Positions 1-64,000 of a DNA stretch of 64,000 bases are shown piece after piece. Under the pieces are notes generated by a model. It was given only the letters and a program-made list of their open reading frames with translations. It did no database searches and was not told the DNA's origin. The position numbers were made by a program, and so were the translations under genes. This DNA is from an uncultured Bacteroidota bacterium (GTDB lineage: Bacteria > Bacteroidota > Bacteroidia > Chitinophagales > Chitinophagaceae), in NCBI GenBank assembly GCA_903839875.1, contig CAIMDZ010000189.1, forward strand, positions 1 through 64,000, read 5' to 3'. How positions within the stretch are numbered: position 1 is the stretch's first letter; the number at the start of each line of letters is the position of its first letter.

Positions 1-92
1 AAACGGGCTTACTACCTGCAAATACAAACATAAAAAAAATGTTTGAAAAGGTTTGCTTTTGAACGGTATAACTTCGACCAGTGGGGTAACAT

Positions 93-125
93 CTCCCTCG
101 CCCTTGGAGAGGGCTGGGGGAGAGG
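93..125. repeat. GC-rich imperfect inverted repeat after the DUF4846 gene
   Basis: Just past the stop codon of the minus-strand lipoprotein gene there is a C-rich then G-rich stretch. CCCTC at 95-99 can pair with GAGGG at 109-113, or GCCC at 100-103 with GGGC at 111-114. It resembles short GC-rich intergenic repeats I remember from other Bacteroidota genomes. It could act as a weak terminator, but there is no clear T tract. Confidence 0.35.
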
Positions 126-131
126 TCTCTC

Positions 132-977
132 CTACTCGCCACCAAACCACATCACCTGTCCCGTAGTAAATTCATACTCCGGTGTTTCTATCAGTGCATC
201 TGTTGGCTTCAGTTCATACCACGGACTTAGATGTGCGTCATTTGGGTTGGCCAATATTTGTATTTCCTGTGCGGGCATGTAGCTTTGCGCAAGCAGATAG
301 ACTTTCTTACCTTCTTTATTTTGTGCCATATCAAGTACAATTTCTGCATGTCCCGGCGAGCCACCTCTTATGAGTATATCTCCCGGTTCCAGGTCTTTGT
401 AGGGTTTGCTCACAAGTTCGTGCGACAGCGATAATGTGCCGCAATACATAAACACCAGCTCCAGGTATTGCCAGAAACTATTGTAGCTGTTGCCGGGTTG
501 CGCTGTTTTTACCCATGTTGTTTTATTTCCTTTCACGGCTATACGGTAACCTTCCTTCCACTTGCTGTAGTCAACCCTGAAGCCATTAGTGAAGGTGAAG
601 TGTATTTTGTCTTCCTGGCCCATGTCGTAGAAGTATTTGGCGCGCAGGTGCATAATGGCATCGGCGCATTGCTGCAGGTCTTTATTGCCAACGGGCATAT
701 CTACCACAGCCACATAAACGCCCTTATTCTCTTTAACGCTGCCGTTATAGTAATGAACAAGTGTGCCATGAGGCTTCAATTTCAGATTGCGAAGGTATAA
801 CGCGAATGACCCTGCAGACTCACTGATCCGTGTATAGCCCGCCGGCGTATTGATGCGCGTCTTCACATCTGCGCCCTTCGCATTAATCATTCCCGAAGGC
901 GCACCCCCAACCTGCCCATGCGAACCACAGGCACACAGCAACAAACCCAAAAAAAAACAAACGGAATACTTATGCAT
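132..977 (-). CDS. DUF4846 domain lipoprotein
   Basis: 281 aa. The N-terminus is a short hydrophobic segment ending in a lipobox (GLLLCAC), so this should be an SPII-processed lipoprotein. The body matches the DUF4846 family as I know it: a start like PAGYTRI, a YLRNLKLKPHG segment, a D/N-rich GNKDLQQCADAIMHLRAKY helix, the FTFTNGFRVDYSKW segment and a LEPGDILIRGGSPGHAEIVLD stretch. That last stretch resembles the PGD/GHA motifs of NlpC/P60-like folds, but I see no clear catalytic Cys-His set. The function of the family is unknown. The ATG at 977 begins a good signal sequence. Upstream and divergently spaced lies the glutathione peroxidase gene on the same strand, with about 160 bp between, so they are probably separate units. 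Confidence 0.8.
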   Translation of the reverse strand: MHKYSVCFFLGLLLCACGSHGQVGGAPSGMINAKGADVKTRINTPAGYTRISESAGSFALYLRNLKLKPHGTLVHYYNGSVKENKGVYVAVVDMPVGNKDLQQCADAIMHLRAKYFYDMGQEDKIHFTFTNGFRVDYSKWKEGYRIAVKGNKTTWVKTAQPGNSYNSFWQYLELVFMYCGTLSLSHELVSKPYKDLEPGDILIRGGSPGHAEIVLDMAQNKEGKKVYLLAQSYMPAQEIQILANPNDAHLSPWYELKPTDALIETPEYEFTTGQVMWFGGE

Positions 978-1112
978 AACTAAACCATTGTGGTTGATAA
1001 TTATTCTAAGGTAAGATATTCACGCGAAAAATATTCACAAAAAAAGAATAGCGCCACCCAACATGAGCAACCCACATCAACGAACCAAAGCTGAAAATAT
1101 ATTCTCCTGCAA

Positions 1113-1137
1113 AGCCCCCTTGGGGGGTGCGGGGGCT
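1113..1137 (-). terminator. GC hairpin overlapping the gpx stop codon
   Basis: AGCCCCC at 1113-1119 pairs perfectly with GGGGGCT at 1131-1137, and the right arm overlaps the stop codon of the minus-strand gene. The hairpin is strong but lacks a long T tract. It is also similar in style to the GC-rich element near position 100, so it may be a dispersed repeat that serves as a 3' end. Confidence 0.4.
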
Positions 1138-1684
1138 ACTTTTCTATCGCCGCCACTATCTCCTGCGCAGTAGGCTTCAGACCCGGTGCAAATACAGCCA
1201 CCAGTTCTCCCTTTTCATTGATCAGGTACTTCTGGAAATTCCATTTCACCTCACTATCCTTCAGGCCATTGTATTTCTTATTGGTCAGCCAGACATAGAT
1301 GGGGGCTTTATCATCACCTTTAACGGTGATCTTGGATGCCATGGGAAAAGTTACGCTGTAATTCTTCTGGCAAAAGGTAGCAATCTCCTGGTTGCTGCCC
1401 GGCTCCTGTGCGCCGAAATCATTGGCCGGGAAACCTACTATCACCAGTTTGCCTTTGTATTGCCTGTACATGGCTTCCAGGTCGGCATACTGGGGGGTGT
1501 TACCGCATTCCGAAGCGGTATTTACAATGAGTATCTTTTTGCCTTTATATTTCGAAAAGTCAATGGTACTTTTCCCGTCAAGGGCGGTTACTTTAAAATC
1601 ATAAATGCTCATCGGGATATTGTCTGTTTTTGCAGGTGTAAAAAAGAAAAAGAACTTACACAGCAGTAAGATAGTAAATGTCAT
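1136..1684 (-). CDS. Glutathione peroxidase family protein (Cys type)
   Basis: 182 aa; thioredoxin-fold peroxidase that reduces hydroperoxides. The peroxidatic cysteine is Cys60 in NTASECGNT. The catalytic Gln lies in GAQEPGSNQEI and the Trp-Asn pair in VKWNFQKYL. A second Cys in EIATFCQKNY is where thioredoxin-dependent members carry the resolving cysteine, so thioredoxin rather than glutathione is the likely reductant (inference from the family). The first 24 residues are a hydrophobic, Phe-rich extension before MSIYDFKV. This may be a signal peptide, giving a periplasmic enzyme; alternatively translation begins at the ATG near 1612. A -7-like element lies 20 nt upstream of the 1684 start, favouring the long form. 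No operon partner is seen. Confidence 0.88.
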   Translation of the reverse strand: MTFTILLLCKFFFFFTPAKTDNIPMSIYDFKVTALDGKSTIDFSKYKGKKILIVNTASECGNTPQYADLEAMYRQYKGKLVIVGFPANDFGAQEPGSNQEIATFCQKNYSVTFPMASKITVKGDDKAPIYVWLTNKKYNGLKDSEVKWNFQKYLINEKGELVAVFAPGLKPTAQEIVAAIEK

Positions 1685-1703
1685 AGAAAAAGATTTTGGA
1701 CTA

Positions 1704-1711
1704 CAAAGATA
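1704..1711 (-). promoter_or_regulatory. Bacteroidota -7 element upstream of gpx
   Basis: CAAAGATA on the plus strand reads TATCTTTG on the minus strand, an exact match to TAnnTTTG. It sits 20 nt before the ATG at 1684. I find no TTTG at the usual 19-21 nt spacing for a -33 element, so support rests on the -7 alone. Confidence 0.4.
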
Positions 1712-1839
1712 ACCAAATTGCCTGATGTATTAGTCATTAATATCACCAGGGCGGTAGAAAACTCCTCCGGCCCCGCATAATACGTTTCCGGATTTTCGGC
1801 ACAATATTTGCTTTTCAATAACCATAAACTGTTTTGATT

Positions 1840-2610
1840 ATGAAAAAAGTATTCCTCTTACGCGCCTTCTTACGCTCCCTCATTCTCTTTCTGTTTCTCT
1901 TGCTCATAAGCATGGCACCGGCCGGCGCCCAGGAGGAGGTGACGCCTGCCTGCGATAATACCTGGGCCATTAAAGCTAAAGTGCTGCCCTGGATGTTATT
2001 AGGCTCCGGTATAAACTACACATTTGGTGTGGAGTATGGTTTTCATAAGGTTCATTCAGTAGGTATTGACTTGATATACAATGATTACAGCTCAGAACAT
2101 GATGTCTATGATTCATCAAAAAAGGACTATACCTCAGGACCCAGAATGTACACTGTTGTCCGTGGATTGTTTCTGAATTACCGCCGCTACCTTGACCTTA
2201 ATCATACAATGCTTCAACGTCCCTTCGAAAAAGTGTTTAACGATAACTACCTGCCTTATGTCGGAGCCTTTGGCCGCTACGGCAAGAGCGACAACCATGC
2301 CCAACCCGGCTACATTACCACACAGGTAGCATACGATGAATGGCAATATTCATCCGGTGTTCTTTTCGGTGTTGTCAGCGAAATACTCGATATCAATATC
2401 GGTCCGTTTTACAAAACAAAGTACATAAGGGATGTAGAAATGGAATGGGGTTCAAAAGCATACCATCATTACACAACATCGAATTTTGGTATCAGGGTAG
2501 GGGTTGATTTGTTTTTTGTGGTTAAAAAGAAAAGCGCCCACAAAATTGCAGCATATAGTAATGCATGGGAACGGGAGAATTGCCAGGGGCGAAATAAGAA
2601 TGTTGAATAA
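1840..2610 (+). CDS. Exported protein of unknown function, probable small outer membrane barrel
   Basis: 256 aa from the ATG at 1840. An in-frame TTG six bases earlier is a less likely start. Residues 1-31 form a long signal peptide with a basic start (MKKVFLLRAFLRS), a Leu/Ile-rich core and a plausible cleavage after PAGAQ. The mature part alternates polar and aromatic residues (GSGINYTFGVEYGF, VGIDLIYNDY, FGVVSEILDINIGPFYKTKY, SNFGIRVGVDLFFVV), which suggests amphipathic beta strands of an outer membrane barrel. The tail is basic and polar. I do not recognise a named family. It stands alone, about 155 bp from the gpx start and before the toxin-antitoxin pair. Confidence 0.7.
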   Translation: MKKVFLLRAFLRSLILFLFLLLISMAPAGAQEEVTPACDNTWAIKAKVLPWMLLGSGINYTFGVEYGFHKVHSVGIDLIYNDYSSEHDVYDSSKKDYTSGPRMYTVVRGLFLNYRRYLDLNHTMLQRPFEKVFNDNYLPYVGAFGRYGKSDNHAQPGYITTQVAYDEWQYSSGVLFGVVSEILDINIGPFYKTKYIRDVEMEWGSKAYHHYTTSNFGIRVGVDLFFVVKKKSAHKIAAYSNAWERENCQGRNKNVE

Positions 2611-2716
2611 GTATGCAACTTTATGGGAATGCAAAGGGTAAGAATTTTTTTGAAAAATTAGATTTTTACCTTCGGGAGGCAGGCCTGTTAATTCCGTACC
2701 CGGCTTATCCATATTT

Positions 2717-2747
2717 TTTGGCTGTACGGGAAATATCCGTACATTTG
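2717..2747 (+). promoter_or_regulatory. Bacteroidota promoter of the toxin-antitoxin operon
   Basis: TTTG at 2717-2720, a 19-nt spacer, and TACATTTG at 2740-2747 match the Bacteroidota -33/-7 pattern (TTTG, then TAnnTTTG) exactly. The start codon at 2763 is 15 nt further on, implying a short leader. Confidence 0.7.
2723..2743. promoter_or_regulatory. Palindromic operator overlapping the TA promoter
   Basis: TGTACGG at 2723-2729 and CCGTACA at 2737-2743 form a perfect 7-bp inverted repeat with a 7-nt centre. The right arm covers the -7 element. DUF1778 ribbon-helix-helix antitoxins bind such palindromes to repress their own operons, so this is a probable autoregulatory operator. Confidence 0.6.
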
Positions 2748-2762
2748 TAGTAATTATATGTT

Positions 2763-3050
2763 ATGAACTACGTGAAGCAACAACAGGCACGGTTTGATGC
2801 CAGGCTGACAAAGAGCCAGAAAGAGTTTTTTGAAATGGCGGCGAAAATAAGTGGTTTTAAATCACTGTCTGAATTTGTTATTCATTCAACACAGGAGGCT
2901 GCCAGCAGCATCGTAGAGCGGCATAACACCATACTCGCAACCTGGCAGGATAAAAAAATATTTTTTGATGCATTGGTTAATCCGCCTAAGCCTAATAAGT
3001 CATTGAAAGAGGCTGCGAAACATCATCAGAAGCAAGTATCTGCACGATGA
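2763..3050 (+). CDS. DUF1778 (TacA-like) ribbon-helix-helix antitoxin
   Basis: 95 aa. The pattern ARFDARLTKSQKEFFEMAAK followed by SGFKSLSEFVIHS fits DUF1778 antitoxins: a short beta strand that reads DNA, then two helices forming the RHH dimer. The C-terminal part from about residue 50 (TILATWQDKKIFFDAL, NPPKPNKSLKEAAK) should be the segment that wraps the toxin. The gene overlaps the next one by ATGA, as usual for type II pairs. The operator and promoter just upstream point to autoregulation by the complex. Confidence 0.85.
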   Translation: MNYVKQQQARFDARLTKSQKEFFEMAAKISGFKSLSEFVIHSTQEAASSIVERHNTILATWQDKKIFFDALVNPPKPNKSLKEAAKHHQKQVSAR

Positions 3051-3547
3051 GTTATTTAACTGCACTTTTAGCCTCCGGTCATCTGAAAGCCGCATTTTCG
3101 TGTGGAAACGAGATGCTTGATAACTACCTGCACAAGCAAGCCGGGCAGGATATGAAAAGAAAGCTTTCGGCCTGTTTTGTTCTAACGGATGATTACCGGG
3201 AAATAAAAGGCTATTATACCCTTTCAAGCGCTTCGATCCAAAGAGGCCAATTACCTGAATCGTTAATCAAAAAGTTGCCGCTTGGCTACAATGATCTGCC
3301 TGTGACATTATTAGGGAGACTGGCGGTGGATATTCGATTCAAAGGGCATGGAATAGGGCGATTATTGCTGATAGATGCGCTCAAAAGGAGTTATGAGACA
3401 TCAGTAGCAAGTGTAGCCTCGATGGCAATAGTTGTTGATCCGGTTGATGATGCCGCAAAAAGTTTCTATTCGAAGTATGGTTTTATTTCATTGCCTGGCA
3501 GTGGCAAAATGTTTATTGCAATGGCAACGGTAGTGCAATTGTTCTGA
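3047..3547 (+). CDS. GNAT-family toxin (TacT/AtaT-like acetyltransferase)
   Basis: 166 aa. The acetyl-CoA pyrophosphate loop is visible as LAVDIRFKGHGIGRLLL near residues 95-110, and the C-terminal FYSKYGF carries the conserved Tyr of this toxin group. The FDCGNE-like start typical of these toxins appears here as FSCGNEMLDNYL. Relatives block translation by acetylating the amino group of charged tRNAs. Substrate specificity cannot be read from the sequence. Its start overlaps the antitoxin stop by four bases, so the two are translationally coupled. Length and motifs are complete, so it is probably functional. Confidence 0.85.
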   Translation: MSYLTALLASGHLKAAFSCGNEMLDNYLHKQAGQDMKRKLSACFVLTDDYREIKGYYTLSSASIQRGQLPESLIKKLPLGYNDLPVTLLGRLAVDIRFKGHGIGRLLLIDALKRSYETSVASVASMAIVVDPVDDAAKSFYSKYGFISLPGSGKMFIAMATVVQLF

Positions 3548-3751
3548 CAGTTGTAAACATGGTACGACTTAAATTTTGTTACGCCTACTGTTATCAAAAA
3601 ATGTCGTTGTAAACCAGAATTGCTTTATTCTCAGGCGTTACTCAATCGAATCAAAATCAACCTTCACCGGCGGTTTTCTGACTAACCCGACTATGGCACC
3701 TATTATGGTGCAAAGCCCGCTAAAAAAGATTAATGTTGAATCAAATATTTT

Positions 3752-4513
3752 TTACCCCGGTAAATTTCTCAAAAATATATCTGAATCTACAAACACAATC
3801 TCTTCTGCCCCATCTTTCACAGCCGAACTCCCAACGTATGAGTCACCAACATCAAAACTATCCACCATCATATCTGTTTCACACCCTGCCACAGCCGCGG
3901 GTGCCCGATGAAAACCATCCACACAGGGTACCAGCTTCAGGTCGTCGTCTATCCCCTTTCCCGTGGCCTTCAACAATGCTTCCTTCCGGCTCCATAATTG
4001 GAAGAAGGTCCGCATAGGATCAGGTGATAATTGTATATAAACAGCCTCCTCGTCGCTGAAGCAATCATGAAGAATCCCGGCATAATCAAAGCTGGGGTCA
4101 ATATTTGCCACATCAATGCCCACAGGCGAGTTGCCAAACGCAATCAGTATCATGTTGCCGGCGTGTGAAACATTGTAATGAATTTCACCTGGTCCCGATT
4201 GAACCATTACAGGTTTCTTATTTCCGCCAATGGTAAAGCGGATATCCGCTGCCTGCTGACCGGAATAAAGGGCAAGCAAGAAACGCAATATGCCGCGCGC
4301 CAGTATAAAACGATGTTGATCTTTTTGGTGGTGGTATTTGTTGGCTCTTTGTTGTTCGTCCCCGGTTAACACCGCAGAACATTTGTCCAGCAAGTGCAGG
4401 TTGCCGGCAATATCAATGCGCCACACAGGCACGGCACAGGCCAGCGCTAAAGGCTCTGGCATTGCGGCTGCCCACTGAACATTTCTGATACTGCTGCATA
4501 TTATCCTGGGCAT
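3752..4513 (-). CDS. 4'-phosphopantetheinyl transferase (Sfp-type)
   Basis: 253 aa from the ATG at 4513. The open frame continues upstream to 4591, but that part overlaps the deacetylase gene, and MPRIICSSI at 4513 begins 10 nt after that gene's stop. The enzyme moves phosphopantetheine from CoA to a carrier-protein serine. Motifs: ARGILRFLLALY, the NVSHAGN segment, PVGIDVANID with the Mg-binding Asp, and FQLWSRKEALLKATGKGI with the Glu and Lys of the second core motif. Sfp-type enzymes serve secondary metabolism, fatty acid or flexirubin-type carrier proteins; no carrier or synthase gene is present here. It is the last gene of the HNOBA kinase and deacetylase operon. Confidence 0.87.
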   Translation of the reverse strand: MPRIICSSIRNVQWAAAMPEPLALACAVPVWRIDIAGNLHLLDKCSAVLTGDEQQRANKYHHQKDQHRFILARGILRFLLALYSGQQAADIRFTIGGNKKPVMVQSGPGEIHYNVSHAGNMILIAFGNSPVGIDVANIDPSFDYAGILHDCFSDEEAVYIQLSPDPMRTFFQLWSRKEALLKATGKGIDDDLKLVPCVDGFHRAPAAVAGCETDMMVDSFDVGDSYVGSSAVKDGAEEIVFVDSDIFLRNLPG

Positions 4514-4523
4514 GACCGAATAA

Positions 4524-5348
4524 TTAATGATTGCCAAAACCAAACATGGGCGTGAATTTTTCGATAAAGTCTTTGACCGATGCATTGGCATAAATGATAT
4601 CCCGGATCTTTGACCGCCTGGCGTTGGACGCGGATGTATAACCGGTTGTAACTTTAGTGATAAAAGAATCCATAGTATCCATGTTATTGATCTCTATCCT
4701 CGGCAACTGGTACCTGCCGGCCTTCGGAAACAATTTACCAGAATGTACTGAATAAGCGAATTGATAGCCCGCTGCTTTAAGTTGAGTAATCACCTGGCTG
4801 GTATAGATTCCATAAGGAAATGCAAAAGAATCAACTTTGGTTCCTAAATTCTGTTCAATACTATTTTTGCTTATGGTTACTTCATTTTTAATGTCCTCAG
4901 GGCTCAGCTTGTTCAGGCGTTCATGCCTGTTCCCATGCGATTGTACAGACCATCCATTTGCCAGCAGGTCTTTTATCTCGCCCCATGTCAGTTGCCTGTC
5001 GTGGCTCACAAATCCAAAATCCTTCTGGTTGTAGGTATTTCCTATAAACGATGTGGATAAAAAAAGCGCAGCCGTAAACCCCAGTCCTGAAAGAACAGGA
5101 AGCGCATACTGATGCAACGAATAATAACCGTCGTCGAAGGTAATCAGCACATACTTTTCAGTCAGCTTTTTACCTGAAACTATAACCTCTTTCAGGTCCT
5201 TTTGCCCAATGGTCTTATAACCTTCTTTATGCAGCCATTCCATTTGTTCGCGGAACGAAGAAAGCGAAACGGAAACATTTCTGGTTGATGCATCCACATC
5301 AGGATCAATTGCATGGTAGTTTAAGACAGGTATTCCCGGAACTGGCAT
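4524..5348 (-). CDS. Polysaccharide deacetylase (CE4, NodB domain)
   Basis: 274 aa from the ATG at 5348 (MPVPGIPVLNYHAID). A TTG at 5375 would overlap the kinase gene and seems less likely. CE4 motifs: LITFDDGYYSL (catalytic Asp and metal Asp), SHGNRHERL (two metal-binding His), and FAFPYGIYTS (motif 3). The start PVLNYHAID is typical of Bacteroidota and Firmicutes NodB proteins that remove N-acetyl groups from surface polysaccharide or peptidoglycan. There is no evident signal peptide, so the protein may be cytoplasmic or use a non-classical route; this is odd for the family. It begins 19 nt after the kinase stop and so is probably cotranscribed. Confidence 0.85.
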   Translation of the reverse strand: MPVPGIPVLNYHAIDPDVDASTRNVSVSLSSFREQMEWLHKEGYKTIGQKDLKEVIVSGKKLTEKYVLITFDDGYYSLHQYALPVLSGLGFTAALFLSTSFIGNTYNQKDFGFVSHDRQLTWGEIKDLLANGWSVQSHGNRHERLNKLSPEDIKNEVTISKNSIEQNLGTKVDSFAFPYGIYTSQVITQLKAAGYQFAYSVHSGKLFPKAGRYQLPRIEINNMDTMDSFITKVTTGYTSASNARRSKIRDIIYANASVKDFIEKFTPMFGFGNH

Positions 5349-5367
5349 AATTGGCTGTTCGATAAGA

Positions 5368-8300
5368 TTAAACAAGTTCTTTTAGCTGTATGAAAACTTC
5401 ACTGAGGGTCTGCTTCACACTTTGAATATTCATCTCGCATTCCATATCGCCTGCTACCACATTCTCCAGTTTCCTGATAGTTAATTTCAGCGTGTTGATG
5501 CCAAGGAGGTCAATGCTGGATTTCATTTTATGAGCTACTTTCGATATCTGATCATAATTCTTTTCATGACCAGCCTTGATAAGTGCATCAATATTGCCGG
5601 GCATTGACTCCAGGAAAATAGAAATGATATTCTTTGCAAATTCTTTATCATCCTTGCCAATGGCGTCAACCATTGAAAGGTCGTATAATTTCTCCGGATC
5701 CCTTTCGTCTTTCTCAGCAGTGCTCTTTGGTTTTGGCTGAATTCTGGATCTTAGTTTATCATTCGTTTTAATAACATCATTTATTACCTGGAACAACTTC
5801 TCTTCTGTATATGGCTTCGTAATGTAACCGTTCATTCCAATATTCAGATAGCGTAACCCGTCGCCTTTCAGTGCGTTGGCTGTCAGCGCTATGATGGGGA
5901 TGCTCGATGTATCCCTTGCATTCAGCGTCCTTATTTTTTTCGTGATTAATGATTTGTCCACAACAGATTTCTCAACAATGTTCAGCGACCTGATTATTTT
6001 CGTTGCGGTAATGCCATCCATCTCCGGCATCTGTATGTCCATAAGTATAAGGTCAAAGTGTTGCTTCTTTGCCATTTCCACAGCTTCCTTTCCATTGCTC
6101 ACCACGCTAACTTCACATCCCCACGATTCCAGAATGTGCTTTATCAGGAACTGGTTTAATTCCACGTCCTCTGCCACCAATATATTAATTGATTCAAGGT
6201 CTTTGAAATTAAGATCATCTTTGTTATCCTGCGGCAGCATTGATTCATCACCTTTTTCATACGGGATAGTGATTGTGAAAGTTGTGCCTTCATTCATTAT
6301 ACTGTTCACGTTTATTTCACCGCCTTGCATTTCCACCAGATTCTTACATATAGTCAGGCCAAGGCCGGTGCCGCCAAATTTCCGGGTTGTATCGGTTGAT
6401 GCCTGCACAAAGGGTTTGAAAATGTCAGCCAGCTTGTCCGATTTGATACCAATGCCTGAGTCCCTTACCTGTATTTCTATGATGATGGATTTTGCTTCAT
6501 TTTTCCTGAAATCCATATTGATGGAAATTTCACCTTCTGTGGTGAATTTCAAGGCATTGCTTAACAGGTTATTGAGTATCTGGCTTAAACGGAACGGATC
6601 ACCAATAACAATCAGGTCATCGGGCAAAGTACTGTTTAATAAAAGGTTTATGTTTTTATCCTCCGCTTTGAACTGGAACGATTGCAGGGTAGTAAAGACC
6701 TTATCCTCTATTTTGAATGGTATAGACTCAAGATCTATTTTCCCTGCGGCGATTTTCTCAATATCCAGTACATCATTAACGATTGTTAAAAGGTTATTGG
6801 CAGATTCCGAAATAAGGGTAGTAAACTTCTTTTGTTGTTCATCCAGCCCGGTTTTCGACAGCAGGTTGGCTATACCAAGAATGCCAGTCATGGGTGTACG
6901 GATTTCATGGCTCATATTAGCCAGGAAACTCTCTTTGGCTTTATTTGCGTCTTCAGTCACCTTCTTGGCATCCATCAGATCTTTTTCAGCATGTACCCGG
7001 TCAGTTATATCCTGCGCGAATCCTATTATATATGATTCGGATCCTTCGCCGTCCACCTTGAAATTTTTGTACAGAATAAACGATTCCCCCTTGTTTCTTT
7101 TGATCCTGAACACACCGTTTGCATTGCCATTATTGATCACCTGATCGAGGTAGTCGGTATAGAATTTCTTTATGTCATCCTTTGGCAGGAAGTCGGTAAG
7201 CATTTTGCCGGTAAGTTCATCCTGGGTATAACCCAAAAGTTCGCACATAGCAGGATTTACAGTCAGCAGTTTCCCGTCCAGATCGTGGGTGCAAATATAA
7301 GCCTGGCTGAAATTAAAAAGGTCCCTGTATCTTTTTTCATTTAGTTTTAACTGCTCCTCTATCTTTTTAGTATCAGTAATATTAAGACCGAACCCGATTA
7401 CCTGGGTCACTTCGTTTCTGTCATTAACAACAGGGTACATATTCCTTAAATGATACTCTACATTTCCATTAGGAGTCACTAACTTTTCTTCCCACGAATG
7501 CAGCTTTTTATCACCCAGCACTTTATTAAACAATGCACGGCGTTCCATGGCAATGCTCATTGGTTTGTTCCTGTAAATGCAGAAATCCTCATCCCTTTTT
7601 CCAATCATCCATTCTCTTAACTCAGGGTTTTTAATGTAAGTTGGATTAATGAATAAATACTCATGGTTTGGGCTGAAAGTCACAATATCCGCTGGTATAT
7701 TATTCAGTACGTTTTCATAAAACACTTTCTGGTCTTCCAGTTTTTTCTTGGTAAGTACCTCTGCACTAATATCTACATACTGCCACAAATGCCCTTCAAA
7801 TTTCCCGTCAAGATAAATAGGGAGATAGTCCCGTTTAAATACCTTTCCGTCAGTCATTTCTATAAGTTCATTTAATGCCAGCTGTTTCTTTTCCAGTATT
7901 TGATGGATTTTTGAAACTACCTCCTCCGGATTTTTAAATAGATTTTTGCTTTGCCTTGTCAGTACAGTAAAGTTTACTCCGATCAGATGCTCAGGTAGTT
8001 CTTTAATTCCCATGAAATTGCAGAATTTATCATTGACCAGTATTATTTTCTGGTCTTTACCTTCAAGCACAACTCCGGAATCAAGATTCTTGATAAGGAA
8101 AAACAGGCGGTTAGCTGTTTCCTCCAGTTTGAACTCCAATTGTTTTTGCTGATCAATGTCCGTTAAGGTACCAATTATCCGACTTGGTTTGCCATTTTCA
8201 TCCTGTTCTGCAAGAATTCCCCTGGTGATAAAGAATTTATAATTGCCGTTATTATCCATCAATCTATGTTCCACTATAAACTGACTTGTTTCTCCTTTTA

Positions 8301-9024
8301 TAAAAGCCGCAAAAGCGTTGTTTACCTTTTGTATATCATCCGGATGTATAGCGCCGAGCCATCTGTTATAACTGAAGTCATCTATGTTGTTTTTCCTTAA
8401 AGGGATTTTATCATGAGTGAAATGGGTACCGTCCTCACTTTTAAAATCATATTGCCAGATGCCATAACCATTACCGTTTAATGCAAATTTCCAGAGGTGT
8501 TCACTATCTTTAAGTGTACTATTCTGTTCATTCCCATTTAGTAAGAGTTCCTTAATATCACGGATTGCATTATGCTGTTCATTAAGTGTATTCAGCTGAT
8601 CTATCAGGGAATCATGGAATGCGAAATCATTCGGGCTTAGGTTTTCTTCCTGGATTTCCACCATTGAACTGAACCTGGGTGTACCTATAAATAATACCTG
8701 GTCTTCTAATTCAAGGTATTCAAATTGTCCGCGTAGTATACACTTATTAGTTCCTTTAAAGCTCAACAAAACCACCTGGTTTGTAAACTCCTTTAGAGTG
8801 CCGTATGTTACATTTGAAAGGTTAGGTGATTTTAGCTGGAAGCACTCTGTAAATATCCTGCCTTCATTTACAGGATAAAGCTTCCCTATCGACCTCCCCA
8901 GAGAAGTGATTCTTAGTTTATTATCAATCAGAATATAAAATGGGAAAATTCTGTTGAATTGATTAGTGCCAAATGAGAATGAAGAAACAACCATAATTAA
9001 AAACAATTTACCATAAAAAATCAT
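5368..9024 (-). CDS. Hybrid sensor histidine kinase with HNOBA, four PAS, REC and Hpt domains
   Basis: 1218 aa. In order: an H-NOX-associated (HNOBA) domain at about 22-160 (FNRIFPFYILID, LRGQFEYLE, FAFHDSLIDQLNTL); PAS at 175-295, 302-420, 432-550 and 564-672; HisKA with phospho-acceptor His706 in MSHEIRTP; HATPase with N box LNNLLSNALKF, DSGIGI and FGGTGLGL; a receiver with Asp996 in LILMDIQMPEMDG and the TKP lysine; and an Hpt domain with His1165 in AHKMKSS. This is a complete internal phosphorelay. No membrane segment is clear, so it should be soluble, especially if translation starts at MVVSSFSFG (8994). HNOBA domains usually partner with heme NO-sensing H-NOX proteins, but no H-NOX gene is in the window. 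The output regulator is not evident. It heads an operon with the deacetylase and phosphopantetheinyl transferase. Confidence 0.9.
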   Translation of the reverse strand: MIFYGKLFLIMVVSSFSFGTNQFNRIFPFYILIDNKLRITSLGRSIGKLYPVNEGRIFTECFQLKSPNLSNVTYGTLKEFTNQVVLLSFKGTNKCILRGQFEYLELEDQVLFIGTPRFSSMVEIQEENLSPNDFAFHDSLIDQLNTLNEQHNAIRDIKELLLNGNEQNSTLKDSEHLWKFALNGNGYGIWQYDFKSEDGTHFTHDKIPLRKNNIDDFSYNRWLGAIHPDDIQKVNNAFAAFIKGETSQFIVEHRLMDNNGNYKFFITRGILAEQDENGKPSRIIGTLTDIDQQKQLEFKLEETANRLFFLIKNLDSGVVLEGKDQKIILVNDKFCNFMGIKELPEHLIGVNFTVLTRQSKNLFKNPEEVVSKIHQILEKKQLALNELIEMTDGKVFKRDYLPIYLDGKFEGHLWQYVDISAEVLTKKKLEDQKVFYENVLNNIPADIVTFSPNHEYLFINPTYIKNPELREWMIGKRDEDFCIYRNKPMSIAMERRALFNKVLGDKKLHSWEEKLVTPNGNVEYHLRNMYPVVNDRNEVTQVIGFGLNITDTKKIEEQLKLNEKRYRDLFNFSQAYICTHDLDGKLLTVNPAMCELLGYTQDELTGKMLTDFLPKDDIKKFYTDYLDQVINNGNANGVFRIKRNKGESFILYKNFKVDGEGSESYIIGFAQDITDRVHAEKDLMDAKKVTEDANKAKESFLANMSHEIRTPMTGILGIANLLSKTGLDEQQKKFTTLISESANNLLTIVNDVLDIEKIAAGKIDLESIPFKIEDKVFTTLQSFQFKAEDKNINLLLNSTLPDDLIVIGDPFRLSQILNNLLSNALKFTTEGEISINMDFRKNEAKSIIIEIQVRDSGIGIKSDKLADIFKPFVQASTDTTRKFGGTGLGLTICKNLVEMQGGEINVNSIMNEGTTFTITIPYEKGDESMLPQDNKDDLNFKDLESINILVAEDVELNQFLIKHILESWGCEVSVVSNGKEAVEMAKKQHFDLILMDIQMPEMDGITATKIIRSLNIVEKSVVDKSLITKKIRTLNARDTSSIPIIALTANALKGDGLRYLNIGMNGYITKPYTEEKLFQVINDVIKTNDKLRSRIQPKPKSTAEKDERDPEKLYDLSMVDAIGKDDKEFAKNIISIFLESMPGNIDALIKAGHEKNYDQISKVAHKMKSSIDLLGINTLKLTIRKLENVVAGDMECEMNIQSVKQTLSEVFIQLKELV

Positions 9025-9672
9025 TTTCGTTTTTTAGTAAAAGCTGGTATGTAAATAGTCTATTTCCGGTGATTGGAAAATATTTGTTTTCACATCTGAT
9101 TTTAAGCTAAAAAACCTACTTATGATAAATTAGGTGACCAAAGGTATATTTTATTATTCATATAATACTGATTGGATATTGAAAGCTTTACAGCTATATT
9201 TAATATTTTCGTCTTGTCCTGGATTTTTCTTATTTCAGACATAGGCAATCCCGGATCATATGACTTGTATTTGTTCGTTGTTCTATGCGATTTATTTTGG
9301 TAAGCGCCCGGTTTGAAGGAATGAGCCAGATTTAACTTTTACAATAAAGATAGATTAATGGAAGGAGACATTTGCAATAATAACAAACGTATAAAAAGGT
9401 CTGTGGTCAGTAGTCTAAGGCATTTTGCAACATTCAGGCTGTCTTTGAATGCCGCTGAAATTTATTGCAATATTTGGCGGATTTTAAAAAATGGCTGGCA
9501 GGAGAAATGTATTAGTTTGTACCCGGCAGATTTTACTTCCACCATATTGTAATCCTGTTTTATACTGCCGTTAACAGATCAAAACTCTTGGAAAGTCTGA
9601 TCCTGGGTTATGGCATTGATTTTATTGTTTTAAATTTCTACATTTGATTTGCAGCGGTAAGGCCATGGAAAA
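9025..9672. other. Intergenic region with kinase -7 element
   Basis: 648 bp between divergent genes. CAAAGGTA at 9139-9146 reads TACCTTTG on the minus strand, a match to the -7 consensus, and could start the kinase operon with a leader of about 110 nt. A 64-codon frame at 9358-9552 has no family resemblance and I do not call it. I see no RNA gene or hairpin of note; the region is AT-rich. Confidence 0.4.
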
Positions 9673-9699
9673 TTGGATTTATTAGTTAATGACAAAATT

Positions 9700-11469
9700 A
9701 TGGGTAGTAATAAACCACCGAAGAATTTGACAGCAATTCTGCAACAGCGGGATAAGGTTACAGGTAGTAATAACAATATCCCCGCTTTCATCATGAAATG
9801 GGCTCCGTTTATTATAATATTGTTAACGGCGATAGTATACAGCAAAGCGATTTTCAACGAGTTTTCCATTTTCGATGATGATTTCTTCATTCGTACAAAT
9901 CCGCTTGTAAAAGATCTGAGCGCTGATGGCCTCAGGAAGATACTCACAAGCATAAACTCAGGCAAATACCAGCCGCTCACCACACTGTCTTTTGCTATTG
10001 AATATCGGTTATTGGGTTTCAATCCTATCCTTTTTCATTTTACCAATATTCTGCTTCATTTGATAAGCACATTACTGGCCTTTAAGTTCACGGAGCGTCT
10101 CAGCGGTAACCGTATAACGGCGATAATTGTTGCTTTTTTATTTGCGCTGCACCCCATGCATGTGGAAGAAGTGGCGTGGGCTTCAGAGCGTAAGGACATG
10201 CTGTATGCCGTATTTTATTTGTGGTCATTACTTGTTTACCTGAAGTACCGGGAGTCAGGATTCAAGCGGAAATATTATGTGACCGGCATTCTGATCTTCC
10301 TCGCGTCTCTTTTGTCCAAATCTGAGGCTATAACACTGCCGCTTGTGTTGGTAGCAATTGATCTGTATAACGGACGAACAATGAAAGCGGGCGTGTTGCT
10401 TGAGAAGATACCATACGTTGTTTTTTCAGTAATTATCTTTGCTATCAGTCTTGTGTCTAAGAATACAGATGGTGGTTTAGGTGAAGTAAGCGTTGCGAGT
10501 TATGGCTTTGTCAACCGCGTATTTTTTTTCACCAGTGTGCCCGCATTCTATATTGCGAAGCTTATTGCTCCGGTCAACTTATCGGCTATGCACTACTATC
10601 CCGACATGCATGGGGGGCTTATTCCCTGGTTTTATTATGCCTCACTGCCGTTTACCGCCGGTATTGTATGGTTTTTTGTTAAGCTGCCTTCTTTCTACAA
10701 GGCGAACAGGGCCTTTATAAAACAGCAGGTGCTATTTGGGATATCGTTCCTTGTGCTCACCATTTTTGTTATGCCGCAGTTAGTGTTTGTCGGACCGTCT
10801 TTGACCCCTGAGCGCTATACTTACATACCATACATTGGTTTGTTCTTTATCATCGGGCAGTGTATTACAGCCATCGCAATACCTGCAAAAAAGAAAATAG
10901 TTTTTTTGGTATTGGGCGCATTTGGGTTCACGTTCATGGTGCTCACATTCATGCGCATTGGTATCTGGCAGAACGATGAAGCGCTGTTGGGCGACATCCT
11001 GGACAAAAACAGTGATGTGGCCGACTGCTCCTATTTTTACTGGCTGAGAGGAAATAAGCGATTAGAAAGGCAAGATATGCCCGGCGCAATTCAGGATTAC
11101 ACTACAGCCATTCAGCAACATCATGGATACATCGAAGCATATAGCAACCGGGGGGGGGCGTACTTCAAATCAGGAGATGTTCCTTCTGCGATCCGCGATT
11201 ATGATTCCTCCCTGCATTACAGTCCTAATCATGCTATGAGCTATTATAACCGTGGAGCAGGGAAGGCAACAATAGGGGATTTCGCAGGAGCGCTGACCGA
11301 TTATACCCGGTTTTTGCAGTATCGTCCGAATGATCCTAACGCCTATGGAGACCGGGGAATGGTTCGTTTAGCATTAAAGGATTCAGGCGGAGCTTGTGAA
11401 GACTGGAAAAAAGCCGTAAGTCTTGGCAATGGTACTGTAACTCAGTTTTTGCAGCAAATATGTAAATGA
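9700..11469 (+). CDS. Multi-pass GT-C-like glycosyltransferase with C-terminal TPRs (TMTC-like)
   Basis: 589 aa from the ATG at 9700; the frame extends to a TTG at 9673. After the first membrane helix (WAPFIIILLTAIVYSKAIF) comes FDDDFFIRTNP, the acidic loop typical of GT-C enzymes that use lipid-linked sugars. FALHPMHVEEVAWASERKD is a hallmark of the TMTC/DUF1736 group. About ten membrane helices run to residue 430. The last 160 residues hold about four TPRs (for example AIQDYTTAIQQHHGYIEAYSNRGGAYFKSG, split here only by family logic). Eukaryotic TMTCs are O-mannosyltransferases; bacterial roles are poorly known, and glycosylation of exported proteins is only an inference. It sits directly upstream of the giant secreted proteins. 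Confidence 0.75.
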   Translation: MGSNKPPKNLTAILQQRDKVTGSNNNIPAFIMKWAPFIIILLTAIVYSKAIFNEFSIFDDDFFIRTNPLVKDLSADGLRKILTSINSGKYQPLTTLSFAIEYRLLGFNPILFHFTNILLHLISTLLAFKFTERLSGNRITAIIVAFLFALHPMHVEEVAWASERKDMLYAVFYLWSLLVYLKYRESGFKRKYYVTGILIFLASLLSKSEAITLPLVLVAIDLYNGRTMKAGVLLEKIPYVVFSVIIFAISLVSKNTDGGLGEVSVASYGFVNRVFFFTSVPAFYIAKLIAPVNLSAMHYYPDMHGGLIPWFYYASLPFTAGIVWFFVKLPSFYKANRAFIKQQVLFGISFLVLTIFVMPQLVFVGPSLTPERYTYIPYIGLFFIIGQCITAIAIPAKKKIVFLVLGAFGFTFMVLTFMRIGIWQNDEALLGDILDKNSDVADCSYFYWLRGNKRLERQDMPGAIQDYTTAIQQHHGYIEAYSNRGGAYFKSGDVPSAIRDYDSSLHYSPNHAMSYYNRGAGKATIGDFAGALTDYTRFLQYRPNDPNAYGDRGMVRLALKDSGGACEDWKKAVSLGNGTVTQFLQQICK

Positions 11470-11824
11470 TGTTTTGCTTTGAATCGTTATTATAATTTAA
11501 ATACTAAGTTATTGCCAAAAAAATTGATCAATTCCCGAAAAAAAGATTAATTGATAAAATATTTATGTATAAGCAACTAATTTATAAAAATAGTAACCAA
11601 AAGTTAAAAGAGTTTGAAATATTACGTTGATTATTAAGTAGTTAATATAAATAGTATCTTTCTTTTGGATAGTACAGAGCATAATAATTATAAATATTTG
11701 TTTTATTGTTTTTTAATTTCAAAAAATAATACATAACTTGCTACGTGATTATTTAATAATTATTTAAATCAATATTAATAGTTGTTTCAAAAGGCATTTT
11801 TAAACTTTCTTTATACAAAATAAT
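11470..11824. other. AT-rich leader region of the first giant gene
   Basis: 355 bp, very AT-rich, with no open frame of note. It should carry the promoter of the 2771-aa gene, but I find no exact TAnnTTTG element near the start. No clear terminator hairpin follows the TPR gene. Confidence 0.4.
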
Positions 11825-14800
11825 ATGAACCGTAAAGTTACACTCCTGCTTACCCTGTTATTTTTGGGTTTCTTTTCTAAAGTTGATGCCCAGTGCCCGG
11901 CAAACCTGGATTTTGAATTGGGTACTTATGCCAACTGGCTCTACTATACGGGAACCTTTACAGGGGGCGCTATCAGTACTCCAACATTGTCCGGCCCTGT
12001 AGCAGGGCGGCATACCCTGACCTCCGGGCCCGGAATTGATGCGTTTGGATTATTTCCGGTTGTTGCTCCGGGCGGTGGATCCTACTCTCTAAAGTTAGGT
12101 TCAACAGCTACACTCTACCTTGCTGAGCGGGCCACCTACAACGTGCATGTTCCCGCAACGCCGGGCATATACAGTCTCGTTTACCATTATGCTGTTGTGC
12201 TGGAAAATCCAGCGGGCCATTCTGCTCTAATTCAGCCTCACATGACGGTAACTGCATATGACTCGGCTACGAATGCTACAGTACCCTGTACAAGTTATAC
12301 CTACGTTTCCTCTCCTACTGTACCAGGGTTTTTACTTTCGGCCCTTCCCGGTACCGGAGGTGCCGGTTCAGTATACTATAAACCATGGACCCTTGGAAAC
12401 ATGAAGTTCCCGGGCCTGGGCGGGCATACAGTAACCGTTGATTTTGCAGTTGCCGATTGTGGTGCAGGCGGGCACTTTGGTTATTGCTATATTGATATGA
12501 GTTGTGGTTTTTTTGCCAATTCATTAATTACATGCGCTTCAGGCTCAACTGTGCTTTCCGGCCCAGATGGATATTCAGGTTATTTATGGAAGGATTCTGC
12601 GACATTTTCTACTACTTACGGCGCCAGCGAGATTATTACTATTACTTCACCTACAGTTACAACTACCTATGCAGTTATATTAACTCCTTATACAGGGTAT
12701 GGGTGCCCTGATACGCTATATACCAGGGTAATACCATCCTCACTTACATTGCATATGGGGGCTGATACTGCAATATGCAGTGGCAACAGTGTTACATTAA
12801 GATCAGGAGCAACCTCGCTCTCCATGCCATTGACCTACAGTTGGTCTCCTGTCAGTACATTAAGTTGTTCTACCTGTGCAAATCCCGTAGCAACGCCTAC
12901 CACCACTACGACTTATTCCGTTACGGTGACTGATGGCGCCGGTTGTATAAAGTATGGCACTACTACAGTCACGGTTGTCCCTACGCCCTGCGCAATAGTG
13001 GGGCCGGCGATAGTCTGTCCGACATTTACGATCACCGAAACCGACTGTGCATCCGGTGGTGTATGGACCAGTGCGCCCGCCACAGTTGCTACCATAGGCA
13101 TTTCATCAGGGGTACTGACAGGTGTGGCAACTGCAGGAGGAGTTGCTACGGTACTTTATACAACAGGAGGCATATGTACGGTCAGCCGAACGGTTACGGT
13201 AATGCCTGCCCCGGCTGCCATACTTCCCGCATCACCACATGTTTGTGTGGGCGCAAATATTACATTAACAGATGCTACCCCCGGCGGGATATGGAGTGAT
13301 GTGTGCTGCACAGCATATGCTACTGTTGGTTCCGGATCAGGTATTGTTACCGGTGTATTATCGCCGGGTACTGCGACGATTACCTACACCGCGCCGAGTG
13401 GCTGTACGGCAACTAAAACTGTAACCATTGACCTTCCGTCTACAATTACCGGCTATAATATGTTATGTCTGGGTGGTACAACAACTGCTTACCCTACCAT
13501 TCCGGGAGGTACATGGACCACTACCAGCAGTACCATAACAGTTGGATCAACATCCGGTATCATTCTCGGAACGAGCGTAGGGCCGGGTGTAGTAACCTAT
13601 ACGCTTTCCAGTGGCTGCACTACAATCTGGGCCGTTACTGTTAATCCAGTTCCTGCTCCTGTTACCGGACGTACACATATCTGCGTCGGTTCAGCGGATA
13701 CAATGAGTGATGTCACATCCGGCGGAATATGGTCGGCAACTACCTCTGGTGTAGTGCTGGATATAGATCCTGCTACAGGTTACATCACAACGTACACTAC
13801 GGGTATTGACACCATATTGTATACCGTTACTTATCCCAGTGGTGCAAGTTGTTCTGCCTCTGTTATTGATACGGTTTTGGCCTTGCCCACGGTTACGGGG
13901 ATTACTTCTCTTTGCGTAAATACATCCACCACGTTGTCGTCCACAGGTACTGTCACATGGTCTTCCTCCAATACTGCAATTGCCACGGTAGGGGCATCTT
14001 CGGGGGTGGTATTCGGGGTTAGTTCAGGCTCGGTTAACATTACCTGTATGTCTGCCGCCGGTTGTATCACCGTTACCCCTGTATTGGTTTATCCGCTTCC
14101 ATTACCGATTTCCGGTCCTACCAACGTTTGTGTACTATCTTCTATTAGTCTTACTGATGGTACTACTCCGGGATTCTTCTCAACCGCTCCGGGTACCTGG
14201 GCTACAGTTACACCTACGGGAACTGTTACCGGTGTTGCGGTAGGTATGGAATTAATTACCTATACCGAATCTGCACATGGTTGTTCCAGAACATTACTGG
14301 TTACTGTAAATAATACTCCTGGTCCCATTACCGGTATTCTGGCATTATGCCCCGGAAGTTCAACTACATTAAGTAATATAGTTCCCGGTGGGACCTGGAG
14401 CAGTACTACACCTGCAGTCGGAACAATAGGATCAACTTCCGGCGTAGTAACAGGTATTGGTACCGGAACATCAATAATTACTTATTCACTTGGTGCAAGC
14501 TGTTATTCAACAGCGGTTTTAACGGTTAATCCTGCACCTCCTGCAATAGCGCCTGCATCGCCAACTGTCTGCGTCGGTTCAACGTTAACTCTTACTGATG
14601 CGGCTACTCCGGGAACATGGAGTTCTGCATGTCCATCCATACTAACAGTCGGGGCCGGTAGCGGAATCGTTTCGGGTATTAGTACAGGCGCCTGCTCGGT
14701 CACATTTACAAATACAGCTACAGGCTGCTCTACATCCAAAATCGTAACTGTAAATCCAAATCCATTACCTATTTCGCCTTCTGCACCTAATGTATGCCAG

Positions 14801-17800
14801 GGTCAGACTATAACTATGACTGATCCATCGGGCGGTGGTACCTGGAGCAGTACTATACCAACCATAGGTTCTATAGTACCTCTGACAGGAGTTCTGACAG
14901 GTGTTAACCCTGGTACTACTACCATAAAATATACATTACCTACCACCTGCTTCACTTCGGTTGTTGCGACGGTTAATCCATTGCCGACACTCTTCTTCGT
15001 AACAGGCGGCGGGGCATTTTGCGCAGGTGGGGCTGGTATGAACGTTGGACTTAGTGGTTCCCAGATAGGGGTAGGTTACCAATTGTATGTTGGTGGTGTA
15101 GCTATTGGTGGTAGTATTCCGGGTACTGGTAGTGCCATTTCTTTCGGAGCTCAATCAACTGCAGGTATTTATACAGTTGTTGCTACCAATCCTGTTACTG
15201 GTTGTACCCGTACAATGACAGGTAGCGTTACCGTTACTGTCAATCCGTTGCCGCCACCAATTGTCGGGCCATCAGCCCTTTGTGTCGGAGCCAGTATTAT
15301 ATTAACAGATGGCGCAGGCCCCGGAGGCTGGGTAAGTAGTAATACTCTGGCAGCCACCTGTGGTGCCGGCCCTAGTTCTACAACTACATTAGTTGGTATT
15401 ACAACAGGTTTATCTACAACGATTACTTATACAATTCCTGCTACCGGTTGTTATACTACGCATTCGGTTACAGTAAGTCCCTCACCCACACCAATCACCG
15501 GCTTGTCCAGTGTTTGCGTGGCAGCATGTATCTCATTATTCGATTCCGTGTTAGGCGGTAGCTGGTCTGCAAGTAATGCAAAAGCCACTGTCACTCCGTT
15601 TACCGGTAGCGTTTGCGGTGTTACGGCGGGTATTGATACGATCACTTATTCACTTGGTACAGGTTGTACTATGACGAAAATAATCACAATTACAGCGGCG
15701 CCAATGCCAATTACCGGTGTTCATACCATGTGCCAGGGCGACTGCGATACCTTCCATGATGCCACAATCGGCGGTTCCTGGTTGTTGGATCCATTATCTG
15801 TAGGCCTTGGTACTATAGGAGCGGGTACGGGTATTTTCTGTGGTACCGCATCAGGTGTGGCTATGCTTTCTTATGCAGCTTCAGGTGGTACCGGCTGTGC
15901 TGTTCAGTACCCGGTTACTATTAATGTGATTCCTGCAGCAATATCAGGAAGCGCCCAGGTTTGCCAGGGATCTACGACACCGCTGGCCACTACAACTCCG
16001 GGTGGCACATGGAGTATCACACCAACTACTTATGCCCTTATCGGAGCTACTACCGGCGTACTCTCCGGAGTTTTGGCAGGATCTCCAAGCACAGTTAAAT
16101 ATACTGCCGGCGGTTGTTCTACAACTATATTGGTTACAGTAAATCCGTTACCGGCAGTTATTACCGGTACAAGCCATGTTTGCCAGGGTTCTACTGTTAT
16201 TCTCACATCTTCACCTGCAACCGGTACCTGGTCAACAACTTCAGGATTCTTCACTGTTACACCCGGTCCAGCAACCTCAACTGTAGTTACCGGTGGTTCT
16301 GTAGGTGTAGGTACGGTTGTCTATACTTTACCTACGGGTTGTTTACGCTCCACTCTGGTTACAGTTAATCTTACTCCGGCTAATATTATTGGTCCTGCTT
16401 CAGTCTGCGTGGGTCACACTGCTATTTTATCTGATGCAACACCTGCCGGCACATGGTCAAGCAGCAATACTGCAGTAGCTACCATAGGGCCCGGTACCGG
16501 AATCGTTACCGGTGTTACTGCAGGCATTGTAACTATTACTTATACGATTGGAAGTTGTATTGCAACTACTTCATTCAGTGTTGTTGCACCACCAATGGCT
16601 ATCGTTGGATCTGCGGCTGTTTGTGTTGGTTCATGTACAACATTCACAGATCCGACACTTGGAGGGACCTGGAGTTCCAGTATGCCTTCTTATGCCACAG
16701 TTAATTCAACTTCAGGTGTAGTTTGCGGTATTGCTTCCGGAACTGTTATTATCTCTTATGGCGCCGGTTCAGGCTGCCAGGCAGTTCTGCCAATAGTCGT
16801 TAACCCTGTTGCTCCAATACTTGGACCTCTCACGGTATGCGAAGGCCAGGATATAAATCTTACAGATACCGCCCTGGGTGGTACATGGCTCAGCAGTAGC
16901 ACTTCAATTGCAACAGTAACCGGTGGTGGTGTAGTACATGGTGTAGCCGGTGGTACTGTTACCATTGATTATCTGTTACCAACCACGTGTATGGCTTCAG
17001 TAGTAGTTACTGTAAATCCAATGCCTGCGGCAATTACAGGTACTACCCACGGTTGTGTGGGTCAGCATGTTCCGCTTTCTACTACTTCTACACTAGGTAC
17101 ATGGACAAGCAGTAATACTTTTGTGGCGACTGTTGATGCTTCAGGTATTGTTACCTGCAACAACCCCGGAATTACTACTATTAGTTACTCTTACTCAAGT
17201 ACTACCGGATGTGCAACTACCATGTTGTTTACCGTTAATGCAAATCCTCCTGCAATAGGCGGGCCAAATGTTGTATGCCTGCATTATACAATTACACTTA
17301 CAGATGCCGGAGTTGGTACCTGGAGCAGTAGTTTATCTACAACTGCCGGCGTAGGATCAAGCGATGGTATTGTTATTGGTAATGCCCTTGGATCTGCAAC
17401 TATTTCATTCACTGCAACAAGTACCGGATGTCCGGCATTACATCCTGTGACTGTTATTAACAGCCCGTTGGCAATTGTTGGTGATTCCAGTGTTTGCCAG
17501 GGGTCTTATACCCTGTATACTGATCCGTCAGGATCAGGTTCATGGAGCAGCAGCCCTTTCCCTGTTGGTTCAATTGATGCTACAACCGGTATGTTTTTTG
17601 CAAGTACTCCCGGTGTTGCAACTATTACTTTCTCCATGGGAGCAGGTTGTAACGCGACCAAGACGGTTACTGTAAATACACTCCCTTGTCCGATTGCAGG
17701 AAGCGCCAATCTTTGTGTTGGGTCTTCCGGACATTATACTGATTGTATACCGGGTGGCGCATGGAGCAGCAGTGATCCTACTGTTGGAACCATTGATCCG

Positions 17801-20140
17801 CTTAGCGGTGTACTTACCGGAATTGGTCCGGGTGTAACGATCATAACTGATTTATTGCCTACTGGCTGTTCTACAACCATGTTGGTAACAGTAAGCAATG
17901 GCCCTGCACCAATTACAGGCAGCAACACAATATGTCTGGGTACATGTACAACTTTGTCTGATGCTACTTTTGGTGGTTCATGGAGCGGCACTTGTTCTGT
18001 TGCTTCGGTTAATCCGTCCGGTGTTGTTTGCGGGCTTAGTTTAGGTTCTGCAATCATATCCTATACCGTAGCAGGCTCTGTTTGTCCTGCCACATTCACT
18101 ATTAGTGTTAATCCGCTGCCATTACCAATTACCGGTCCTACGCAGGTTTGCCAGGGTGCTGCGATTACAATGAGTGATGGCGTTCCCGGTGGTACATGGA
18201 GCAGTAATTTACCGGGTATCGGATCAGTTGATCCTGCTACCGGAGTTGTAACCGGTATTGTAACCGGTATTGCAGTTCCTGTTCCTGTAACTATCAGGTA
18301 TACTCTTGGGGCAGGTTGCGATACTTTTATTGACATAATTGTTAATCCATTGCCTTCCCCGATCACAGGTCCTAATACGGTATGCCAGGGACAGTCTATC
18401 GTTTTAGTTGACCCAACAGGTGGTACCTGGAGCAGCGGAATGCCTGCCATAGGTAGTGTAGATGCAGTTGGTGATGTAACAGGTCTCAGTGACGGTGTTG
18501 CAGTAATCAGCTATACTAATAGTTATCTATGTTCAGTTATTCACCCTGTAACAGTTAATGTGGCTCCGGCACCAATCACGGGGTCAACCAATGTTTGTCT
18601 GGGCGGCACCTCAGCGCTGCATGATGCTGTGTCTGGCGGCACCTGGTGGAGTGTTGTTCCAGCTATTGGTTCTATTGATGCGGTTACCGGCGTTGTAAGA
18701 GGTATGTCTTTAGGTACAACGACTATAGGTTATATACTCCCCGGAGGGTGCTTTGTAACGACGAACATTAGTGTTTATCCGTTGCCTACAGTTTATACTG
18801 TGACAGGTGGTGGCAGCCATTGTGCAAGCGATACAGGCGTTGCAATCGGGTTAACGGGTTCTGCTATTGGTGTCAACTACATGGTATATCACGGAGCTAC
18901 TGCGGTTGGTACATTCGCCGGCACCGGTGGTCCGCTTAGCTGTGGATTATTCACCCTTTCCGGAACCTATACAATTGCAGGAACAAGTACCATAACAGGC
19001 TGTAGTGTGAATATGGCAGGAACTGCTGTGATTAACATTATTCCAAATGTAACCCCTGTTGTTACGCTTGCTGCCAGTCCGGGCACAACAGTATGTGCCG
19101 GTACTACGGTTACTTTCACATCCACTATTGTTAACGGCGGTTCTTCACCTTCTTTAGTATGGAAAATAAATTCGACTCCTGTTGCACTCACACCTGCCTA
19201 CAGTTTTATACCTGCCAATGGTGACACAGTGAAGCTGACACTTACCAGCAATGCAACCTGTGCTACACCTGTAACTGTAAGCAGGTACCTGGTAATGACC
19301 GTAAATCCTTTTGGTCATCCGTCAGTTGACCTGGCTATTGAACCGAATGATACTGTATGTGAAGGAACATTGGTTTCTGTCAATGCACTTCCTGCTTTTG
19401 GCGGTACCAGTCCTGTTTATAGTTGGGTAAAGAATAATTACCCAATGACAGCAACAGGGACGCCTTTCTCATTCGTACCAAACAATGGTGATGTCGTTTA
19501 CTGTATTATGAACAGCAATTATATATGCCGTCTTGAAAATGCGGATACCAGCATCCCATTAAAGATCACGGTAGATGCTGCGGTTCTGCCAATTGTTACT
19601 ATTAATGCATATCCGGGAACAATAATTGGCCCTGGTCAGAAGGATTCGCTGGTAGCTTCAGCTACAAATGCTGTATTGCCAACCTACCAGTGGTTTGTAA
19701 ACGGTATACCTGTGCCGGGTTCTACTACAAATAAATTTGTAAGCGCCAGCTTCAGTTCCCCGAAAGAGGATTCTGTTTCCTGCATGGTGACAAGCCATGG
19801 TGTTTGTACCATTGCTGCTCATCAGTGGGTATACATACAGGTATCTTCCGTTGGTGTTAAACCGGTTACATTAGGCGGCAGTGATATTAATGTATTGCCT
19901 AACCCCAACAAAGGTGAGTTTATGGTAAAGGGCACAATAGGAACGATAAGTTATGAGGATGTTGCACTTGAGATTACAGATATCCTTGGCCAGGTTGTTT
20001 ATCATAATAACGTTGTTGCAAAGGGTGGCAAACTGAATGAACTGATAAAATTGAATAGTAACATTGCAAACGGAATGTATGTTCTTTCATTACGCTCTGC
20101 AGGTGAGAATCGAGTTTTCCATATTGTTATTGAACAATAA
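11825..20140 (+). CDS. Giant T9SS-secreted Ig-repeat protein A (adhesin-like)
   Basis: 2771 aa. Signal peptide 1-22 (MNRKVTLLLTLLFLGFF...VDAQ). Residues 23-245 are a jelly-roll-like head beginning CPANLDFELGTYANW, a pattern common at the front of Bacteroidota surface proteins. Next come two PKD/Ig-like segments (about 245-390), then about 25 Big_2-like modules to residue 2315, each with ITG...VC.G, GG.WSS, A.IGS.SG.VTGV..GT..ITY and GC...VTVNPLP. Two VTGGG-type modules (near 1060 and 2326) interrupt or end the stalk. Three further Ig/PKD-like domains follow, then the T9SS type A sorting domain (about 2688-2771; LPNPNKGEF, LEITDILGQVVY, ANGMYVLSL). It is exported by SPI, then T9SS. Function is inferred: a long stalk displaying a head, as in gliding or attachment adhesins such as SprB. 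A terminator follows directly. Confidence 0.85.
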   Translation: MNRKVTLLLTLLFLGFFSKVDAQCPANLDFELGTYANWLYYTGTFTGGAISTPTLSGPVAGRHTLTSGPGIDAFGLFPVVAPGGGSYSLKLGSTATLYLAERATYNVHVPATPGIYSLVYHYAVVLENPAGHSALIQPHMTVTAYDSATNATVPCTSYTYVSSPTVPGFLLSALPGTGGAGSVYYKPWTLGNMKFPGLGGHTVTVDFAVADCGAGGHFGYCYIDMSCGFFANSLITCASGSTVLSGPDGYSGYLWKDSATFSTTYGASEIITITSPTVTTTYAVILTPYTGYGCPDTLYTRVIPSSLTLHMGADTAICSGNSVTLRSGATSLSMPLTYSWSPVSTLSCSTCANPVATPTTTTTYSVTVTDGAGCIKYGTTTVTVVPTPCAIVGPAIVCPTFTITETDCASGGVWTSAPATVATIGISSGVLTGVATAGGVATVLYTTGGICTVSRTVTVMPAPAAILPASPHVCVGANITLTDATPGGIWSDVCCTAYATVGSGSGIVTGVLSPGTATITYTAPSGCTATKTVTIDLPSTITGYNMLCLGGTTTAYPTIPGGTWTTTSSTITVGSTSGIILGTSVGPGVVTYTLSSGCTTIWAVTVNPVPAPVTGRTHICVGSADTMSDVTSGGIWSATTSGVVLDIDPATGYITTYTTGIDTILYTVTYPSGASCSASVIDTVLALPTVTGITSLCVNTSTTLSSTGTVTWSSSNTAIATVGASSGVVFGVSSGSVNITCMSAAGCITVTPVLVYPLPLPISGPTNVCVLSSISLTDGTTPGFFSTAPGTWATVTPTGTVTGVAVGMELITYTESAHGCSRTLLVTVNNTPGPITGILALCPGSSTTLSNIVPGGTWSSTTPAVGTIGSTSGVVTGIGTGTSIITYSLGASCYSTAVLTVNPAPPAIAPASPTVCVGSTLTLTDAATPGTWSSACPSILTVGAGSGIVSGISTGACSVTFTNTATGCSTSKIVTVNPNPLPISPSAPNVCQGQTITMTDPSGGGTWSSTIPTIGSIVPLTGVLTGVNPGTTTIKYTLPTTCFTSVVATVNPLPTLFFVTGGGAFCAGGAGMNVGLSGSQIGVGYQLYVGGVAIGGSIPGTGSAISFGAQSTAGIYTVVATNPVTGCTRTMTGSVTVTVNPLPPPIVGPSALCVGASIILTDGAGPGGWVSSNTLAATCGAGPSSTTTLVGITTGLSTTITYTIPATGCYTTHSVTVSPSPTPITGLSSVCVAACISLFDSVLGGSWSASNAKATVTPFTGSVCGVTAGIDTITYSLGTGCTMTKIITITAAPMPITGVHTMCQGDCDTFHDATIGGSWLLDPLSVGLGTIGAGTGIFCGTASGVAMLSYAASGGTGCAVQYPVTINVIPAAISGSAQVCQGSTTPLATTTPGGTWSITPTTYALIGATTGVLSGVLAGSPSTVKYTAGGCSTTILVTVNPLPAVITGTSHVCQGSTVILTSSPATGTWSTTSGFFTVTPGPATSTVVTGGSVGVGTVVYTLPTGCLRSTLVTVNLTPANIIGPASVCVGHTAILSDATPAGTWSSSNTAVATIGPGTGIVTGVTAGIVTITYTIGSCIATTSFSVVAPPMAIVGSAAVCVGSCTTFTDPTLGGTWSSSMPSYATVNSTSGVVCGIASGTVIISYGAGSGCQAVLPIVVNPVAPILGPLTVCEGQDINLTDTALGGTWLSSSTSIATVTGGGVVHGVAGGTVTIDYLLPTTCMASVVVTVNPMPAAITGTTHGCVGQHVPLSTTSTLGTWTSSNTFVATVDASGIVTCNNPGITTISYSYSSTTGCATTMLFTVNANPPAIGGPNVVCLHYTITLTDAGVGTWSSSLSTTAGVGSSDGIVIGNALGSATISFTATSTGCPALHPVTVINSPLAIVGDSSVCQGSYTLYTDPSGSGSWSSSPFPVGSIDATTGMFFASTPGVATITFSMGAGCNATKTVTVNTLPCPIAGSANLCVGSSGHYTDCIPGGAWSSSDPTVGTIDPLSGVLTGIGPGVTIITDLLPTGCSTTMLVTVSNGPAPITGSNTICLGTCTTLSDATFGGSWSGTCSVASVNPSGVVCGLSLGSAIISYTVAGSVCPATFTISVNPLPLPITGPTQVCQGAAITMSDGVPGGTWSSNLPGIGSVDPATGVVTGIVTGIAVPVPVTIRYTLGAGCDTFIDIIVNPLPSPITGPNTVCQGQSIVLVDPTGGTWSSGMPAIGSVDAVGDVTGLSDGVAVISYTNSYLCSVIHPVTVNVAPAPITGSTNVCLGGTSALHDAVSGGTWWSVVPAIGSIDAVTGVVRGMSLGTTTIGYILPGGCFVTTNISVYPLPTVYTVTGGGSHCASDTGVAIGLTGSAIGVNYMVYHGATAVGTFAGTGGPLSCGLFTLSGTYTIAGTSTITGCSVNMAGTAVINIIPNVTPVVTLAASPGTTVCAGTTVTFTSTIVNGGSSPSLVWKINSTPVALTPAYSFIPANGDTVKLTLTSNATCATPVTVSRYLVMTVNPFGHPSVDLAIEPNDTVCEGTLVSVNALPAFGGTSPVYSWVKNNYPMTATGTPFSFVPNNGDVVYCIMNSNYICRLENADTSIPLKITVDAAVLPIVTINAYPGTIIGPGQKDSLVASATNAVLPTYQWFVNGIPVPGSTTNKFVSASFSSPKEDSVSCMVTSHGVCTIAAHQWVYIQVSSVGVKPVTLGGSDINVLPNPNKGEFMVKGTIGTISYEDVALEITDILGQVVYHNNVVAKGGKLNELIKLNSNIANGMYVLSLRSAGENRVFHIVIEQ
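12985..18780 (+). repeat. Array of about 25 Big_2-like modules in giant protein A
   Basis: In-frame tandem modules of roughly 75-80 codons. The counted marker is the GG-x-W motif in each. Copies have diverged in DNA, so the array is old. One VTGGG-type module is inserted at about 15000-15245. Confidence 0.8.
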
Positions 20141-20166
20141 TAGTTTATTGGATTTCAGGTAAAAGA

Positions 20167-20200
20167 AATAATGGCCCGGATATTTTTCCGGGCCATTATT
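20167..20200 (+). terminator. Strong hairpin terminator after giant gene A
   Basis: AATAATGGCCCGG at 20167-20179 pairs perfectly with CCGGGCCATTATT at 20188-20200, a 13-bp stem with an 8-nt loop, 27 nt past the stop codon. It separates the two giant genes into different transcription units. Confidence 0.8.
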
Positions 20201-20359
20201 ATGCCTAAGGCTTTCAGGTACAGTGTAAAATAAATAGTAGTCAGGATGACAGAATTTGAGTTTGCTTATTTATCTTTACTTTCAATTTAACTTTATTATT
20301 TTAAGCTATTGTTAATACAATTTATTTATAACCAGTCATAGTTTATTTTTTTATTATAA

Positions 20360-20367
20360 TAAATTTG
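20360..20367 (+). promoter_or_regulatory. -7 element upstream of giant gene B
   Basis: TAAATTTG matches TAnnTTTG exactly, 42 nt before the ATG at 20410. No TTTG is found at -33 spacing. Together with the preceding terminator it supports independent transcription of the 5345-aa gene. Confidence 0.45.
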
Positions 20368-20409
20368 AAGTAGTAAATCCTGTTCATTTATTTAAGAAAA
20401 TAGTCGTTT

Positions 20410-23400
20410 ATGAAATTTAATAAAATACTCCTTGCAATTGCGGCAATAATTTTTACCTCCCAAATATTCGCGCAGACTGTAGAGCACGGCCGTGAGTCGG
20501 ATAGGGGGACAGTGAATTTCACAACACTGGCCAATTATTTGCTGGCACACCCTGAGCCGGTGGTGATACATGAACAGGATGATGACGATGATGGCATTAT
20601 TGTTCCTCATGTTCGCCCGGTTTCAGATTCAACCCTGATCAGGAGAAGGATTTCTTCAAGCCCGGTTCATACCTCTTATTTGCCGGTAACATCACTTCCT
20701 GTTTCCCCCGGCCCTACAGATACTTTTGAGGCTTTCCTGGATAACATTAGTTCGATTCCGCCGGACACGCATGGCGGTGTTGACTCGAATTATTGTGTGA
20801 CTGCAGTTAATCCTCAGGTTACTATTCAGTCAAGGACAGGCGGAGCCGTTTCCTCTGTATCACTCAATGCCTTTTTTAGCTCAGTAAATTCTGTTGGTGG
20901 TACATTTGATCCAAGGGTACATTATGACCCCTATTCGCATCGCTGGATATTGGTTTGTGTGTCGGGAGCAAATAATCCGGGAACTGACACGACTTCCATA
21001 CTGATTGGCGTTACACAAACCAGTAACCCTACCGGCTCGTGGTACCTATACAGGGTACGGGCTTATACTGCTCATACCTACTGGCTCGATTATCCGGATG
21101 TTGGTTTTAATGGCAAGTGGATTACGGTAACAGGCAATTTGTTTCAGAATTCCCCAGGTGGCGGATATGCGGGGGCAAAAGTCTTTGCTTTTAATAAAGC
21201 GAGTTTACTAGCCGGAACGGGGGCGTCTTACACGGCATTCATTCCAAGTACCAGCGACTTCACAATTTGCCCTTCGATCAACTATGATGCCAATAACCCA
21301 AACATGTGGGGTGTTGAGAGCTGGAACGGAACAGTTGGTGGTGGCGGTGTAATGAACCTTTGGAAATTAACAGGTGCTGTTGGTTCGGAATCATTTACTC
21401 ATATCGCATACCCTGCATCACCTAACAACTGGGATTGGGAGTGTAATCTATACTCAGGTACTTCAGGTGGAGATTTTGCACCACAGGCAGGAACCAGTAA
21501 TAAGATTCAGACAAATGACGACAGGGTAACCCAGATGATTTTTATGAATGGCAAATTGTGGTTTGCCCACAATGTATTCCTTCCCTATACCGGAACAACA
21601 AATCCTACAAGGTGTTCGGTGCAATGGTGGCAGATAGATACTGCAGGGACGCCTTCACAGGTTGGCCTGATAGATGATAATACGGGTGCTAATTTCTATT
21701 TTTTCCCATCAGTAGCTGTAAATACGAATAATGATGCATTGATTGGATTTTCGACTTCTTCAAGTTCCAGGTACCCCAGTGCGGCTTATGCTTTGCGTGT
21801 GCACTCCGATGCCACAGATTCCATCAGGCCTTATGATGTGTTCAGGCATGGTTTGGCAAAATATTATAAAACCTATAGCGGTAGTAAGAACAGGTGGGGA
21901 GACTATTCAAGTACCTGCCTCGACCCTATTAACATGGTTGACTTCTGGACAATACAGGAAGCAAGTTCAACACCTGGCAGTGGATACGACAGGTGGGATA
22001 CCTGGTGGGCACATGTTTTGAAGCCATGCTCTACACCTGCTGGTATAACAGGAACCCTGACAGTATGTGTTAGTGCAACAACAACATTGGCTGACGCAAC
22101 ATCAAGTGGAATCTGGACCAGCACTTCTACGAGTGTGGCAACCATTGGATCATCCAGTGGTGTTGTGACAGGCGTATCGGGCGGCACTTCAGTGATAACC
22201 TATTCTACGGGCTCGGGTTGCAATGCCACGGCTACTGTTACGGTGAACCCATTAGCTTCGCCTGGAACTATTAGCGGCAGTCCGACTGTGTGCGTGGGCG
22301 CTACGACAACGCTATCTGCGAGTGGCACCGGCGGTGGCACATGGAGTAGTACGAATACTACCGTAGGAACCGTGTCGACGAGTGGTGTGGTCGCGGGAAT
22401 TTCCGGCGGCACTACCACGATTTCATATACAGTGACGAATGGTTGCGGCGCTGTCGCTGCAACGCAGATTGTAACAGTCAATCCATTGGCGACGCCGGGC
22501 ACCATCAGTGGTACTCCGGTTGTTTGTGTGGGCGCTACAACGTCGTTATCTGCAAGTGGCACCGGCGGTGGCACGTGGAGTAGTACGAACCCTGCAAATG
22601 GCACCGTAACGACAAGCGGCGTGGTTGCAGGTATTGCAGCAGGCACAACAACTATTTCCTACACGGTTACCAATAGCTGCGGCCCTGTTGCGGCTACTCA
22701 GGTCGTTACCATCAACCCATTGGCAACACCTGGCACTATCAGCGGAACATTGTCAGTGTGCACGGGTGCGACAACAGCCCTTGCTGCCAGCGGTACCGGG
22801 GGCGGTACATGGAGCAGCACTAATACGGGTGTTGGTACAGTTTCTTCAGGTGGCGTCGTGGCAGGCCTTACAAACGGAACAACCACGATATCATATACAG
22901 TGACCAACAGTTGCGGCTCAGTTGCGGCAACAGCAGTGGTGACGGTAAATACTACTCCAACTGCATTAACGGGAACGTTCAGCGTATGCGTAGGCTTCAC
23001 TACTACTTTGAATTCTACACCTTCAGGCGGATCGTGGTCAAGCAGTAATGCGGGACTGGCAGCAGTTGGCAGTGGTACGGGTGCTGTCACGGGTATAGCC
23101 GCGGGTACGCCGACAATCACTTATACTATGCCCGGCGGCTGTTTTGCTGTGCACCAGGTAACTGTGAGCACTGCACCAACTACAATTACAGGAACGCTCT
23201 CAGTATGTACGGGATCAACAACTACGTTGAGTTCAACACCCAGTGGCGGAACATGGACGAGCAGCAGTTCCGGAGTTGCATCAGTAGGTACGGGAAGCGG
23301 CATAGTGGCCGGCAACACCGTGGGTACCGCGAATATTACTTATACGGTTACCGGTGGTTGCTATAATACTGCCCAGGTCACGGTTAATCTGACACCGAAT

Positions 23401-26400
23401 GCTATTACAGGTGTATTTGCAATATGCACTGGAGCTACGACAACTTTAAATTGTACACCCTCAGGCGGCACATGGTCCTGTTCTAATCCTGCAATTGGCT
23501 CCATAGGTTCATCATCCGGCGTTGTTAGCGGCTTAACTACCGGCACTGAAAATATTACGTATACACTTCCGGGCGGCTGTTTCTCCATTCAGAATGTAAC
23601 AATTAATACGTCGCCAACAGCAATAACCGGCACAGCTACAGTATGTACAGGTGCAACGACCACATTAAACTGTACACCAACCAGTGGCGTCTGGATAACA
23701 GGCGGAGCAGGCAATGCAACGGTAGGTTCCGGCAGCGGGATCGTTACCGGTGTGACAGCGGGAACAGAATTTGTTACTTATACGCTTACAACAGGATGTT
23801 ACACCGTGCGGCAGGTAACGGTAAACACAACGCCCGGCGCTACAACTGGTACGTTCAGCATATGTAACGGCACAGCAACAACATTGAGTTCCTCTCCTTC
23901 AGGAGGTACGTGGACGAGCAGTAATTCCGGTATTGCGCCAATAGGGTCATCGTCTGGTATCGCAACCGGTGTCGCCTCAGGAACAAATGTGATGACCTAT
24001 ACCCTCACAGGAGGTTGTTTTACAACGCATACATTTACTGTTACTGCCAACCCATCAGCCATAACCGGGACTCTGACCGTATGTACCGGTTCAGCAACAA
24101 CGTTAAGTTCCACGCCAACAGGCGGAACATGGACAACAGGTGGCTTTGGTAATGCGACAGTTGGGTCAGGTTCCGGAATTGTATCCGGTGTTACTGCAGG
24201 AACAGAAAATATTACCTACACCATTTCGGGCGGTTGTTTCTCTACGACAATTGTGACGGTAAATAATAGCCCGTCAGCGATTACGGGTACATTTACTGTG
24301 TGCGTCGGGCTAAACACTACATTAAATTCCACGCCTTCCGGTGGCTCATGGTCATCGGGTGATGTTACGAAGGCTACGGTTGGATCAGGCACAGGTGGCG
24401 TTACAGGTGTGTCAGCCGGAGTTGTAAATATTAGTTATACACTCAGCAGCGGATGTTTTGCGATGCAGCCTGTTACGGTTACTACTACTCCGGGAGCAAT
24501 TTCGGGAGTATCGGCATTGTGTGCCGGAACCTCAACAACGCTTACTGATCCTGCTTCAGGCGGTACGTGGAGCAGCAGTAGCCCCGCAGTAGGTACGGTA
24601 GGTTCATCAAGCGGTGTGGTAACAGGTATTGCAGTAGGTACGACAACGATTACCTACGCACTGGGCAGCGGATGTTTTGCAACACACCCCGTTACCGTAA
24701 CTACTTCGCCTGGGGCCATCAGCGGTTCTGCAACAGTGTGTACGGGTGCAAATACAACATTAACATGTAGCCCCACAGGAGGATTGTGGTCGAGCAGCGC
24801 TTCGGGTATCGGTTCGGTGGGTTCCCTTTCAGGTGTTGTTACCGGGGTAAGTTCGGGTACTGCAATAATAACCTACTCGCTGGGCACCGGTTGTGAGAGT
24901 TACCAGACAGAAGCAGTGAACGCGTCTCCGGCTGCTATCACCGGCACATTCAGTGTGTGTGTGGGAGGGACAACGACGCTGAGTTCAGCAACATCGGGCG
25001 GCTCGTGGACCAGCAGCAATACTGCAATCGGCAGCGTAACACCATCAGGCGGTGTGGTAGGAGGTATTTCAGTGGGTACGGCAACGATTACCTATACACA
25101 GGGTGGCTGCTTTGTGACGCAGGATGCAACCGTTAATACCACACCGACTTCAATTACCGGTACGCCAAACGTATGCGTTGGTTTCACCACAACATTAAAT
25201 TCCACGCCATCAGGCGGTACCTGGAGCAGCACTGTAACAACAGCAGGCACAGTGGGTTCTGCGACAGGCGCAGTATTTGGTGTGGGCGCAGGCGGCACGG
25301 TTATTTCCTATACGCTCGCGGGCGGATGCGGGGCAGGTGCATCGGTGACGGTTTATTCTAACCCGACCGCAATTACCGGCACTGCATCAGTATGCACAGG
25401 ATTGACAACCACGTTGAATTCAACCCCGTCAGGTGGCACATGGACAAGCGGAAGCCCGGCGGTGGCAAGCGTTGGTTCGGCTACGGGTGTTGTATCTGGA
25501 GCTACTGCGGGCGTAGCGGTAATTTCTTACACACAAGGTGCGGGAAGTTGTTTTGCAACAAAGCCTGTGAGCGTGGTTGCAACTCCCGGCGCGATAACCG
25601 GAACACTCAGCGTTTGCTCGGGTGCAACAACAACCTTAAGCAGTTCGCCATCGGGCGGGGTATGGACCAGTAGCAGTACTGCAATCGCAAACATAGGGTC
25701 ATCCACGGGGATAGTGACTGGTGGTTCGGCTGGTACAGCAACCATTACCTACACAATCGGCGGCGCTTGCTATTCAACCATTACAGTAACAACAACACTT
25801 ACTCCATCTGTTTCATTAGGGGCTGATCCTACAGCAGCTTTCGGAGCTACCACAGCCAATCTTACTTACAGCAGTACTTTCGGAAGCCCGTCCACGTATA
25901 GTATTGTGTATAGCGCCCAGGCACATACTGCCGGGTTTACTGATGTTACAGCAGCATCCCTTACAGGTTCTCCAATTGCGCTTACCATTCCGGGAGGGGC
26001 TCCTTCTTCGGTTTATTTTGGTACGGTTACTGTCGCGAATGCATCCTGCACAAGCGCTCAATATTCATTTAATCTGATAATCCGGTCGCCAACCGGAGGA
26101 GCATGGGCTCCAATAACCAACACAGCTCCCCACGGGAATGACGGTGTTATGTTATTGCTCACAGATGGCAGAGTCATGTGTAAAGCAGGCGGCCCAATAT
26201 GGGATGTACTGACCCCGGACATACATGGCAGTTATGTGAATGGCACCTGGTCAACAACCTCATCAATGGCCAATGACAGGCTGTATTTTTCATCCCAGGT
26301 GCTTAGGGATGGCAGGGTGTATGTTGCCGGTGGTGAATATGGGTCAGGAGGCAGTTTAGGTGAAGTTTATAACCCTTTAACCAATACATGGTCAGCGGCT

Positions 26401-29400
26401 CCTTCTTTGGGAATTTTCATCTCTGATGCTAATTCGGAAATTCTTCCGGATGGTCGTGTCCTTCAGGCTTTTGTAGGTGGTGGAACAAGACATACCAGGC
26501 TTTGGGATCCTGTAACAAATACGTATAGTCTGGGGCCGGATTGTTTACGTACCGATAATGAAGCTCCCTGGTTAAAACTCCCAGATAACAGTATCATTTT
26601 CATTGATAATTATAGTACGTCTTCTGAACGGTATGAATTTGCTACAAATACCTGGATAAATGACGGCACTGTGCCGGTAAATGTATATGACCCCTTTGGC
26701 TTTGAAGCGGGAGCAGCATTTTTGTTGCCGGATGGCCGTGGCTTTTTCTTAGGCTCATCCAGTCATAATGCGTTCTACACACCAACAGGTACTACCAGCG
26801 CAGGTTCATTTGCAGCGGCAGCAGATATTCCCGGCCCTTCCGGAACACCTGATGCAGCAGCAGCTATGATGACTACCGGAAATATCCTGGTAGCCGCATC
26901 TCATGTTCCTACTTCCGGTAATCACTTCCCTTCTCCAACTTCCTTCTTTGAATACAACTATCTTACAAACTCATTTGGAGCAGTTACTGCACCCGATGGC
27001 TCAGGAAGTATCGCTATACCTTCCTATTACACAAACATGCTCGACCTTCCCGACGGGTCCGTACTATTTACCAACCTCACAAGCAACCGGTATTATGAAT
27101 ACGTTCCTTCGGGTTCGCCGCTGGTTGCGGGTAAACCGACCGTAAACAACGTAATAAGACTGGATTGTGATACATTCATGGCAACAGGTACTTTATTCAA
27201 TGGAATCAGTGAGGGTGCAGCATATGGCGATGACTGGCAGATGGCTTCGAATTATCCCATTATTCGTTTAACATCCGGGACCAATGTGTATTACGCGCGT
27301 ACGAAGAACTGGAACAGTACAGGAGTGATGAGAGGCGCTGCATTAGATACCACTACGTTTGTGCTTCCTGCAGGTATGCCGGCGGGCGCCTATACACTGG
27401 AGATAGTTGCCAATGGCAATCCTTCTGCACCACTTACGGTAAATACTTCGCTGGCTATCACGCCGACGTCTTTGGCGCTTTGTGTTGGCGCTTCATCTAC
27501 CCTTTCTGATGTATGGCCCGGTGGCACCTGGTCCAGCGCCAACCCGGCAATAGGCTTCGTCGGATCGTCGTCAGGAATTGTTTCAGGCGTCGCTACCGGA
27601 ATTACCACTATTACTTACACCCTCGGTCATTGCTTCAGTACAATACCGGCTACCATTAATGCTTCGCCTGCAGCTATATCACCGATTGGTGGGGCAAGTA
27701 CCTGTGTTGGCTCATCAACCACTTATACTGATGCTACTTCTGGTGGTACCTGGACTAGTAACAATACAGGTATTGCAAGCGTAGGTTCATCTTCCGGAGT
27801 TGTGACCGGTGTTTCCAACGGAGTTACAACTATTACTTATACTCTCGCCGGTGGATGTTTTGCAGTGAGTCCTGTTACTGTTAATACGTCTCCAATGGCT
27901 ATTGTTGGTCCTGCGTCTGTATGCGTTGGGGCTACCCCCACCTATACCGATGCCACATCGGGCGGCACATGGAGCAGCAGCAGTCCTCCGGTGATGACTA
28001 TTGGCGCAGGCACTGGTATTGCGTTAGCTACGTCGGCGGGGACGACCGACATTATTTATTCTACCGGCGGTGGTTGTAATGCAGCATTGACCGTTACCGT
28101 AGTTGCGTCACCAACCCCTATTACCGGGACTACATTGATATGCATCGGCTCAACAAGTACTTTAAGTTCTACCCCATCGGGTGGCACATGGAGCAGCAGC
28201 ACTTCGGGAGTAGCTGCTGTGGGCTCTCTAACCGGGAGTGTATTGGGCGTTACTTCGGGTACTGCCAGTATTTCATATACTTTAGGTACGGGATGCTTTG
28301 TGTTTGCTCCTGTTACTGTTAATGCTATACCCACCATTACCCTCGGTGCAAATCCAATTGTTCCTTCAGGTACCACTAGTGCTAATCTTCCGTATTCAGC
28401 TACATCCGGCAGCCCGTCAACTTATAGTGTTGTATATAGTGGCCCGGCACATACAGCCGGATTTATTGATGTAACAGGTGCAGTATTAACTTCCACGCCC
28501 ATTGTACTTACAGTACCGGGCGCCGCACCATCCGCTGTTTATTCCGGAACATTAACTGTTGCGGCTGGCTCTTGTAACAGTACCGGATACCTTATGAGTG
28601 TAACCATCACCTCCGGCGGTAATACACCCCCGGTGTTCACTGGTGGCAGCCCTCAAAGCATGAGCTTATGCGGATACCCGGTTGCCAATTCTATAGATAC
28701 TTTATTGCAGATCAACGACCCGGATGTTGGAAATATGGAGACCTGGACTGTAATGTCGCCTCCTTCTCACGGAACAATTACTCTGGGCGGCTCTATGTTG
28801 TCAACAGGTGGCATCATAACACCCACAGGGTATAGTTATACAGTTTTCCCTTCTTACATGGGAACTGATGCTTTCACAATGCAGGTTTCCGATGGCGCCG
28901 GAGGTACAGCCTCTACAACTATTAATGTGACAAGTTATACGCCACCTGCTATTGTTATAGTAACAGGCGGAGGTGGTTATTGCACTGGTGGGGTAGGCGT
29001 TAATGTCGGCCTTGCCGGCTCGGCAGTTGGCGTCAATTACCAGTTATATAGGGGAGGCGTTGCTGTTGGCGCTCCTGTTCCGGGTATAGGTAGTGCATTG
29101 AGTTTCGGTTTGCAAACCATTGCTGGTAACTATACAGCCACCGCAACGATAGCAGGCACTTCATGTACTCAGAATATGGCAGGCAGCGTCAATGTAATTA
29201 TTTATCCTTTACCAAATATTTACACAGTTACAGGAGGAGGCAGTTATTGCTCTGGAGGAACAGGAGTACTCGTTGGTCTGAGCAGTTCAGATGTCGGTAC
29301 TGATTACCAGCTTTACAGAGGAGGCTTCCCGGTAGTGGGAACTATAACTGCCGGTACAGGTGCGCCCATCACTTTTGGATTGCAGACAATTGCAGGAACT

Positions 29401-32400
29401 TATACCATTGCTGCGACAATGGGTGGGTTCACTGCATGTATAAATAATATGAGCGGTAGTGTAACTGTTAACATTAATCCGTTACCAGCCGCATATTCTG
29501 TTACCGGCGGAGGAGCTTACTGCATTGGTGGCACAGGTGTTGCTGTGGGCGTGTCAAACTCAGATGTCGGCATTAATTACCAGCTATTCAGAGGTGGCGC
29601 TGCAATAGGTGGCTTAGTGCCGGGTACCGGCTCTGCAATTAGTTTTGGTTTACAGACAGTCGCCGGCATATACACGGTGGTAGCTACCGATGCGACTACT
29701 ACCTGCACTAATCCCATGATTGGCAGTGTCTCTGCATATATCAATCCATTGCCTATAGTATTTTCAGTTACAGGCGGGGGAAGTTATTGTACAGGCGGCA
29801 GTGGCGTTGTTGTTGGCTTGAGTGCATCCTCGTTTGGTGTTAATTATCAATTATACAGGGGCGTTACTTTAGTGGGAAGCCCGGTTGCAGGTACCGGCGC
29901 CGCTATCAGTTTCGGATTACAGACAGTTGTCGGTACCTATACAGTAGTTGGTACAAATACAACAACAGGTTGTGTTAATAACATGTCAGGTAGTGCCGTT
30001 GTAAGTACGGTTACATTACCATCAGTTTATACTATAACCGGCGGTGGCGATTATTGTACCGGCGGCACTGGCCTTCACATAGGCCTCAGTAATTCCGATA
30101 TAGGCGCCAGCTACCAGCTATACCGTGGCGGTTCAGGTGTGGGCGGTCCCATAGCCGGAACCGGATCATCACTTGATTTTGGATTACAGACATTGGCTGG
30201 AACCTATACAATAGTAGCATCCATCACAGGTACTTCATGCACCACTAATATGTCCGGCAGTGCAGTAATCACAATAGATCCATTGCCAACTGTATATACT
30301 GTTACCGGTGGCGGTGCATATTGCTCTGGTGGTTCAGGTGTTCATGTTGGATTGAGCGGTTCTGCAACTGGTGTCAGTTACCAGTTATACCTTGCCGGTA
30401 CGCCTTTGGGTTCGGCTATGTCCGGCACTGGTGCAGCGCTTGATTTTGGATTGCAAACTACATCCGGTGTTTATACAGTAGTAGCTACAAACACCACTTC
30501 AGGCTGCGTAAATAATATGTCCGGTAGTGTAACAGTTAGTATTAGTTCTTTGCCAACGGCATATACAGTAACCGGTGGCGGAGGATATTGTGCCGGTGGC
30601 TCTGGTTTATCAATTGGATTGAGTGGGTCTCAGTCTGGTGTAAATTATCAATTATTTAATGGTGGTACTCCGGCAGGTACCGCTGCTACAGGTACAGGTC
30701 TTGCTATTACCTTTGGTCTTTTTACTACAGCAGGCACTTATACAGTAGTGGCAACAGGAAGTACTACTTCATGTACCAGCAATATGACCGGCAGTGTGAC
30801 GATAACTATCAATCCATTGCCAACTACCTATACCGTTACAGGTGGCGGAAGTTATTGTGCCGGAGGAACCGGAGTGGCAATAGGGTTAAGTAATTCCCAA
30901 TCCGGGGTTAACTATCAGTTATATCATGGCGCCACAACTTCCGGCACCCCTGTTGCAGGCACGGGTGGCGCTATCAGCTTTGGGTTACAAACGATTGCAA
31001 GCTCCTATGCAGTAGTAGCAATTGATGCTGCTACAGGTTGCACCAATTCCATGAGCGGCAGTATAACAGTGTCCATCAATCCGCTACCTGCGGTTGTAAC
31101 TGTTACTGGTGGTGGTGGCTATTGTGCCGGAGGAACAGGTGTGAATGTAGGTTTGGCTGGTTCTTCAGCCGGTATCAGTTATCAGCTTTTCCTGGGTGGT
31201 TCTTCGGTAGGAAGTCCTGTAACAGGCACGGGTTCTGCCCTTAGTTTTGGATCACAAACTACTGCAGGCACTTATACGGTTGTTGCAACAGATCCATCCA
31301 CAGGTTGTATCAGCAACATGTCAGGCAGCGTAACTGTATCTGTTTATTCTTTACCTGCTGTTTATACAGTTACTGGCGGAGGCAGCTATTGTGCCGGTGG
31401 AACAGGCGTAACTGTTGGCCTAAGTGGTTCAAATGCAGGAACCAATTACCAGCTTTACCTTGGGGGAAGCCCGTTAGCAGGTACTGTAACTGCCGGGACA
31501 GGTGGTGCTATTAGTTTTGGATTACGAACATCTGCCGGCACCTATACTGTAGTTGCTACAATGGGTGGCTTCACTGCATGTACAAATAATATGATTGGCA
31601 GCGTTACAGTTGTTATCAATCCATTGCCGACTGCTTACAGTGTTACAGGCGGCGGTGCCTATTGTACAGGCGGAACAGGTGTTGTGGTAGGCCTTTCAGG
31701 TTCGAATAGTGGTATCAATTACCAGCTTTATATGGGCAGCACAGCAGTTGGCAGTCCGGTTGCAGGAACGGGTGCAGCTATAAGCTTTGGTTTACAAACT
31801 GCCGCGGGTACTTATACAGTAGTAGCCACAAACACAACAACAGGATGCGTTGGTAGTATGATTGGAAGTGTTACTGTTTCCATCAATCCGTTACCCACCG
31901 TGTTTACTGTTACAGGTGGTGGTAGCTATTGTGCCGGTGGCACAGGTGCGTCCATTGGTTTAAGCGTATCAACATACGGAGTCAATTATCAGTTATACAG
32001 GGGCGTTACTGCAGTTGGCAGTCCGGTTGCAGGAACGGGTGCGGCTATAAGCTTTGGTTTGCAAACGGTGGCAGGTACTTATACGGTAGTTGCCGCAAAT
32101 GCCACTACAGGTTGCATTAATAATATGTCGGGCAGCGCTGTGGTGAGTACAGTTGCATTACCAACAGTGTACACAGTTACAGGTGGTGGCCATTATTGTG
32201 CAGGCGGCACAGGCCTTCATGTTGGTCTCGGCAATTCGGCTATTGGCGCTAGCTACCAGCTATACCTTGGCCCGGCAATGTTGGGCAGCCCCGTTGCAGG
32301 AACCGGTTTACCCCTCGATTTTGGCTTACATACATCGGCAGGAACATATACAGTTGTTGCAGCAATAACAGGTACTGCCTGTACCACCAACATGGCCGGT

Positions 32401-35400
32401 AGTGTGTCAGTTACAGTAGATACGTTACCCGCAGTTTATACTGTAACCGGCGGTGGTGCATATTGTCCGGGCGGCACAGGTGTGCATATTGGATTAAGCA
32501 GTTCTGCCACCGGTTTCAGTTACCAGCTATTCCTTGGTGGTTCATCTGTTGGTTCGGCAATATCCGGTACTGGTGCGTCGCTTGATTTTGGTTTACAAAC
32601 CACTGCCGGAATTTATACGGTAGTTGCAACAAATACTTCTACAGGTTGTGTAAATAATATGTCCGGCAGTGTAACCGTAAGCATAAGTCCATTGCCAACG
32701 GCCTATACCGTTACAGGCGGTGGCAGTTATTGCACCGGTGGTGCAGGTATACTCATTGGGTTAAGCAGTTCTCAGGCAGGGGTTAATTATCAGTTGTATA
32801 ACGGCGGTTCACCTTCAGGTACGCCGGTTGCAGGCACAGGCGTTACTATCACTTTCGGTCTTCATACTGCTGCTGGTGCATATACAGTAGTGGCAACAAA
32901 CAGCTCTACTGCATGCACAAACAATATGACGGGCAGTGTCACAATAACCATCAATCCACTGCCGGCAGTTTATACCATCACCGGTGGAGGCACGTATTGT
33001 GCAGGAGGTTCTGGCATAACAGTAGGTTTAAGTAATTCTCAGCCCGGTGTTAATTACCAGTTATATCATGGTAGTACAACGTCAGGTGGTCTCATGCCGG
33101 GTACAGGTGCCGTTATCAGTTTTGGTTTACAGACAGTAGCGGGTACTTACACTGTAGTTGCAATAAATGCTGCTACAGGTTGCACCAATAACATGACCGG
33201 GACTGTTACATTATCAATTAATCCGCTTCCTGCTGTTGTTTCAGTTACGGGTGGTGGCGGATATTGTGCCGGCGCTATCGGGATACATGTTGGTTTGAGC
33301 GCTTCTGCTTCAGGTATCACTTACCAGCTTTTGCTGGGTGGTTCATCTGTCGGTAGTCCTGTTGCAGGCACCGGATCAGCGCTTGATTTCGGTTTGGTGA
33401 CCACCGCGGGTATTTACACTGCAACAGCAACAAACCCTGCTACAGGTTGCACAAATACAATGTCTGGCAGTGCAACTGTTTCTATTTCACCGGCTCCGGC
33501 AATATTTACCGTTACCGGTGGCGGAAGTTTCTGCGCAGGAGGCACAGGTGTACTTGTTGGTCTCGGAGGTTCATCAGTTGGTGTTAGCTATCAGCTGTAC
33601 CGTGGTGGAGTAATTCTGTTAGGAAGTTCAATGGCTGGTACTGGTGCGGCTATCAGCTTTGGTTTGCAAACAGTTGCCGGCGCTTATACGGTTGTTGCTA
33701 CCAATACTGGAACCGCCTGTTCAGTTTATATGAGCGGCAGCGCCACAGTTGTCATTAATCCTGCGCCAACCGCTTATACGGTAACAGGCGGCGGAGCATA
33801 TTGTATGGGTGGGACTGGTGTTCTTATAGGTATTTCAGTTTCAGATATCGGTATCACTTACCAACTCTTCCGGGGCGGTACAGCGGTGGGTAGCCCTGTC
33901 GCGGGTACAGGTGCTGCAATTAGCTTCGGTTTACAAACTACCGCAGGTACCTATACGGCAGTAGCCACGAACGCCACCACCGGTTGCTCCGGAAATATGA
34001 CAGGAAGTGTTACGGTCTCTGTCAACCCGCTACCGGCGGTATTCGCAGTTGCCGGTGGTGGTAGTTATTGTTCTGGCTCCGGTTTACATATTTACCTTAG
34101 CGGATCAACTGGTCTTACCAGTTATCAGTTATTCAGGGGAGGTTCACCTGTTGGGAGTCCATTGGCTGGTACAGGCGCCGGTCTTGATTTTGGCTTGTTC
34201 ACGACGCTTGGTACTTATACAATCGCTGCAACTAATACCACAACAGGTTGCACTAGCAATATGTCTGGCAGCGCGGTAATAAGCTCCCTAAGCTCACCCA
34301 CTGCATATACTGTTACAGGTGGTGGCGCCTATTGTGCGGGTGTCACAGGTTTGCATGTTGGGCTTTCTGGTTCCAATACAGGTATTTCTTACCAGCTCTA
34401 CAACAGTGGTACTCCTGTTGGAGGTCCGGTTGCAGGTACAGGTGCCTTACTTGATTTTGGTTTACAGACTACTGCAGGTTCTTACACTGTAGTGGCAACA
34501 GTTTCCGGAACTACCTGCACGGCTACAATGTCGGGTAGTGTTGCGATCACTGTTAATCCGTTGCTAACTGCCTTTACTATAACAGGTGGCGGTGGTTATT
34601 GCTCAGGTGGTACCGGAGTGCATATAAATCTTAGTGGTTCCTCTGTTGGAATTAACTACCAGCTCTACCGCGGTTCAACTTCAGTCAGCAGTCCTATATC
34701 GGGAACAGGCATATCACTTGATTTCGGATTACAAACAACTGCAGGGACCTATACTGTTGTAGCAACTAATCCTATTACAGGCTGTGTCAATACTATGACC
34801 GGAAGTGTAACCGTTGCTGTCAATCCTTTGCCTGCAGTTTATTCAGTTACCGGCGGAGGTAGTTATTGTTCAGGGGGGGCTGGTGTAACTATTGGATTGT
34901 CAGGGTCGCAAGCCGGAGTTAGTTACCAGTTATATGTAGGTGGTGTTCCTTCCGGTAGTTCTATGGCAGGTACAGGGGCAATTCTCAACTTCGGTTTATG
35001 CACTGCTGCTGGCACTTACACAGTTGTTGCTACAAATACAATTACCGGATGTATAAACAATATGTCTGGCAGTGCAACTATCTCAGTTAATCCCAATCCT
35101 GTTGTCTATACTGTAACAGGCGGTGGTGCATCCTGTTCTGGTGGTGCTGGCTTCCACATCGGGTTAAGCGGCTCCGCTGCCGGGGTTACTTACCAGTTAT
35201 ACCGGAGCGGCACTGCAGTAGGTAGCCCTGTTTCAGGTACCGGAGCTTCAATTGATTTCGGCATATTTACCACCGCAGGTACTTATACCGTTAATGCTGT
35301 TTATAGCACTACAGGCTGCACAAATACTATGTCGGGCTCTGCCACTATTACTATCAATCCATCCCCGGCTATTGTTGCGGTTACCGGTGGTGGTGGCTAT

Positions 35401-36447
35401 TGTTCGGGTGGCACAGGTGTGCATGTAGGGCTGGCAGGGTCTGCTGTTGGCATAAATTACCAGTTATATCATAGTGGCACTGCCGTGGGTGGCCCTGTAG
35501 CAGGTATTGGTGGAGCGCTTGATTTCGGGTTGCAAACCGTTGCAGGCTTATATACGGTAGTAGCAACTTACGCCGGTACTTCATGTTCCGGCAATATGTC
35601 AGGTAGTGCTACAGTAACAATATATACACTACCTGCAGTTTATTCAGTTACCGGTGGTGGTAGTTTCTGTGCAGGTGGCAGTGGTGTTCATATCGGTGTA
35701 AGTGGTTCTGCAATTGGCATCAGCTATAAAATGTATTTAAGCGGTACTCCTGTTGGTAGCCCTGTATCAGGCACAGGAGCCGCGCTCGATTTTGGATTAT
35801 ATAATACCGCCGGTGTTTATACGGTAATCGCAACAAATGCGGTTACCGGTTGTACCACAAATATGTCCGGCAGCGCTACAGTTACCATTAACCCATTACC
35901 CTCAATAAGTAGCAGCCTATTTACCGTTGCTCCCACTGCAACCATTACTCTTTCCGGATCACCAGCCGGTGGCTTCTGGGCCAGCAGTGCAACCTCAGTG
36001 GCAACAATTGGATCGGGTACAGGAATTATTACCGGTGTGTCTTTAGGTACTACTGTAATCACCTATACACTACCTACCGGCTGCTTGGCAACACATGTCG
36101 TTAACGTTACCAGTACCGGGCATCGTGAAACACCAGCTGTTGATCCGCAGGGCGGGAATAATACGATTGGTGAAACCAATGTGTACATTGTTCCAAATCC
36201 GAATAATGGCAGGTTTACCCTGAAAGGTACCTGGATTTCTAACGGGGTAACTATTGGTGAGGAAGAATTGTCTCTTGAGATAACCAATTTACTCGGCCAG
36301 GTAATCTATTCCGATAAAATAGTTGCTCATAATGGTGAGATCAATGAAATGATCCGTATTAATAATTCGGTTGCCAATGGCATGTATTTATTGAATATCC
36401 ATTCATCTGACCAGGAACGTTTATTTCATATAGTAATTAAGCAGTAG
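20410..36447 (+). CDS. Giant T9SS-secreted repeat protein B (5345 aa, two propeller heads, 26 VTGGG modules)
   Basis: 5345 aa, about 16 kb. Signal peptide 1-22 (MKFNKILLAIAAIIFTSQIFAQ). Residues 97-537: a propeller-like domain starting SSIPPDTHGGVDSNYCV. 541-1797: 17 Big_2-like modules. 1798-1895: a domain beginning VSLGADPTAAFG. 1897-2347: a kelch/galactose-oxidase-like propeller (DGRVYVAGGEYG, YNPLTNTWSAAPSL) ending in an ISEGAAYGDDWQMASNYPI segment like galactose-oxidase C-terminal domains. 2350-2640: four Big_2 modules. 2640-2735: a second GANP domain. 2737-2845: a cadherin-like domain. 2850-5167: 26 VTGGG modules. Then one Big_2 module and the T9SS sorting domain (5256-5345; VPNPNNGRFTLKGTW, NGMYLLNI). 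Catalytic oxidase activity cannot be shown. The likely role is a very long surface or released adhesin. The reading frame is intact throughout, which argues for selection. Confidence 0.87.
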   Translation: MKFNKILLAIAAIIFTSQIFAQTVEHGRESDRGTVNFTTLANYLLAHPEPVVIHEQDDDDDGIIVPHVRPVSDSTLIRRRISSSPVHTSYLPVTSLPVSPGPTDTFEAFLDNISSIPPDTHGGVDSNYCVTAVNPQVTIQSRTGGAVSSVSLNAFFSSVNSVGGTFDPRVHYDPYSHRWILVCVSGANNPGTDTTSILIGVTQTSNPTGSWYLYRVRAYTAHTYWLDYPDVGFNGKWITVTGNLFQNSPGGGYAGAKVFAFNKASLLAGTGASYTAFIPSTSDFTICPSINYDANNPNMWGVESWNGTVGGGGVMNLWKLTGAVGSESFTHIAYPASPNNWDWECNLYSGTSGGDFAPQAGTSNKIQTNDDRVTQMIFMNGKLWFAHNVFLPYTGTTNPTRCSVQWWQIDTAGTPSQVGLIDDNTGANFYFFPSVAVNTNNDALIGFSTSSSSRYPSAAYALRVHSDATDSIRPYDVFRHGLAKYYKTYSGSKNRWGDYSSTCLDPINMVDFWTIQEASSTPGSGYDRWDTWWAHVLKPCSTPAGITGTLTVCVSATTTLADATSSGIWTSTSTSVATIGSSSGVVTGVSGGTSVITYSTGSGCNATATVTVNPLASPGTISGSPTVCVGATTTLSASGTGGGTWSSTNTTVGTVSTSGVVAGISGGTTTISYTVTNGCGAVAATQIVTVNPLATPGTISGTPVVCVGATTSLSASGTGGGTWSSTNPANGTVTTSGVVAGIAAGTTTISYTVTNSCGPVAATQVVTINPLATPGTISGTLSVCTGATTALAASGTGGGTWSSTNTGVGTVSSGGVVAGLTNGTTTISYTVTNSCGSVAATAVVTVNTTPTALTGTFSVCVGFTTTLNSTPSGGSWSSSNAGLAAVGSGTGAVTGIAAGTPTITYTMPGGCFAVHQVTVSTAPTTITGTLSVCTGSTTTLSSTPSGGTWTSSSSGVASVGTGSGIVAGNTVGTANITYTVTGGCYNTAQVTVNLTPNAITGVFAICTGATTTLNCTPSGGTWSCSNPAIGSIGSSSGVVSGLTTGTENITYTLPGGCFSIQNVTINTSPTAITGTATVCTGATTTLNCTPTSGVWITGGAGNATVGSGSGIVTGVTAGTEFVTYTLTTGCYTVRQVTVNTTPGATTGTFSICNGTATTLSSSPSGGTWTSSNSGIAPIGSSSGIATGVASGTNVMTYTLTGGCFTTHTFTVTANPSAITGTLTVCTGSATTLSSTPTGGTWTTGGFGNATVGSGSGIVSGVTAGTENITYTISGGCFSTTIVTVNNSPSAITGTFTVCVGLNTTLNSTPSGGSWSSGDVTKATVGSGTGGVTGVSAGVVNISYTLSSGCFAMQPVTVTTTPGAISGVSALCAGTSTTLTDPASGGTWSSSSPAVGTVGSSSGVVTGIAVGTTTITYALGSGCFATHPVTVTTSPGAISGSATVCTGANTTLTCSPTGGLWSSSASGIGSVGSLSGVVTGVSSGTAIITYSLGTGCESYQTEAVNASPAAITGTFSVCVGGTTTLSSATSGGSWTSSNTAIGSVTPSGGVVGGISVGTATITYTQGGCFVTQDATVNTTPTSITGTPNVCVGFTTTLNSTPSGGTWSSTVTTAGTVGSATGAVFGVGAGGTVISYTLAGGCGAGASVTVYSNPTAITGTASVCTGLTTTLNSTPSGGTWTSGSPAVASVGSATGVVSGATAGVAVISYTQGAGSCFATKPVSVVATPGAITGTLSVCSGATTTLSSSPSGGVWTSSSTAIANIGSSTGIVTGGSAGTATITYTIGGACYSTITVTTTLTPSVSLGADPTAAFGATTANLTYSSTFGSPSTYSIVYSAQAHTAGFTDVTAASLTGSPIALTIPGGAPSSVYFGTVTVANASCTSAQYSFNLIIRSPTGGAWAPITNTAPHGNDGVMLLLTDGRVMCKAGGPIWDVLTPDIHGSYVNGTWSTTSSMANDRLYFSSQVLRDGRVYVAGGEYGSGGSLGEVYNPLTNTWSAAPSLGIFISDANSEILPDGRVLQAFVGGGTRHTRLWDPVTNTYSLGPDCLRTDNEAPWLKLPDNSIIFIDNYSTSSERYEFATNTWINDGTVPVNVYDPFGFEAGAAFLLPDGRGFFLGSSSHNAFYTPTGTTSAGSFAAAADIPGPSGTPDAAAAMMTTGNILVAASHVPTSGNHFPSPTSFFEYNYLTNSFGAVTAPDGSGSIAIPSYYTNMLDLPDGSVLFTNLTSNRYYEYVPSGSPLVAGKPTVNNVIRLDCDTFMATGTLFNGISEGAAYGDDWQMASNYPIIRLTSGTNVYYARTKNWNSTGVMRGAALDTTTFVLPAGMPAGAYTLEIVANGNPSAPLTVNTSLAITPTSLALCVGASSTLSDVWPGGTWSSANPAIGFVGSSSGIVSGVATGITTITYTLGHCFSTIPATINASPAAISPIGGASTCVGSSTTYTDATSGGTWTSNNTGIASVGSSSGVVTGVSNGVTTITYTLAGGCFAVSPVTVNTSPMAIVGPASVCVGATPTYTDATSGGTWSSSSPPVMTIGAGTGIALATSAGTTDIIYSTGGGCNAALTVTVVASPTPITGTTLICIGSTSTLSSTPSGGTWSSSTSGVAAVGSLTGSVLGVTSGTASISYTLGTGCFVFAPVTVNAIPTITLGANPIVPSGTTSANLPYSATSGSPSTYSVVYSGPAHTAGFIDVTGAVLTSTPIVLTVPGAAPSAVYSGTLTVAAGSCNSTGYLMSVTITSGGNTPPVFTGGSPQSMSLCGYPVANSIDTLLQINDPDVGNMETWTVMSPPSHGTITLGGSMLSTGGIITPTGYSYTVFPSYMGTDAFTMQVSDGAGGTASTTINVTSYTPPAIVIVTGGGGYCTGGVGVNVGLAGSAVGVNYQLYRGGVAVGAPVPGIGSALSFGLQTIAGNYTATATIAGTSCTQNMAGSVNVIIYPLPNIYTVTGGGSYCSGGTGVLVGLSSSDVGTDYQLYRGGFPVVGTITAGTGAPITFGLQTIAGTYTIAATMGGFTACINNMSGSVTVNINPLPAAYSVTGGGAYCIGGTGVAVGVSNSDVGINYQLFRGGAAIGGLVPGTGSAISFGLQTVAGIYTVVATDATTTCTNPMIGSVSAYINPLPIVFSVTGGGSYCTGGSGVVVGLSASSFGVNYQLYRGVTLVGSPVAGTGAAISFGLQTVVGTYTVVGTNTTTGCVNNMSGSAVVSTVTLPSVYTITGGGDYCTGGTGLHIGLSNSDIGASYQLYRGGSGVGGPIAGTGSSLDFGLQTLAGTYTIVASITGTSCTTNMSGSAVITIDPLPTVYTVTGGGAYCSGGSGVHVGLSGSATGVSYQLYLAGTPLGSAMSGTGAALDFGLQTTSGVYTVVATNTTSGCVNNMSGSVTVSISSLPTAYTVTGGGGYCAGGSGLSIGLSGSQSGVNYQLFNGGTPAGTAATGTGLAITFGLFTTAGTYTVVATGSTTSCTSNMTGSVTITINPLPTTYTVTGGGSYCAGGTGVAIGLSNSQSGVNYQLYHGATTSGTPVAGTGGAISFGLQTIASSYAVVAIDAATGCTNSMSGSITVSINPLPAVVTVTGGGGYCAGGTGVNVGLAGSSAGISYQLFLGGSSVGSPVTGTGSALSFGSQTTAGTYTVVATDPSTGCISNMSGSVTVSVYSLPAVYTVTGGGSYCAGGTGVTVGLSGSNAGTNYQLYLGGSPLAGTVTAGTGGAISFGLRTSAGTYTVVATMGGFTACTNNMIGSVTVVINPLPTAYSVTGGGAYCTGGTGVVVGLSGSNSGINYQLYMGSTAVGSPVAGTGAAISFGLQTAAGTYTVVATNTTTGCVGSMIGSVTVSINPLPTVFTVTGGGSYCAGGTGASIGLSVSTYGVNYQLYRGVTAVGSPVAGTGAAISFGLQTVAGTYTVVAANATTGCINNMSGSAVVSTVALPTVYTVTGGGHYCAGGTGLHVGLGNSAIGASYQLYLGPAMLGSPVAGTGLPLDFGLHTSAGTYTVVAAITGTACTTNMAGSVSVTVDTLPAVYTVTGGGAYCPGGTGVHIGLSSSATGFSYQLFLGGSSVGSAISGTGASLDFGLQTTAGIYTVVATNTSTGCVNNMSGSVTVSISPLPTAYTVTGGGSYCTGGAGILIGLSSSQAGVNYQLYNGGSPSGTPVAGTGVTITFGLHTAAGAYTVVATNSSTACTNNMTGSVTITINPLPAVYTITGGGTYCAGGSGITVGLSNSQPGVNYQLYHGSTTSGGLMPGTGAVISFGLQTVAGTYTVVAINAATGCTNNMTGTVTLSINPLPAVVSVTGGGGYCAGAIGIHVGLSASASGITYQLLLGGSSVGSPVAGTGSALDFGLVTTAGIYTATATNPATGCTNTMSGSATVSISPAPAIFTVTGGGSFCAGGTGVLVGLGGSSVGVSYQLYRGGVILLGSSMAGTGAAISFGLQTVAGAYTVVATNTGTACSVYMSGSATVVINPAPTAYTVTGGGAYCMGGTGVLIGISVSDIGITYQLFRGGTAVGSPVAGTGAAISFGLQTTAGTYTAVATNATTGCSGNMTGSVTVSVNPLPAVFAVAGGGSYCSGSGLHIYLSGSTGLTSYQLFRGGSPVGSPLAGTGAGLDFGLFTTLGTYTIAATNTTTGCTSNMSGSAVISSLSSPTAYTVTGGGAYCAGVTGLHVGLSGSNTGISYQLYNSGTPVGGPVAGTGALLDFGLQTTAGSYTVVATVSGTTCTATMSGSVAITVNPLLTAFTITGGGGYCSGGTGVHINLSGSSVGINYQLYRGSTSVSSPISGTGISLDFGLQTTAGTYTVVATNPITGCVNTMTGSVTVAVNPLPAVYSVTGGGSYCSGGAGVTIGLSGSQAGVSYQLYVGGVPSGSSMAGTGAILNFGLCTAAGTYTVVATNTITGCINNMSGSATISVNPNPVVYTVTGGGASCSGGAGFHIGLSGSAAGVTYQLYRSGTAVGSPVSGTGASIDFGIFTTAGTYTVNAVYSTTGCTNTMSGSATITINPSPAIVAVTGGGGYCSGGTGVHVGLAGSAVGINYQLYHSGTAVGGPVAGIGGALDFGLQTVAGLYTVVATYAGTSCSGNMSGSATVTIYTLPAVYSVTGGGSFCAGGSGVHIGVSGSAIGISYKMYLSGTPVGSPVSGTGAALDFGLYNTAGVYTVIATNAVTGCTTNMSGSATVTINPLPSISSSLFTVAPTATITLSGSPAGGFWASSATSVATIGSGTGIITGVSLGTTVITYTLPTGCLATHVVNVTSTGHRETPAVDPQGGNNTIGETNVYIVPNPNNGRFTLKGTWISNGVTIGEEELSLEITNLLGQVIYSDKIVAHNGEINEMIRINNSVANGMYLLNIHSSDQERLFHIVIKQ
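22030..25800 (+). repeat. First Big_2 module array of giant protein B (17 copies)
   Basis: Seventeen in-frame modules counted by the GG-x-W marker. Modules two to four (about 22256-22960) are closely similar at the DNA level with 240-bp spacing, indicating recent tandem duplication. The rest are more diverged. Confidence 0.8.
28960..35910 (+). repeat. Array of 26 VTGGG-type modules (~267 bp each)
   Basis: Each module has the order VTGGGxYCxGG, then V.VGLSGS, then NYQLYRGG..VGSPVAGTG, then ISFGLQT.AGTYTVVAT, then GC.NNMSGSVTV.INPLP. I counted 26 copies. Each has about two cysteines, one after TGGG and one before NNM. No insertion breaks the frame. Confidence 0.9.
29227..35646 (+). repeat. Higher-order repeat: three tandem units of eight VTGGG modules
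   Basis: Units run 29227-31368, 31369-33510 and 33511-35646, so periods are 2142, 2142 and 2136 bp (714, 714 and 712 aa). Modules 2, 10 and 18 correspond, as do 3/11/19, 4/12/20 and so on. Diagnostic residues recur at the same place, such as ATMGGFTAC in modules 2 and 10, YQLYRGVT in 4 and 12, SGSAVVSTV in 4 and 12, and YHG.TTSG in 8 and 16. Module 26 opens a fourth unit at 35647. Confidence 0.88.
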
Positions 36448-36465
36448 CAATTAATGACATTAATT

Positions 36466-36505
36466 TTCAGGGTGGCTTTTTTGAAAGGCCACCCTGAATT
36501 TTTTT
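36466..36505 (+). terminator. Intrinsic terminator after giant gene B
   Basis: TTCAGGGTGGC at 36466-36476 pairs with GCCACCCTGAA at 36488-36498, extended inward by T-A pairs, and is followed by seven T residues. It is a textbook intrinsic terminator 19 nt past the stop. Confidence 0.85.
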
Positions 36506-36525
36506 GCTGGTTTTATTTATGGTCG

Positions 36526-36560
36526 GCAACTCACGACTTTATACTCACGACTTTTGACTA
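36526..36560. repeat. Degenerate heptamer repeat (ACTCACG)
   Basis: Two copies of ACTCACGACTTT-like sequence lie in the spacer before the barrel gene. On the other strand this reads as AGTCGTGAGT, which also appears in degenerate form near 42200. This looks like a short intergenic tandem-repeat family. Confidence 0.4.
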
Positions 36561-36721
36561 GAAAAAATATTATTCTTCCTATAATAGTAAATCTAAAAAA
36601 AAATTATACTTTTAAACGATTTTATAATTGATATTAAATAAAATACTTAGAATTGCAGGAACGTTTCAATATTGCTGGTGTTTATTTAAGCAATTAATCA
36701 ACTTGTTTAAAATTTTTAAAA

Positions 36722-37516
36722 ATGAAAAAAATAATTGCTTCTTTTTCTTTTGCTTTTATTGCTCTTTTTTATACCCCTTCTGGTTTTGGCCAGCAGGAAC
36801 CGAATAATGTGAAGACAGAAAATAATAAAGATGAAGAAGGGAATCATGGTGAGAAAGCAAAAAATAGCGACGAAAACGATAAGCCGCCGGTTAAGAAAGA
36901 TACACGTAGATTTACATTTGGATTTGAGGCAGGAGCAAACATTTCTAACTTTATTTACGGACAAAACAACCAGGGTATAAATATTAGTACGGATGCACTT
37001 TTCAGGGCTCGTATCGGTATGCTTTTTGATTTGCAATTGCATGGGATGTTCTATCTTCAGCCCGGCATATTCTATGCAATGAATGGGTCTGCCAATAATA
37101 ATGATGGTACTACCTGGTATGTCAATACCATAGAAATGCCATTCAATTTCCAGATAAAATCCGGAAAGCCGGAAGCAACTCAATTTTTTGTTGGTTTAGG
37201 GCCCTATATAGGGTATAATTTTAGCGGTACTTTTAAGAATTATTCGGGGGATATGAAAATTGGTTCCAATCAAAAAGATAATCTTAAAGCATTGGATTAC
37301 GGTGGTGGAATAAATGCCGGTCTTCAATTGAAATCCGGCTTGTTTTTCAGGCTACGTTATGAGCAGGGATTTGTAAATTTGCAACCTCAAAGTAGTTCAA
37401 TATATCCAACTATATACAATTCAAGTTATGGGGTTCAGGTTGGCTACCTTTTTAACAGGAAAGCCAGACACAAACCTGTAATGGCACCCAGGGAAGAAAG
37501 GGTATGGGATCAGTAA
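36722..37516 (+). CDS. Outer membrane beta-barrel protein (PorT-like)
   Basis: 264 aa. Signal peptide 1-24 (MKKIIASFSFAFIALF...GFGQ). Residues 25-60 are a charged, Asn/Lys/Glu-rich linker. From about 62 (RRFTFGFEAGANISNF) the sequence shows alternating beta strands of the OMP_b-brl_2/PorT group: a GMLFDLQLHGMFYLQPGIFY pair, IEMPFNFQIK, FVGLGPYIGYNFSG, YGGGINAGLQLKSGLFFRLRYEQG, and a last strand YGVQVGYLFNRK. The role is unknown; relatives are often annotated as porin family or outer membrane proteins. It begins a likely two-gene unit with the exported protein 40 nt downstream. Confidence 0.8.
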   Translation: MKKIIASFSFAFIALFYTPSGFGQQEPNNVKTENNKDEEGNHGEKAKNSDENDKPPVKKDTRRFTFGFEAGANISNFIYGQNNQGINISTDALFRARIGMLFDLQLHGMFYLQPGIFYAMNGSANNNDGTTWYVNTIEMPFNFQIKSGKPEATQFFVGLGPYIGYNFSGTFKNYSGDMKIGSNQKDNLKALDYGGGINAGLQLKSGLFFRLRYEQGFVNLQPQSSSIYPTIYNSSYGVQVGYLFNRKARHKPVMAPREERVWDQ

Positions 37517-37556
37517 TAATTCAAACAATTTTTATAAAAATTTAAAAACATAAACA

Positions 37557-38858
37557 ATGAGAAAAGTCTTTCCTGCAATAGCTGCTTTTATGCTTTTTTG
37601 CATAATTTCACTTGCTACTTACCAAAAAACTTTTGCCCAGGATGTGGAAGTTTCTTTCCAGAGCTTTTATGATGAGTTATCTCCTTATGGGCAATGGGTT
37701 TACGATGCTGACTATGGTAATGTGTTCGTTCCAAATGTGGAACAAGGCTTCCGGCCATACGCAAATGAAGGACATTGGGTAATGACAGATAATGGAAATA
37801 TGTGGGTTTCAGATTATCCATGGGGCTGGGCTTGCTTCCATTACGGCCGCTGGACGTTTAATTCGTATTACGGTTGGGTTTGGCTCCCCGGTTATGAGTG
37901 GGCCCCTGCGTGGGTTAGCTGGCGTTCCGGTGGTGGCTATTATGGTTGGGCTCCAATGGGCCCCGGTTATATGGCTGGAAGAGCATATGATTACCCTGAA
38001 AACTATTGGGTATTTGTAAGCCCTGAATATCTCTATCATCACCGGGTTTATAGCTATTATGAACCCCGTTACCAGAATGTATTTATTAGCAGGTCATCTT
38101 ACATGAATGAGACTTACTACGAAAATGGTTCAAGAGTAGCGTATCATTATGGTCCGCGCCGCGAAGTTATTGAAAGAGAATCCCATCGCCCCGTTGAAGT
38201 ATACAGGGTTAATAATTCACGTACTGTCGGCGAGAGCCGGGTAGGGCATAGAGAAGTAAACATATATCGTCCGACTGTAAACAGGGAAAATTCAAATAAT
38301 GCCCGCCCTGCAAATGTGGTTAGAGGTGAGCGCCCTGTTGGCAGGTCAGAGAACTATAATGCAGAACACAGACAAAATGAATATCATCAGAATATTCAAC
38401 GCCAGGCTCCTGATAATATCAGGCGAGATAATAATAATGGAACCCAACCGGAACAACGCGACAGGGAGAGGAGGGACCACGATAACCAACCGGGACGCAA
38501 CCAGCAACCGAATTACAACCAGCCTAATCGTAATCAGCAGCCTGACCAACATGGCCGGCCGGAACAAAATAACCAACCTGTTCATCAGCAACAACCAAAC
38601 AATAACCAGCCCGTACATCAACAGCAGCAAAATAACAACCCGCCTGTTCGCAACCAGCAACAATACAATCAACCAACGCCACAACAGACCAGGCCACAAC
38701 AGCAACCACAGCCTCAGCAAAACAGACCACAACCGCAACAACAACAAAGCAGGCCACAACCACAACCTCAACAGCAGACCAGGCCTCAACCGCAACAACA
38801 ACCAAGGCCTCAGCAAAACAAACCTCAGCCACAGAATAATGAATCTAAGAGAAAGTAG
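37557..38858 (+). CDS. Exported DUF6600-like protein with Gln/Asn/Pro-rich tail
   Basis: 433 aa. Signal peptide 1-27 (ends QKTFAQ). Residues 30-180 carry Trp/Tyr-rich repeats such as FYDELSPYGQWVYD, GHWVMTDNGNMWVSDYPWG, HYGRWTFNSYYGWVWLPGYEW and SWRSGGGYYGWAPMGPGY, as in DUF6600-type proteins of Bacteroidota. Residues 200-270 are charged. From 270 to the end the sequence is low-complexity, built of Gln, Asn, Pro and Arg, and is probably disordered or sticky in the periplasm or on the surface. Function is unknown. Only 40 nt separate it from the upstream barrel gene, so the two may act together. Other reading frames over the repetitive tail are also open but I regard them as artefacts. Confidence 0.75.
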   Translation: MRKVFPAIAAFMLFCIISLATYQKTFAQDVEVSFQSFYDELSPYGQWVYDADYGNVFVPNVEQGFRPYANEGHWVMTDNGNMWVSDYPWGWACFHYGRWTFNSYYGWVWLPGYEWAPAWVSWRSGGGYYGWAPMGPGYMAGRAYDYPENYWVFVSPEYLYHHRVYSYYEPRYQNVFISRSSYMNETYYENGSRVAYHYGPRREVIERESHRPVEVYRVNNSRTVGESRVGHREVNIYRPTVNRENSNNARPANVVRGERPVGRSENYNAEHRQNEYHQNIQRQAPDNIRRDNNNGTQPEQRDRERRDHDNQPGRNQQPNYNQPNRNQQPDQHGRPEQNNQPVHQQQPNNNQPVHQQQQNNNPPVRNQQQYNQPTPQQTRPQQQPQPQQNRPQPQQQQSRPQPQPQQQTRPQPQQQPRPQQNKPQPQNNESKRK

Positions 38859-38922
38859 TTTTGTTGGTTGAAAATTTTCAATAACGAGTTGTGCAATGGT
38901 ATAAATATTCCTTTTTTAATGG

Positions 38923-38970
38923 TCTTCATTTTTATGTCCGGCTTTTTTTATAAGGACATAAAAATGAAGA
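38923..38970. terminator. 17-bp perfect inverted repeat, probable terminator
   Basis: TCTTCATTTTTATGTCC at 38923-38939 pairs perfectly with 38954-38970, with a 14-nt T-rich loop. It lies 65 nt past the stop of the Gln-rich protein. It could serve as its terminator, although no T tract follows at once. Confidence 0.65.
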
Positions 38971-39045
38971 TGATAATTTTAAAACACTATCGAGCCAGGT
39001 TTCAAGTGTAGTTGAAATTACAATATCCCAATGTCATTAACTTAA

Positions 39046-39160
39046 GGAATTCAGGAGGACTTGAATGTGAATAGCCGCAGGTGCAACCGGCGGAAAACAG
39101 AAGTAAACATCAACCCCGGAGGTGGTTGAATGTATGTTGGGAAATGCGATAAATCGCTTA
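39046..39160. repeat. Structured intergenic repeat-like element
   Basis: Two imperfect hairpins occur in order: CCGCAGG with CCGGCGG around the 39075-39095 stretch, and CAACC with GGTTG around CAACCCCGGAGGTGGTTG. The combination TGAATGTGAATAGCCGC... with a CAACCCC...GGTTG hairpin resembles a widespread Bacteroidota intergenic repeat as I remember it. No database check was possible. Confidence 0.4.
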
Positions 39161-39258
39161 ATTTAATGACATTGCCTTGTGGACTACATTTTTTTATCGT
39201 TCCCTATTCAATAATCATTTGGTTTTATTTATTTTAGTTTGAGAAAAGTACTTATCCT

Positions 39259-40389
39259 ATGCAAATGGCAGCGTTTAGTTTTAAATATAATTTCAGGTTG
39301 GCTAGCCTTTGCCTGATGGGAGCAGTTACAATTTTATTTTTGTTTTATGGAGGGATAAACGGTATAAAATCAATTCGGCAAAAACCAGCAATATCATCAA
39401 TCCTGCCGGCTACCACTTTTGCAAAAAAAGCTGATACCATTAGTGTTTCCATAGTGGGCGATATGATGGTAGGTTCCAGCTACCCTTCATCCACTTTACT
39501 ACCCCCGGACAGCGAAGGCAATATTTTGCAACAGGCAATACCTTTTCTTAAAAAAACTGATATACGTATTGGTAACCTGGAAAGTGCAGTTTCGGATAAT
39601 GCGCCTTTATATAAAGATTGTACAGGCAGCCAATGTTATGCATTCCGGACTCCCTATAAATATGCACAGTGGTATAAAGTAGCCGGTTTCGATTATTTAA
39701 ATATTGCCAATAATCATTCTTTCGATTTTGGTATGCCCGGAGTAGAAAATACGCTGGAGTTCCTGAAAAAGAACAATATCCGGAACAGTGGGTCTATTCA
39801 GCATCCTTTTGATACCTTAACAATCCGGCATACTATTATTGGGTTTGTTTCTTTCGCCCCGCACAATAATTGCCTTGATTTAAATGACGATTCTCTTGTA
39901 AAGGATTATATTGCACAAATAAAGCCATTGTGTAATATATTGATCGTGTTTTTTCATGGAGGTGGTGAGGGGGCATCCAGGAAACATACCCCAAACGGTC
40001 ATGAAATGTTCCTTGGGCAGGACCGTGGAGACGTAAAGCACTTTGCTCATATGTGCATAGATGCAGGCGCAGACCTTGTTTTCGGCTCCGGACCGCACGT
40101 GGTGAGAGGAATGGATTTATACAAAAATAAATTAATTTCGTATAGTCTCGGTAATTTTTCGACTTATCACCAATTTAACTTAAAATTTCCGAATAATGTT
40201 GCACCTTTACAGCAAATCAGAATTACCAGGGAAGGAGTTCTGACTGAAAATAAGGTTATCTCTTTTAAACAGGAGGGGGAAGGTATACCGTATCTGGATA
40301 CCGGCAGGAACGCTTTTAAAATGATCCGTTCATTGTCTGAGGAGGATTTTGGATTTAAAAATGTAACCGACGGTTTATTGGATTATTAG
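39259..40389 (+). CDS. CapA/PgsA family protein (poly-gamma-glutamate synthesis type metallophosphatase)
   Basis: 376 aa. A membrane anchor lies at about residues 14-33 (LASLCLMGAVTILFLFYGGI), with the domain outside. CapA motifs: VSIVGDMMVGSS (first metal site), IRIGNLESAVSDN, FDYLNIANNHSFDFG with the NNH triplet, VFFHGGGEG, and FGSGPHVVRGMDLYKNKLISYSLGNF. The fold belongs to the calcineurin-like phosphoesterases. Members are linked to capsule, but many lack capsule partners, as here, so the substrate is unknown. It is followed after 9 nt by a cell-wall peptidase gene, suggesting a shared envelope role. Confidence 0.87.
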   Translation: MQMAAFSFKYNFRLASLCLMGAVTILFLFYGGINGIKSIRQKPAISSILPATTFAKKADTISVSIVGDMMVGSSYPSSTLLPPDSEGNILQQAIPFLKKTDIRIGNLESAVSDNAPLYKDCTGSQCYAFRTPYKYAQWYKVAGFDYLNIANNHSFDFGMPGVENTLEFLKKNNIRNSGSIQHPFDTLTIRHTIIGFVSFAPHNNCLDLNDDSLVKDYIAQIKPLCNILIVFFHGGGEGASRKHTPNGHEMFLGQDRGDVKHFAHMCIDAGADLVFGSGPHVVRGMDLYKNKLISYSLGNFSTYHQFNLKFPNNVAPLQQIRITREGVLTENKVISFKQEGEGIPYLDTGRNAFKMIRSLSEEDFGFKNVTDGLLDY

Positions 40390-40398
40390 CACACACAC

Positions 40399-41043
40399 AT
40401 GAAGAGGTTACTGACAATGCTGTTCTGTTTCTTCACGCTTACCTCAGTAAGCGCGAAGAATAAGCATGTCTCTAAACCTCACCCTGTTAAAAAACACCAT
40501 CATGCAGTACGTCATACTGCCAGAACGCCAAAAAATCACTTAATCAAGCCAGCTACAACCGGGGTTGCATCCCTCGATACAGTAACACACAAAAACTATA
40601 CCGGCATCGAATACCTGCTATCTGTTTTGGTAAAAGAATTGGGAAAACCGTATAAACTTGGCTCCAGCGGGCCAACTGGTTTTGATTGCAGCGGCCTTAT
40701 CAATTATGCCTTTTCTTTTATTGGTATTCAACTTCCCAGAACTTCAACAGATATTGGGCAGTTAGGCCAGAAAATTGCATTCAATGAGCTTCAACCCGGA
40801 GACCTTTTATTTTTTGCAGGCAGAAAGGCAGCTAACGCCAAGGCTAACAGGATTGGTCATGTGGCCTGTGTGTATAAAGTAGATGAATCAACCGGTAAAG
40901 TATTGATGATTCACTCCAGTGACGAAGGGGTAAATATCACCGAACTTAACGACAGTAAATATTACATGGAGCGGTTGATTTCTGCCAGGAGGATATTCGC
41001 AATTGATTCCTGCGGCACCCCGCAAATAAAATCAAAAGGATAG
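40399..41043 (+). CDS. NlpC/P60 family C40 peptidase
   Basis: 214 aa. Signal peptide 1-19 (MKRLLTMLFCFFTLTSVSA), then a basic His/Lys-rich linker to about residue 65. The NlpC/P60 domain carries the catalytic Cys in TGFDCSGLINYAF, the LQPGDLLFF motif, the catalytic His in NRIGHVACVY and a third residue in MIHSSDEGVNI. Such enzymes cut peptidoglycan stem peptides between D-Glu and the diamino acid. It is probably cotranscribed with the capA-like gene nine bases upstream. Length and motifs are complete. Confidence 0.88.
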   Translation: MKRLLTMLFCFFTLTSVSAKNKHVSKPHPVKKHHHAVRHTARTPKNHLIKPATTGVASLDTVTHKNYTGIEYLLSVLVKELGKPYKLGSSGPTGFDCSGLINYAFSFIGIQLPRTSTDIGQLGQKIAFNELQPGDLLFFAGRKAANAKANRIGHVACVYKVDESTGKVLMIHSSDEGVNITELNDSKYYMERLISARRIFAIDSCGTPQIKSKG

Positions 41044-41155
41044 TTTCCATCCGGTTTTGATTTCATTACCACATGCTTATCTAACCCCTTTCCATCCAGC
41101 ATTTGCTGCATACATTTTTCAACCCTTGTCTTCGATGCACTTTGGTCAATCGTTC
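41044..41155 (-). pseudogene. Fragment of a second ydeI-like gene (3' end only)
   Basis: On the minus strand this stretch reads SASKTRVEKCMQQMLDGKGL, matching the C-terminus of the intact ydeI-like gene (TREARVEKCIPQIMDGKGLDD). Hand alignment of 41078-41125 with 41424-41471 gives 8 differences in 48 bases. No start or upstream part exists, since the ParD remnant lies immediately upstream. It is a relic of a duplicated gene. Confidence 0.65.
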
Positions 41156-41165
41156 ATCCTTCTCT

Positions 41166-41360
41166 TTAAATCCACTCTGCCTTTCTTCCTGATTTTAAAC
41201 TCTTAAGATGTTCTGCGGGATCAAAATTTATGGCAATCTTGCTATCAAGACCTTCCTGGATGGCTTTTCTTAGCACCACGCCGCTAATTTCCTCAGAAAT
41301 TTGCTCATCAACAAAGCACTCAAAATGTACTCCAGGAGAAACCGAAGTGTTCTTCCCCAT
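41166..41360 (-). pseudogene. Decayed ParD-type antitoxin (internal deletion)
   Basis: 64 codons. The start MGKNTSVSPGVHFECFVDEQ matches the DNA-reading strand and first helix of ParD (KNTSVSLG.HF..F.D). The end LRKAIQEGLDSK matches its toxin-binding part. Between them, about 20 residues of the usual GRY.SASEVVRAGLRLLEEEE helix are missing, so RHH dimer formation should fail. No parE follows: the downstream DNA is the ydeI fragment. A palindrome upstream may be the old operator. It may still be translated as a small protein, but I read it as a remnant. Confidence 0.65.
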
Positions 41361-41377
41361 TACTTTGAATTTTAGAT

Positions 41378-41402
41378 AAAGTTACCAATTTTGGGTAACT
41401 TT
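41378..41402. promoter_or_regulatory. Palindrome upstream of the ParD remnant (putative operator)
   Basis: AAAGTTACC at 41378-41386 and GGTAACTTT at 41394-41402 form a perfect 9-bp inverted repeat with a 7-nt centre, 17 nt upstream of the ParD-like start. Position and form fit an RHH antitoxin operator. It could alternatively terminate the ydeI-like gene that ends at 41419. Confidence 0.5.
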
Positions 41403-41418
41403 TACAACATTATGAAAC

Positions 41419-42006
41419 CTAATCATCCAACCCCTTCCCATCCATAATCTGCGGTATACATTTTTCAACCCTCGCCTCCCGGGTTTTGGATTGCTTGGCT
41501 GCAGAAAAATAAAAAATATACGCTCTTTGCCGGCCCGGCGTCAATGCTTTAAAAGCAGTTTTCAACACGGGGTTTTCATTTAGCTTAGTTTGGAATTCCT
41601 CCGGAATTTTATATTCTTCCGTCTTTTTTAATTCCACTTTCAATCCGGCTTTTTCCACTTCAATGGCTTCATAAATATAGGCCTTCAGTATGGCTTTTTG
41701 CTTAACTATTTCTTTGACATTAGTAAACCGGATCTGCCGTGCCGCCTGCACGTTCTCGGTTTGCTGTATCAGGATACCTTTGGCATCTTGTAACAAAGCG
41801 CCTTTCATAAACAGAAGCGCACAGTATTCTTTAAAAGTATGTATCAGAACTATGTTGCTCTTCTGCAACGTGTAACAGGGACAACCCCACTTCAATTCTT
41901 CGGTGAGCCCGCAGTCAAGAACTATTGTTCTTAATAGCTCTGTTTCTTCCTGCCACTTTTTGGCCTTAATAAAATAAAAATCAACCTTAGGATTCATGCT
42001 ATTCAT
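41419..42006 (-). CDS. YdeI/OmpD-associated family protein (DUF1801 domain)
   Basis: 195 aa; a second ATG nine bases in (MNPKVDFYF) is equally possible. The N-terminal two thirds show the DUF1801 pattern: WQEETELLRTIVLDCGLTEELKWGCPCYTL, then IVLIHTFKEYCALLFMKGALL. The C-terminal part has the YdeI-type LTPGRQRAYIFYFSAAKQSKTR and VEKC...GKGL. Members are small cytoplasmic proteins of uncertain function, induced in some species by cationic peptides. Downstream lie the ParD remnant and a fragment of a paralogue, so this locus has been duplicated and broken. Confidence 0.82.
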   Translation of the reverse strand: MNSMNPKVDFYFIKAKKWQEETELLRTIVLDCGLTEELKWGCPCYTLQKSNIVLIHTFKEYCALLFMKGALLQDAKGILIQQTENVQAARQIRFTNVKEIVKQKAILKAYIYEAIEVEKAGLKVELKKTEEYKIPEEFQTKLNENPVLKTAFKALTPGRQRAYIFYFSAAKQSKTREARVEKCIPQIMDGKGLDD

Positions 42007-42025
42007 TGCCCTATTGTGTTATTTT

Positions 42026-42045
42026 AACCTGCCTGCGGGCAGGTT
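42026..42045. repeat. Hairpin-forming inverted repeat
   Basis: AACCTGCC at 42026-42033 pairs with GGCAGGTT at 42038-42045 around a 4-nt loop, 20 nt upstream of the ydeI-like start. The sequence CCTGCCTGCGGGCAGG is a dispersed type I recall in Bacteroidota genomes. Confidence 0.5.
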
Positions 42046-42423
42046 TGTTTACAATGTCTTGTTGTCTGTTAAGTGTCCTATTTATGCTCTGCGCCCTGTT
42101 TTTAGCACGTGGTTTATTTTTGTGCTATGCTGAAAAACGGTGCTGCTAAAAGGGAGATAATTAAATCGTACTTTATATATGGTCAAAGATAAGTCTGTTA
42201 GTCGAAAGTCGTAAATCCGTGAGTAGGATAGTCCTAAGTACGTGAGTAAGACACTGAAATAGGTTTACACTTTGTGAGGTGAAATATTGGCAGAAGGTGT
42301 CATGACATTAGCATTAAGACAGGGAAATACAATATCCAGCGCCAGGTTGCCAGTGAAGAATACCGGCAAAGGCAGGGAAAGTGTTTCACCTTATGTATCA
42401 GTATTTTGACATTCGCCAATCGT

Positions 42424-42441
42424 TGCCGATAGCTATCGGCA
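42424..42441. repeat. 18-bp perfect palindrome
   Basis: TGCCGATAGCTATCGGCA is self-complementary over 18 bases. It lies in a non-coding stretch and could be a protein-binding site or a dispersed repeat. Confidence 0.5.
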
Positions 42442-42566
42442 GGCTTCCACCACGACGTAGTCAGAGACTGCGCCGAACGATCAATTCTTTTTTAGTTTTG
42501 GAAGACTGCCGACAATGGGGGACGGAAGTATCCTCGATCTGATTGCCTCAGGTGTTTCCCTGGTCA

Positions 42567-42914
42567 TCACGTAGGCAGAATATGTGGTTGGGAATTGAGC
42601 GTAGGCATATCTGTAGCAGGTGGGGGACTCTGTAGTATTTCATCTTTTACTTTTGTCCATTTGGCAGCACGGTATTTTTTAATTTCTTCTACTGCCGCAC
42701 ATATTTCATAGTCTTCAGTTTTTAAAGCAATACCCTCGCATAAAAAAACCAGGCTGCTATCCGATAGATTCAACTGATTGATCCGTTCTATCATTTCCCC
42801 TTTAGACAAATCTTTTAAAAATATCCTGAGTTTTTCATTTGCAATGGTGGCATGCCTCGCTATCTCATTGAAATTATGCCTGATCTCATGTTTTATTTCG
42901 TCGTGATTTTCCAT
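42567..42914 (-). CDS. Hypothetical small cytoplasmic protein
   Basis: 115 aa with no signal peptide or membrane segment. The first 60 residues look helical and charged (MENHDEIKHEIRHNFNEIAR, ANEKLRIFLKDLSKGEMIERIN). A second helical part contains EICAAVEEIKKYRAAKW, and the tail is Pro-rich. I do not recognise a family. No neighbour is close enough on this strand to suggest an operon. The coding bias is normal, so I think it is a real gene, but this is not certain. Confidence 0.55.
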   Translation of the reverse strand: MENHDEIKHEIRHNFNEIARHATIANEKLRIFLKDLSKGEMIERINQLNLSDSSLVFLCEGIALKTEDYEICAAVEEIKKYRAAKWTKVKDEILQSPPPATDMPTLNSQPHILPT

Positions 42915-43148
42915 ATTATTCTGAGTTATCGTTAATGCGTTTAAAAACCGTGCCGTTATAATGGGCGAAATTGCTCATGGAAAAATATTTATCATCGTTC
43001 CAAACTGTGAAAGTGTCCGAAAAAAATGGAGACCCGGCTGGGATAGAGAAAACAATTTATTTAAATTGGAATCAAAGGCCATGTCTGGTTATATCTGCCA
43101 TTGAATGATCAGTTTCTAACATAATAATTCTATCTTGTAGCGCGTCTT

Positions 43149-43904
43149 ATGTTTTTTATACTTTCAAAAGTCCTGGTTTATTTTCTGTTTCCGTATACCT
43201 GGGTATTGTTGCTGCTGGTATGGCGTTACAGGGCCAGATCGGCAAGGAGAAAAAGGAATTTGCTGATAGCGGCATGCGCCATTTTTTTATTTTTCAGTAT
43301 CCCATGGTTCCTGAACCAGTTTGCAAGATTATGGGATCCGCCGCAGGCAGAGATACCCGCCGGAAAGAAATATAGCTGCGTCATTGTTTTAGGTGGATTT
43401 GTAAGCGAAGACAGGAATAAGAATGGGTTTTTCAATAACGCTTCAGACAGATATATAGAAGCGCTTAAGCTTTATAAGCAGGGATATGCTGAACATATAT
43501 TGGTAAGCGGCGGAAACAGCAATTTCATTGACCATTCATTCGGGGAAGGCCACTGGGTTTATGGCCAATTACTTGCAATGGGTGTTCCTGAAAGTGATAT
43601 GCTCATTGAAAACGCGTCCAGCAATACGCTTGAGAATGCAAAACTAACCAGGAAAATACTTGATTCAGCACATTTACCCCCACCTTACCTGTTAGTTACC
43701 TCTGCCTTTCATATGCCACGTGCGGCATGGGTATTTAATAAAGCAGGCATGGCTGTTGATATATTTCCATGCAATTATATTGCAGGCAAAGGCAGTTTTA
43801 ATTTCATGGACCTGCTGCCCCAACTCTATACCATGGACACCTGGAACGTGTATATAAAAGAAGTGGTAGGCTTGCAGGTTTATAAACTGAAAGGTTTGAA
43901 ATAA
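43149..43904 (+). CDS. YdcF/SanA family protein (DUF218)
   Basis: 251 aa. Two N-terminal membrane helices (about 5-25 and 36-54) precede a DUF218 domain from residue 75. Motifs: YSCVIVLGGF, DRYIEALKLYKQGYAEHILVSGG, the GV.ESD..IENASSNTLENA segment, and LLVTSAFHMPRAAWVF. The family includes ElyC and SanA, which affect envelope integrity and the use of lipid carrier, but the reaction is unresolved. The domain follows two helices, so its side of the membrane depends on topology. The gene is monocistronic or leads into rnhA 100 nt downstream, which has its own -7 element. Confidence 0.85.
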   Translation: MFFILSKVLVYFLFPYTWVLLLLVWRYRARSARRKRNLLIAACAIFLFFSIPWFLNQFARLWDPPQAEIPAGKKYSCVIVLGGFVSEDRNKNGFFNNASDRYIEALKLYKQGYAEHILVSGGNSNFIDHSFGEGHWVYGQLLAMGVPESDMLIENASSNTLENAKLTRKILDSAHLPPPYLLVTSAFHMPRAAWVFNKAGMAVDIFPCNYIAGKGSFNFMDLLPQLYTMDTWNVYIKEVVGLQVYKLKGLK

Positions 43905-43985
43905 CGGGAGGGCACTGACCACCTGACCATCAATCAATTTACTTAGGCGAATAAAATGCATGCTCCCAGCTGTTCACTTTTTCCC

Positions 43986-43993
43986 TACTTTTG
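43986..43993 (+). promoter_or_regulatory. -7 element upstream of rnhA
   Basis: TACTTTTG fits TAnnTTTG and lies 12 nt before the ATG at 44006. That would give a very short leader. No -33 element is evident. Confidence 0.35.
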
Positions 43994-44005
43994 CCCGCAC
44001 TAACC

Positions 44006-44458
44006 ATGTCGCAACTAATAATATACACAGATGGCGCTGCACGCGGCAATCCCGGCAATGGAGGCTATGGAGCAGTGCTGCACTGGGGTAATACAATCAA
44101 GGAGATATCGCAGGGCTACCGCCACACAACCAACAATCGTATGGAGCTGATGGCCGTAATAGCCGCCTTACAACTCCTGAAGCGTGAAGGACTCGGCATA
44201 ACGATTTATACCGATTCGGCATACGTGGTAAACTCAGTAGAAAAAGGTTGGGTATTCGGGTGGGCAAAGAAAGGTTTCGCCGGCAAAAAGAACGCCGACC
44301 TCTGGGCCAGATTCCTCGATTGCAACCGGAAGCACCGCATTAAGTTCGTATGGGTAAAAGGCCATGCAGATAATAAATGGAATAACCGTTGCGATATACT
44401 CGCCACTGAAGCGGCAGATGGCAGCAATTTGCTGGAAGATACAGGGTATCAACCCTGA
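44006..44458 (+). CDS. rnhA: Ribonuclease HI
   Basis: 150 aa from the ATG at 44006 (MSQLIIYTDGAARGNPG). A TTG at 43991 would add five residues and lies inside the -7 element. The enzyme cuts RNA in RNA-DNA hybrids. The catalytic set is visible: Asp9 (YTDGA), Glu47 (NNRMELMAV), Asp70 (YTDSAYVV) and Asp130 (NNRCDILA), with His120 in the flexible loop (VKGHADNKWNN). The basic handle region (WAKKGFAGKKNADLW) is present as in the E. coli enzyme. Length is normal for the family. It converges on the following barrel gene, only 7 bp away. Confidence 0.95.
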   Translation: MSQLIIYTDGAARGNPGNGGYGAVLHWGNTIKEISQGYRHTTNNRMELMAVIAALQLLKREGLGITIYTDSAYVVNSVEKGWVFGWAKKGFAGKKNADLWARFLDCNRKHRIKFVWVKGHADNKWNNRCDILATEAADGSNLLEDTGYQP

Positions 44459-44465
44459 CGCCGGA

Positions 44466-46157
44466 CTAATGCCCCGGATCGGTCTTAGACTTGTTTGTAT
44501 CATATACCGGCACCACATGGTACAACATATCCAGCCGTTTCTGTTCCGCCTTCAACCATTCTTCCCACTCCTTGATTTTATCCGCTTTTTCTTTTTCCTC
44601 CTGTGCCTGCTTTTTTTCCCTGGCTTTCTTCTTCCGCTCTTTCCGCGAAAGTTCGGGTGCACCTGGTTCCTCTGGTTTTATTTCCGGCTCCTGTTTTAGG
44701 GTATCCTTTACTTCAGATTCCTTTTTCAATTCCGGTTCCTTCTTTAGGGTATCCTTTATTTCCGGTTCCTTTTTCACTTCCGGTTCTTTGTTCACTGAAT
44801 CTGTTACCACAGTGTCTTTAATCTCCGGTGGTCTACCCTCCGGGTCTTTGAGTTCCAGTGGTATACCCTCCAGATTGAGTTCCAGTGTTTTTTCCTGTTT
44901 TTTCCTGGCTTTTTCTTCAGCTTTCTTCTTTTTCTTCAGTTGTTTTCTGGTCAGGTGCTCAGTGTTGCTATCGGTGCCATTGCCGGTGCTGTCCTTAAGC
45001 GTAAGGCTATTGGGGATAATGTTACCAAGGCTATCCCTGACAGTGATGTTGCCAAGGCTGTCCCTGGTGATAAAGTTTCCAAGGCTATCCCGCGTGATGA
45101 TATTGCCGAGGCTATCCCTGATGACCGGGTTTCCAAGGCTGTCGAGTTCTACTTTCACAGCAACAACAGTATCAGGGTGTTCCCTCCTGTATTTCTTATC
45201 TAGTATCTCGGTAAATTCAGGGATAGAATCCAAAGGCTGAAAATCACCCAGGCTGTCAATCTTTCCTTCGTCGTCCAGCTTGCCTTTCTTCTTTGGAATA
45301 GTCTGGAAAAACTTATCTCTGTTCTGGTAAAAGGTGAGCATAGTAATGATATTGTGCTCCCTGAAAAACAATGGATTACTCCGGGTGGTTGGAATGGTTA
45401 ATCCAAAGCTGGCGACCACACCGATGGTGCTTATGTTTTGCCGTGCCGTTCCGCCGTAAATATTCATTGCATCGAAGGCGGCATAATCATACTTGGCAGT
45501 CAGTTCCAGGTACATATAGCGGTACCCCCTGACCCTTACTCCGGCTTCACCGGCGCCGTTCCACCCTCCAAACCTGAACCCCTTATTATCAACCGGGTTA
45601 GCCAGTAAGTCAGATGAAAAATGTGGGAATGCAGGGCCGGCGCCTATTTTAACAATTGCATCTACAGCAATTTGTTTGGTATTCGCCATGTAAATCCGTA
45701 TGCGCTTAACCATATTCAGCGCCATCAGATTCATCCCGCTAATATAATAGTAAGACCCGTTAGTCCCCGGAAAGCTCATAGTGCCACTTGCATTTATCCG
45801 GTTATTAATGGTGCCTCTTTGCTGTACAGTCTGCCCCCCGGCAATGGCATAGTTAAACGGGTCATAACTGAATTCTATTCCGTTGGTTTGTACATCGTTA
45901 TAATAGTATCCGAGCCGGTAGTTAAGTTGGGTAAAAGAAAAAGAGGTATTTGTTTTATTGTTTCCTTTTACATTCACCAGGTTGTAGCTGTTGCCAATTT
46001 CATTTTGCTCAATGTGGATTGTTCCCGGCAGATACCAGGCCTTATTGTAACCCGCACTAAAGTAAAGAGCGCCTTGCTGGGCAGCAGCACGATCAATGAG
46101 AAAGCACAATGAACTTATTACTACCAATAAAAATTGATACGTGCTTCTGAGACTCAT
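44466..46157 (-). CDS. Outer membrane barrel protein with repetitive charged C-terminal tail
   Basis: 563 aa from the ATG at 46157; the frame reaches 46202 but MSLRSTYQFLLVV begins the better signal peptide (cleavage near RAAAQ). Residues 28-290 alternate in the way of an outer membrane barrel (YFSAGYNKAWYL, LNYRLGYYYND, FSYDPFNYAIAG, YLELTAKYDYAAF, IGVVASFGLTI). From about 345 come five 9-aa repeats of the form DSLGNxxxR, then a Lys-rich stretch, then two 16-aa repeats (KEPEVKKEPEIKDTLK type), a predicted coiled coil with KERKKKAREKKQAQEEKEKA, and a C-terminal VVPVYDTNKS segment. A barrel with such a long charged tail is unusual. I do not recognise the family. Confidence 0.65.
   Translation of the reverse strand: MSLRSTYQFLLVVISSLCFLIDRAAAQQGALYFSAGYNKAWYLPGTIHIEQNEIGNSYNLVNVKGNNKTNTSFSFTQLNYRLGYYYNDVQTNGIEFSYDPFNYAIAGGQTVQQRGTINNRINASGTMSFPGTNGSYYYISGMNLMALNMVKRIRIYMANTKQIAVDAIVKIGAGPAFPHFSSDLLANPVDNKGFRFGGWNGAGEAGVRVRGYRYMYLELTAKYDYAAFDAMNIYGGTARQNISTIGVVASFGLTIPTTRSNPLFFREHNIITMLTFYQNRDKFFQTIPKKKGKLDDEGKIDSLGDFQPLDSIPEFTEILDKKYRREHPDTVVAVKVELDSLGNPVIRDSLGNIITRDSLGNFITRDSLGNITVRDSLGNIIPNSLTLKDSTGNGTDSNTEHLTRKQLKKKKKAEEKARKKQEKTLELNLEGIPLELKDPEGRPPEIKDTVVTDSVNKEPEVKKEPEIKDTLKKEPELKKESEVKDTLKQEPEIKPEEPGAPELSRKERKKKAREKKQAQEEKEKADKIKEWEEWLKAEQKRLDMLYHVVPVYDTNKSKTDPGH
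44687..44800 (-). repeat. 48-bp coding repeats (KEPE-type)
   Basis: Two in-frame 16-codon copies (KEPEVKKEPEIKDTLK and KEPELKKESEVKDTLK) plus a partial third lie within the tail of the barrel gene. DNA copies are closely similar, so copy number may vary between strains. Confidence 0.65.
45005..45145 (-). repeat. 27-bp coding repeats (DSLGN, five copies)
   Basis: Five in-frame copies of a 9-codon unit: DSLGNPVIR, DSLGNIITR, DSLGNFITR, DSLGNITVR and DSLGNIIPN. The plus strand shows AAGGCTATCCC-like blocks every 27 bases. Frame is kept by the unit length. Confidence 0.75.
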
Positions 46158-46454
46158 TTTTTTAATAATAACTGCCAAAAGTAATGATTTAATCAGTAAC
46201 AATGAGAGCGGTTATATCATGAATTCGTTAACTATTTATGAATCAGGAAACTGAATGCTAATTAATAAATATTAAGGGAATATTTTTATTGTTTAAGGTG
46301 GTACAAACTTAACTATTGATATAATGCAAGAATCATGCAAAATTAGATATATAGTATAATAAAAATAATAAAGGCAAAGTTAGTAGATTTCAAGAAGGGT
46401 TATAGTCCGATTTTTATTTTAGTAAAACATATTATTAACTCAGCCGTGAAATCA
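46158..46454. other. AT-rich spacer between permease and barrel genes
   Basis: 297 bp. On the minus strand two matches to TAnnTTTG occur (CAAAGTTA at 46375-46382 and CAAAATTA at 46338-46345 as read on plus). Either could be a promoter for the barrel gene with a long leader. No hairpin stands out. Confidence 0.35.
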
Positions 46455-47699
46455 TTATTCATATCTCAAAGCTACGATCGGGTCAAGTTTTGACGCTTTT
46501 ATGGCAGGATATATACCCGAAATGACGCCAACCATTGCACAAAGGCTTACTCCGGTGATAATCCATAACCAGGGGACTACAAACCCGATTTTGAAAGCAA
46601 GGCTGAAAATATTGCCCACGAGCATGCCTAATATCACACCCAGCGTGCCTCCCAGTAAGCTAATGAGCACGGATTCTGTTAAAAACTGTTGTTTAATAGT
46701 TGAAGACCGTGCACCCAGCGCTTTACTTACCCCAATCTCGCGGGTACGCTCAGCCACCGAAACCAGCATGATATTCATTAATCCAATCACTGAGCCCAGC
46801 AATGTAATGATACCGATGATAACCGCCGCCCACCTGATATACCTGGTTACATCCAGTAAGATGTTAATCAGATCGCTGTTCTGGGAGATCGTAAAATTGT
46901 TTGGTGAACCAAGCGGTATTTTGCGAATAACCCTGAACAAACCTTCTGCCTCTTCAACTGCAAAATCCTTAATTCTTACATCCTTAACTTTTACACTGAG
47001 CAAGTAACTGTTTTCTCCGCCAAACATACCACGGGCAGTATTCAGTGGAAGTACGACAATATTATCAGCATCCATCATCATGCTTCCACCCTTAGCCTCC
47101 ATTACACCAATTACCCTGCATTTAACATCACCTACCGAAATGACCTGGTTGATAGCGGCATTAAAGTCTTTTTTAAATATTTTTTTAGCTACACTATTCC
47201 CCAGCAAACATACATACCCCCCTGATTCCAGTTCCATAGCCGAAAAGGTTCTGCCATAATCCAGCCTGGTATCTTTCACGACCAGGTAATTTTCATCGCC
47301 TCCAACTACGTGGACATTTGGATTGGTCTTTTCTGACCGATAATGAACCGTTGAGATGTTACTGCCCGAAAAAGAAATACCCACATTCGAAGGAAACCCG
47401 AACCGCTCTTTAAAAGCTTTAGCTTCATCAAATGTTATGTCTTTTCCATCATTTACATTTATTTGTATGCCGCCGCCCTTGTGCTTTTTCTTCTTGATTA
47501 TTTCACTGGTCACCTGGAAGGAATTAGACCCCATACTACTGAAATTGGAATTGACGCCGGCTTTCATCACCTCTATGGAAGTAAGTATACCAACCAGGGC
47601 GGTAATACCCAATGCAATGATCACAATGGTAAGCACCGACCGGAGGCGGTTGTTACGTATGGCGCGGAAAGCCAGTGTGAGATTAAAAAGCAATTGCAT
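46455..47699 (-). CDS. ABC transporter permease (MacB/FtsX type)
   Basis: 414 aa. An N-terminal helix ([21 protein letters not shown]) follows the family signature [14 protein letters not shown] MacB periplasmic core domain spans about 45-270 ([37 protein letters not shown]). Then the FtsX domain has three helices ([56 protein letters not shown]) with [16 protein letters not shown]. The end, [18 protein letters not shown], is the family hallmark. Members export macrolides, peptides or lipoproteins, or work as mechanotransmitters. No ATPase or membrane fusion gene is adjacent, so the partner must be elsewhere. Confidence 0.9.
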
Positions 47700-47710
47700 A
47701 AATGGTCTGT

Positions 47711-47718
47711 CAAAGATA
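47711..47718 (-). promoter_or_regulatory. -7 element upstream of the permease gene
   Basis: CAAAGATA on plus is TATCTTTG on minus, matching TAnnTTTG, 12 nt before the ATG at 47699. It supports separate transcription from the giant gene upstream. No -33 element found. Confidence 0.4.
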
Positions 47719-47838
47719 AGTCAAAAGCGGTTGTAAGGTAGCTCTCAGTTTAAAGCAGATATATTGGGTATGAATATGCGATTTATTGCATTCCGAATTT
47801 TTGATCATAATTCATGGGAACTCTATTTGCTGGAAGCT

Positions 47839-50800
47839 TTACCTGCTCACCGCCAGGTGCATTACGCGGCGCTCCATACCAGACTGTAAAGTAAGCAGGT
47901 ACATGCCATTTTTAACCCGGTCACTGAGTACGATCCGGGTGTCAATCTGTCCATTCTGCGGAATTATTTGGTTCGAATAAACTGATCGTCCGAGCATATC
48001 TGTTATTTCCACCCTGATTTCTTCATTCTCTTGCGAAAAATTTTGCTTAAGGGATGTTCCGGTAAGATAAAATGTTCCATTATTAGGGTTTGGAAGTATG
48101 CTGATACTATTGACTGTACATGCATTTGCACCAATATCTTCTGTTGATACGCCTGTGAAAGGATTAACAGAAAGTACTTTGGTTGCGATACAACCGGTTC
48201 CCAATGAATAGGTGATTGTCACTGAACCAACTGTTACTCCGTGAACAATTCCGGAACCCGCACCGATAGTCGCAATTGCAATATTGCTGCTGCTCCATAT
48301 TCCTGCCGGAGTAAAATCAGTATAAAGTGAAGAGGTACTCACAACCAGGGTGGGATAACCGATGATCATGCCAGGTGACGGGTTAACATGTATCACAGTA
48401 TCAGCTTTGCAACCTGTAGGTAATGAATAGGTAATGATGGCAGTACCGGATGAAATACCTGTTATCATTCCTGTAGCGGAGCCGGCGGTAGCAATGGCGG
48501 GATTGCTGCTGCTCCATAAACCTCCTGCAACAGAATTGAAGAATGTGGTTGAGAAACCAATGCATTCGTTAGTTGAACCGGTGATGAGGCCGGGGAGTGG
48601 ATTGACAGTGAATACAGATGTTGTGAAGCAACCCATTGTGAGCGTATAGGTTACCGAACATGTTCCCGGTGCATTGGCAGTAATTTTTCCGTTGCCGCTA
48701 CCCAGGTTTAATATGGTAACAGAAGTGCTGCTGTAAGAACCAGCCGGGTTGGAGTCATGTATGGTAATCGTATCTCCCCATGCACAAAGATTGGAGAGGC
48801 CGGTAATGGGGGGGACTGAGTTTACTGTAACAGGGTAAATTAAAATACAACCTGAACCAGGTACGGTATAGCTGACTGTTACAGTTCCTCCCAAAATTCC
48901 GGTAACAATTCCGGAAGCAGACCCGATAGTAGCGATACCTGGTGATCCCGATACCCAGCTGCCGCCGGATACAGAATCACTTAAGGATATTGTTTGTCCG
49001 GCACATACATGATTTGTTCCGGTTATTACAGGAGGCGAAAGATTTATTGTAACCGGAATTGTGGCAAAACAACCGGTTCCTGTAGCATAAGTGATGGTAG
49101 CTGTGCCGGCATTTACACCGGTTACCAACCCTGTTCCGGAGCCGATTGTTGCAAGCATGGAATTACTGCTTGTCCACATGCCGCCTGATGTTGAATCAAA
49201 TAAGGCCGTGCTTGTACCAATGCAAACGGTATTGATACCGGTTATTGCCGTAGGTAGAGGATTTACGGTTATAGTTTTTGTAGTTATGCATCCCGAAGCG
49301 GAACTATAACTAATAATTGCAATTCCCGCGGAAATTCCGGTAACTACACCTGATACTGAACCGACAGATACTATTCCTGTTGTACCAGAACAGTTCCATG
49401 TACCACCTGGTGTAGCATCGCTAAAAGTAGTTGATGAACCAATACAGGTTGTTACTGCTCCTGTTATAGGCGCAGGTAACGGATTTACAGTTACCATAGC
49501 AGTAGTAAAGCATCCTCCAACATCACTAAGGGTGTAGGTAATGGTAGCAGTACCCGCAACGATACCGGAAACGATACCCGTACCCGAACCGACAGATGCA
49601 ATGGAGGGTGAACTGCTGCTCCAGATGCCGCCCGTTGTAGCATCATATAAAGGAGTCGTTTGTCCGATACATGCCCTTGCAAAGCCTGTGACAAGTGCCG
49701 GTTCTGCGTTTACAGTCTCTGTCCTTGTAGCGATACAGCCTGTTGGAAGCATGTAAGTTATCACTGAAGTTCCGGAAGAAATGCCGGTTACAATTCCGGA
49801 CGACGACCCTACCGATAAGATTCCGGGGTATCCTGTATTGCTCCATGCGCCTCCTGTAGAGAGGTCGGTTAACGAGGTCGTTGAACCTGCACACAAAGAA
49901 GATGCGCCTGATATGGGGAAGGGCAAAGGATTAACTGATAAAGCCCTTGTTACTGTGCAACCTGTACCCAATGAATAAGTAATAATGGTTGTTCCCGAAG
50001 AAAGGCCGCTAACCAGGCCGGATAAAGAACCAATAGTAGCTATTCCCGTCGGGGATGAGCTCCAGATACCGCCACCGGCACTGTCTGTTAAAATGGTTGT
50101 TCCTCCGAGGCAAACATGTGTTGTTCCCGAAATCACGAAGGGACCGGAATTTACTGTTACTGTTTTGGTTGCCACACATCCTGTGGGAGCGGCATAGGAT
50201 ACTAATGCAGTACCTGCAGCTAATCCGGTTACGATCCCGGTTGCAGATCCGATGGATATGATGCCGGAGGAACCAGGGCTGCTCCATGTTCCGCCGGTTG
50301 CAGGATCAAATAATGAGGTTGTTGCACCAACACATACTCCGCTGGCTCCGGTTATGGGCGAAACTCCGTTAACGGTTAAAGTCCTTGTTGCCGGACAGCT
50401 TCCAAGTGAATAAGTAATCACGGCTGTTCCTGTTGTTATACCGGTTACCGACCCTGATACTGAGCCAATAGTAACTGACGGGTATGAAGAGCTCCATGTT
50501 CCTCCGGTTGTAATATCAGCCTCAGTCACCGACATATCTGTACATACTGCTGAGGGGCCGGTGATGGGTGCCGGTGATGGGTTTACAGTAATAACCAGGG
50601 TTGCTGTGCAGCCGGTTGAAGTAATGGAATAAGTGATGGTTGTAAAACCGGGTGTTAACGTATTAAGGATACCTGAGGTGGCGCCAATTGCAGCAACTGA
50701 TGTTGTGCTGCTTGTCCATACACCACCTGTCATGCCGTCAGATAAAATTGTTGAACTTCCTGTACAAACTGAAGTGCTTCCTGTTATGGCCGTTGGTGAG

Positions 50801-53800
50801 GGAGTTACGGTAACCGTTTTTGTTACAGTACAACCCGAACCAAGAGAATAGGTGATAAGGGTGGTTCCCGGTGCAATACCTGATACTGTACCTGACAATG
50901 ATCCGATTGTAGCTATGCCGGTAGAACCTGAAATCCAAAGTCCTCCCGGGACGCCATCAGTAAGGGTTGTTGCAGCGCCTGTACATACAGTTGTTACCCC
51001 TGTAACAGAGACAGGAGTGGTACTTACAGTTACGATTGTTGTCATTCTGCAACCGGTAGGTAATGTATAACTTATTGTTGTGGTTCCGATACTAATTCCG
51101 GCCACAGTTCCTGATGAAGATCCAATTGTGCCAATTGTAGTAGTACTACTCGACCATGTACCGCCAACGGTTATGTCAGCAAGTGCTATTGATGAACCTG
51201 AGCAAACGGCGGAAGGACCGGTAATGGGTGAGGGTACAGGATTAACTGAAATAATAGTCGTTCTGAAACAACCTGTGGGGAGTGCATAAGTAATAACAGA
51301 TGATCCTGCCGACAATCCTGTTACTATGCCTGAAATTGAACCGATGCTTAAAGCTGTACCTGAGGCACTCCATGTTCCGCCGGTGGTTCCATCAATCAGT
51401 GAGATTGTGGCGCCGCCTGCACAAACAACTGAAAGCCCGGTGATGGGAGACGGTAAAGGGTTTATCGTTACGATTTTAGTGGTATTACAACCGGATCCCA
51501 GGGTATAAGTAATAGTGGCTAACCCGGAAGAGATGCCAGATACAATCCCACTAGCAGACCCTATAGTCGCAATAGATGGAGATGCAGAACTCCATGCACC
51601 ACCGGCAACTGTATTGCTTAATATTGTTGCATCACCCGCACACAAGTGAGTAGTTCCGGTAATAACAGCAGGTGATGGCAGTACTGTAACGGTTTTGGTT
51701 TTATAGCATCCGCTCGGCAGGGCGTAAGTGATCAGCGCAGTACCTGATGATATTCCTGCCACAATTCCTGAAGAAGAACCTGCTGTTGCTATTCCCGGCG
51801 CCCCTGAACTCCAGTTTCCGCCGGAAATAGTATCAGATAAGGTAATTGTGGAACCGGCACATAATGCGGAGGCTCCGGCGATTCCGGAAGGCAAAGCATT
51901 CACCGTTACTATCGCGGTAGAGAGGCACCCTGATCCAATTGAATAAGTAACAGTTGTTGTGCCTAAGGCAATCCCCGTTATAATTCCGGAGGAAGAACCA
52001 ATAGTTGCTATTGATGGGGAAGAAGAGCTCCATATGCCACCTGTGGCTGAGTCGCTTACTGTAGTCGTTGCCCCTAAACATAAATGCAGATTCCCTGAAA
52101 TAATACCGGGGGTGGAATTTACCGTAATAGTTTTGGTCATGTAGCAGCCCGTGGGGATGGTATAGGTTATTATTGTTGTACCGGCGGCCATTCCTGTCAC
52201 CAGGCCGGTGGCTGGCACTATGGTAACATTGGTATTGCTACGGCTCCATGTTCCCCCCGGAACACCATCGAACAAAGTTACAGAGGCTCCGATACAAACA
52301 TTGATCGGACCGAGGATAACAGTGGGTAACGGATTTACTGTAACAACTGTTGTAATTGTACAACTGGCGCCAATTGAATAGGTGATGGTTGATGTACCCG
52401 CTGCCACTCCTGTAACAATACCGGATGCAGATCCGATAATTGCAATACCCGGCAATGATGAACTCCATGTGCCACCACCGGCGACATCACTTAATGTGGT
52501 TAATGAACCTGAACATACGCTTGATATTCCTGTTATCGGGTCAGGTAAAGAATCAACAATTACTCCCCTGGTTGAAATGCAACCTGTGACCAGGGTATAG
52601 GTGATAGTTGCAGTCCCAAACGACACACCTGTGATTATTCCTGTTCCAGCATCTGCATCTGCTATTGTCGCATCACTGCTGGTCCAGTAGCCGCTACCGG
52701 TGGCGTCGCTCAATGTAATAGTTGATCCTAAACAAATGTGAGTAGGGCCTGTAACAGGCAAGGGTAGCGGATTAACCGTTACAACAGTTGTAGTGCTGCA
52801 TCCGGGAGGGATGGTATAAGTAATGATTGCGGTGCCCGCTGCAATACCTGTTACAATCCCTGTAAGAGAACCAATAGTTGCAATGCCTGTTGTTCCTGAA
52901 CTCCAGGTACCTGTTCCCCCGGCAGCCAGGCTTGTTGTAAGACCTGTACAAACACTGGTTACACCACCAATTACTCCCGGATAAGCGTTAACGGTTACTG
53001 TTGCAGCTGCGGAACAACCGACGCCCGGTGCAACAGCATAAGTGATCAGAGCGGTCCCGGGTCCAACACCGGTAATTATTCCTGTTGCAGAACCAACAGA
53101 AGCAATACCGGGTGAGGAGGAAGTCCAGTACCCTCCGCCGGTACCGTCACTTAAGGTGGATGTTGACCCTGCACATAAGTTGGTAGTACCAGAGACAGGG
53201 GTTGGGACAGGGGATACATTTACAGTAAATGATGTAGAACAGCCAGGTCCCAATGAATAAGTAATAACTGCGGAACCGGCAGAAACCCCTGTTACTATTC
53301 CGCTTAGCGAACCAATGGTAGCTATGCCCGGCGAGGCAGAACTCCATATACCGCCACCGGGATCTGTAACTGTGGTAGTTGAACCTATACAAGTAACTGC
53401 AATGCCTGTAATGGGACCAGGCGGGGCGTTTACCGTAATTGTAGTTGTTGCAAAGCAACCATCCGGCAAAGTATAAGTTATGAATGTCACCCCGGCGCTA
53501 ACTCCTGTAACAATTCCTGATGACGAACCAACAGTAGCTGTAGCAGGATTACTGCTGGTCCATATGCCGGTTCCCGGTGTATCCGCTATAGTCATTGTTA
53601 CCCCTGTGCAAACGGATGTTGTACCGGTTATTGTACCTGGAGTTGGGAAAACACTAACGGTTATGGACGATGAACATCCGGTAGATAGTGAGTAAGTAAT
53701 TAGAGTGGTTCCTGCTGACAAGCCGGCAACAAGTCCCGAAGTAGCCCCCACTGTTGCCACCCACCCACTGCCACTGGTCCATGTGCCGCCTGAAGGAGCA

Positions 53801-56361
53801 GAATAAAGAGAGGTAGTAGAAGTTCCGCAAATACCGGTAACCCCGGTAATTGATGATGGTGTTGTGGTTACCGTTACCAACTTGGTAACTCTGCATGATC
53901 CCGGGAGGATGTATGTAATTGTTGCCGTGCCCAGGGTATTCCCTGTGACAATGCCGGTTAATGATCCTACAGTAGCAATAGAAACATTACTGCTGGTCCA
54001 TACGCCCCCGGCCGAAGTATCAATCAAAGTTGATGTATGGCCATTACAAACCAGTGTAGTACCTGTAATCGGTACCGGTGCAGTATAAACAGTGACCGAT
54101 TTTGTAACCGGGCATATTCCACCTGTAGTATAACTGATTGTAGCGATACCAGCTGTAATACCAGAAACAACTCCCGAGGTGGAAACAGTTGCAATGCCGG
54201 TCGAAGCACTGCTCCACAATCCTCCTGATGTACCGTCGCTAAGCCCTATTGCAGCACCTGTGCACACTGTACTTGCGCCTCCTATGGGCGCAGGAGATGC
54301 ATACACGGTTACTGTGGCAGTTGCTGCACAGCCCGACCCTACAGAATAAGTGATCACCGCAATACCGCTGGCAATTCCGGTGATTACTCCTGTGGCAGTA
54401 CCCACAGAAACTATGGAAGTAGAGGTACTGCTCCAGGTGCCGCCTGCGGGAATATCGCTCAACGTGGTTGTAGTACCTGAGCAAACAGTTCTTGTGCCTG
54501 TTATGGCTAAAGGCGCTGTATTAACAGTTACTGTTTGCATTACGGTGCATATTCCGCCTGTGGTATAGTATATGACAGTTATTCCGGTTGCAACTCCTGA
54601 AACTATACCTGATGATGAACCGATAGTGGCGATAGCCGGAGAACCTGAACTCCATGAACCTCCTCCTGTGGCATCAGAAAGTGTGGTTGTTGTTCCGGGG
54701 CAGACCGCTGAAATGCCAGTAATGCCGAGTGGAAAAGTATAAACAGTTACTGTTAAGGTAGTCATACACCCTGTTGCCAGGGTATAACTGATAATGGATG
54801 CGCCTCCTGTGATCCCGGTTACAAGCCCGGTGGTACCTATGGTAGCTATTGAGGTACTTCCACTATACCATGTACCACCTGAAGTTGCATCGCTAAGCAG
54901 AGTTGTTGATCCGGTACAAACAATATTTGTCCCGCTTATTGCAGCAGGAGTGGGGTTAATAGTTACATAAAGTGTGATAGTATCTGACAAATAACCATCG
55001 TTTACTGTTATTTTGAAAGTATCTAACCCGGAATAGCCGGTTGATGGGGTATATGTGATCCCTGAAGGTGTGATGGTTATGCCGGTTGAAGTCATTGTAT
55101 AGGCTACTGAGGCCGAGCCGTGGTAAGGACCCGATAAGAGCCCCCATGTTTCAGATTGCCCTGCATCAGAATCAATAACTGACAGCAATCCGTTGACAGG
55201 TGTTGCAATTGAATTTTGGCATACTATAAAAGTTGCGGAAGCCCCGCTGGTAAAATAGGGAGCCCTGTCATTTCCGCTTACTTTCCTTACTCTCTCATTG
55301 AAATTGTCTGCGATAATTACATTACCTGCCAGATCAATAGCTACTCCATAAGGATTATTCAGAAAGGCTGCAACAGCCGCGCCGCCGTCTCCGCCATAAC
55401 TTCCCGTTCCGCTTCCGGTAGGGCCGCTTCCGGCAATAGTGGTAATAATACCGGTTGCATTGATACGGCGTATGCGGTTGTTATATGAATCGGCTACAAG
55501 CACATTTCCGGCAGTATCAACAGCAATACCTGCCGGGTTATAAAAGTGCGCGGATGTGGCAGGCCCGCCATCACCACTAAAACTGCCGCTGCCTACCCCG
55601 GCTATTGTGGTTATGATACCAGAATTGTCAATTTTACGGATCCTGCAATCGTTAAGGTCTGAAAAATAAATATTCCCTCTGATGTCCACTGCTATTCCTA
55701 CCGGGTACCTCATTTCAGCAGCGGTAGCCGGCCCGCCATCTCCGCTGAAACCTGATGTTCCGTTTCCGGCAATGGTGGTGATTATACCTGTAGTATCAAT
55801 CTTCCTGATCCGGTGGTTATATTGGTCAGCAAGGTAAACGTTCCCAATTGTATCCGTTGCAACACCCCACGCCTGGTTTATCTGCGCGGCTGTTGCGGGT
55901 CCGCCATCTCCGCTGAATCCTGGTGAGCCTGTCCCTACTAATGTTGATATAATTCCGGCAGTGTTGACTTTCCTGATCCGGTAAACATTATAACCGCAAA
56001 TGTATAAATTACCCGGCCGGTCAACATTCAAACCGATAGGGCACGCTATCCTTCCTGCGGTTGCGGGACCTCCATCACCGGTGAAACCTGCAAAGGCAGG
56101 TACGCCTGCAATAGTGGTAATTATTCCAGCCGAATTAATCTTGCGTACAAGGCTGTTGCCATAATCAGCAATATAAACATTACGGGCTGTATCAACGGCA
56201 ATACCTCCGTAATAACTGTTTGCAATTTGTGCCGCAGTAGCTGGCCCGCCGTCTCCGGATAATCCTGCTGTACCTGTTCCTGCAATGGTTGAGATGGTCT
56301 GCGATTTTCCAATTAAAGAACTCACAAACAAAAGAGAAAGGAAAAGTAAATATCGTACCAT
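47839..56361 (-). CDS. Giant T9SS-secreted protein C (NHL propeller head, Big_2 stalk)
   Basis: 2840 aa from the ATG at 56361; the frame reaches a TTG at 56388, but MVRYLLFLSLLFVSSLIGKSQ begins the proper signal peptide. Residues 22-365 hold six NHL repeats of the form GDGGPATAA...GIAVD..GN.YIAD..N.RIRKI...GIITTIAG, which should form a propeller. A cadherin-like domain follows (about 368-470; YFTSGASATFIV, SGLDTFKITVNDGYL), related to the one in giant protein B. Then about 31 Big_2-like modules (472-2735), and a T9SS type A sorting domain (2749-2840; ILPNPNNGTFYL, VEITDMLGRSVY, NGMYLLTL). It lies opposite to giants A and B but shares their stalk. It is probably a long cell-surface or released protein whose head binds an unknown target. 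Confidence 0.85.
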   Translation of the reverse strand: MVRYLLFLSLLFVSSLIGKSQTISTIAGTGTAGLSGDGGPATAAQIANSYYGGIAVDTARNVYIADYGNSLVRKINSAGIITTIAGVPAFAGFTGDGGPATAGRIACPIGLNVDRPGNLYICGYNVYRIRKVNTAGIISTLVGTGSPGFSGDGGPATAAQINQAWGVATDTIGNVYLADQYNHRIRKIDTTGIITTIAGNGTSGFSGDGGPATAAEMRYPVGIAVDIRGNIYFSDLNDCRIRKIDNSGIITTIAGVGSGSFSGDGGPATSAHFYNPAGIAVDTAGNVLVADSYNNRIRRINATGIITTIAGSGPTGSGTGSYGGDGGAAVAAFLNNPYGVAIDLAGNVIIADNFNERVRKVSGNDRAPYFTSGASATFIVCQNSIATPVNGLLSVIDSDAGQSETWGLLSGPYHGSASVAYTMTSTGITITPSGITYTPSTGYSGLDTFKITVNDGYLSDTITLYVTINPTPAAISGTNIVCTGSTTLLSDATSGGTWYSGSTSIATIGTTGLVTGITGGASIISYTLATGCMTTLTVTVYTFPLGITGISAVCPGTTTTLSDATGGGSWSSGSPAIATIGSSSGIVSGVATGITVIYYTTGGICTVMQTVTVNTAPLAITGTRTVCSGTTTTLSDIPAGGTWSSTSTSIVSVGTATGVITGIASGIAVITYSVGSGCAATATVTVYASPAPIGGASTVCTGAAIGLSDGTSGGLWSSASTGIATVSTSGVVSGITAGIATISYTTGGICPVTKSVTVYTAPVPITGTTLVCNGHTSTLIDTSAGGVWTSSNVSIATVGSLTGIVTGNTLGTATITYILPGSCRVTKLVTVTTTPSSITGVTGICGTSTTSLYSAPSGGTWTSGSGWVATVGATSGLVAGLSAGTTLITYSLSTGCSSSITVSVFPTPGTITGTTSVCTGVTMTIADTPGTGIWTSSNPATATVGSSSGIVTGVSAGVTFITYTLPDGCFATTTITVNAPPGPITGIAVTCIGSTTTVTDPGGGIWSSASPGIATIGSLSGIVTGVSAGSAVITYSLGPGCSTSFTVNVSPVPTPVSGTTNLCAGSTSTLSDGTGGGYWTSSSPGIASVGSATGIITGVGPGTALITYAVAPGVGCSAAATVTVNAYPGVIGGVTSVCTGLTTSLAAGGTGTWSSGTTGIATIGSLTGIVTGIAAGTAIITYTIPPGCSTTTVVTVNPLPLPVTGPTHICLGSTITLSDATGSGYWTSSDATIADADAGTGIITGVSFGTATITYTLVTGCISTRGVIVDSLPDPITGISSVCSGSLTTLSDVAGGGTWSSSLPGIAIIGSASGIVTGVAAGTSTITYSIGASCTITTVVTVNPLPTVILGPINVCIGASVTLFDGVPGGTWSRSNTNVTIVPATGLVTGMAAGTTIITYTIPTGCYMTKTITVNSTPGIISGNLHLCLGATTTVSDSATGGIWSSSSPSIATIGSSSGIITGIALGTTTVTYSIGSGCLSTAIVTVNALPSGIAGASALCAGSTITLSDTISGGNWSSGAPGIATAGSSSGIVAGISSGTALITYALPSGCYKTKTVTVLPSPAVITGTTHLCAGDATILSNTVAGGAWSSASPSIATIGSASGIVSGISSGLATITYTLGSGCNTTKIVTINPLPSPITGLSVVCAGGATISLIDGTTGGTWSASGTALSIGSISGIVTGLSAGSSVITYALPTGCFRTTIISVNPVPSPITGPSAVCSGSSIALADITVGGTWSSSTTTIGTIGSSSGTVAGISIGTTTISYTLPTGCRMTTIVTVSTTPVSVTGVTTVCTGAATTLTDGVPGGLWISGSTGIATIGSLSGTVSGIAPGTTLITYSLGSGCTVTKTVTVTPSPTAITGSTSVCTGSSTILSDGMTGGVWTSSTTSVAAIGATSGILNTLTPGFTTITYSITSTGCTATLVITVNPSPAPITGPSAVCTDMSVTEADITTGGTWSSSYPSVTIGSVSGSVTGITTGTAVITYSLGSCPATRTLTVNGVSPITGASGVCVGATTSLFDPATGGTWSSPGSSGIISIGSATGIVTGLAAGTALVSYAAPTGCVATKTVTVNSGPFVISGTTHVCLGGTTILTDSAGGGIWSSSPTGIATIGSLSGLVSGLSSGTTIITYSLGTGCTVTRALSVNPLPFPISGASSLCAGSTTSLTDLSTGGAWSNTGYPGILSVGSSSGIVTGISSGTSVITYMLPTGCIATRTETVNAEPALVTGFARACIGQTTPLYDATTGGIWSSSSPSIASVGSGTGIVSGIVAGTATITYTLSDVGGCFTTAMVTVNPLPAPITGAVTTCIGSSTTFSDATPGGTWNCSGTTGIVSVGSVSGVVTGISAGIAIISYSSASGCITTKTITVNPLPTAITGINTVCIGTSTALFDSTSGGMWTSSNSMLATIGSGTGLVTGVNAGTATITYATGTGCFATIPVTINLSPPVITGTNHVCAGQTISLSDSVSGGSWVSGSPGIATIGSASGIVTGILGGTVTVSYTVPGSGCILIYPVTVNSVPPITGLSNLCAWGDTITIHDSNPAGSYSSTSVTILNLGSGNGKITANAPGTCSVTYTLTMGCFTTSVFTVNPLPGLITGSTNECIGFSTTFFNSVAGGLWSSSNPAIATAGSATGMITGISSGTAIITYSLPTGCKADTVIHVNPSPGMIIGYPTLVVSTSSLYTDFTPAGIWSSSNIAIATIGAGSGIVHGVTVGSVTITYSLGTGCIATKVLSVNPFTGVSTEDIGANACTVNSISILPNPNNGTFYLTGTSLKQNFSQENEEIRVEITDMLGRSVYSNQIIPQNGQIDTRIVLSDRVKNGMYLLTLQSGMERRVMHLAVSR
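48150..54950 (-). repeat. Array of about 31 Big_2-like modules in giant protein C
   Basis: In-frame tandem modules of about 70-76 codons, counted by the GG-x-W marker. Each carries VC.G near its start and GC near its end. Unlike giant B, I found no exact higher-order period here. Confidence 0.8.
55250..56300 (-). repeat. Six NHL repeats in giant protein C
   Basis: Six copies of about 56 codons with GDGGPATAA at the start of each and IRKI..GIITTIAG at the end. The sixth copy has GDGGAAVAA and ends RVRKVSG. Confidence 0.8.
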
Positions 56362-56630
56362 TCCAGCCACAGGTATATTTTTTACCAAATTAATTCTTTT
56401 ATTAATTTCAACCTAATAATCGGGTATATATTTTGTTAACTCAATTTATATAGTATGAAAAATTATATTTAAATAATAACCAGGAACTTAGAAGTCCTGT
56501 TATACTGGATATTATGGATTTTTTTTGGTGGAAAGGGGATCGCAAATTATATGCTTTATGAGCATGCTTACGCCAACCCTGTATTCGGAAGGATATTTTG
56601 TTTTAAGTTTATTTATAAGGTATTTATGAA

Positions 56631-57173
56631 TTATTCTTTCCCGCTCATTCCTTTAAACTGGTGGTGCGTTTCTTTGAAGAGTACATTGAAAGTGGTGAGA
56701 GAACCATAGATCGCAGTGATATATTGCTGCAGGTCTACTTTCTCGTCATCGGTCATTATTTTATGTGCATTGATCTTTTGCTCCAACACCCGCAGCCGGT
56801 CGCGCACCATAACAATCTTGTGGAAGAAAGTTTCTATTGGCACCTCTTTTGATTGCAGGGTAGGGTCTCCCGGCTTTAAGATCATGTTGCCGCGTTTCCA
56901 CCTCGGGCCTATAGGAACCATTTGCATTTCATGCAAACGCTGGTCCAGTATATTGCTTAGCGCCTGCTCTATGTCGGCTATGGTTATGTGGTCACTGCCC
57001 GGAGCAGCCTCTACTTCTTCAATAGTCTTCAGCTCAAAATCCTTGCTGATGCTTTTGGTCCCCTGTTGTGACTTGAACCAGATGATGTAAAATTCCGATG
57101 CCGTATCAACAATAACCCCCTTACCAAAATGCAGATGATCTACCCGCGAACCTATACCTAATTGTGTGCTCAT
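56631..57173 (-). CDS. Conserved hypothetical protein with N-terminal Tudor-like segment
   Basis: 180 aa, cytoplasmic. The first 50 residues ([19 protein letters not shown], then [19 protein letters not shown]) resemble the small SH3/Tudor-like domain found at the C-terminus of PcrA/UvrD helicases, which binds RNA polymerase. A helical region follows, with [18 protein letters not shown] and the segment [17 protein letters not shown], then [25 protein letters not shown], likely a coiled coil. I recall similar unannotated proteins across Chitinophagaceae, but no function. Transcription-linked binding is only an inference from the first domain. Confidence 0.65.
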
Positions 57174-57233
57174 TTTTTAAATTTCAGGCTCCGAAAATAA
57201 ACAAAAGAAATTTATGTGCGAAATAAGCTGGCT

Positions 57234-59768
57234 TTAATTCTTTACTGCCTTTATACTATAGTGCTTTTCACCAACAATGATATCGATGTTATATACCCCG
57301 CTTGCTAATTTTGATGCATCAATATTAGCTGCGTTTAGCTGGGTAAGCAGTGTATGCCCTGCTGCATCTGTTAACTTAATCGTGTAATTTCCCGGATTTT
57401 TATCTTTGAAAATCACCGTCCATTTGTCTGTTGCAGGATTAGGATAAAGTTGCACAACAGATTTTGATTCAGTTTTTACATCAAGCGGATAAAAGGGATG
57501 GACAAGGCTATTCTCCCAAACACCTCTGCCGTAAGTTGCTGTTCTGATCTTAAAATTTGCATAATTGATCTCAATGTCATCTATCATAACATTTGGAAGT
57601 CCTGTGCCATAAGCTGCCCAGACACCCGGTGTTGTAGAATCCGTATAATAGACGCCTATGTCTGTGCCCACGAATAATGCTCCCGGCGTCGTGAAGTCGC
57701 TTGCAATGCAGTTTGCAGGGATATCAGGCAGGTTGTAACTGATATTGGTCCATGTACTGCCACCGGTAGTGCTCCGGTATACTTTGCATCCGGTAACATA
57801 ACCCGAAAGTGTAACATAAACGATCATCGGATTGTAGTAATCTACCGCTATACGGGTTATTCCTGCCGAAGATGAGGGTAAACTTCCGGTCACATTTGTC
57901 CAACTGCTGCCACCATCAACAGTGCGCATTATGTGACTAAAATCGGCAGCATACAGCACCTGGGTATTGGAGGCTGCAATAGCCAGTGAGATAACGCCCG
58001 CATCGCCGGGGATAGAGGCGCCAAAAACTCCGCCTCCGGAAAGGGGCATTGCCGATGCGCCACCGTCATAGGAAGCGTAAACTTCATTCAGTCCGAAATA
58101 GATAGTATCTGCACTGTTCGGATTAAACACTACGGGTGAAGTCCAGGCACCCATAGCAGGAGAAGTGGGTATGGGATTGAATGTATAACCCATATCATAA
58201 GAAATACCAAAGTTGCCATATTGAGTGGATGCGATTTGTATATTTTCATCGTGCTGATAAATTGCGCATGCCATACCATCGCCATAGGGGCCATTTGAAA
58301 GTACCCAATTTGTTCCATCAAAATAAAAAGTAGCGTTATCCTGCAGGCCGCAAAGCATAATATAGGGATGCTGCCGGGAGGAGCTCATCCTGTATATCTG
58401 CGAGATCATTAATCCATTGCTTATGTTTGTCCATGTAAGGCCTCCGTTGCGGGTTACTACAATTCCCCCGTCGTTGCCATCATAAATGGTGTTCGTATGC
58501 AGCGGGTTAAATGCTAAACAATGATGATCGGGATGCACATAATACGATGTTGAATCCCATATGCTCCAGGTTGTGCTGCCATTAGTAGATATGCCCATGT
58601 AAAGTCCCAGCGCCAGTACTAAATTGGAATCAGAAGGTGATACCCCAAGCACCCTGCCATATTTGCCGTTGGTAGATGTAATTATTGTGGCTGGATAAGT
58701 AGAGGAAAATGTTGCGCCCATATCATGCGAATGCATCACTGCTTCAGCATCATTAAATATCCATATGCTGTTTGGTGAGGCAGGTGAAACTGCAATTGAA
58801 CAACGGCCTCCGCTTGCAATACCGGAATGTAAATTACTCCAGGTCAGCCCGGCATTATACGATACTTTCAGGTTAGGGCCATTTACTGCATAAATAGTGT
58901 CCGGTTGCATTGGGCGAAATGCCATTGTATAGGCATGGCCTGTGTCAACTACCGACCAGGTAACGCCTGCATCAGCCGTACGGTAAATGCCATGGCGGGT
59001 AGCAGCAAGCAGTATATTGGGATTATTGGGGTGAATCAATATTTTTTGAATATTGTCCCTGTTCGACTGAAGGTAGCTGAGGCCGGTTGTATGCCATGTG
59101 CTTCCGCCGTCAGTGCTTTTCATAACACCCGCTGAATACAAACCGCCCCAGAAAATACTATACGACGCATCCACTTCATAGCCATAACCATCTCCTGTGG
59201 CTGCATAGATAGTATCTGTATGGTGTGGATTAACTGCAATATCGGCTACACTTAATGCGGGAAAATTATCACTGTTAGATGTCCATGTTGCGCCGCAGTT
59301 ATGACTGATCCATACTCCGCCGCATGCAGCGCCCACATAAAGTGTATTGGTATCCAGGGGGTCCACCACAATGCTGTTGATCCTTCCTATTCCATAATAA
59401 TTTGTTGGCACATTGGTAGGCCCAAGCGGGGACCACGCAGCGCCGCTTGTGGTTTTAGCACCTATATTTGATTGTATTGCTTTCTCATACTCTTTCAAAA
59501 TTACATCAGGTCGTGGTAAATTGCCGGTTGGGAAACACCGTGGCGCCACCAGGTTATACCACCTGTTGAACCGTGCCAGGTCGTTATCAGCATCACCTTC
59601 GTTTTTATCGGTAGGGTTATGCAATACCTGTTCAAGGAATTGTTTTTTAATGGAATAAATGTTTTCCGAGTTTGGCTGAACCCGCGTAATTGGGCTAGTA
59701 ACATTTTGCTGGCCATGTAGTGAAAAAAAACCGAAAAAGCATATGGTAAGGAAAAGGTAGCGTATCAT
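57234..59768 (-). CDS. Sortilin/VPS10-like beta-propeller protein with T9SS sorting domain
   Basis: 844 aa from the ATG at 59768 (MIRYLFLTICFFGFFSLHGQ, a clear signal peptide); the open frame runs further upstream to 59840. From about residue 100 to 740 there are repeated BNR/Asp-box-like motifs: S.DGGSTWHTTG, SYDMGYTFNPI, STTGGSTWTNIS, SVDGGSSW, with NPHHTDTIYAATGDG-type segments between, as in VPS10/sortilin and exo-sialidase-like propellers. Residues 770-844 form a T9SS type A sorting domain (QLYPNPATDKWTV, GHTLLTQL, LASGVYNI). Relatives are often called glycosyl hydrolases, but no catalytic residues can be assigned. Fourth T9SS substrate in the window. Confidence 0.83.
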   Translation of the reverse strand: MIRYLFLTICFFGFFSLHGQQNVTSPITRVQPNSENIYSIKKQFLEQVLHNPTDKNEGDADNDLARFNRWYNLVAPRCFPTGNLPRPDVILKEYEKAIQSNIGAKTTSGAAWSPLGPTNVPTNYYGIGRINSIVVDPLDTNTLYVGAACGGVWISHNCGATWTSNSDNFPALSVADIAVNPHHTDTIYAATGDGYGYEVDASYSIFWGGLYSAGVMKSTDGGSTWHTTGLSYLQSNRDNIQKILIHPNNPNILLAATRHGIYRTADAGVTWSVVDTGHAYTMAFRPMQPDTIYAVNGPNLKVSYNAGLTWSNLHSGIASGGRCSIAVSPASPNSIWIFNDAEAVMHSHDMGATFSSTYPATIITSTNGKYGRVLGVSPSDSNLVLALGLYMGISTNGSTTWSIWDSTSYYVHPDHHCLAFNPLHTNTIYDGNDGGIVVTRNGGLTWTNISNGLMISQIYRMSSSRQHPYIMLCGLQDNATFYFDGTNWVLSNGPYGDGMACAIYQHDENIQIASTQYGNFGISYDMGYTFNPIPTSPAMGAWTSPVVFNPNSADTIYFGLNEVYASYDGGASAMPLSGGGVFGASIPGDAGVISLAIAASNTQVLYAADFSHIMRTVDGGSSWTNVTGSLPSSSAGITRIAVDYYNPMIVYVTLSGYVTGCKVYRSTTGGSTWTNISYNLPDIPANCIASDFTTPGALFVGTDIGVYYTDSTTPGVWAAYGTGLPNVMIDDIEINYANFKIRTATYGRGVWENSLVHPFYPLDVKTESKSVVQLYPNPATDKWTVIFKDKNPGNYTIKLTDAAGHTLLTQLNAANIDASKLASGVYNIDIIVGEKHYSIKAVKN

Positions 59769-59952
59769 AAGATGCTGTTTAGAAAATAAAGTTATTAATA
59801 AAACAGCAAGAAAATAACATTCATATTGTATTTCATTCATAAATTATCCAGGCAAAGTCGAAACGTCATCGGCCACGGTTATTGTTCCCACTTTAATTCA
59901 GTAAATATTAACCACCTCATGTTTTGAGAATGTGTTATTTTTACCACCATCC

Positions 59953-60681
59953 ATGGCAAAGGCTACTAAAAAACGATCAGGTATAGGCAGGTTTTTCAGG
60001 TTTGTATTCCGCTTCATACTGGTCTTGTTTATTTCTTCAGCGTTGTACATTTTCATGTGCCGGTGGGTAATGCCCCCCATCACCATTACGCAGATTGGTG
60101 GGTGGACTGGCGGTTACGGCATGCACAGGGATTATGTAAGCTGGAACAATATTTCGAGAAATGTGAAGCTGGCGGCACTGGCAAGCGAAGACCAGTTATT
60201 TCCTGAACATGGCGGCTTCGACTGGAAATCAATTGATAAAAGTATAAACGGACCTAAGAAGAAGAAACGCACACGTGGCGCAGGAGCAAGTACCATAAGT
60301 CAGCAGACAGCAAAAAATGTTTTTCTATGGCAGGGTACAGGGTGGGGCAGGTATGTGAGGAAGGCTCCGGAATTTTATTTTACACAGCTGATAGAGTGGA
60401 CATGGGGAAAGAAGCGTATCCTGGAAGTGTACCTGAACGTTATTGAAATGGGCCCCGGCATTTTTGGAATAGAGGCTGCCGCGCAAAAATATTTTCATAA
60501 ACATGCCAAAGACCTTAGCCGAAGCGAAGCTGCAATGATTATTGCCTGCCTGCCAAATCCCAAAAAATTCTCTGTTGCGCCTATGAGCCACAGAGTGAGC
60601 TGGCGCTATCCACAGATAATGGAGCAGATGAATAACCTGGAAGGGGACGAAGATATAGAAGCTTTGATAAAAACGCCTTAA
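59953..60681 (+). CDS. mtgA: Monofunctional biosynthetic peptidoglycan transglycosylase
   Basis: 242 aa from the ATG at 59953; an in-frame GTG at 59932 is less likely. A cytoplasmic basic start and one membrane helix (about residues 16-38, FVFRFILVLFISSALYIF) precede a GT51 domain. Motifs: ALASEDQLFPEHGGFDW with the catalytic Glu, GASTISQQTAKNVFLW, and KKRILEVYLNVIEMGPGIFGIEAAAQ. No transpeptidase domain follows, and the length fits MtgA. It polymerises lipid II into glycan chains on the outer face of the inner membrane. It stands alone between the propeller gene and a long spacer. Confidence 0.93.
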   Translation: MAKATKKRSGIGRFFRFVFRFILVLFISSALYIFMCRWVMPPITITQIGGWTGGYGMHRDYVSWNNISRNVKLAALASEDQLFPEHGGFDWKSIDKSINGPKKKKRTRGAGASTISQQTAKNVFLWQGTGWGRYVRKAPEFYFTQLIEWTWGKKRILEVYLNVIEMGPGIFGIEAAAQKYFHKHAKDLSRSEAAMIIACLPNPKKFSVAPMSHRVSWRYPQIMEQMNNLEGDEDIEALIKTP

Positions 60682-61244
60682 GATACTTGGTATATGTTAA
60701 TGGCCATGCTAAAGCTTGTTGTCCAATAAGCTTCTTATAGTTAAAATATAATAATTAAATTAATCAATAATAACGCATTTTTCTGCTTCGCTCCCATGCA
60801 TTGTATGACCTCCTGAAATGTTTTTTCTGTCGGTGTGACATTTTAGGGAGTGACTTCCTGAAAAGAACCAATAATGCTCTAGTAGCGGCCAATAATAGAA
60901 TTGAGAACATAGTAAGTGTGATTAAATTGTTATCAATTAATTTTAAATAGGCATTGCAAGATACTTACTTAAGTTTTGATTCAATATGTTTTTTGTGTTA
61001 TTATTTCTCGTATCCCCTTCTCTTAAATCCTACCGCCAGGCTATCTAATTTCAATTAACAAATCATGGTTAACTAATTGTTAATTATGTGAAATTACAGA
61101 AAAATCTGAAATCTCCAAAAAAAATCAAAATATTTTTTTATCAGGCATTTCAGTTTATTTGGAAGTTGGTAATTTAATTTCCAATGGTACTTCGTAATAA
61201 ATTTTCTTTCCAGTTACCTTTGAGGTTTAGTTTAAGATGCAGTA
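60682..61244. other. 563-bp AT-rich spacer before mnmH
   Basis: No open frame, tRNA-like fold or clear terminator is seen. The only supported feature is the promoter near the right end. The T-rich stretch at about 61090-61140 has no obvious function. Confidence 0.4.
61191..61222 (+). promoter_or_regulatory. Promoter of the mnmH-selD operon
   Basis: TACCTTTG at 61215-61222 matches the -7 consensus exactly. TTCG at 61191-61194, one mismatch from TTTG, lies 20 nt upstream at the usual -33 spacing. The start codon follows at 61245, giving a leader of about 15-20 nt. Confidence 0.55.
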
Positions 61245-62339
61245 ATGAACAAGATCAGGATTGATGAATTTTTAAACCTTGCACAACAACATCCTGTCAT
61301 CGACGTGCGCAGTCCGGGCGAATTTGCTCACGCACATATTCCCGGCGCATTTAGCCTCCCCTTATTTTCCGATGAAGAACGGAAAGTTGTTGGCACTGCC
61401 TACAAACAGCAAGGCAGGGCATTAGCAATTAAAATCGGCCTTGATTTTTTTGGCCCTAAAATGAGGCCGATGGTGGAAGAGGTAGAACAAATCATCAATA
61501 ATCAGTGTCAACTGCCAACTGCCAACTGCCAACTGCCGAAGACTGTCCTGCTTCATTGCTGGCGCGGGGGTATGCGAAGCGGTGCTGTTGCCTGGTTGCT
61601 CGATCTCTATGGTTATAAGGTTTATACACTTGCAGGAGGATATAAGGCTTTCAGGAATTGGGTATTACAGCAATTTGAAAAGCCGTATTCTTTCAAAGTT
61701 ATTGGTGGCTATACAGGCTCCGGTAAAACCATTGTGCTCCATGAATTAGGTGAGCGTCGCCATACAATAATTGATCTTGAAAAATTAGCGCATCATAAAG
61801 GTTCTGCATTTGGAGATTTGGGCGAGACCAAATCACCATCAGCCGAAATGTTTGAAAATGAATTGGCGCTTTCATTGTATGAAGTTAAAGACAGTCCGGC
61901 AATATGGATAGAGGATGAGAGCAGACGGATTGGAAATATTAATCTGCCAAATACACTATGGGAAACAATGCGCAGATCGCCGGTATTTTTTCTTGATATT
62001 CCTTTTGAGGAACGGCTCAAATACATTGCTGAGGAATACGGGAAATTTAAAAAAGAAGATTTAGCGAGCGCTACCTTGCGGATTCAGAAGAGACTTGGCG
62101 GACAAGATACAAGCACAGCGGTAAGCCATTTTAATGAAAATAACTTTATCGGGGCTTTCAGAATTTTACTTACATACTACGACAAATATTACAAGAAAGG
62201 TCTTCACGATCGTGTAAACCTGGACGAACTATTAACAATTGTACCCTGCAGCAGGGTAGTTGCCGGCGAAAATGCCGGGGCGTTATTATCCGTATTTCAA
62301 TCACACATACCAGGTGCGGTACAAGAACAAACAAATTAA
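61245..62339 (+). CDS. mnmH: tRNA 2-selenouridine synthase (SelU)
   Basis: 364 aa. It replaces sulfur with selenium at the wobble 2-thiouridine of certain tRNAs, using selenophosphate. An N-terminal rhodanese domain (VIDVRSPGEFAHAHIPGA) carries the active Cys105 in LLHCWRGGMRSG. A P-loop follows at 154-162 (GGYTGSGKT). The C-terminal part has IWIEDESRRIGN and LDIPFEERL, typical of the family. Odd point: residues 88-98 (CQLPTANCQLP) are encoded by four tandem copies of a 7-bp unit inserted just before the active-site loop. selD begins 6 nt after the stop, so the two are one operon. Confidence 0.93.
   Translation: MNKIRIDEFLNLAQQHPVIDVRSPGEFAHAHIPGAFSLPLFSDEERKVVGTAYKQQGRALAIKIGLDFFGPKMRPMVEEVEQIINNQCQLPTANCQLPKTVLLHCWRGGMRSGAVAWLLDLYGYKVYTLAGGYKAFRNWVLQQFEKPYSFKVIGGYTGSGKTIVLHELGERRHTIIDLEKLAHHKGSAFGDLGETKSPSAEMFENELALSLYEVKDSPAIWIEDESRRIGNINLPNTLWETMRRSPVFFLDIPFEERLKYIAEEYGKFKKEDLASATLRIQKRLGGQDTSTAVSHFNENNFIGAFRILLTYYDKYYKKGLHDRVNLDELLTIVPCSRVVAGENAGALLSVFQSHIPGAVQEQTN
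61509..61537 (+). repeat. Four tandem CAACTGC heptamers inside mnmH
   Basis: The unit CAACTGC occurs four times head to tail in the coding region. Seven is not a multiple of three, so gain or loss of one unit would shift the frame. In this sequence the frame is open. Confidence 0.8.
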
Positions 62340-62345
62340 TGTAAA

Positions 62346-63407
62346 ATGGAAGAGCAAACAGAAGAAATAAAACTGACAAAATACTCTCATGGAGGTGGCT
62401 GTGGATGCAAGATAGCGCCATCAGTTCTTGAAGAGATATTAAAAACCACCACGCCGCAACCTGTTAACGCAAACCTGCTGGTAGGGAATAGTTCCAATGA
62501 TGATGCGGCGGCTTATGATCTCGGGAATGGTATGGCTTTAATTGCGACTACCGATTTCTTTATGCCCATCGTGGATGAGGCATTTGATTTTGGAAGGATT
62601 GCCGCAGCAAATGCGATCAGTGATGTTTATGCAATGGGAGGCAGACCGATAATGGCAATAGCCATTTTGGGATGGCCTGTTAATAAATTGCCGGTAACCG
62701 TTGCACAGCAAGTGCTTGAAGGTGCAAGGGCAGTTTGCGCAGAGGTGGGTATTCCGCTTGCAGGCGGTCATAGTATTGATACTCCAGAACCACTATTCGG
62801 GCTGGCAGTAAACGGACTGTGTAATATCACTGACCTGAAAAGAAACAACACAGCCAGAGATGGTGACCTGCTTTTTTTAACCAAGCCGCTTGGTGTGGGC
62901 ATAATGGCCACCGCTCAAAAAAGAGGCGCTTTAACCGCAGCGCATAAAATAATTCTCATCAGCCAGCTTACAACCATAAACAAAATAGGCGAGGCCCTTG
63001 GCAAAATTCAGGGAGTACACGCAATGACCGATGTAACCGGTTTTGGATTGGGCGGGCATTTGGTAGAAATGGCGGAAGGCAGCGGATTAACAGCGGAAAT
63101 CAATTATTCGTCAGTCAAAGTAACCGAAGGTGCCAAAGATTATATTGCCCTGAAGATAGGCCCTGATGCTACTTTCAGAAACTGGAACGGGTATGGCAGA
63201 AAGATCACTTTTGAAACCGGCGTTGATGTAACAGAAGCCTTCAGTTTATTGCCTGATCCTCAAACCAATGGCGGATTACTCGTTTCGGTAAGTGAAGACA
63301 GCAAGGATGATGTAGTGAAACTATTTGAACAAAATGGATTGCATGATTTCATTCTGCCGATTGGGAAAATGGTGGCAAAGGGGGATAAGGTGATTGTGGT
63401 GAAATAA
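62346..63407 (+). CDS. selD: Selenide, water dikinase
   Basis: 353 aa. It makes selenophosphate from selenide and ATP. The glycine-rich N-terminus HGGGCGCKIAP carries the active cysteine Cys19 and Lys22 (the E. coli pair is Cys17 and Lys20). ATP and Mg sites are visible in SSNDDAAAYDLG, IATTDFFMPIVDEAFDFG and AGGHSIDTPEP, then DVTGFGLGGHL and LPDPQTNGGLLV. The form is the Cys rather than the Sec type. It directly follows mnmH, which uses its product. No selA or selB is in the window, so selenium use here may be limited to tRNA. Confidence 0.95.
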   Translation: MEEQTEEIKLTKYSHGGGCGCKIAPSVLEEILKTTTPQPVNANLLVGNSSNDDAAAYDLGNGMALIATTDFFMPIVDEAFDFGRIAAANAISDVYAMGGRPIMAIAILGWPVNKLPVTVAQQVLEGARAVCAEVGIPLAGGHSIDTPEPLFGLAVNGLCNITDLKRNNTARDGDLLFLTKPLGVGIMATAQKRGALTAAHKIILISQLTTINKIGEALGKIQGVHAMTDVTGFGLGGHLVEMAEGSGLTAEINYSSVKVTEGAKDYIALKIGPDATFRNWNGYGRKITFETGVDVTEAFSLLPDPQTNGGLLVSVSEDSKDDVVKLFEQNGLHDFILPIGKMVAKGDKVIVVK

Positions 63408-63453
63408 TGACCTTTATGTTGAGTGAAGAAACTGTCGGTGATATCTGGTTCTG

Positions 63454-63482
63454 ATTTGACAACTTTAAAAAAGTTGTCAAAT
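63454..63482. terminator. Bidirectional hairpin terminator between selD and the TPR gene
   Basis: ATTTGACAACTTT at 63454-63466 pairs perfectly with AAAGTTGTCAAAT at 63470-63482 around a 3-nt loop. It sits 47 nt past the selD stop, in a convergent intergenic region, so it could end transcription from both sides. Confidence 0.7.
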
Positions 63483-63608
63483 CTTGCTGAATGAAATTCA
63501 AAAGCTTGCAAACACGTGATTGTTAGGGCGGGGTATCAGCGGTATTTCGTTGGCTTCAGCTAAAACTGTCACACGCAAAAGACAAAATACGGTTGAATTG
63601 CCACCAGG

Positions 63609-64000
63609 CTAATTACAATGATACCCGGTTAGCCTGTTATTAAATAGCAAAGCATCTGAATTGTTTGGCGCAATTTGCAGGGCTTTTTGTAATGCTTCTT
63701 TTGCGCCGCAATAATTCCCGGATTCAAAAAATGCATTTCCAAGTTGATACCATGGTTCCATTGATTTTGGGGTTGCTTCTGTGCTCATTCTGAATGCAAG
63801 GATTGCGGAATCAATTTTATTCACACTTCTGTATTTCATTCCCTGGCTGAAAAAATACTTGCCTGCAACCTCCAGGTACTTAGAAAGATTCTGCTGATCA
63901 GGGTTTTCCTTCCTTACTGAAACCCAATCGGGTAATGCCATGTCCGGCTTGCCCATGTTGAAATAGCAAAGTCCCCTGTTCATTCTTGCCTGTGTATATT
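63609..64000 (-). CDS. TPR protein (5' end outside the window)
   Basis: The frame stays open from 63983 to the window edge (reading YTQAR before MNRGLCYF), so the gene is cut by the window end. The visible 130 residues hold three TPR-like units: ARMNRGLCYFNMGKPDMAL, SAILAFRMSTEATPKSMEPW and YQLGNAFFESGNYCGAKEAL, ending ALQIAPNNSDALLFNNRL. It resembles the TPR tail of the GT-C-like protein at 9700, so it might be another such membrane protein. The N-terminal part is needed to decide. It converges on selD. Confidence 0.7.
   Translation of the reverse strand, partial: YTQARMNRGLCYFNMGKPDMALPDWVSVRKENPDQQNLSKYLEVAGKYFFSQGMKYRSVNKIDSAILAFRMSTEATPKSMEPWYQLGNAFFESGNYCGAKEALQKALQIAPNNSDALLFNNRLTGYHCN

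Follow-up and report, generated by a model that had tools for sequence, protein, structure and literature searches.

The copying of several domains in one step, frequently within the interior of an array and recognizable as a peak in autocorrelation, is established for domain-repeat proteins, and multi-domain block duplication is a known way in which repeat proteins grow; nebulin with its seven-domain unit is one case. 'Expansion of Protein Domain Repeats' (PMC1553488) describes such repeats as much commoner in eukaryotes and reports that the Ig domains it studied mostly expand singly. The A-band super-repeats of titin consist of units of 7 and 11 domains, present in 6 and 11 copies, in which Ig and FnIII domains are mixed and domains at equivalent positions are most alike; a correspondence to a thick-filament period is proposed in that work (PMC10665226). 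On bacterial surfaces, long single chains of tandem stalk domains are described for the fibrillar adhesins (PMC8286594) and for the periscope proteins, rods of tandem domains whose highly identical repeats vary in length (PMC9704523). The giant protein GhpA, the grappling hook of Aureispira sp. CCB-QB1, likewise has a long Ig-like stalk (PDB 9flp and seven more entries), and according to a paper citing the GhpA work the type IX system has a part in Aureispira predation (PMC13319060, PMC12421860). In titles and abstract openings, among which subscription journals were thinly covered, we found no description of higher-order repeats in Ig_7 stalks.

The locus compared here with these systems lies in a stretch of 64,000 nucleotides from an uncultured Bacteroidota bacterium of the family Chitinophagaceae (contig CAIMDZ010000189.1 of assembly GCA_903839875.1, positions 1 to 64,000; hereafter the window, to which all positions refer). 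An open reading frame of 5345 residues on the forward strand, already delimited in an initial annotation of this DNA, is present at 20410–36447. It encodes, in order, a start that resembles a signal peptide when read by eye, an N-terminal domain, Big_2-type repeats, a kelch-like domain, Big repeats, 26 tandem Ig_7 modules (28960–35913) and a C-terminal region containing a type IX secretion sorting domain (35914–36447). Modules 2–25 together score 253.4 bits against a cut-off of 27.3 for Ig_7 (PF19081, Ig-like domain CHU_C associated), and 16 of the 26 modules match singly at E ≤0.01. The modules are 89 residues long in 22 cases out of 26, and the same two conserved cysteines are found in all of them, which suggests one disulfide per module. 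The span 29227–35646, for which the initial annotation had claimed an exact repeat of eight-module units, corresponds to modules 2–25. These are divided below into block A (modules 2–9, 29227–31368, 714 residues), block B (modules 10–17, 31369–33510, 714 residues) and block C (modules 18–25, 33511–35646, 712 residues), and modules 1 (28960–29226) and 26 (35647–35913) lie outside the blocks.

When the C-terminal region was scanned alone, the sorting domain scored 34.0 bits with PF18962 (cut-off 27) and 31.4 bits with TIGR04183 (cut-off 23), the latter falling to 25.3 bits within a longer piece. The genome contains at least 150 sorting-domain matches and a sprA gene (SprA_N, E 7e-156), for which none of 14 control genomes gave a match. 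The 5345-residue protein probably forms a stalk exported by type IX secretion and, by analogy with the fibrillar adhesins, would likely serve to hold its N-terminal domains, the kelch-like domain among them, away from the cell. Like the fibrillar adhesins, it is a long surface protein of one chain whose stalk domains stand in tandem, but no known adhesive domain was identified in it. It shares the single-chain rod of tandem domains with the periscope proteins too, but its modules are only about 61% identical in DNA (mean 0.615, best pair 0.79) and Ig_7 arrays are often stable in length, and this level of repeat identity speaks against a periscope assignment.

A structural model of one 714-residue block (AlphaFold; pLDDT 88.4, pTM 0.40) consists of eight Ig-like sandwiches, the pTM being too low for the model to be used for the turn of a fibre. 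The solved structures nearest to it are pieces of GhpA, which took ranks 1, 2 and 5 with Foldseek, and GhpA chains filled ranks 1–7 and 9 with VIA (Z 10.7–15.4) at 17–25% identity in the structural alignments. A profile search reached the GhpA stalk at E 1.7e-75, over about residues 1202–4770; searches of solved structures gave no match when the query was one sequence covering the array and the C-terminus, or the module profile alone. The stalk modules are likely homologous to those of the GhpA stalk. The N-terminal 2197 residues, compared with solved structures by sequence only, returned four matches, three to kelch proteins and one to intimin, and GhpA was not among them.

The eight-module periodicity proposed in the initial annotation was borne out. 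DNA identity between modules eight apart is 0.678 over 18 pairs, compared with 0.573–0.629 at other lags; the excess at lag 8 was equalled in none of 20,000 shuffles for protein and for DNA each, and in none of 2,000 DNA shuffles when the best of lags 1–18 was taken. The array thus shows the peak at a multi-domain lag by which block-duplicated repeats are recognized. The copies are not exact, with identities in register of 0.720 (DNA) and 0.737 (protein) for A and B, 0.650 and 0.659 for B and C, and 0.643 and 0.636 for A and C. The array contains no repeated 40-mer, and the repeated 30-mers amount to three overlapping ones at a single pair of places. Blocks compared in shifted registers gave 0.599–0.621 for DNA and 0.585–0.629 for protein, values that the B–C and A–C comparisons exceed by little. 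When the eight modules of one block were paired with those of another in all 40,320 ways, only the true pairing was as good as the true one for A and B, while the in-register pairing ranked 87th by DNA and 12th by protein for B and C, and 4th and 291st for A and C. In a sliding profile at lag 8 the excess starts at the end of module 1 or the start of module 2 and persists until roughly mid-module 9, apart from drops inside modules 3 and 8; by the end of module 9 it is gone, and a weak excess over background returns between the last third of module 10 and the end of module 11. The position of these edges near the module 1/2 boundary and in module 9 indicates the trace of one eight-module tandem copy together with an older echo. 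Among 1773 modules, the nearest by DNA is the partner eight modules ahead for six of the eight modules of A and the partner eight modules back for seven of the eight modules of B; overall, 196 of the 1773 have their nearest neighbour within their own array.

Other observations offered earlier in support of three equivalent blocks carry less weight. The constant spacing of equivalent modules (2142 and 2136 bp) says little, because with 22 of 26 modules equally long any lag gives near-constant spacing. Nor is a shortening of module 20 by two codons the reason for the smaller distance: that module has 88 residues, and the two spacings differ because modules 2 and 10 have 91 residues, module 18 has 90 and module 20 has 88. 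The motifs described as recurring in register (ATMGGFTAC, YQLYRGVT, SAVVSTV and YHG.TTSG) are indeed shared by modules 2/10, 4/12, 4/12 and 8/16, respectively, but are absent from modules 18, 20 and 24 of block C. In the best module tree, six of the eight A/B pairs form clades but only three of the eight triples do so (3/11/19, 4/12/20 and 6/14/22, with support values of 52–92). Constraining the remaining five triples, or the pairs 3/11 and 9/17, was not rejected (AU p 0.13–0.44), and by the refuting criterion set in the initial annotation three in-register blocks are neither established nor ruled out by the tree. Modules 11 (31642–31908) and 19 (33781–34047) are 73% identical in DNA compared with 64% for modules 3 and 11; that module 11 is closest to 19 and not to 3 suggests local exchange between blocks.

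Matches to the block were found in all 24 genomes of the same genus and in 8 of 15 from the rest of the order (40 genomes searched), and the 36 named loci of relatives include titles such as Bacteroidetes bacterium, Sphingobacteriales bacterium, Taibaiella sp. and Flavipsychrobacter sp. One of these relatives, the genome G011, carries a gene (L049) with the same order of kelch, Big and Ig_7 parts, 18 modules and, as judged by eye, a stretch resembling a signal peptide ahead of the kelch domain. It was the only one with Ig_7 modules among the 13 reading frames read that contain this kelch domain, three of which are cut by an end. Aligned with L049, modules 1–8 of the window array correspond to modules 1–8 and modules 17–26 to modules 9–18, with a gap of eight between them (z 9.0); a single eight-module gap arose in none of 5,000 shuffles, and 26 equals 18 plus 8. 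In all eight modules the DNA of A resembles that of B more than either resembles L049, and the copy therefore probably arose after the two lineages split, although in protein module 5 of L049 is equally similar to modules 5 and 13 of the window (0.70 each). Synonymous divergence between A and B is about 1.5, so that dates are rough. A second 18-module array (L157, from AM_0832) aligns with that of L049 without insertion or deletion at a dS of about 1.1, although its contig ends there.

The same permutation scheme was applied to the relative. Modules 2–9 of L049 fit A in register at rank 5 (DNA) and 1 (protein) of 40,320 and B at ranks 137 and 33, and modules 10–17 fit C at rank 1 for both, which places the division between A and C before the split. 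The crosswise comparisons lean to one register as well (616 and 826 for L049 modules 2–9 against C, 215 and 637 for modules 10–17 against A, of 40,320), and this speaks for an old eight-module duplication. Within L049 itself, modules 2–9 against 10–17 gave no significant register (6555 and 4001 of 40,320). The 23-module array L048 of the same genome aligns with the window with a gap of only three modules (z 11.2), which speaks against a recent copy in the window lineage; this, together with the affinity of module 11 for 19, indicates that conversion or mosaic exchange took part. In L048 and in the two 15-module arrays L009 (G000:C53) and L051, the outer modules match those of the window and the differences consist of whole internal modules, three, five or eight in number; for L009, a 9-module array leaning to the same start was also seen.

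The history that suits these data best has a single eight-module copy made in the window lineage, following an older, faint one. We put a probability of roughly 80% on the joint reading that the protein is a type IX stalk in which modules 2–9 were tandemly duplicated in the window lineage, an older duplication having earlier given block C, and that eight is the size of a single recombination event and not a selected unit. The recent copy would most simply have come about by unequal recombination between similar modules, after which single modules would have diverged under the ordinary constraint on their fold, with some local exchange. Of the earlier proposal that the array grew by eight-module blocks, the part that concerns A and B stands, through their similarity and the eight-module gap to L049, while block C is an old and weak echo. 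It is unlikely, in our judgement, that three eight-module blocks were instead already present in the ancestor, that gene conversion homogenized A and B, and that the 18-module relative lost one block. An older 26-like array followed by loss in L049 could fit the three-module gap between the window and L048, and the 0.73 identity of modules 11 and 19 is a sign that local exchange does occur; however, the A–B similarity spans most of the eight modules with its edges near module boundaries, and the closeness of A to B relative to L049 extends to every one of the eight. An artefact, in which the assembler duplicated or collapsed a block, is hardly credible. The genome is a draft of 226 contigs and tandem repeats can mislead assembly, as PMC6868369 describes, but a copy made by the assembler would be all but identical; here 28% of sites are different between copies, the frame is open throughout and the array has no shared 40-mer.

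The initial annotation had further read the preserved frame and protein pattern as selection on the eight-module unit, perhaps as one turn of a fibre. This was not supported: over 74 other arrays the mean z at lag 8 is 0.16 and one array exceeds 3, and constraint on each module together with shared descent accounts for the preserved frame and pattern. The dN/dS ratio is 0.11 between A and B, 0.10 between L049 and A, and 0.07 between the 18-module arrays of L049 and AM_0832. At positions variable in the family the A–B value is 0.19, which counts neither for nor against selection at the level of blocks because synonymous sites are near saturation. Selection on the unit itself, because it forms, say, one helical turn of the fibre or a repeating pattern of binding, nevertheless has several points in its favour. 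The register is common to all three blocks, though weak for C, and it persists when the 11/19 or 3/19 pair is left out, at ranks 68 (DNA) and 10 (protein) of 5040 for B and C and ranks 4 and 167 for A and C; the crosswise fits to L049 extend it across two species. The arrays L048 and L051 of G011, with 23 and 15 modules, differ by eight, the array L193 has its best lag at 8 (p 0.055), and lag-8 z was above 1.5 in 8 of a first set of 30 arrays. Against this, the L048/L051 difference aligns as gaps of three and five and not as a single eight, L049 lacks a significant register of its own, array size is a multiple of eight in just 7 of 86 complete arrays, and other arrays repeat at lags of 1, 2 or 5. 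In the first set the Stouffer z was 1.57 at lag 8 compared with 6.81, 5.37 and 4.29 at lags 2, 3 and 5. We consider a selected eight-module unit very improbable, and find no sign here that it makes a difference to the bacterium whether modules come in eights. With the domain-repeat proteins of the literature the window array shares the copying of several domains in one step; it differs in being the Ig_7 stalk of a bacterium, with a single clear duplication and a single faint one. The likeness to titin lies in the similarity of equivalent positions; the window modules are all of one type and have no known partner period.

Period 8 was also considered as a rule for the family and rejected. The arrays were drawn from match lists and are a sample of the family; arrays sharing at least 40% of their module sequences with one already kept were removed (104 to 94), and the lag test was restricted to those with at least 12 modules, namely the window array and 74 others (75 of 94). 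Eleven arrays including that of the window had a best lag at p ≤0.01, and in the other ten this lag was 5 (L170, L207, L210), 2 (L186, L211, L196, L212) or 1 (L065, L063, L061), L065 having given lag 5 in a narrower scan and lag 1 in the wider one. The array L170 (JAUHYD010000010.1), with at least 45 modules, has a five-module period in which modules 3–20 are about 75% identical in DNA to those five further on, and its copies are closer than those of the window.

For the comparison of array lengths, arrays cut by the end of the DNA were removed (94 to 86) and those under eight modules were left out. Among the 86 complete arrays, which come from the genus and named relatives and include L010, L013, L015, L052, L053 and L054, 22 have exactly 20 modules, five have 21, one has 19 and none has 22, and a further 22 have 11 or 12; G011 alone contains five arrays of exactly 20. 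In the 20-module arrays, once near-twins were removed, 171 of 400 modules have their nearest match at the same position in another such array, where 5% would be expected by chance, and the corresponding counts are 32 of 121 for 11-module, 44 of 108 for 12-module and 19 of 105 for 21-module arrays. This correspondence by position tends to be seen in 20-module arrays also between paralogues of one genome. In the first 30 disjoint best array pairs, 19 are of equal and 11 of unequal length, under a pairing score that penalizes gaps and so favours equality. Position-matched modules and equal lengths indicate that many arrays were inherited whole, whereas the one in the window has grown. Deep conservation of tandem repeats is described in PMC3995336 for human proteins within eukaryotes, and the number of Ig_7 repeats is likewise often kept across long divergence. 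Modules about 60% identical may recombine poorly, or the stability may be read as selection on stalk length. A more speculative suggestion, which we hold as possible but doubtful, is that Ig_7 number acts as a ruler in this genus, type IX stalks being fixed at 20 modules (also at 11–12) because the chains assemble in register, perhaps like GhpA, and the window protein having kept its function after the insertion of eight. The window array offers a bacterial example of a stalk lengthened by a block of several domains, for which a relative shows the shorter state. The larger collection of arrays speaks against a favoured eight-module unit and for module numbers that are stable over large divergence in many stalks. 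It raises the question of what sets stalk length in the Bacteroidota surface giants with a grappling-hook-like stalk.

The N-terminal domain (about 547 residues, 20410–22050, forward strand) has no Pfam match at E 0.1, and its near-full-length matches in relatives sit in open frames of 402–3004 residues (40 genomes searched). The kelch-like domain (26080–27510, forward strand) scores 36.9 bits with Kelch_4 (cut-off 21.6), and its top match outside its own genome is the L049 gene, at 63% (30 genomes searched). The two domains, joined within 20410–27510 of the window, sit on different contigs in G011, the match to the N-terminal domain on C96 and the kelch gene on C112, and in the 13 kelch reading frames of relatives that were read the kelch domain begins within the first 215 residues. 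Judged from sequence, the frame at 20410–36447 looks like a fusion of an N-terminal and a kelch part, which could be either a real fusion or an assembly join. Two other giant open reading frames with a sorting domain are present in the window, one of 2771 residues with Big_2-type repeats (11825–20140) and one of 2849 residues with Big_2-type and NHL repeats (47839–56388).
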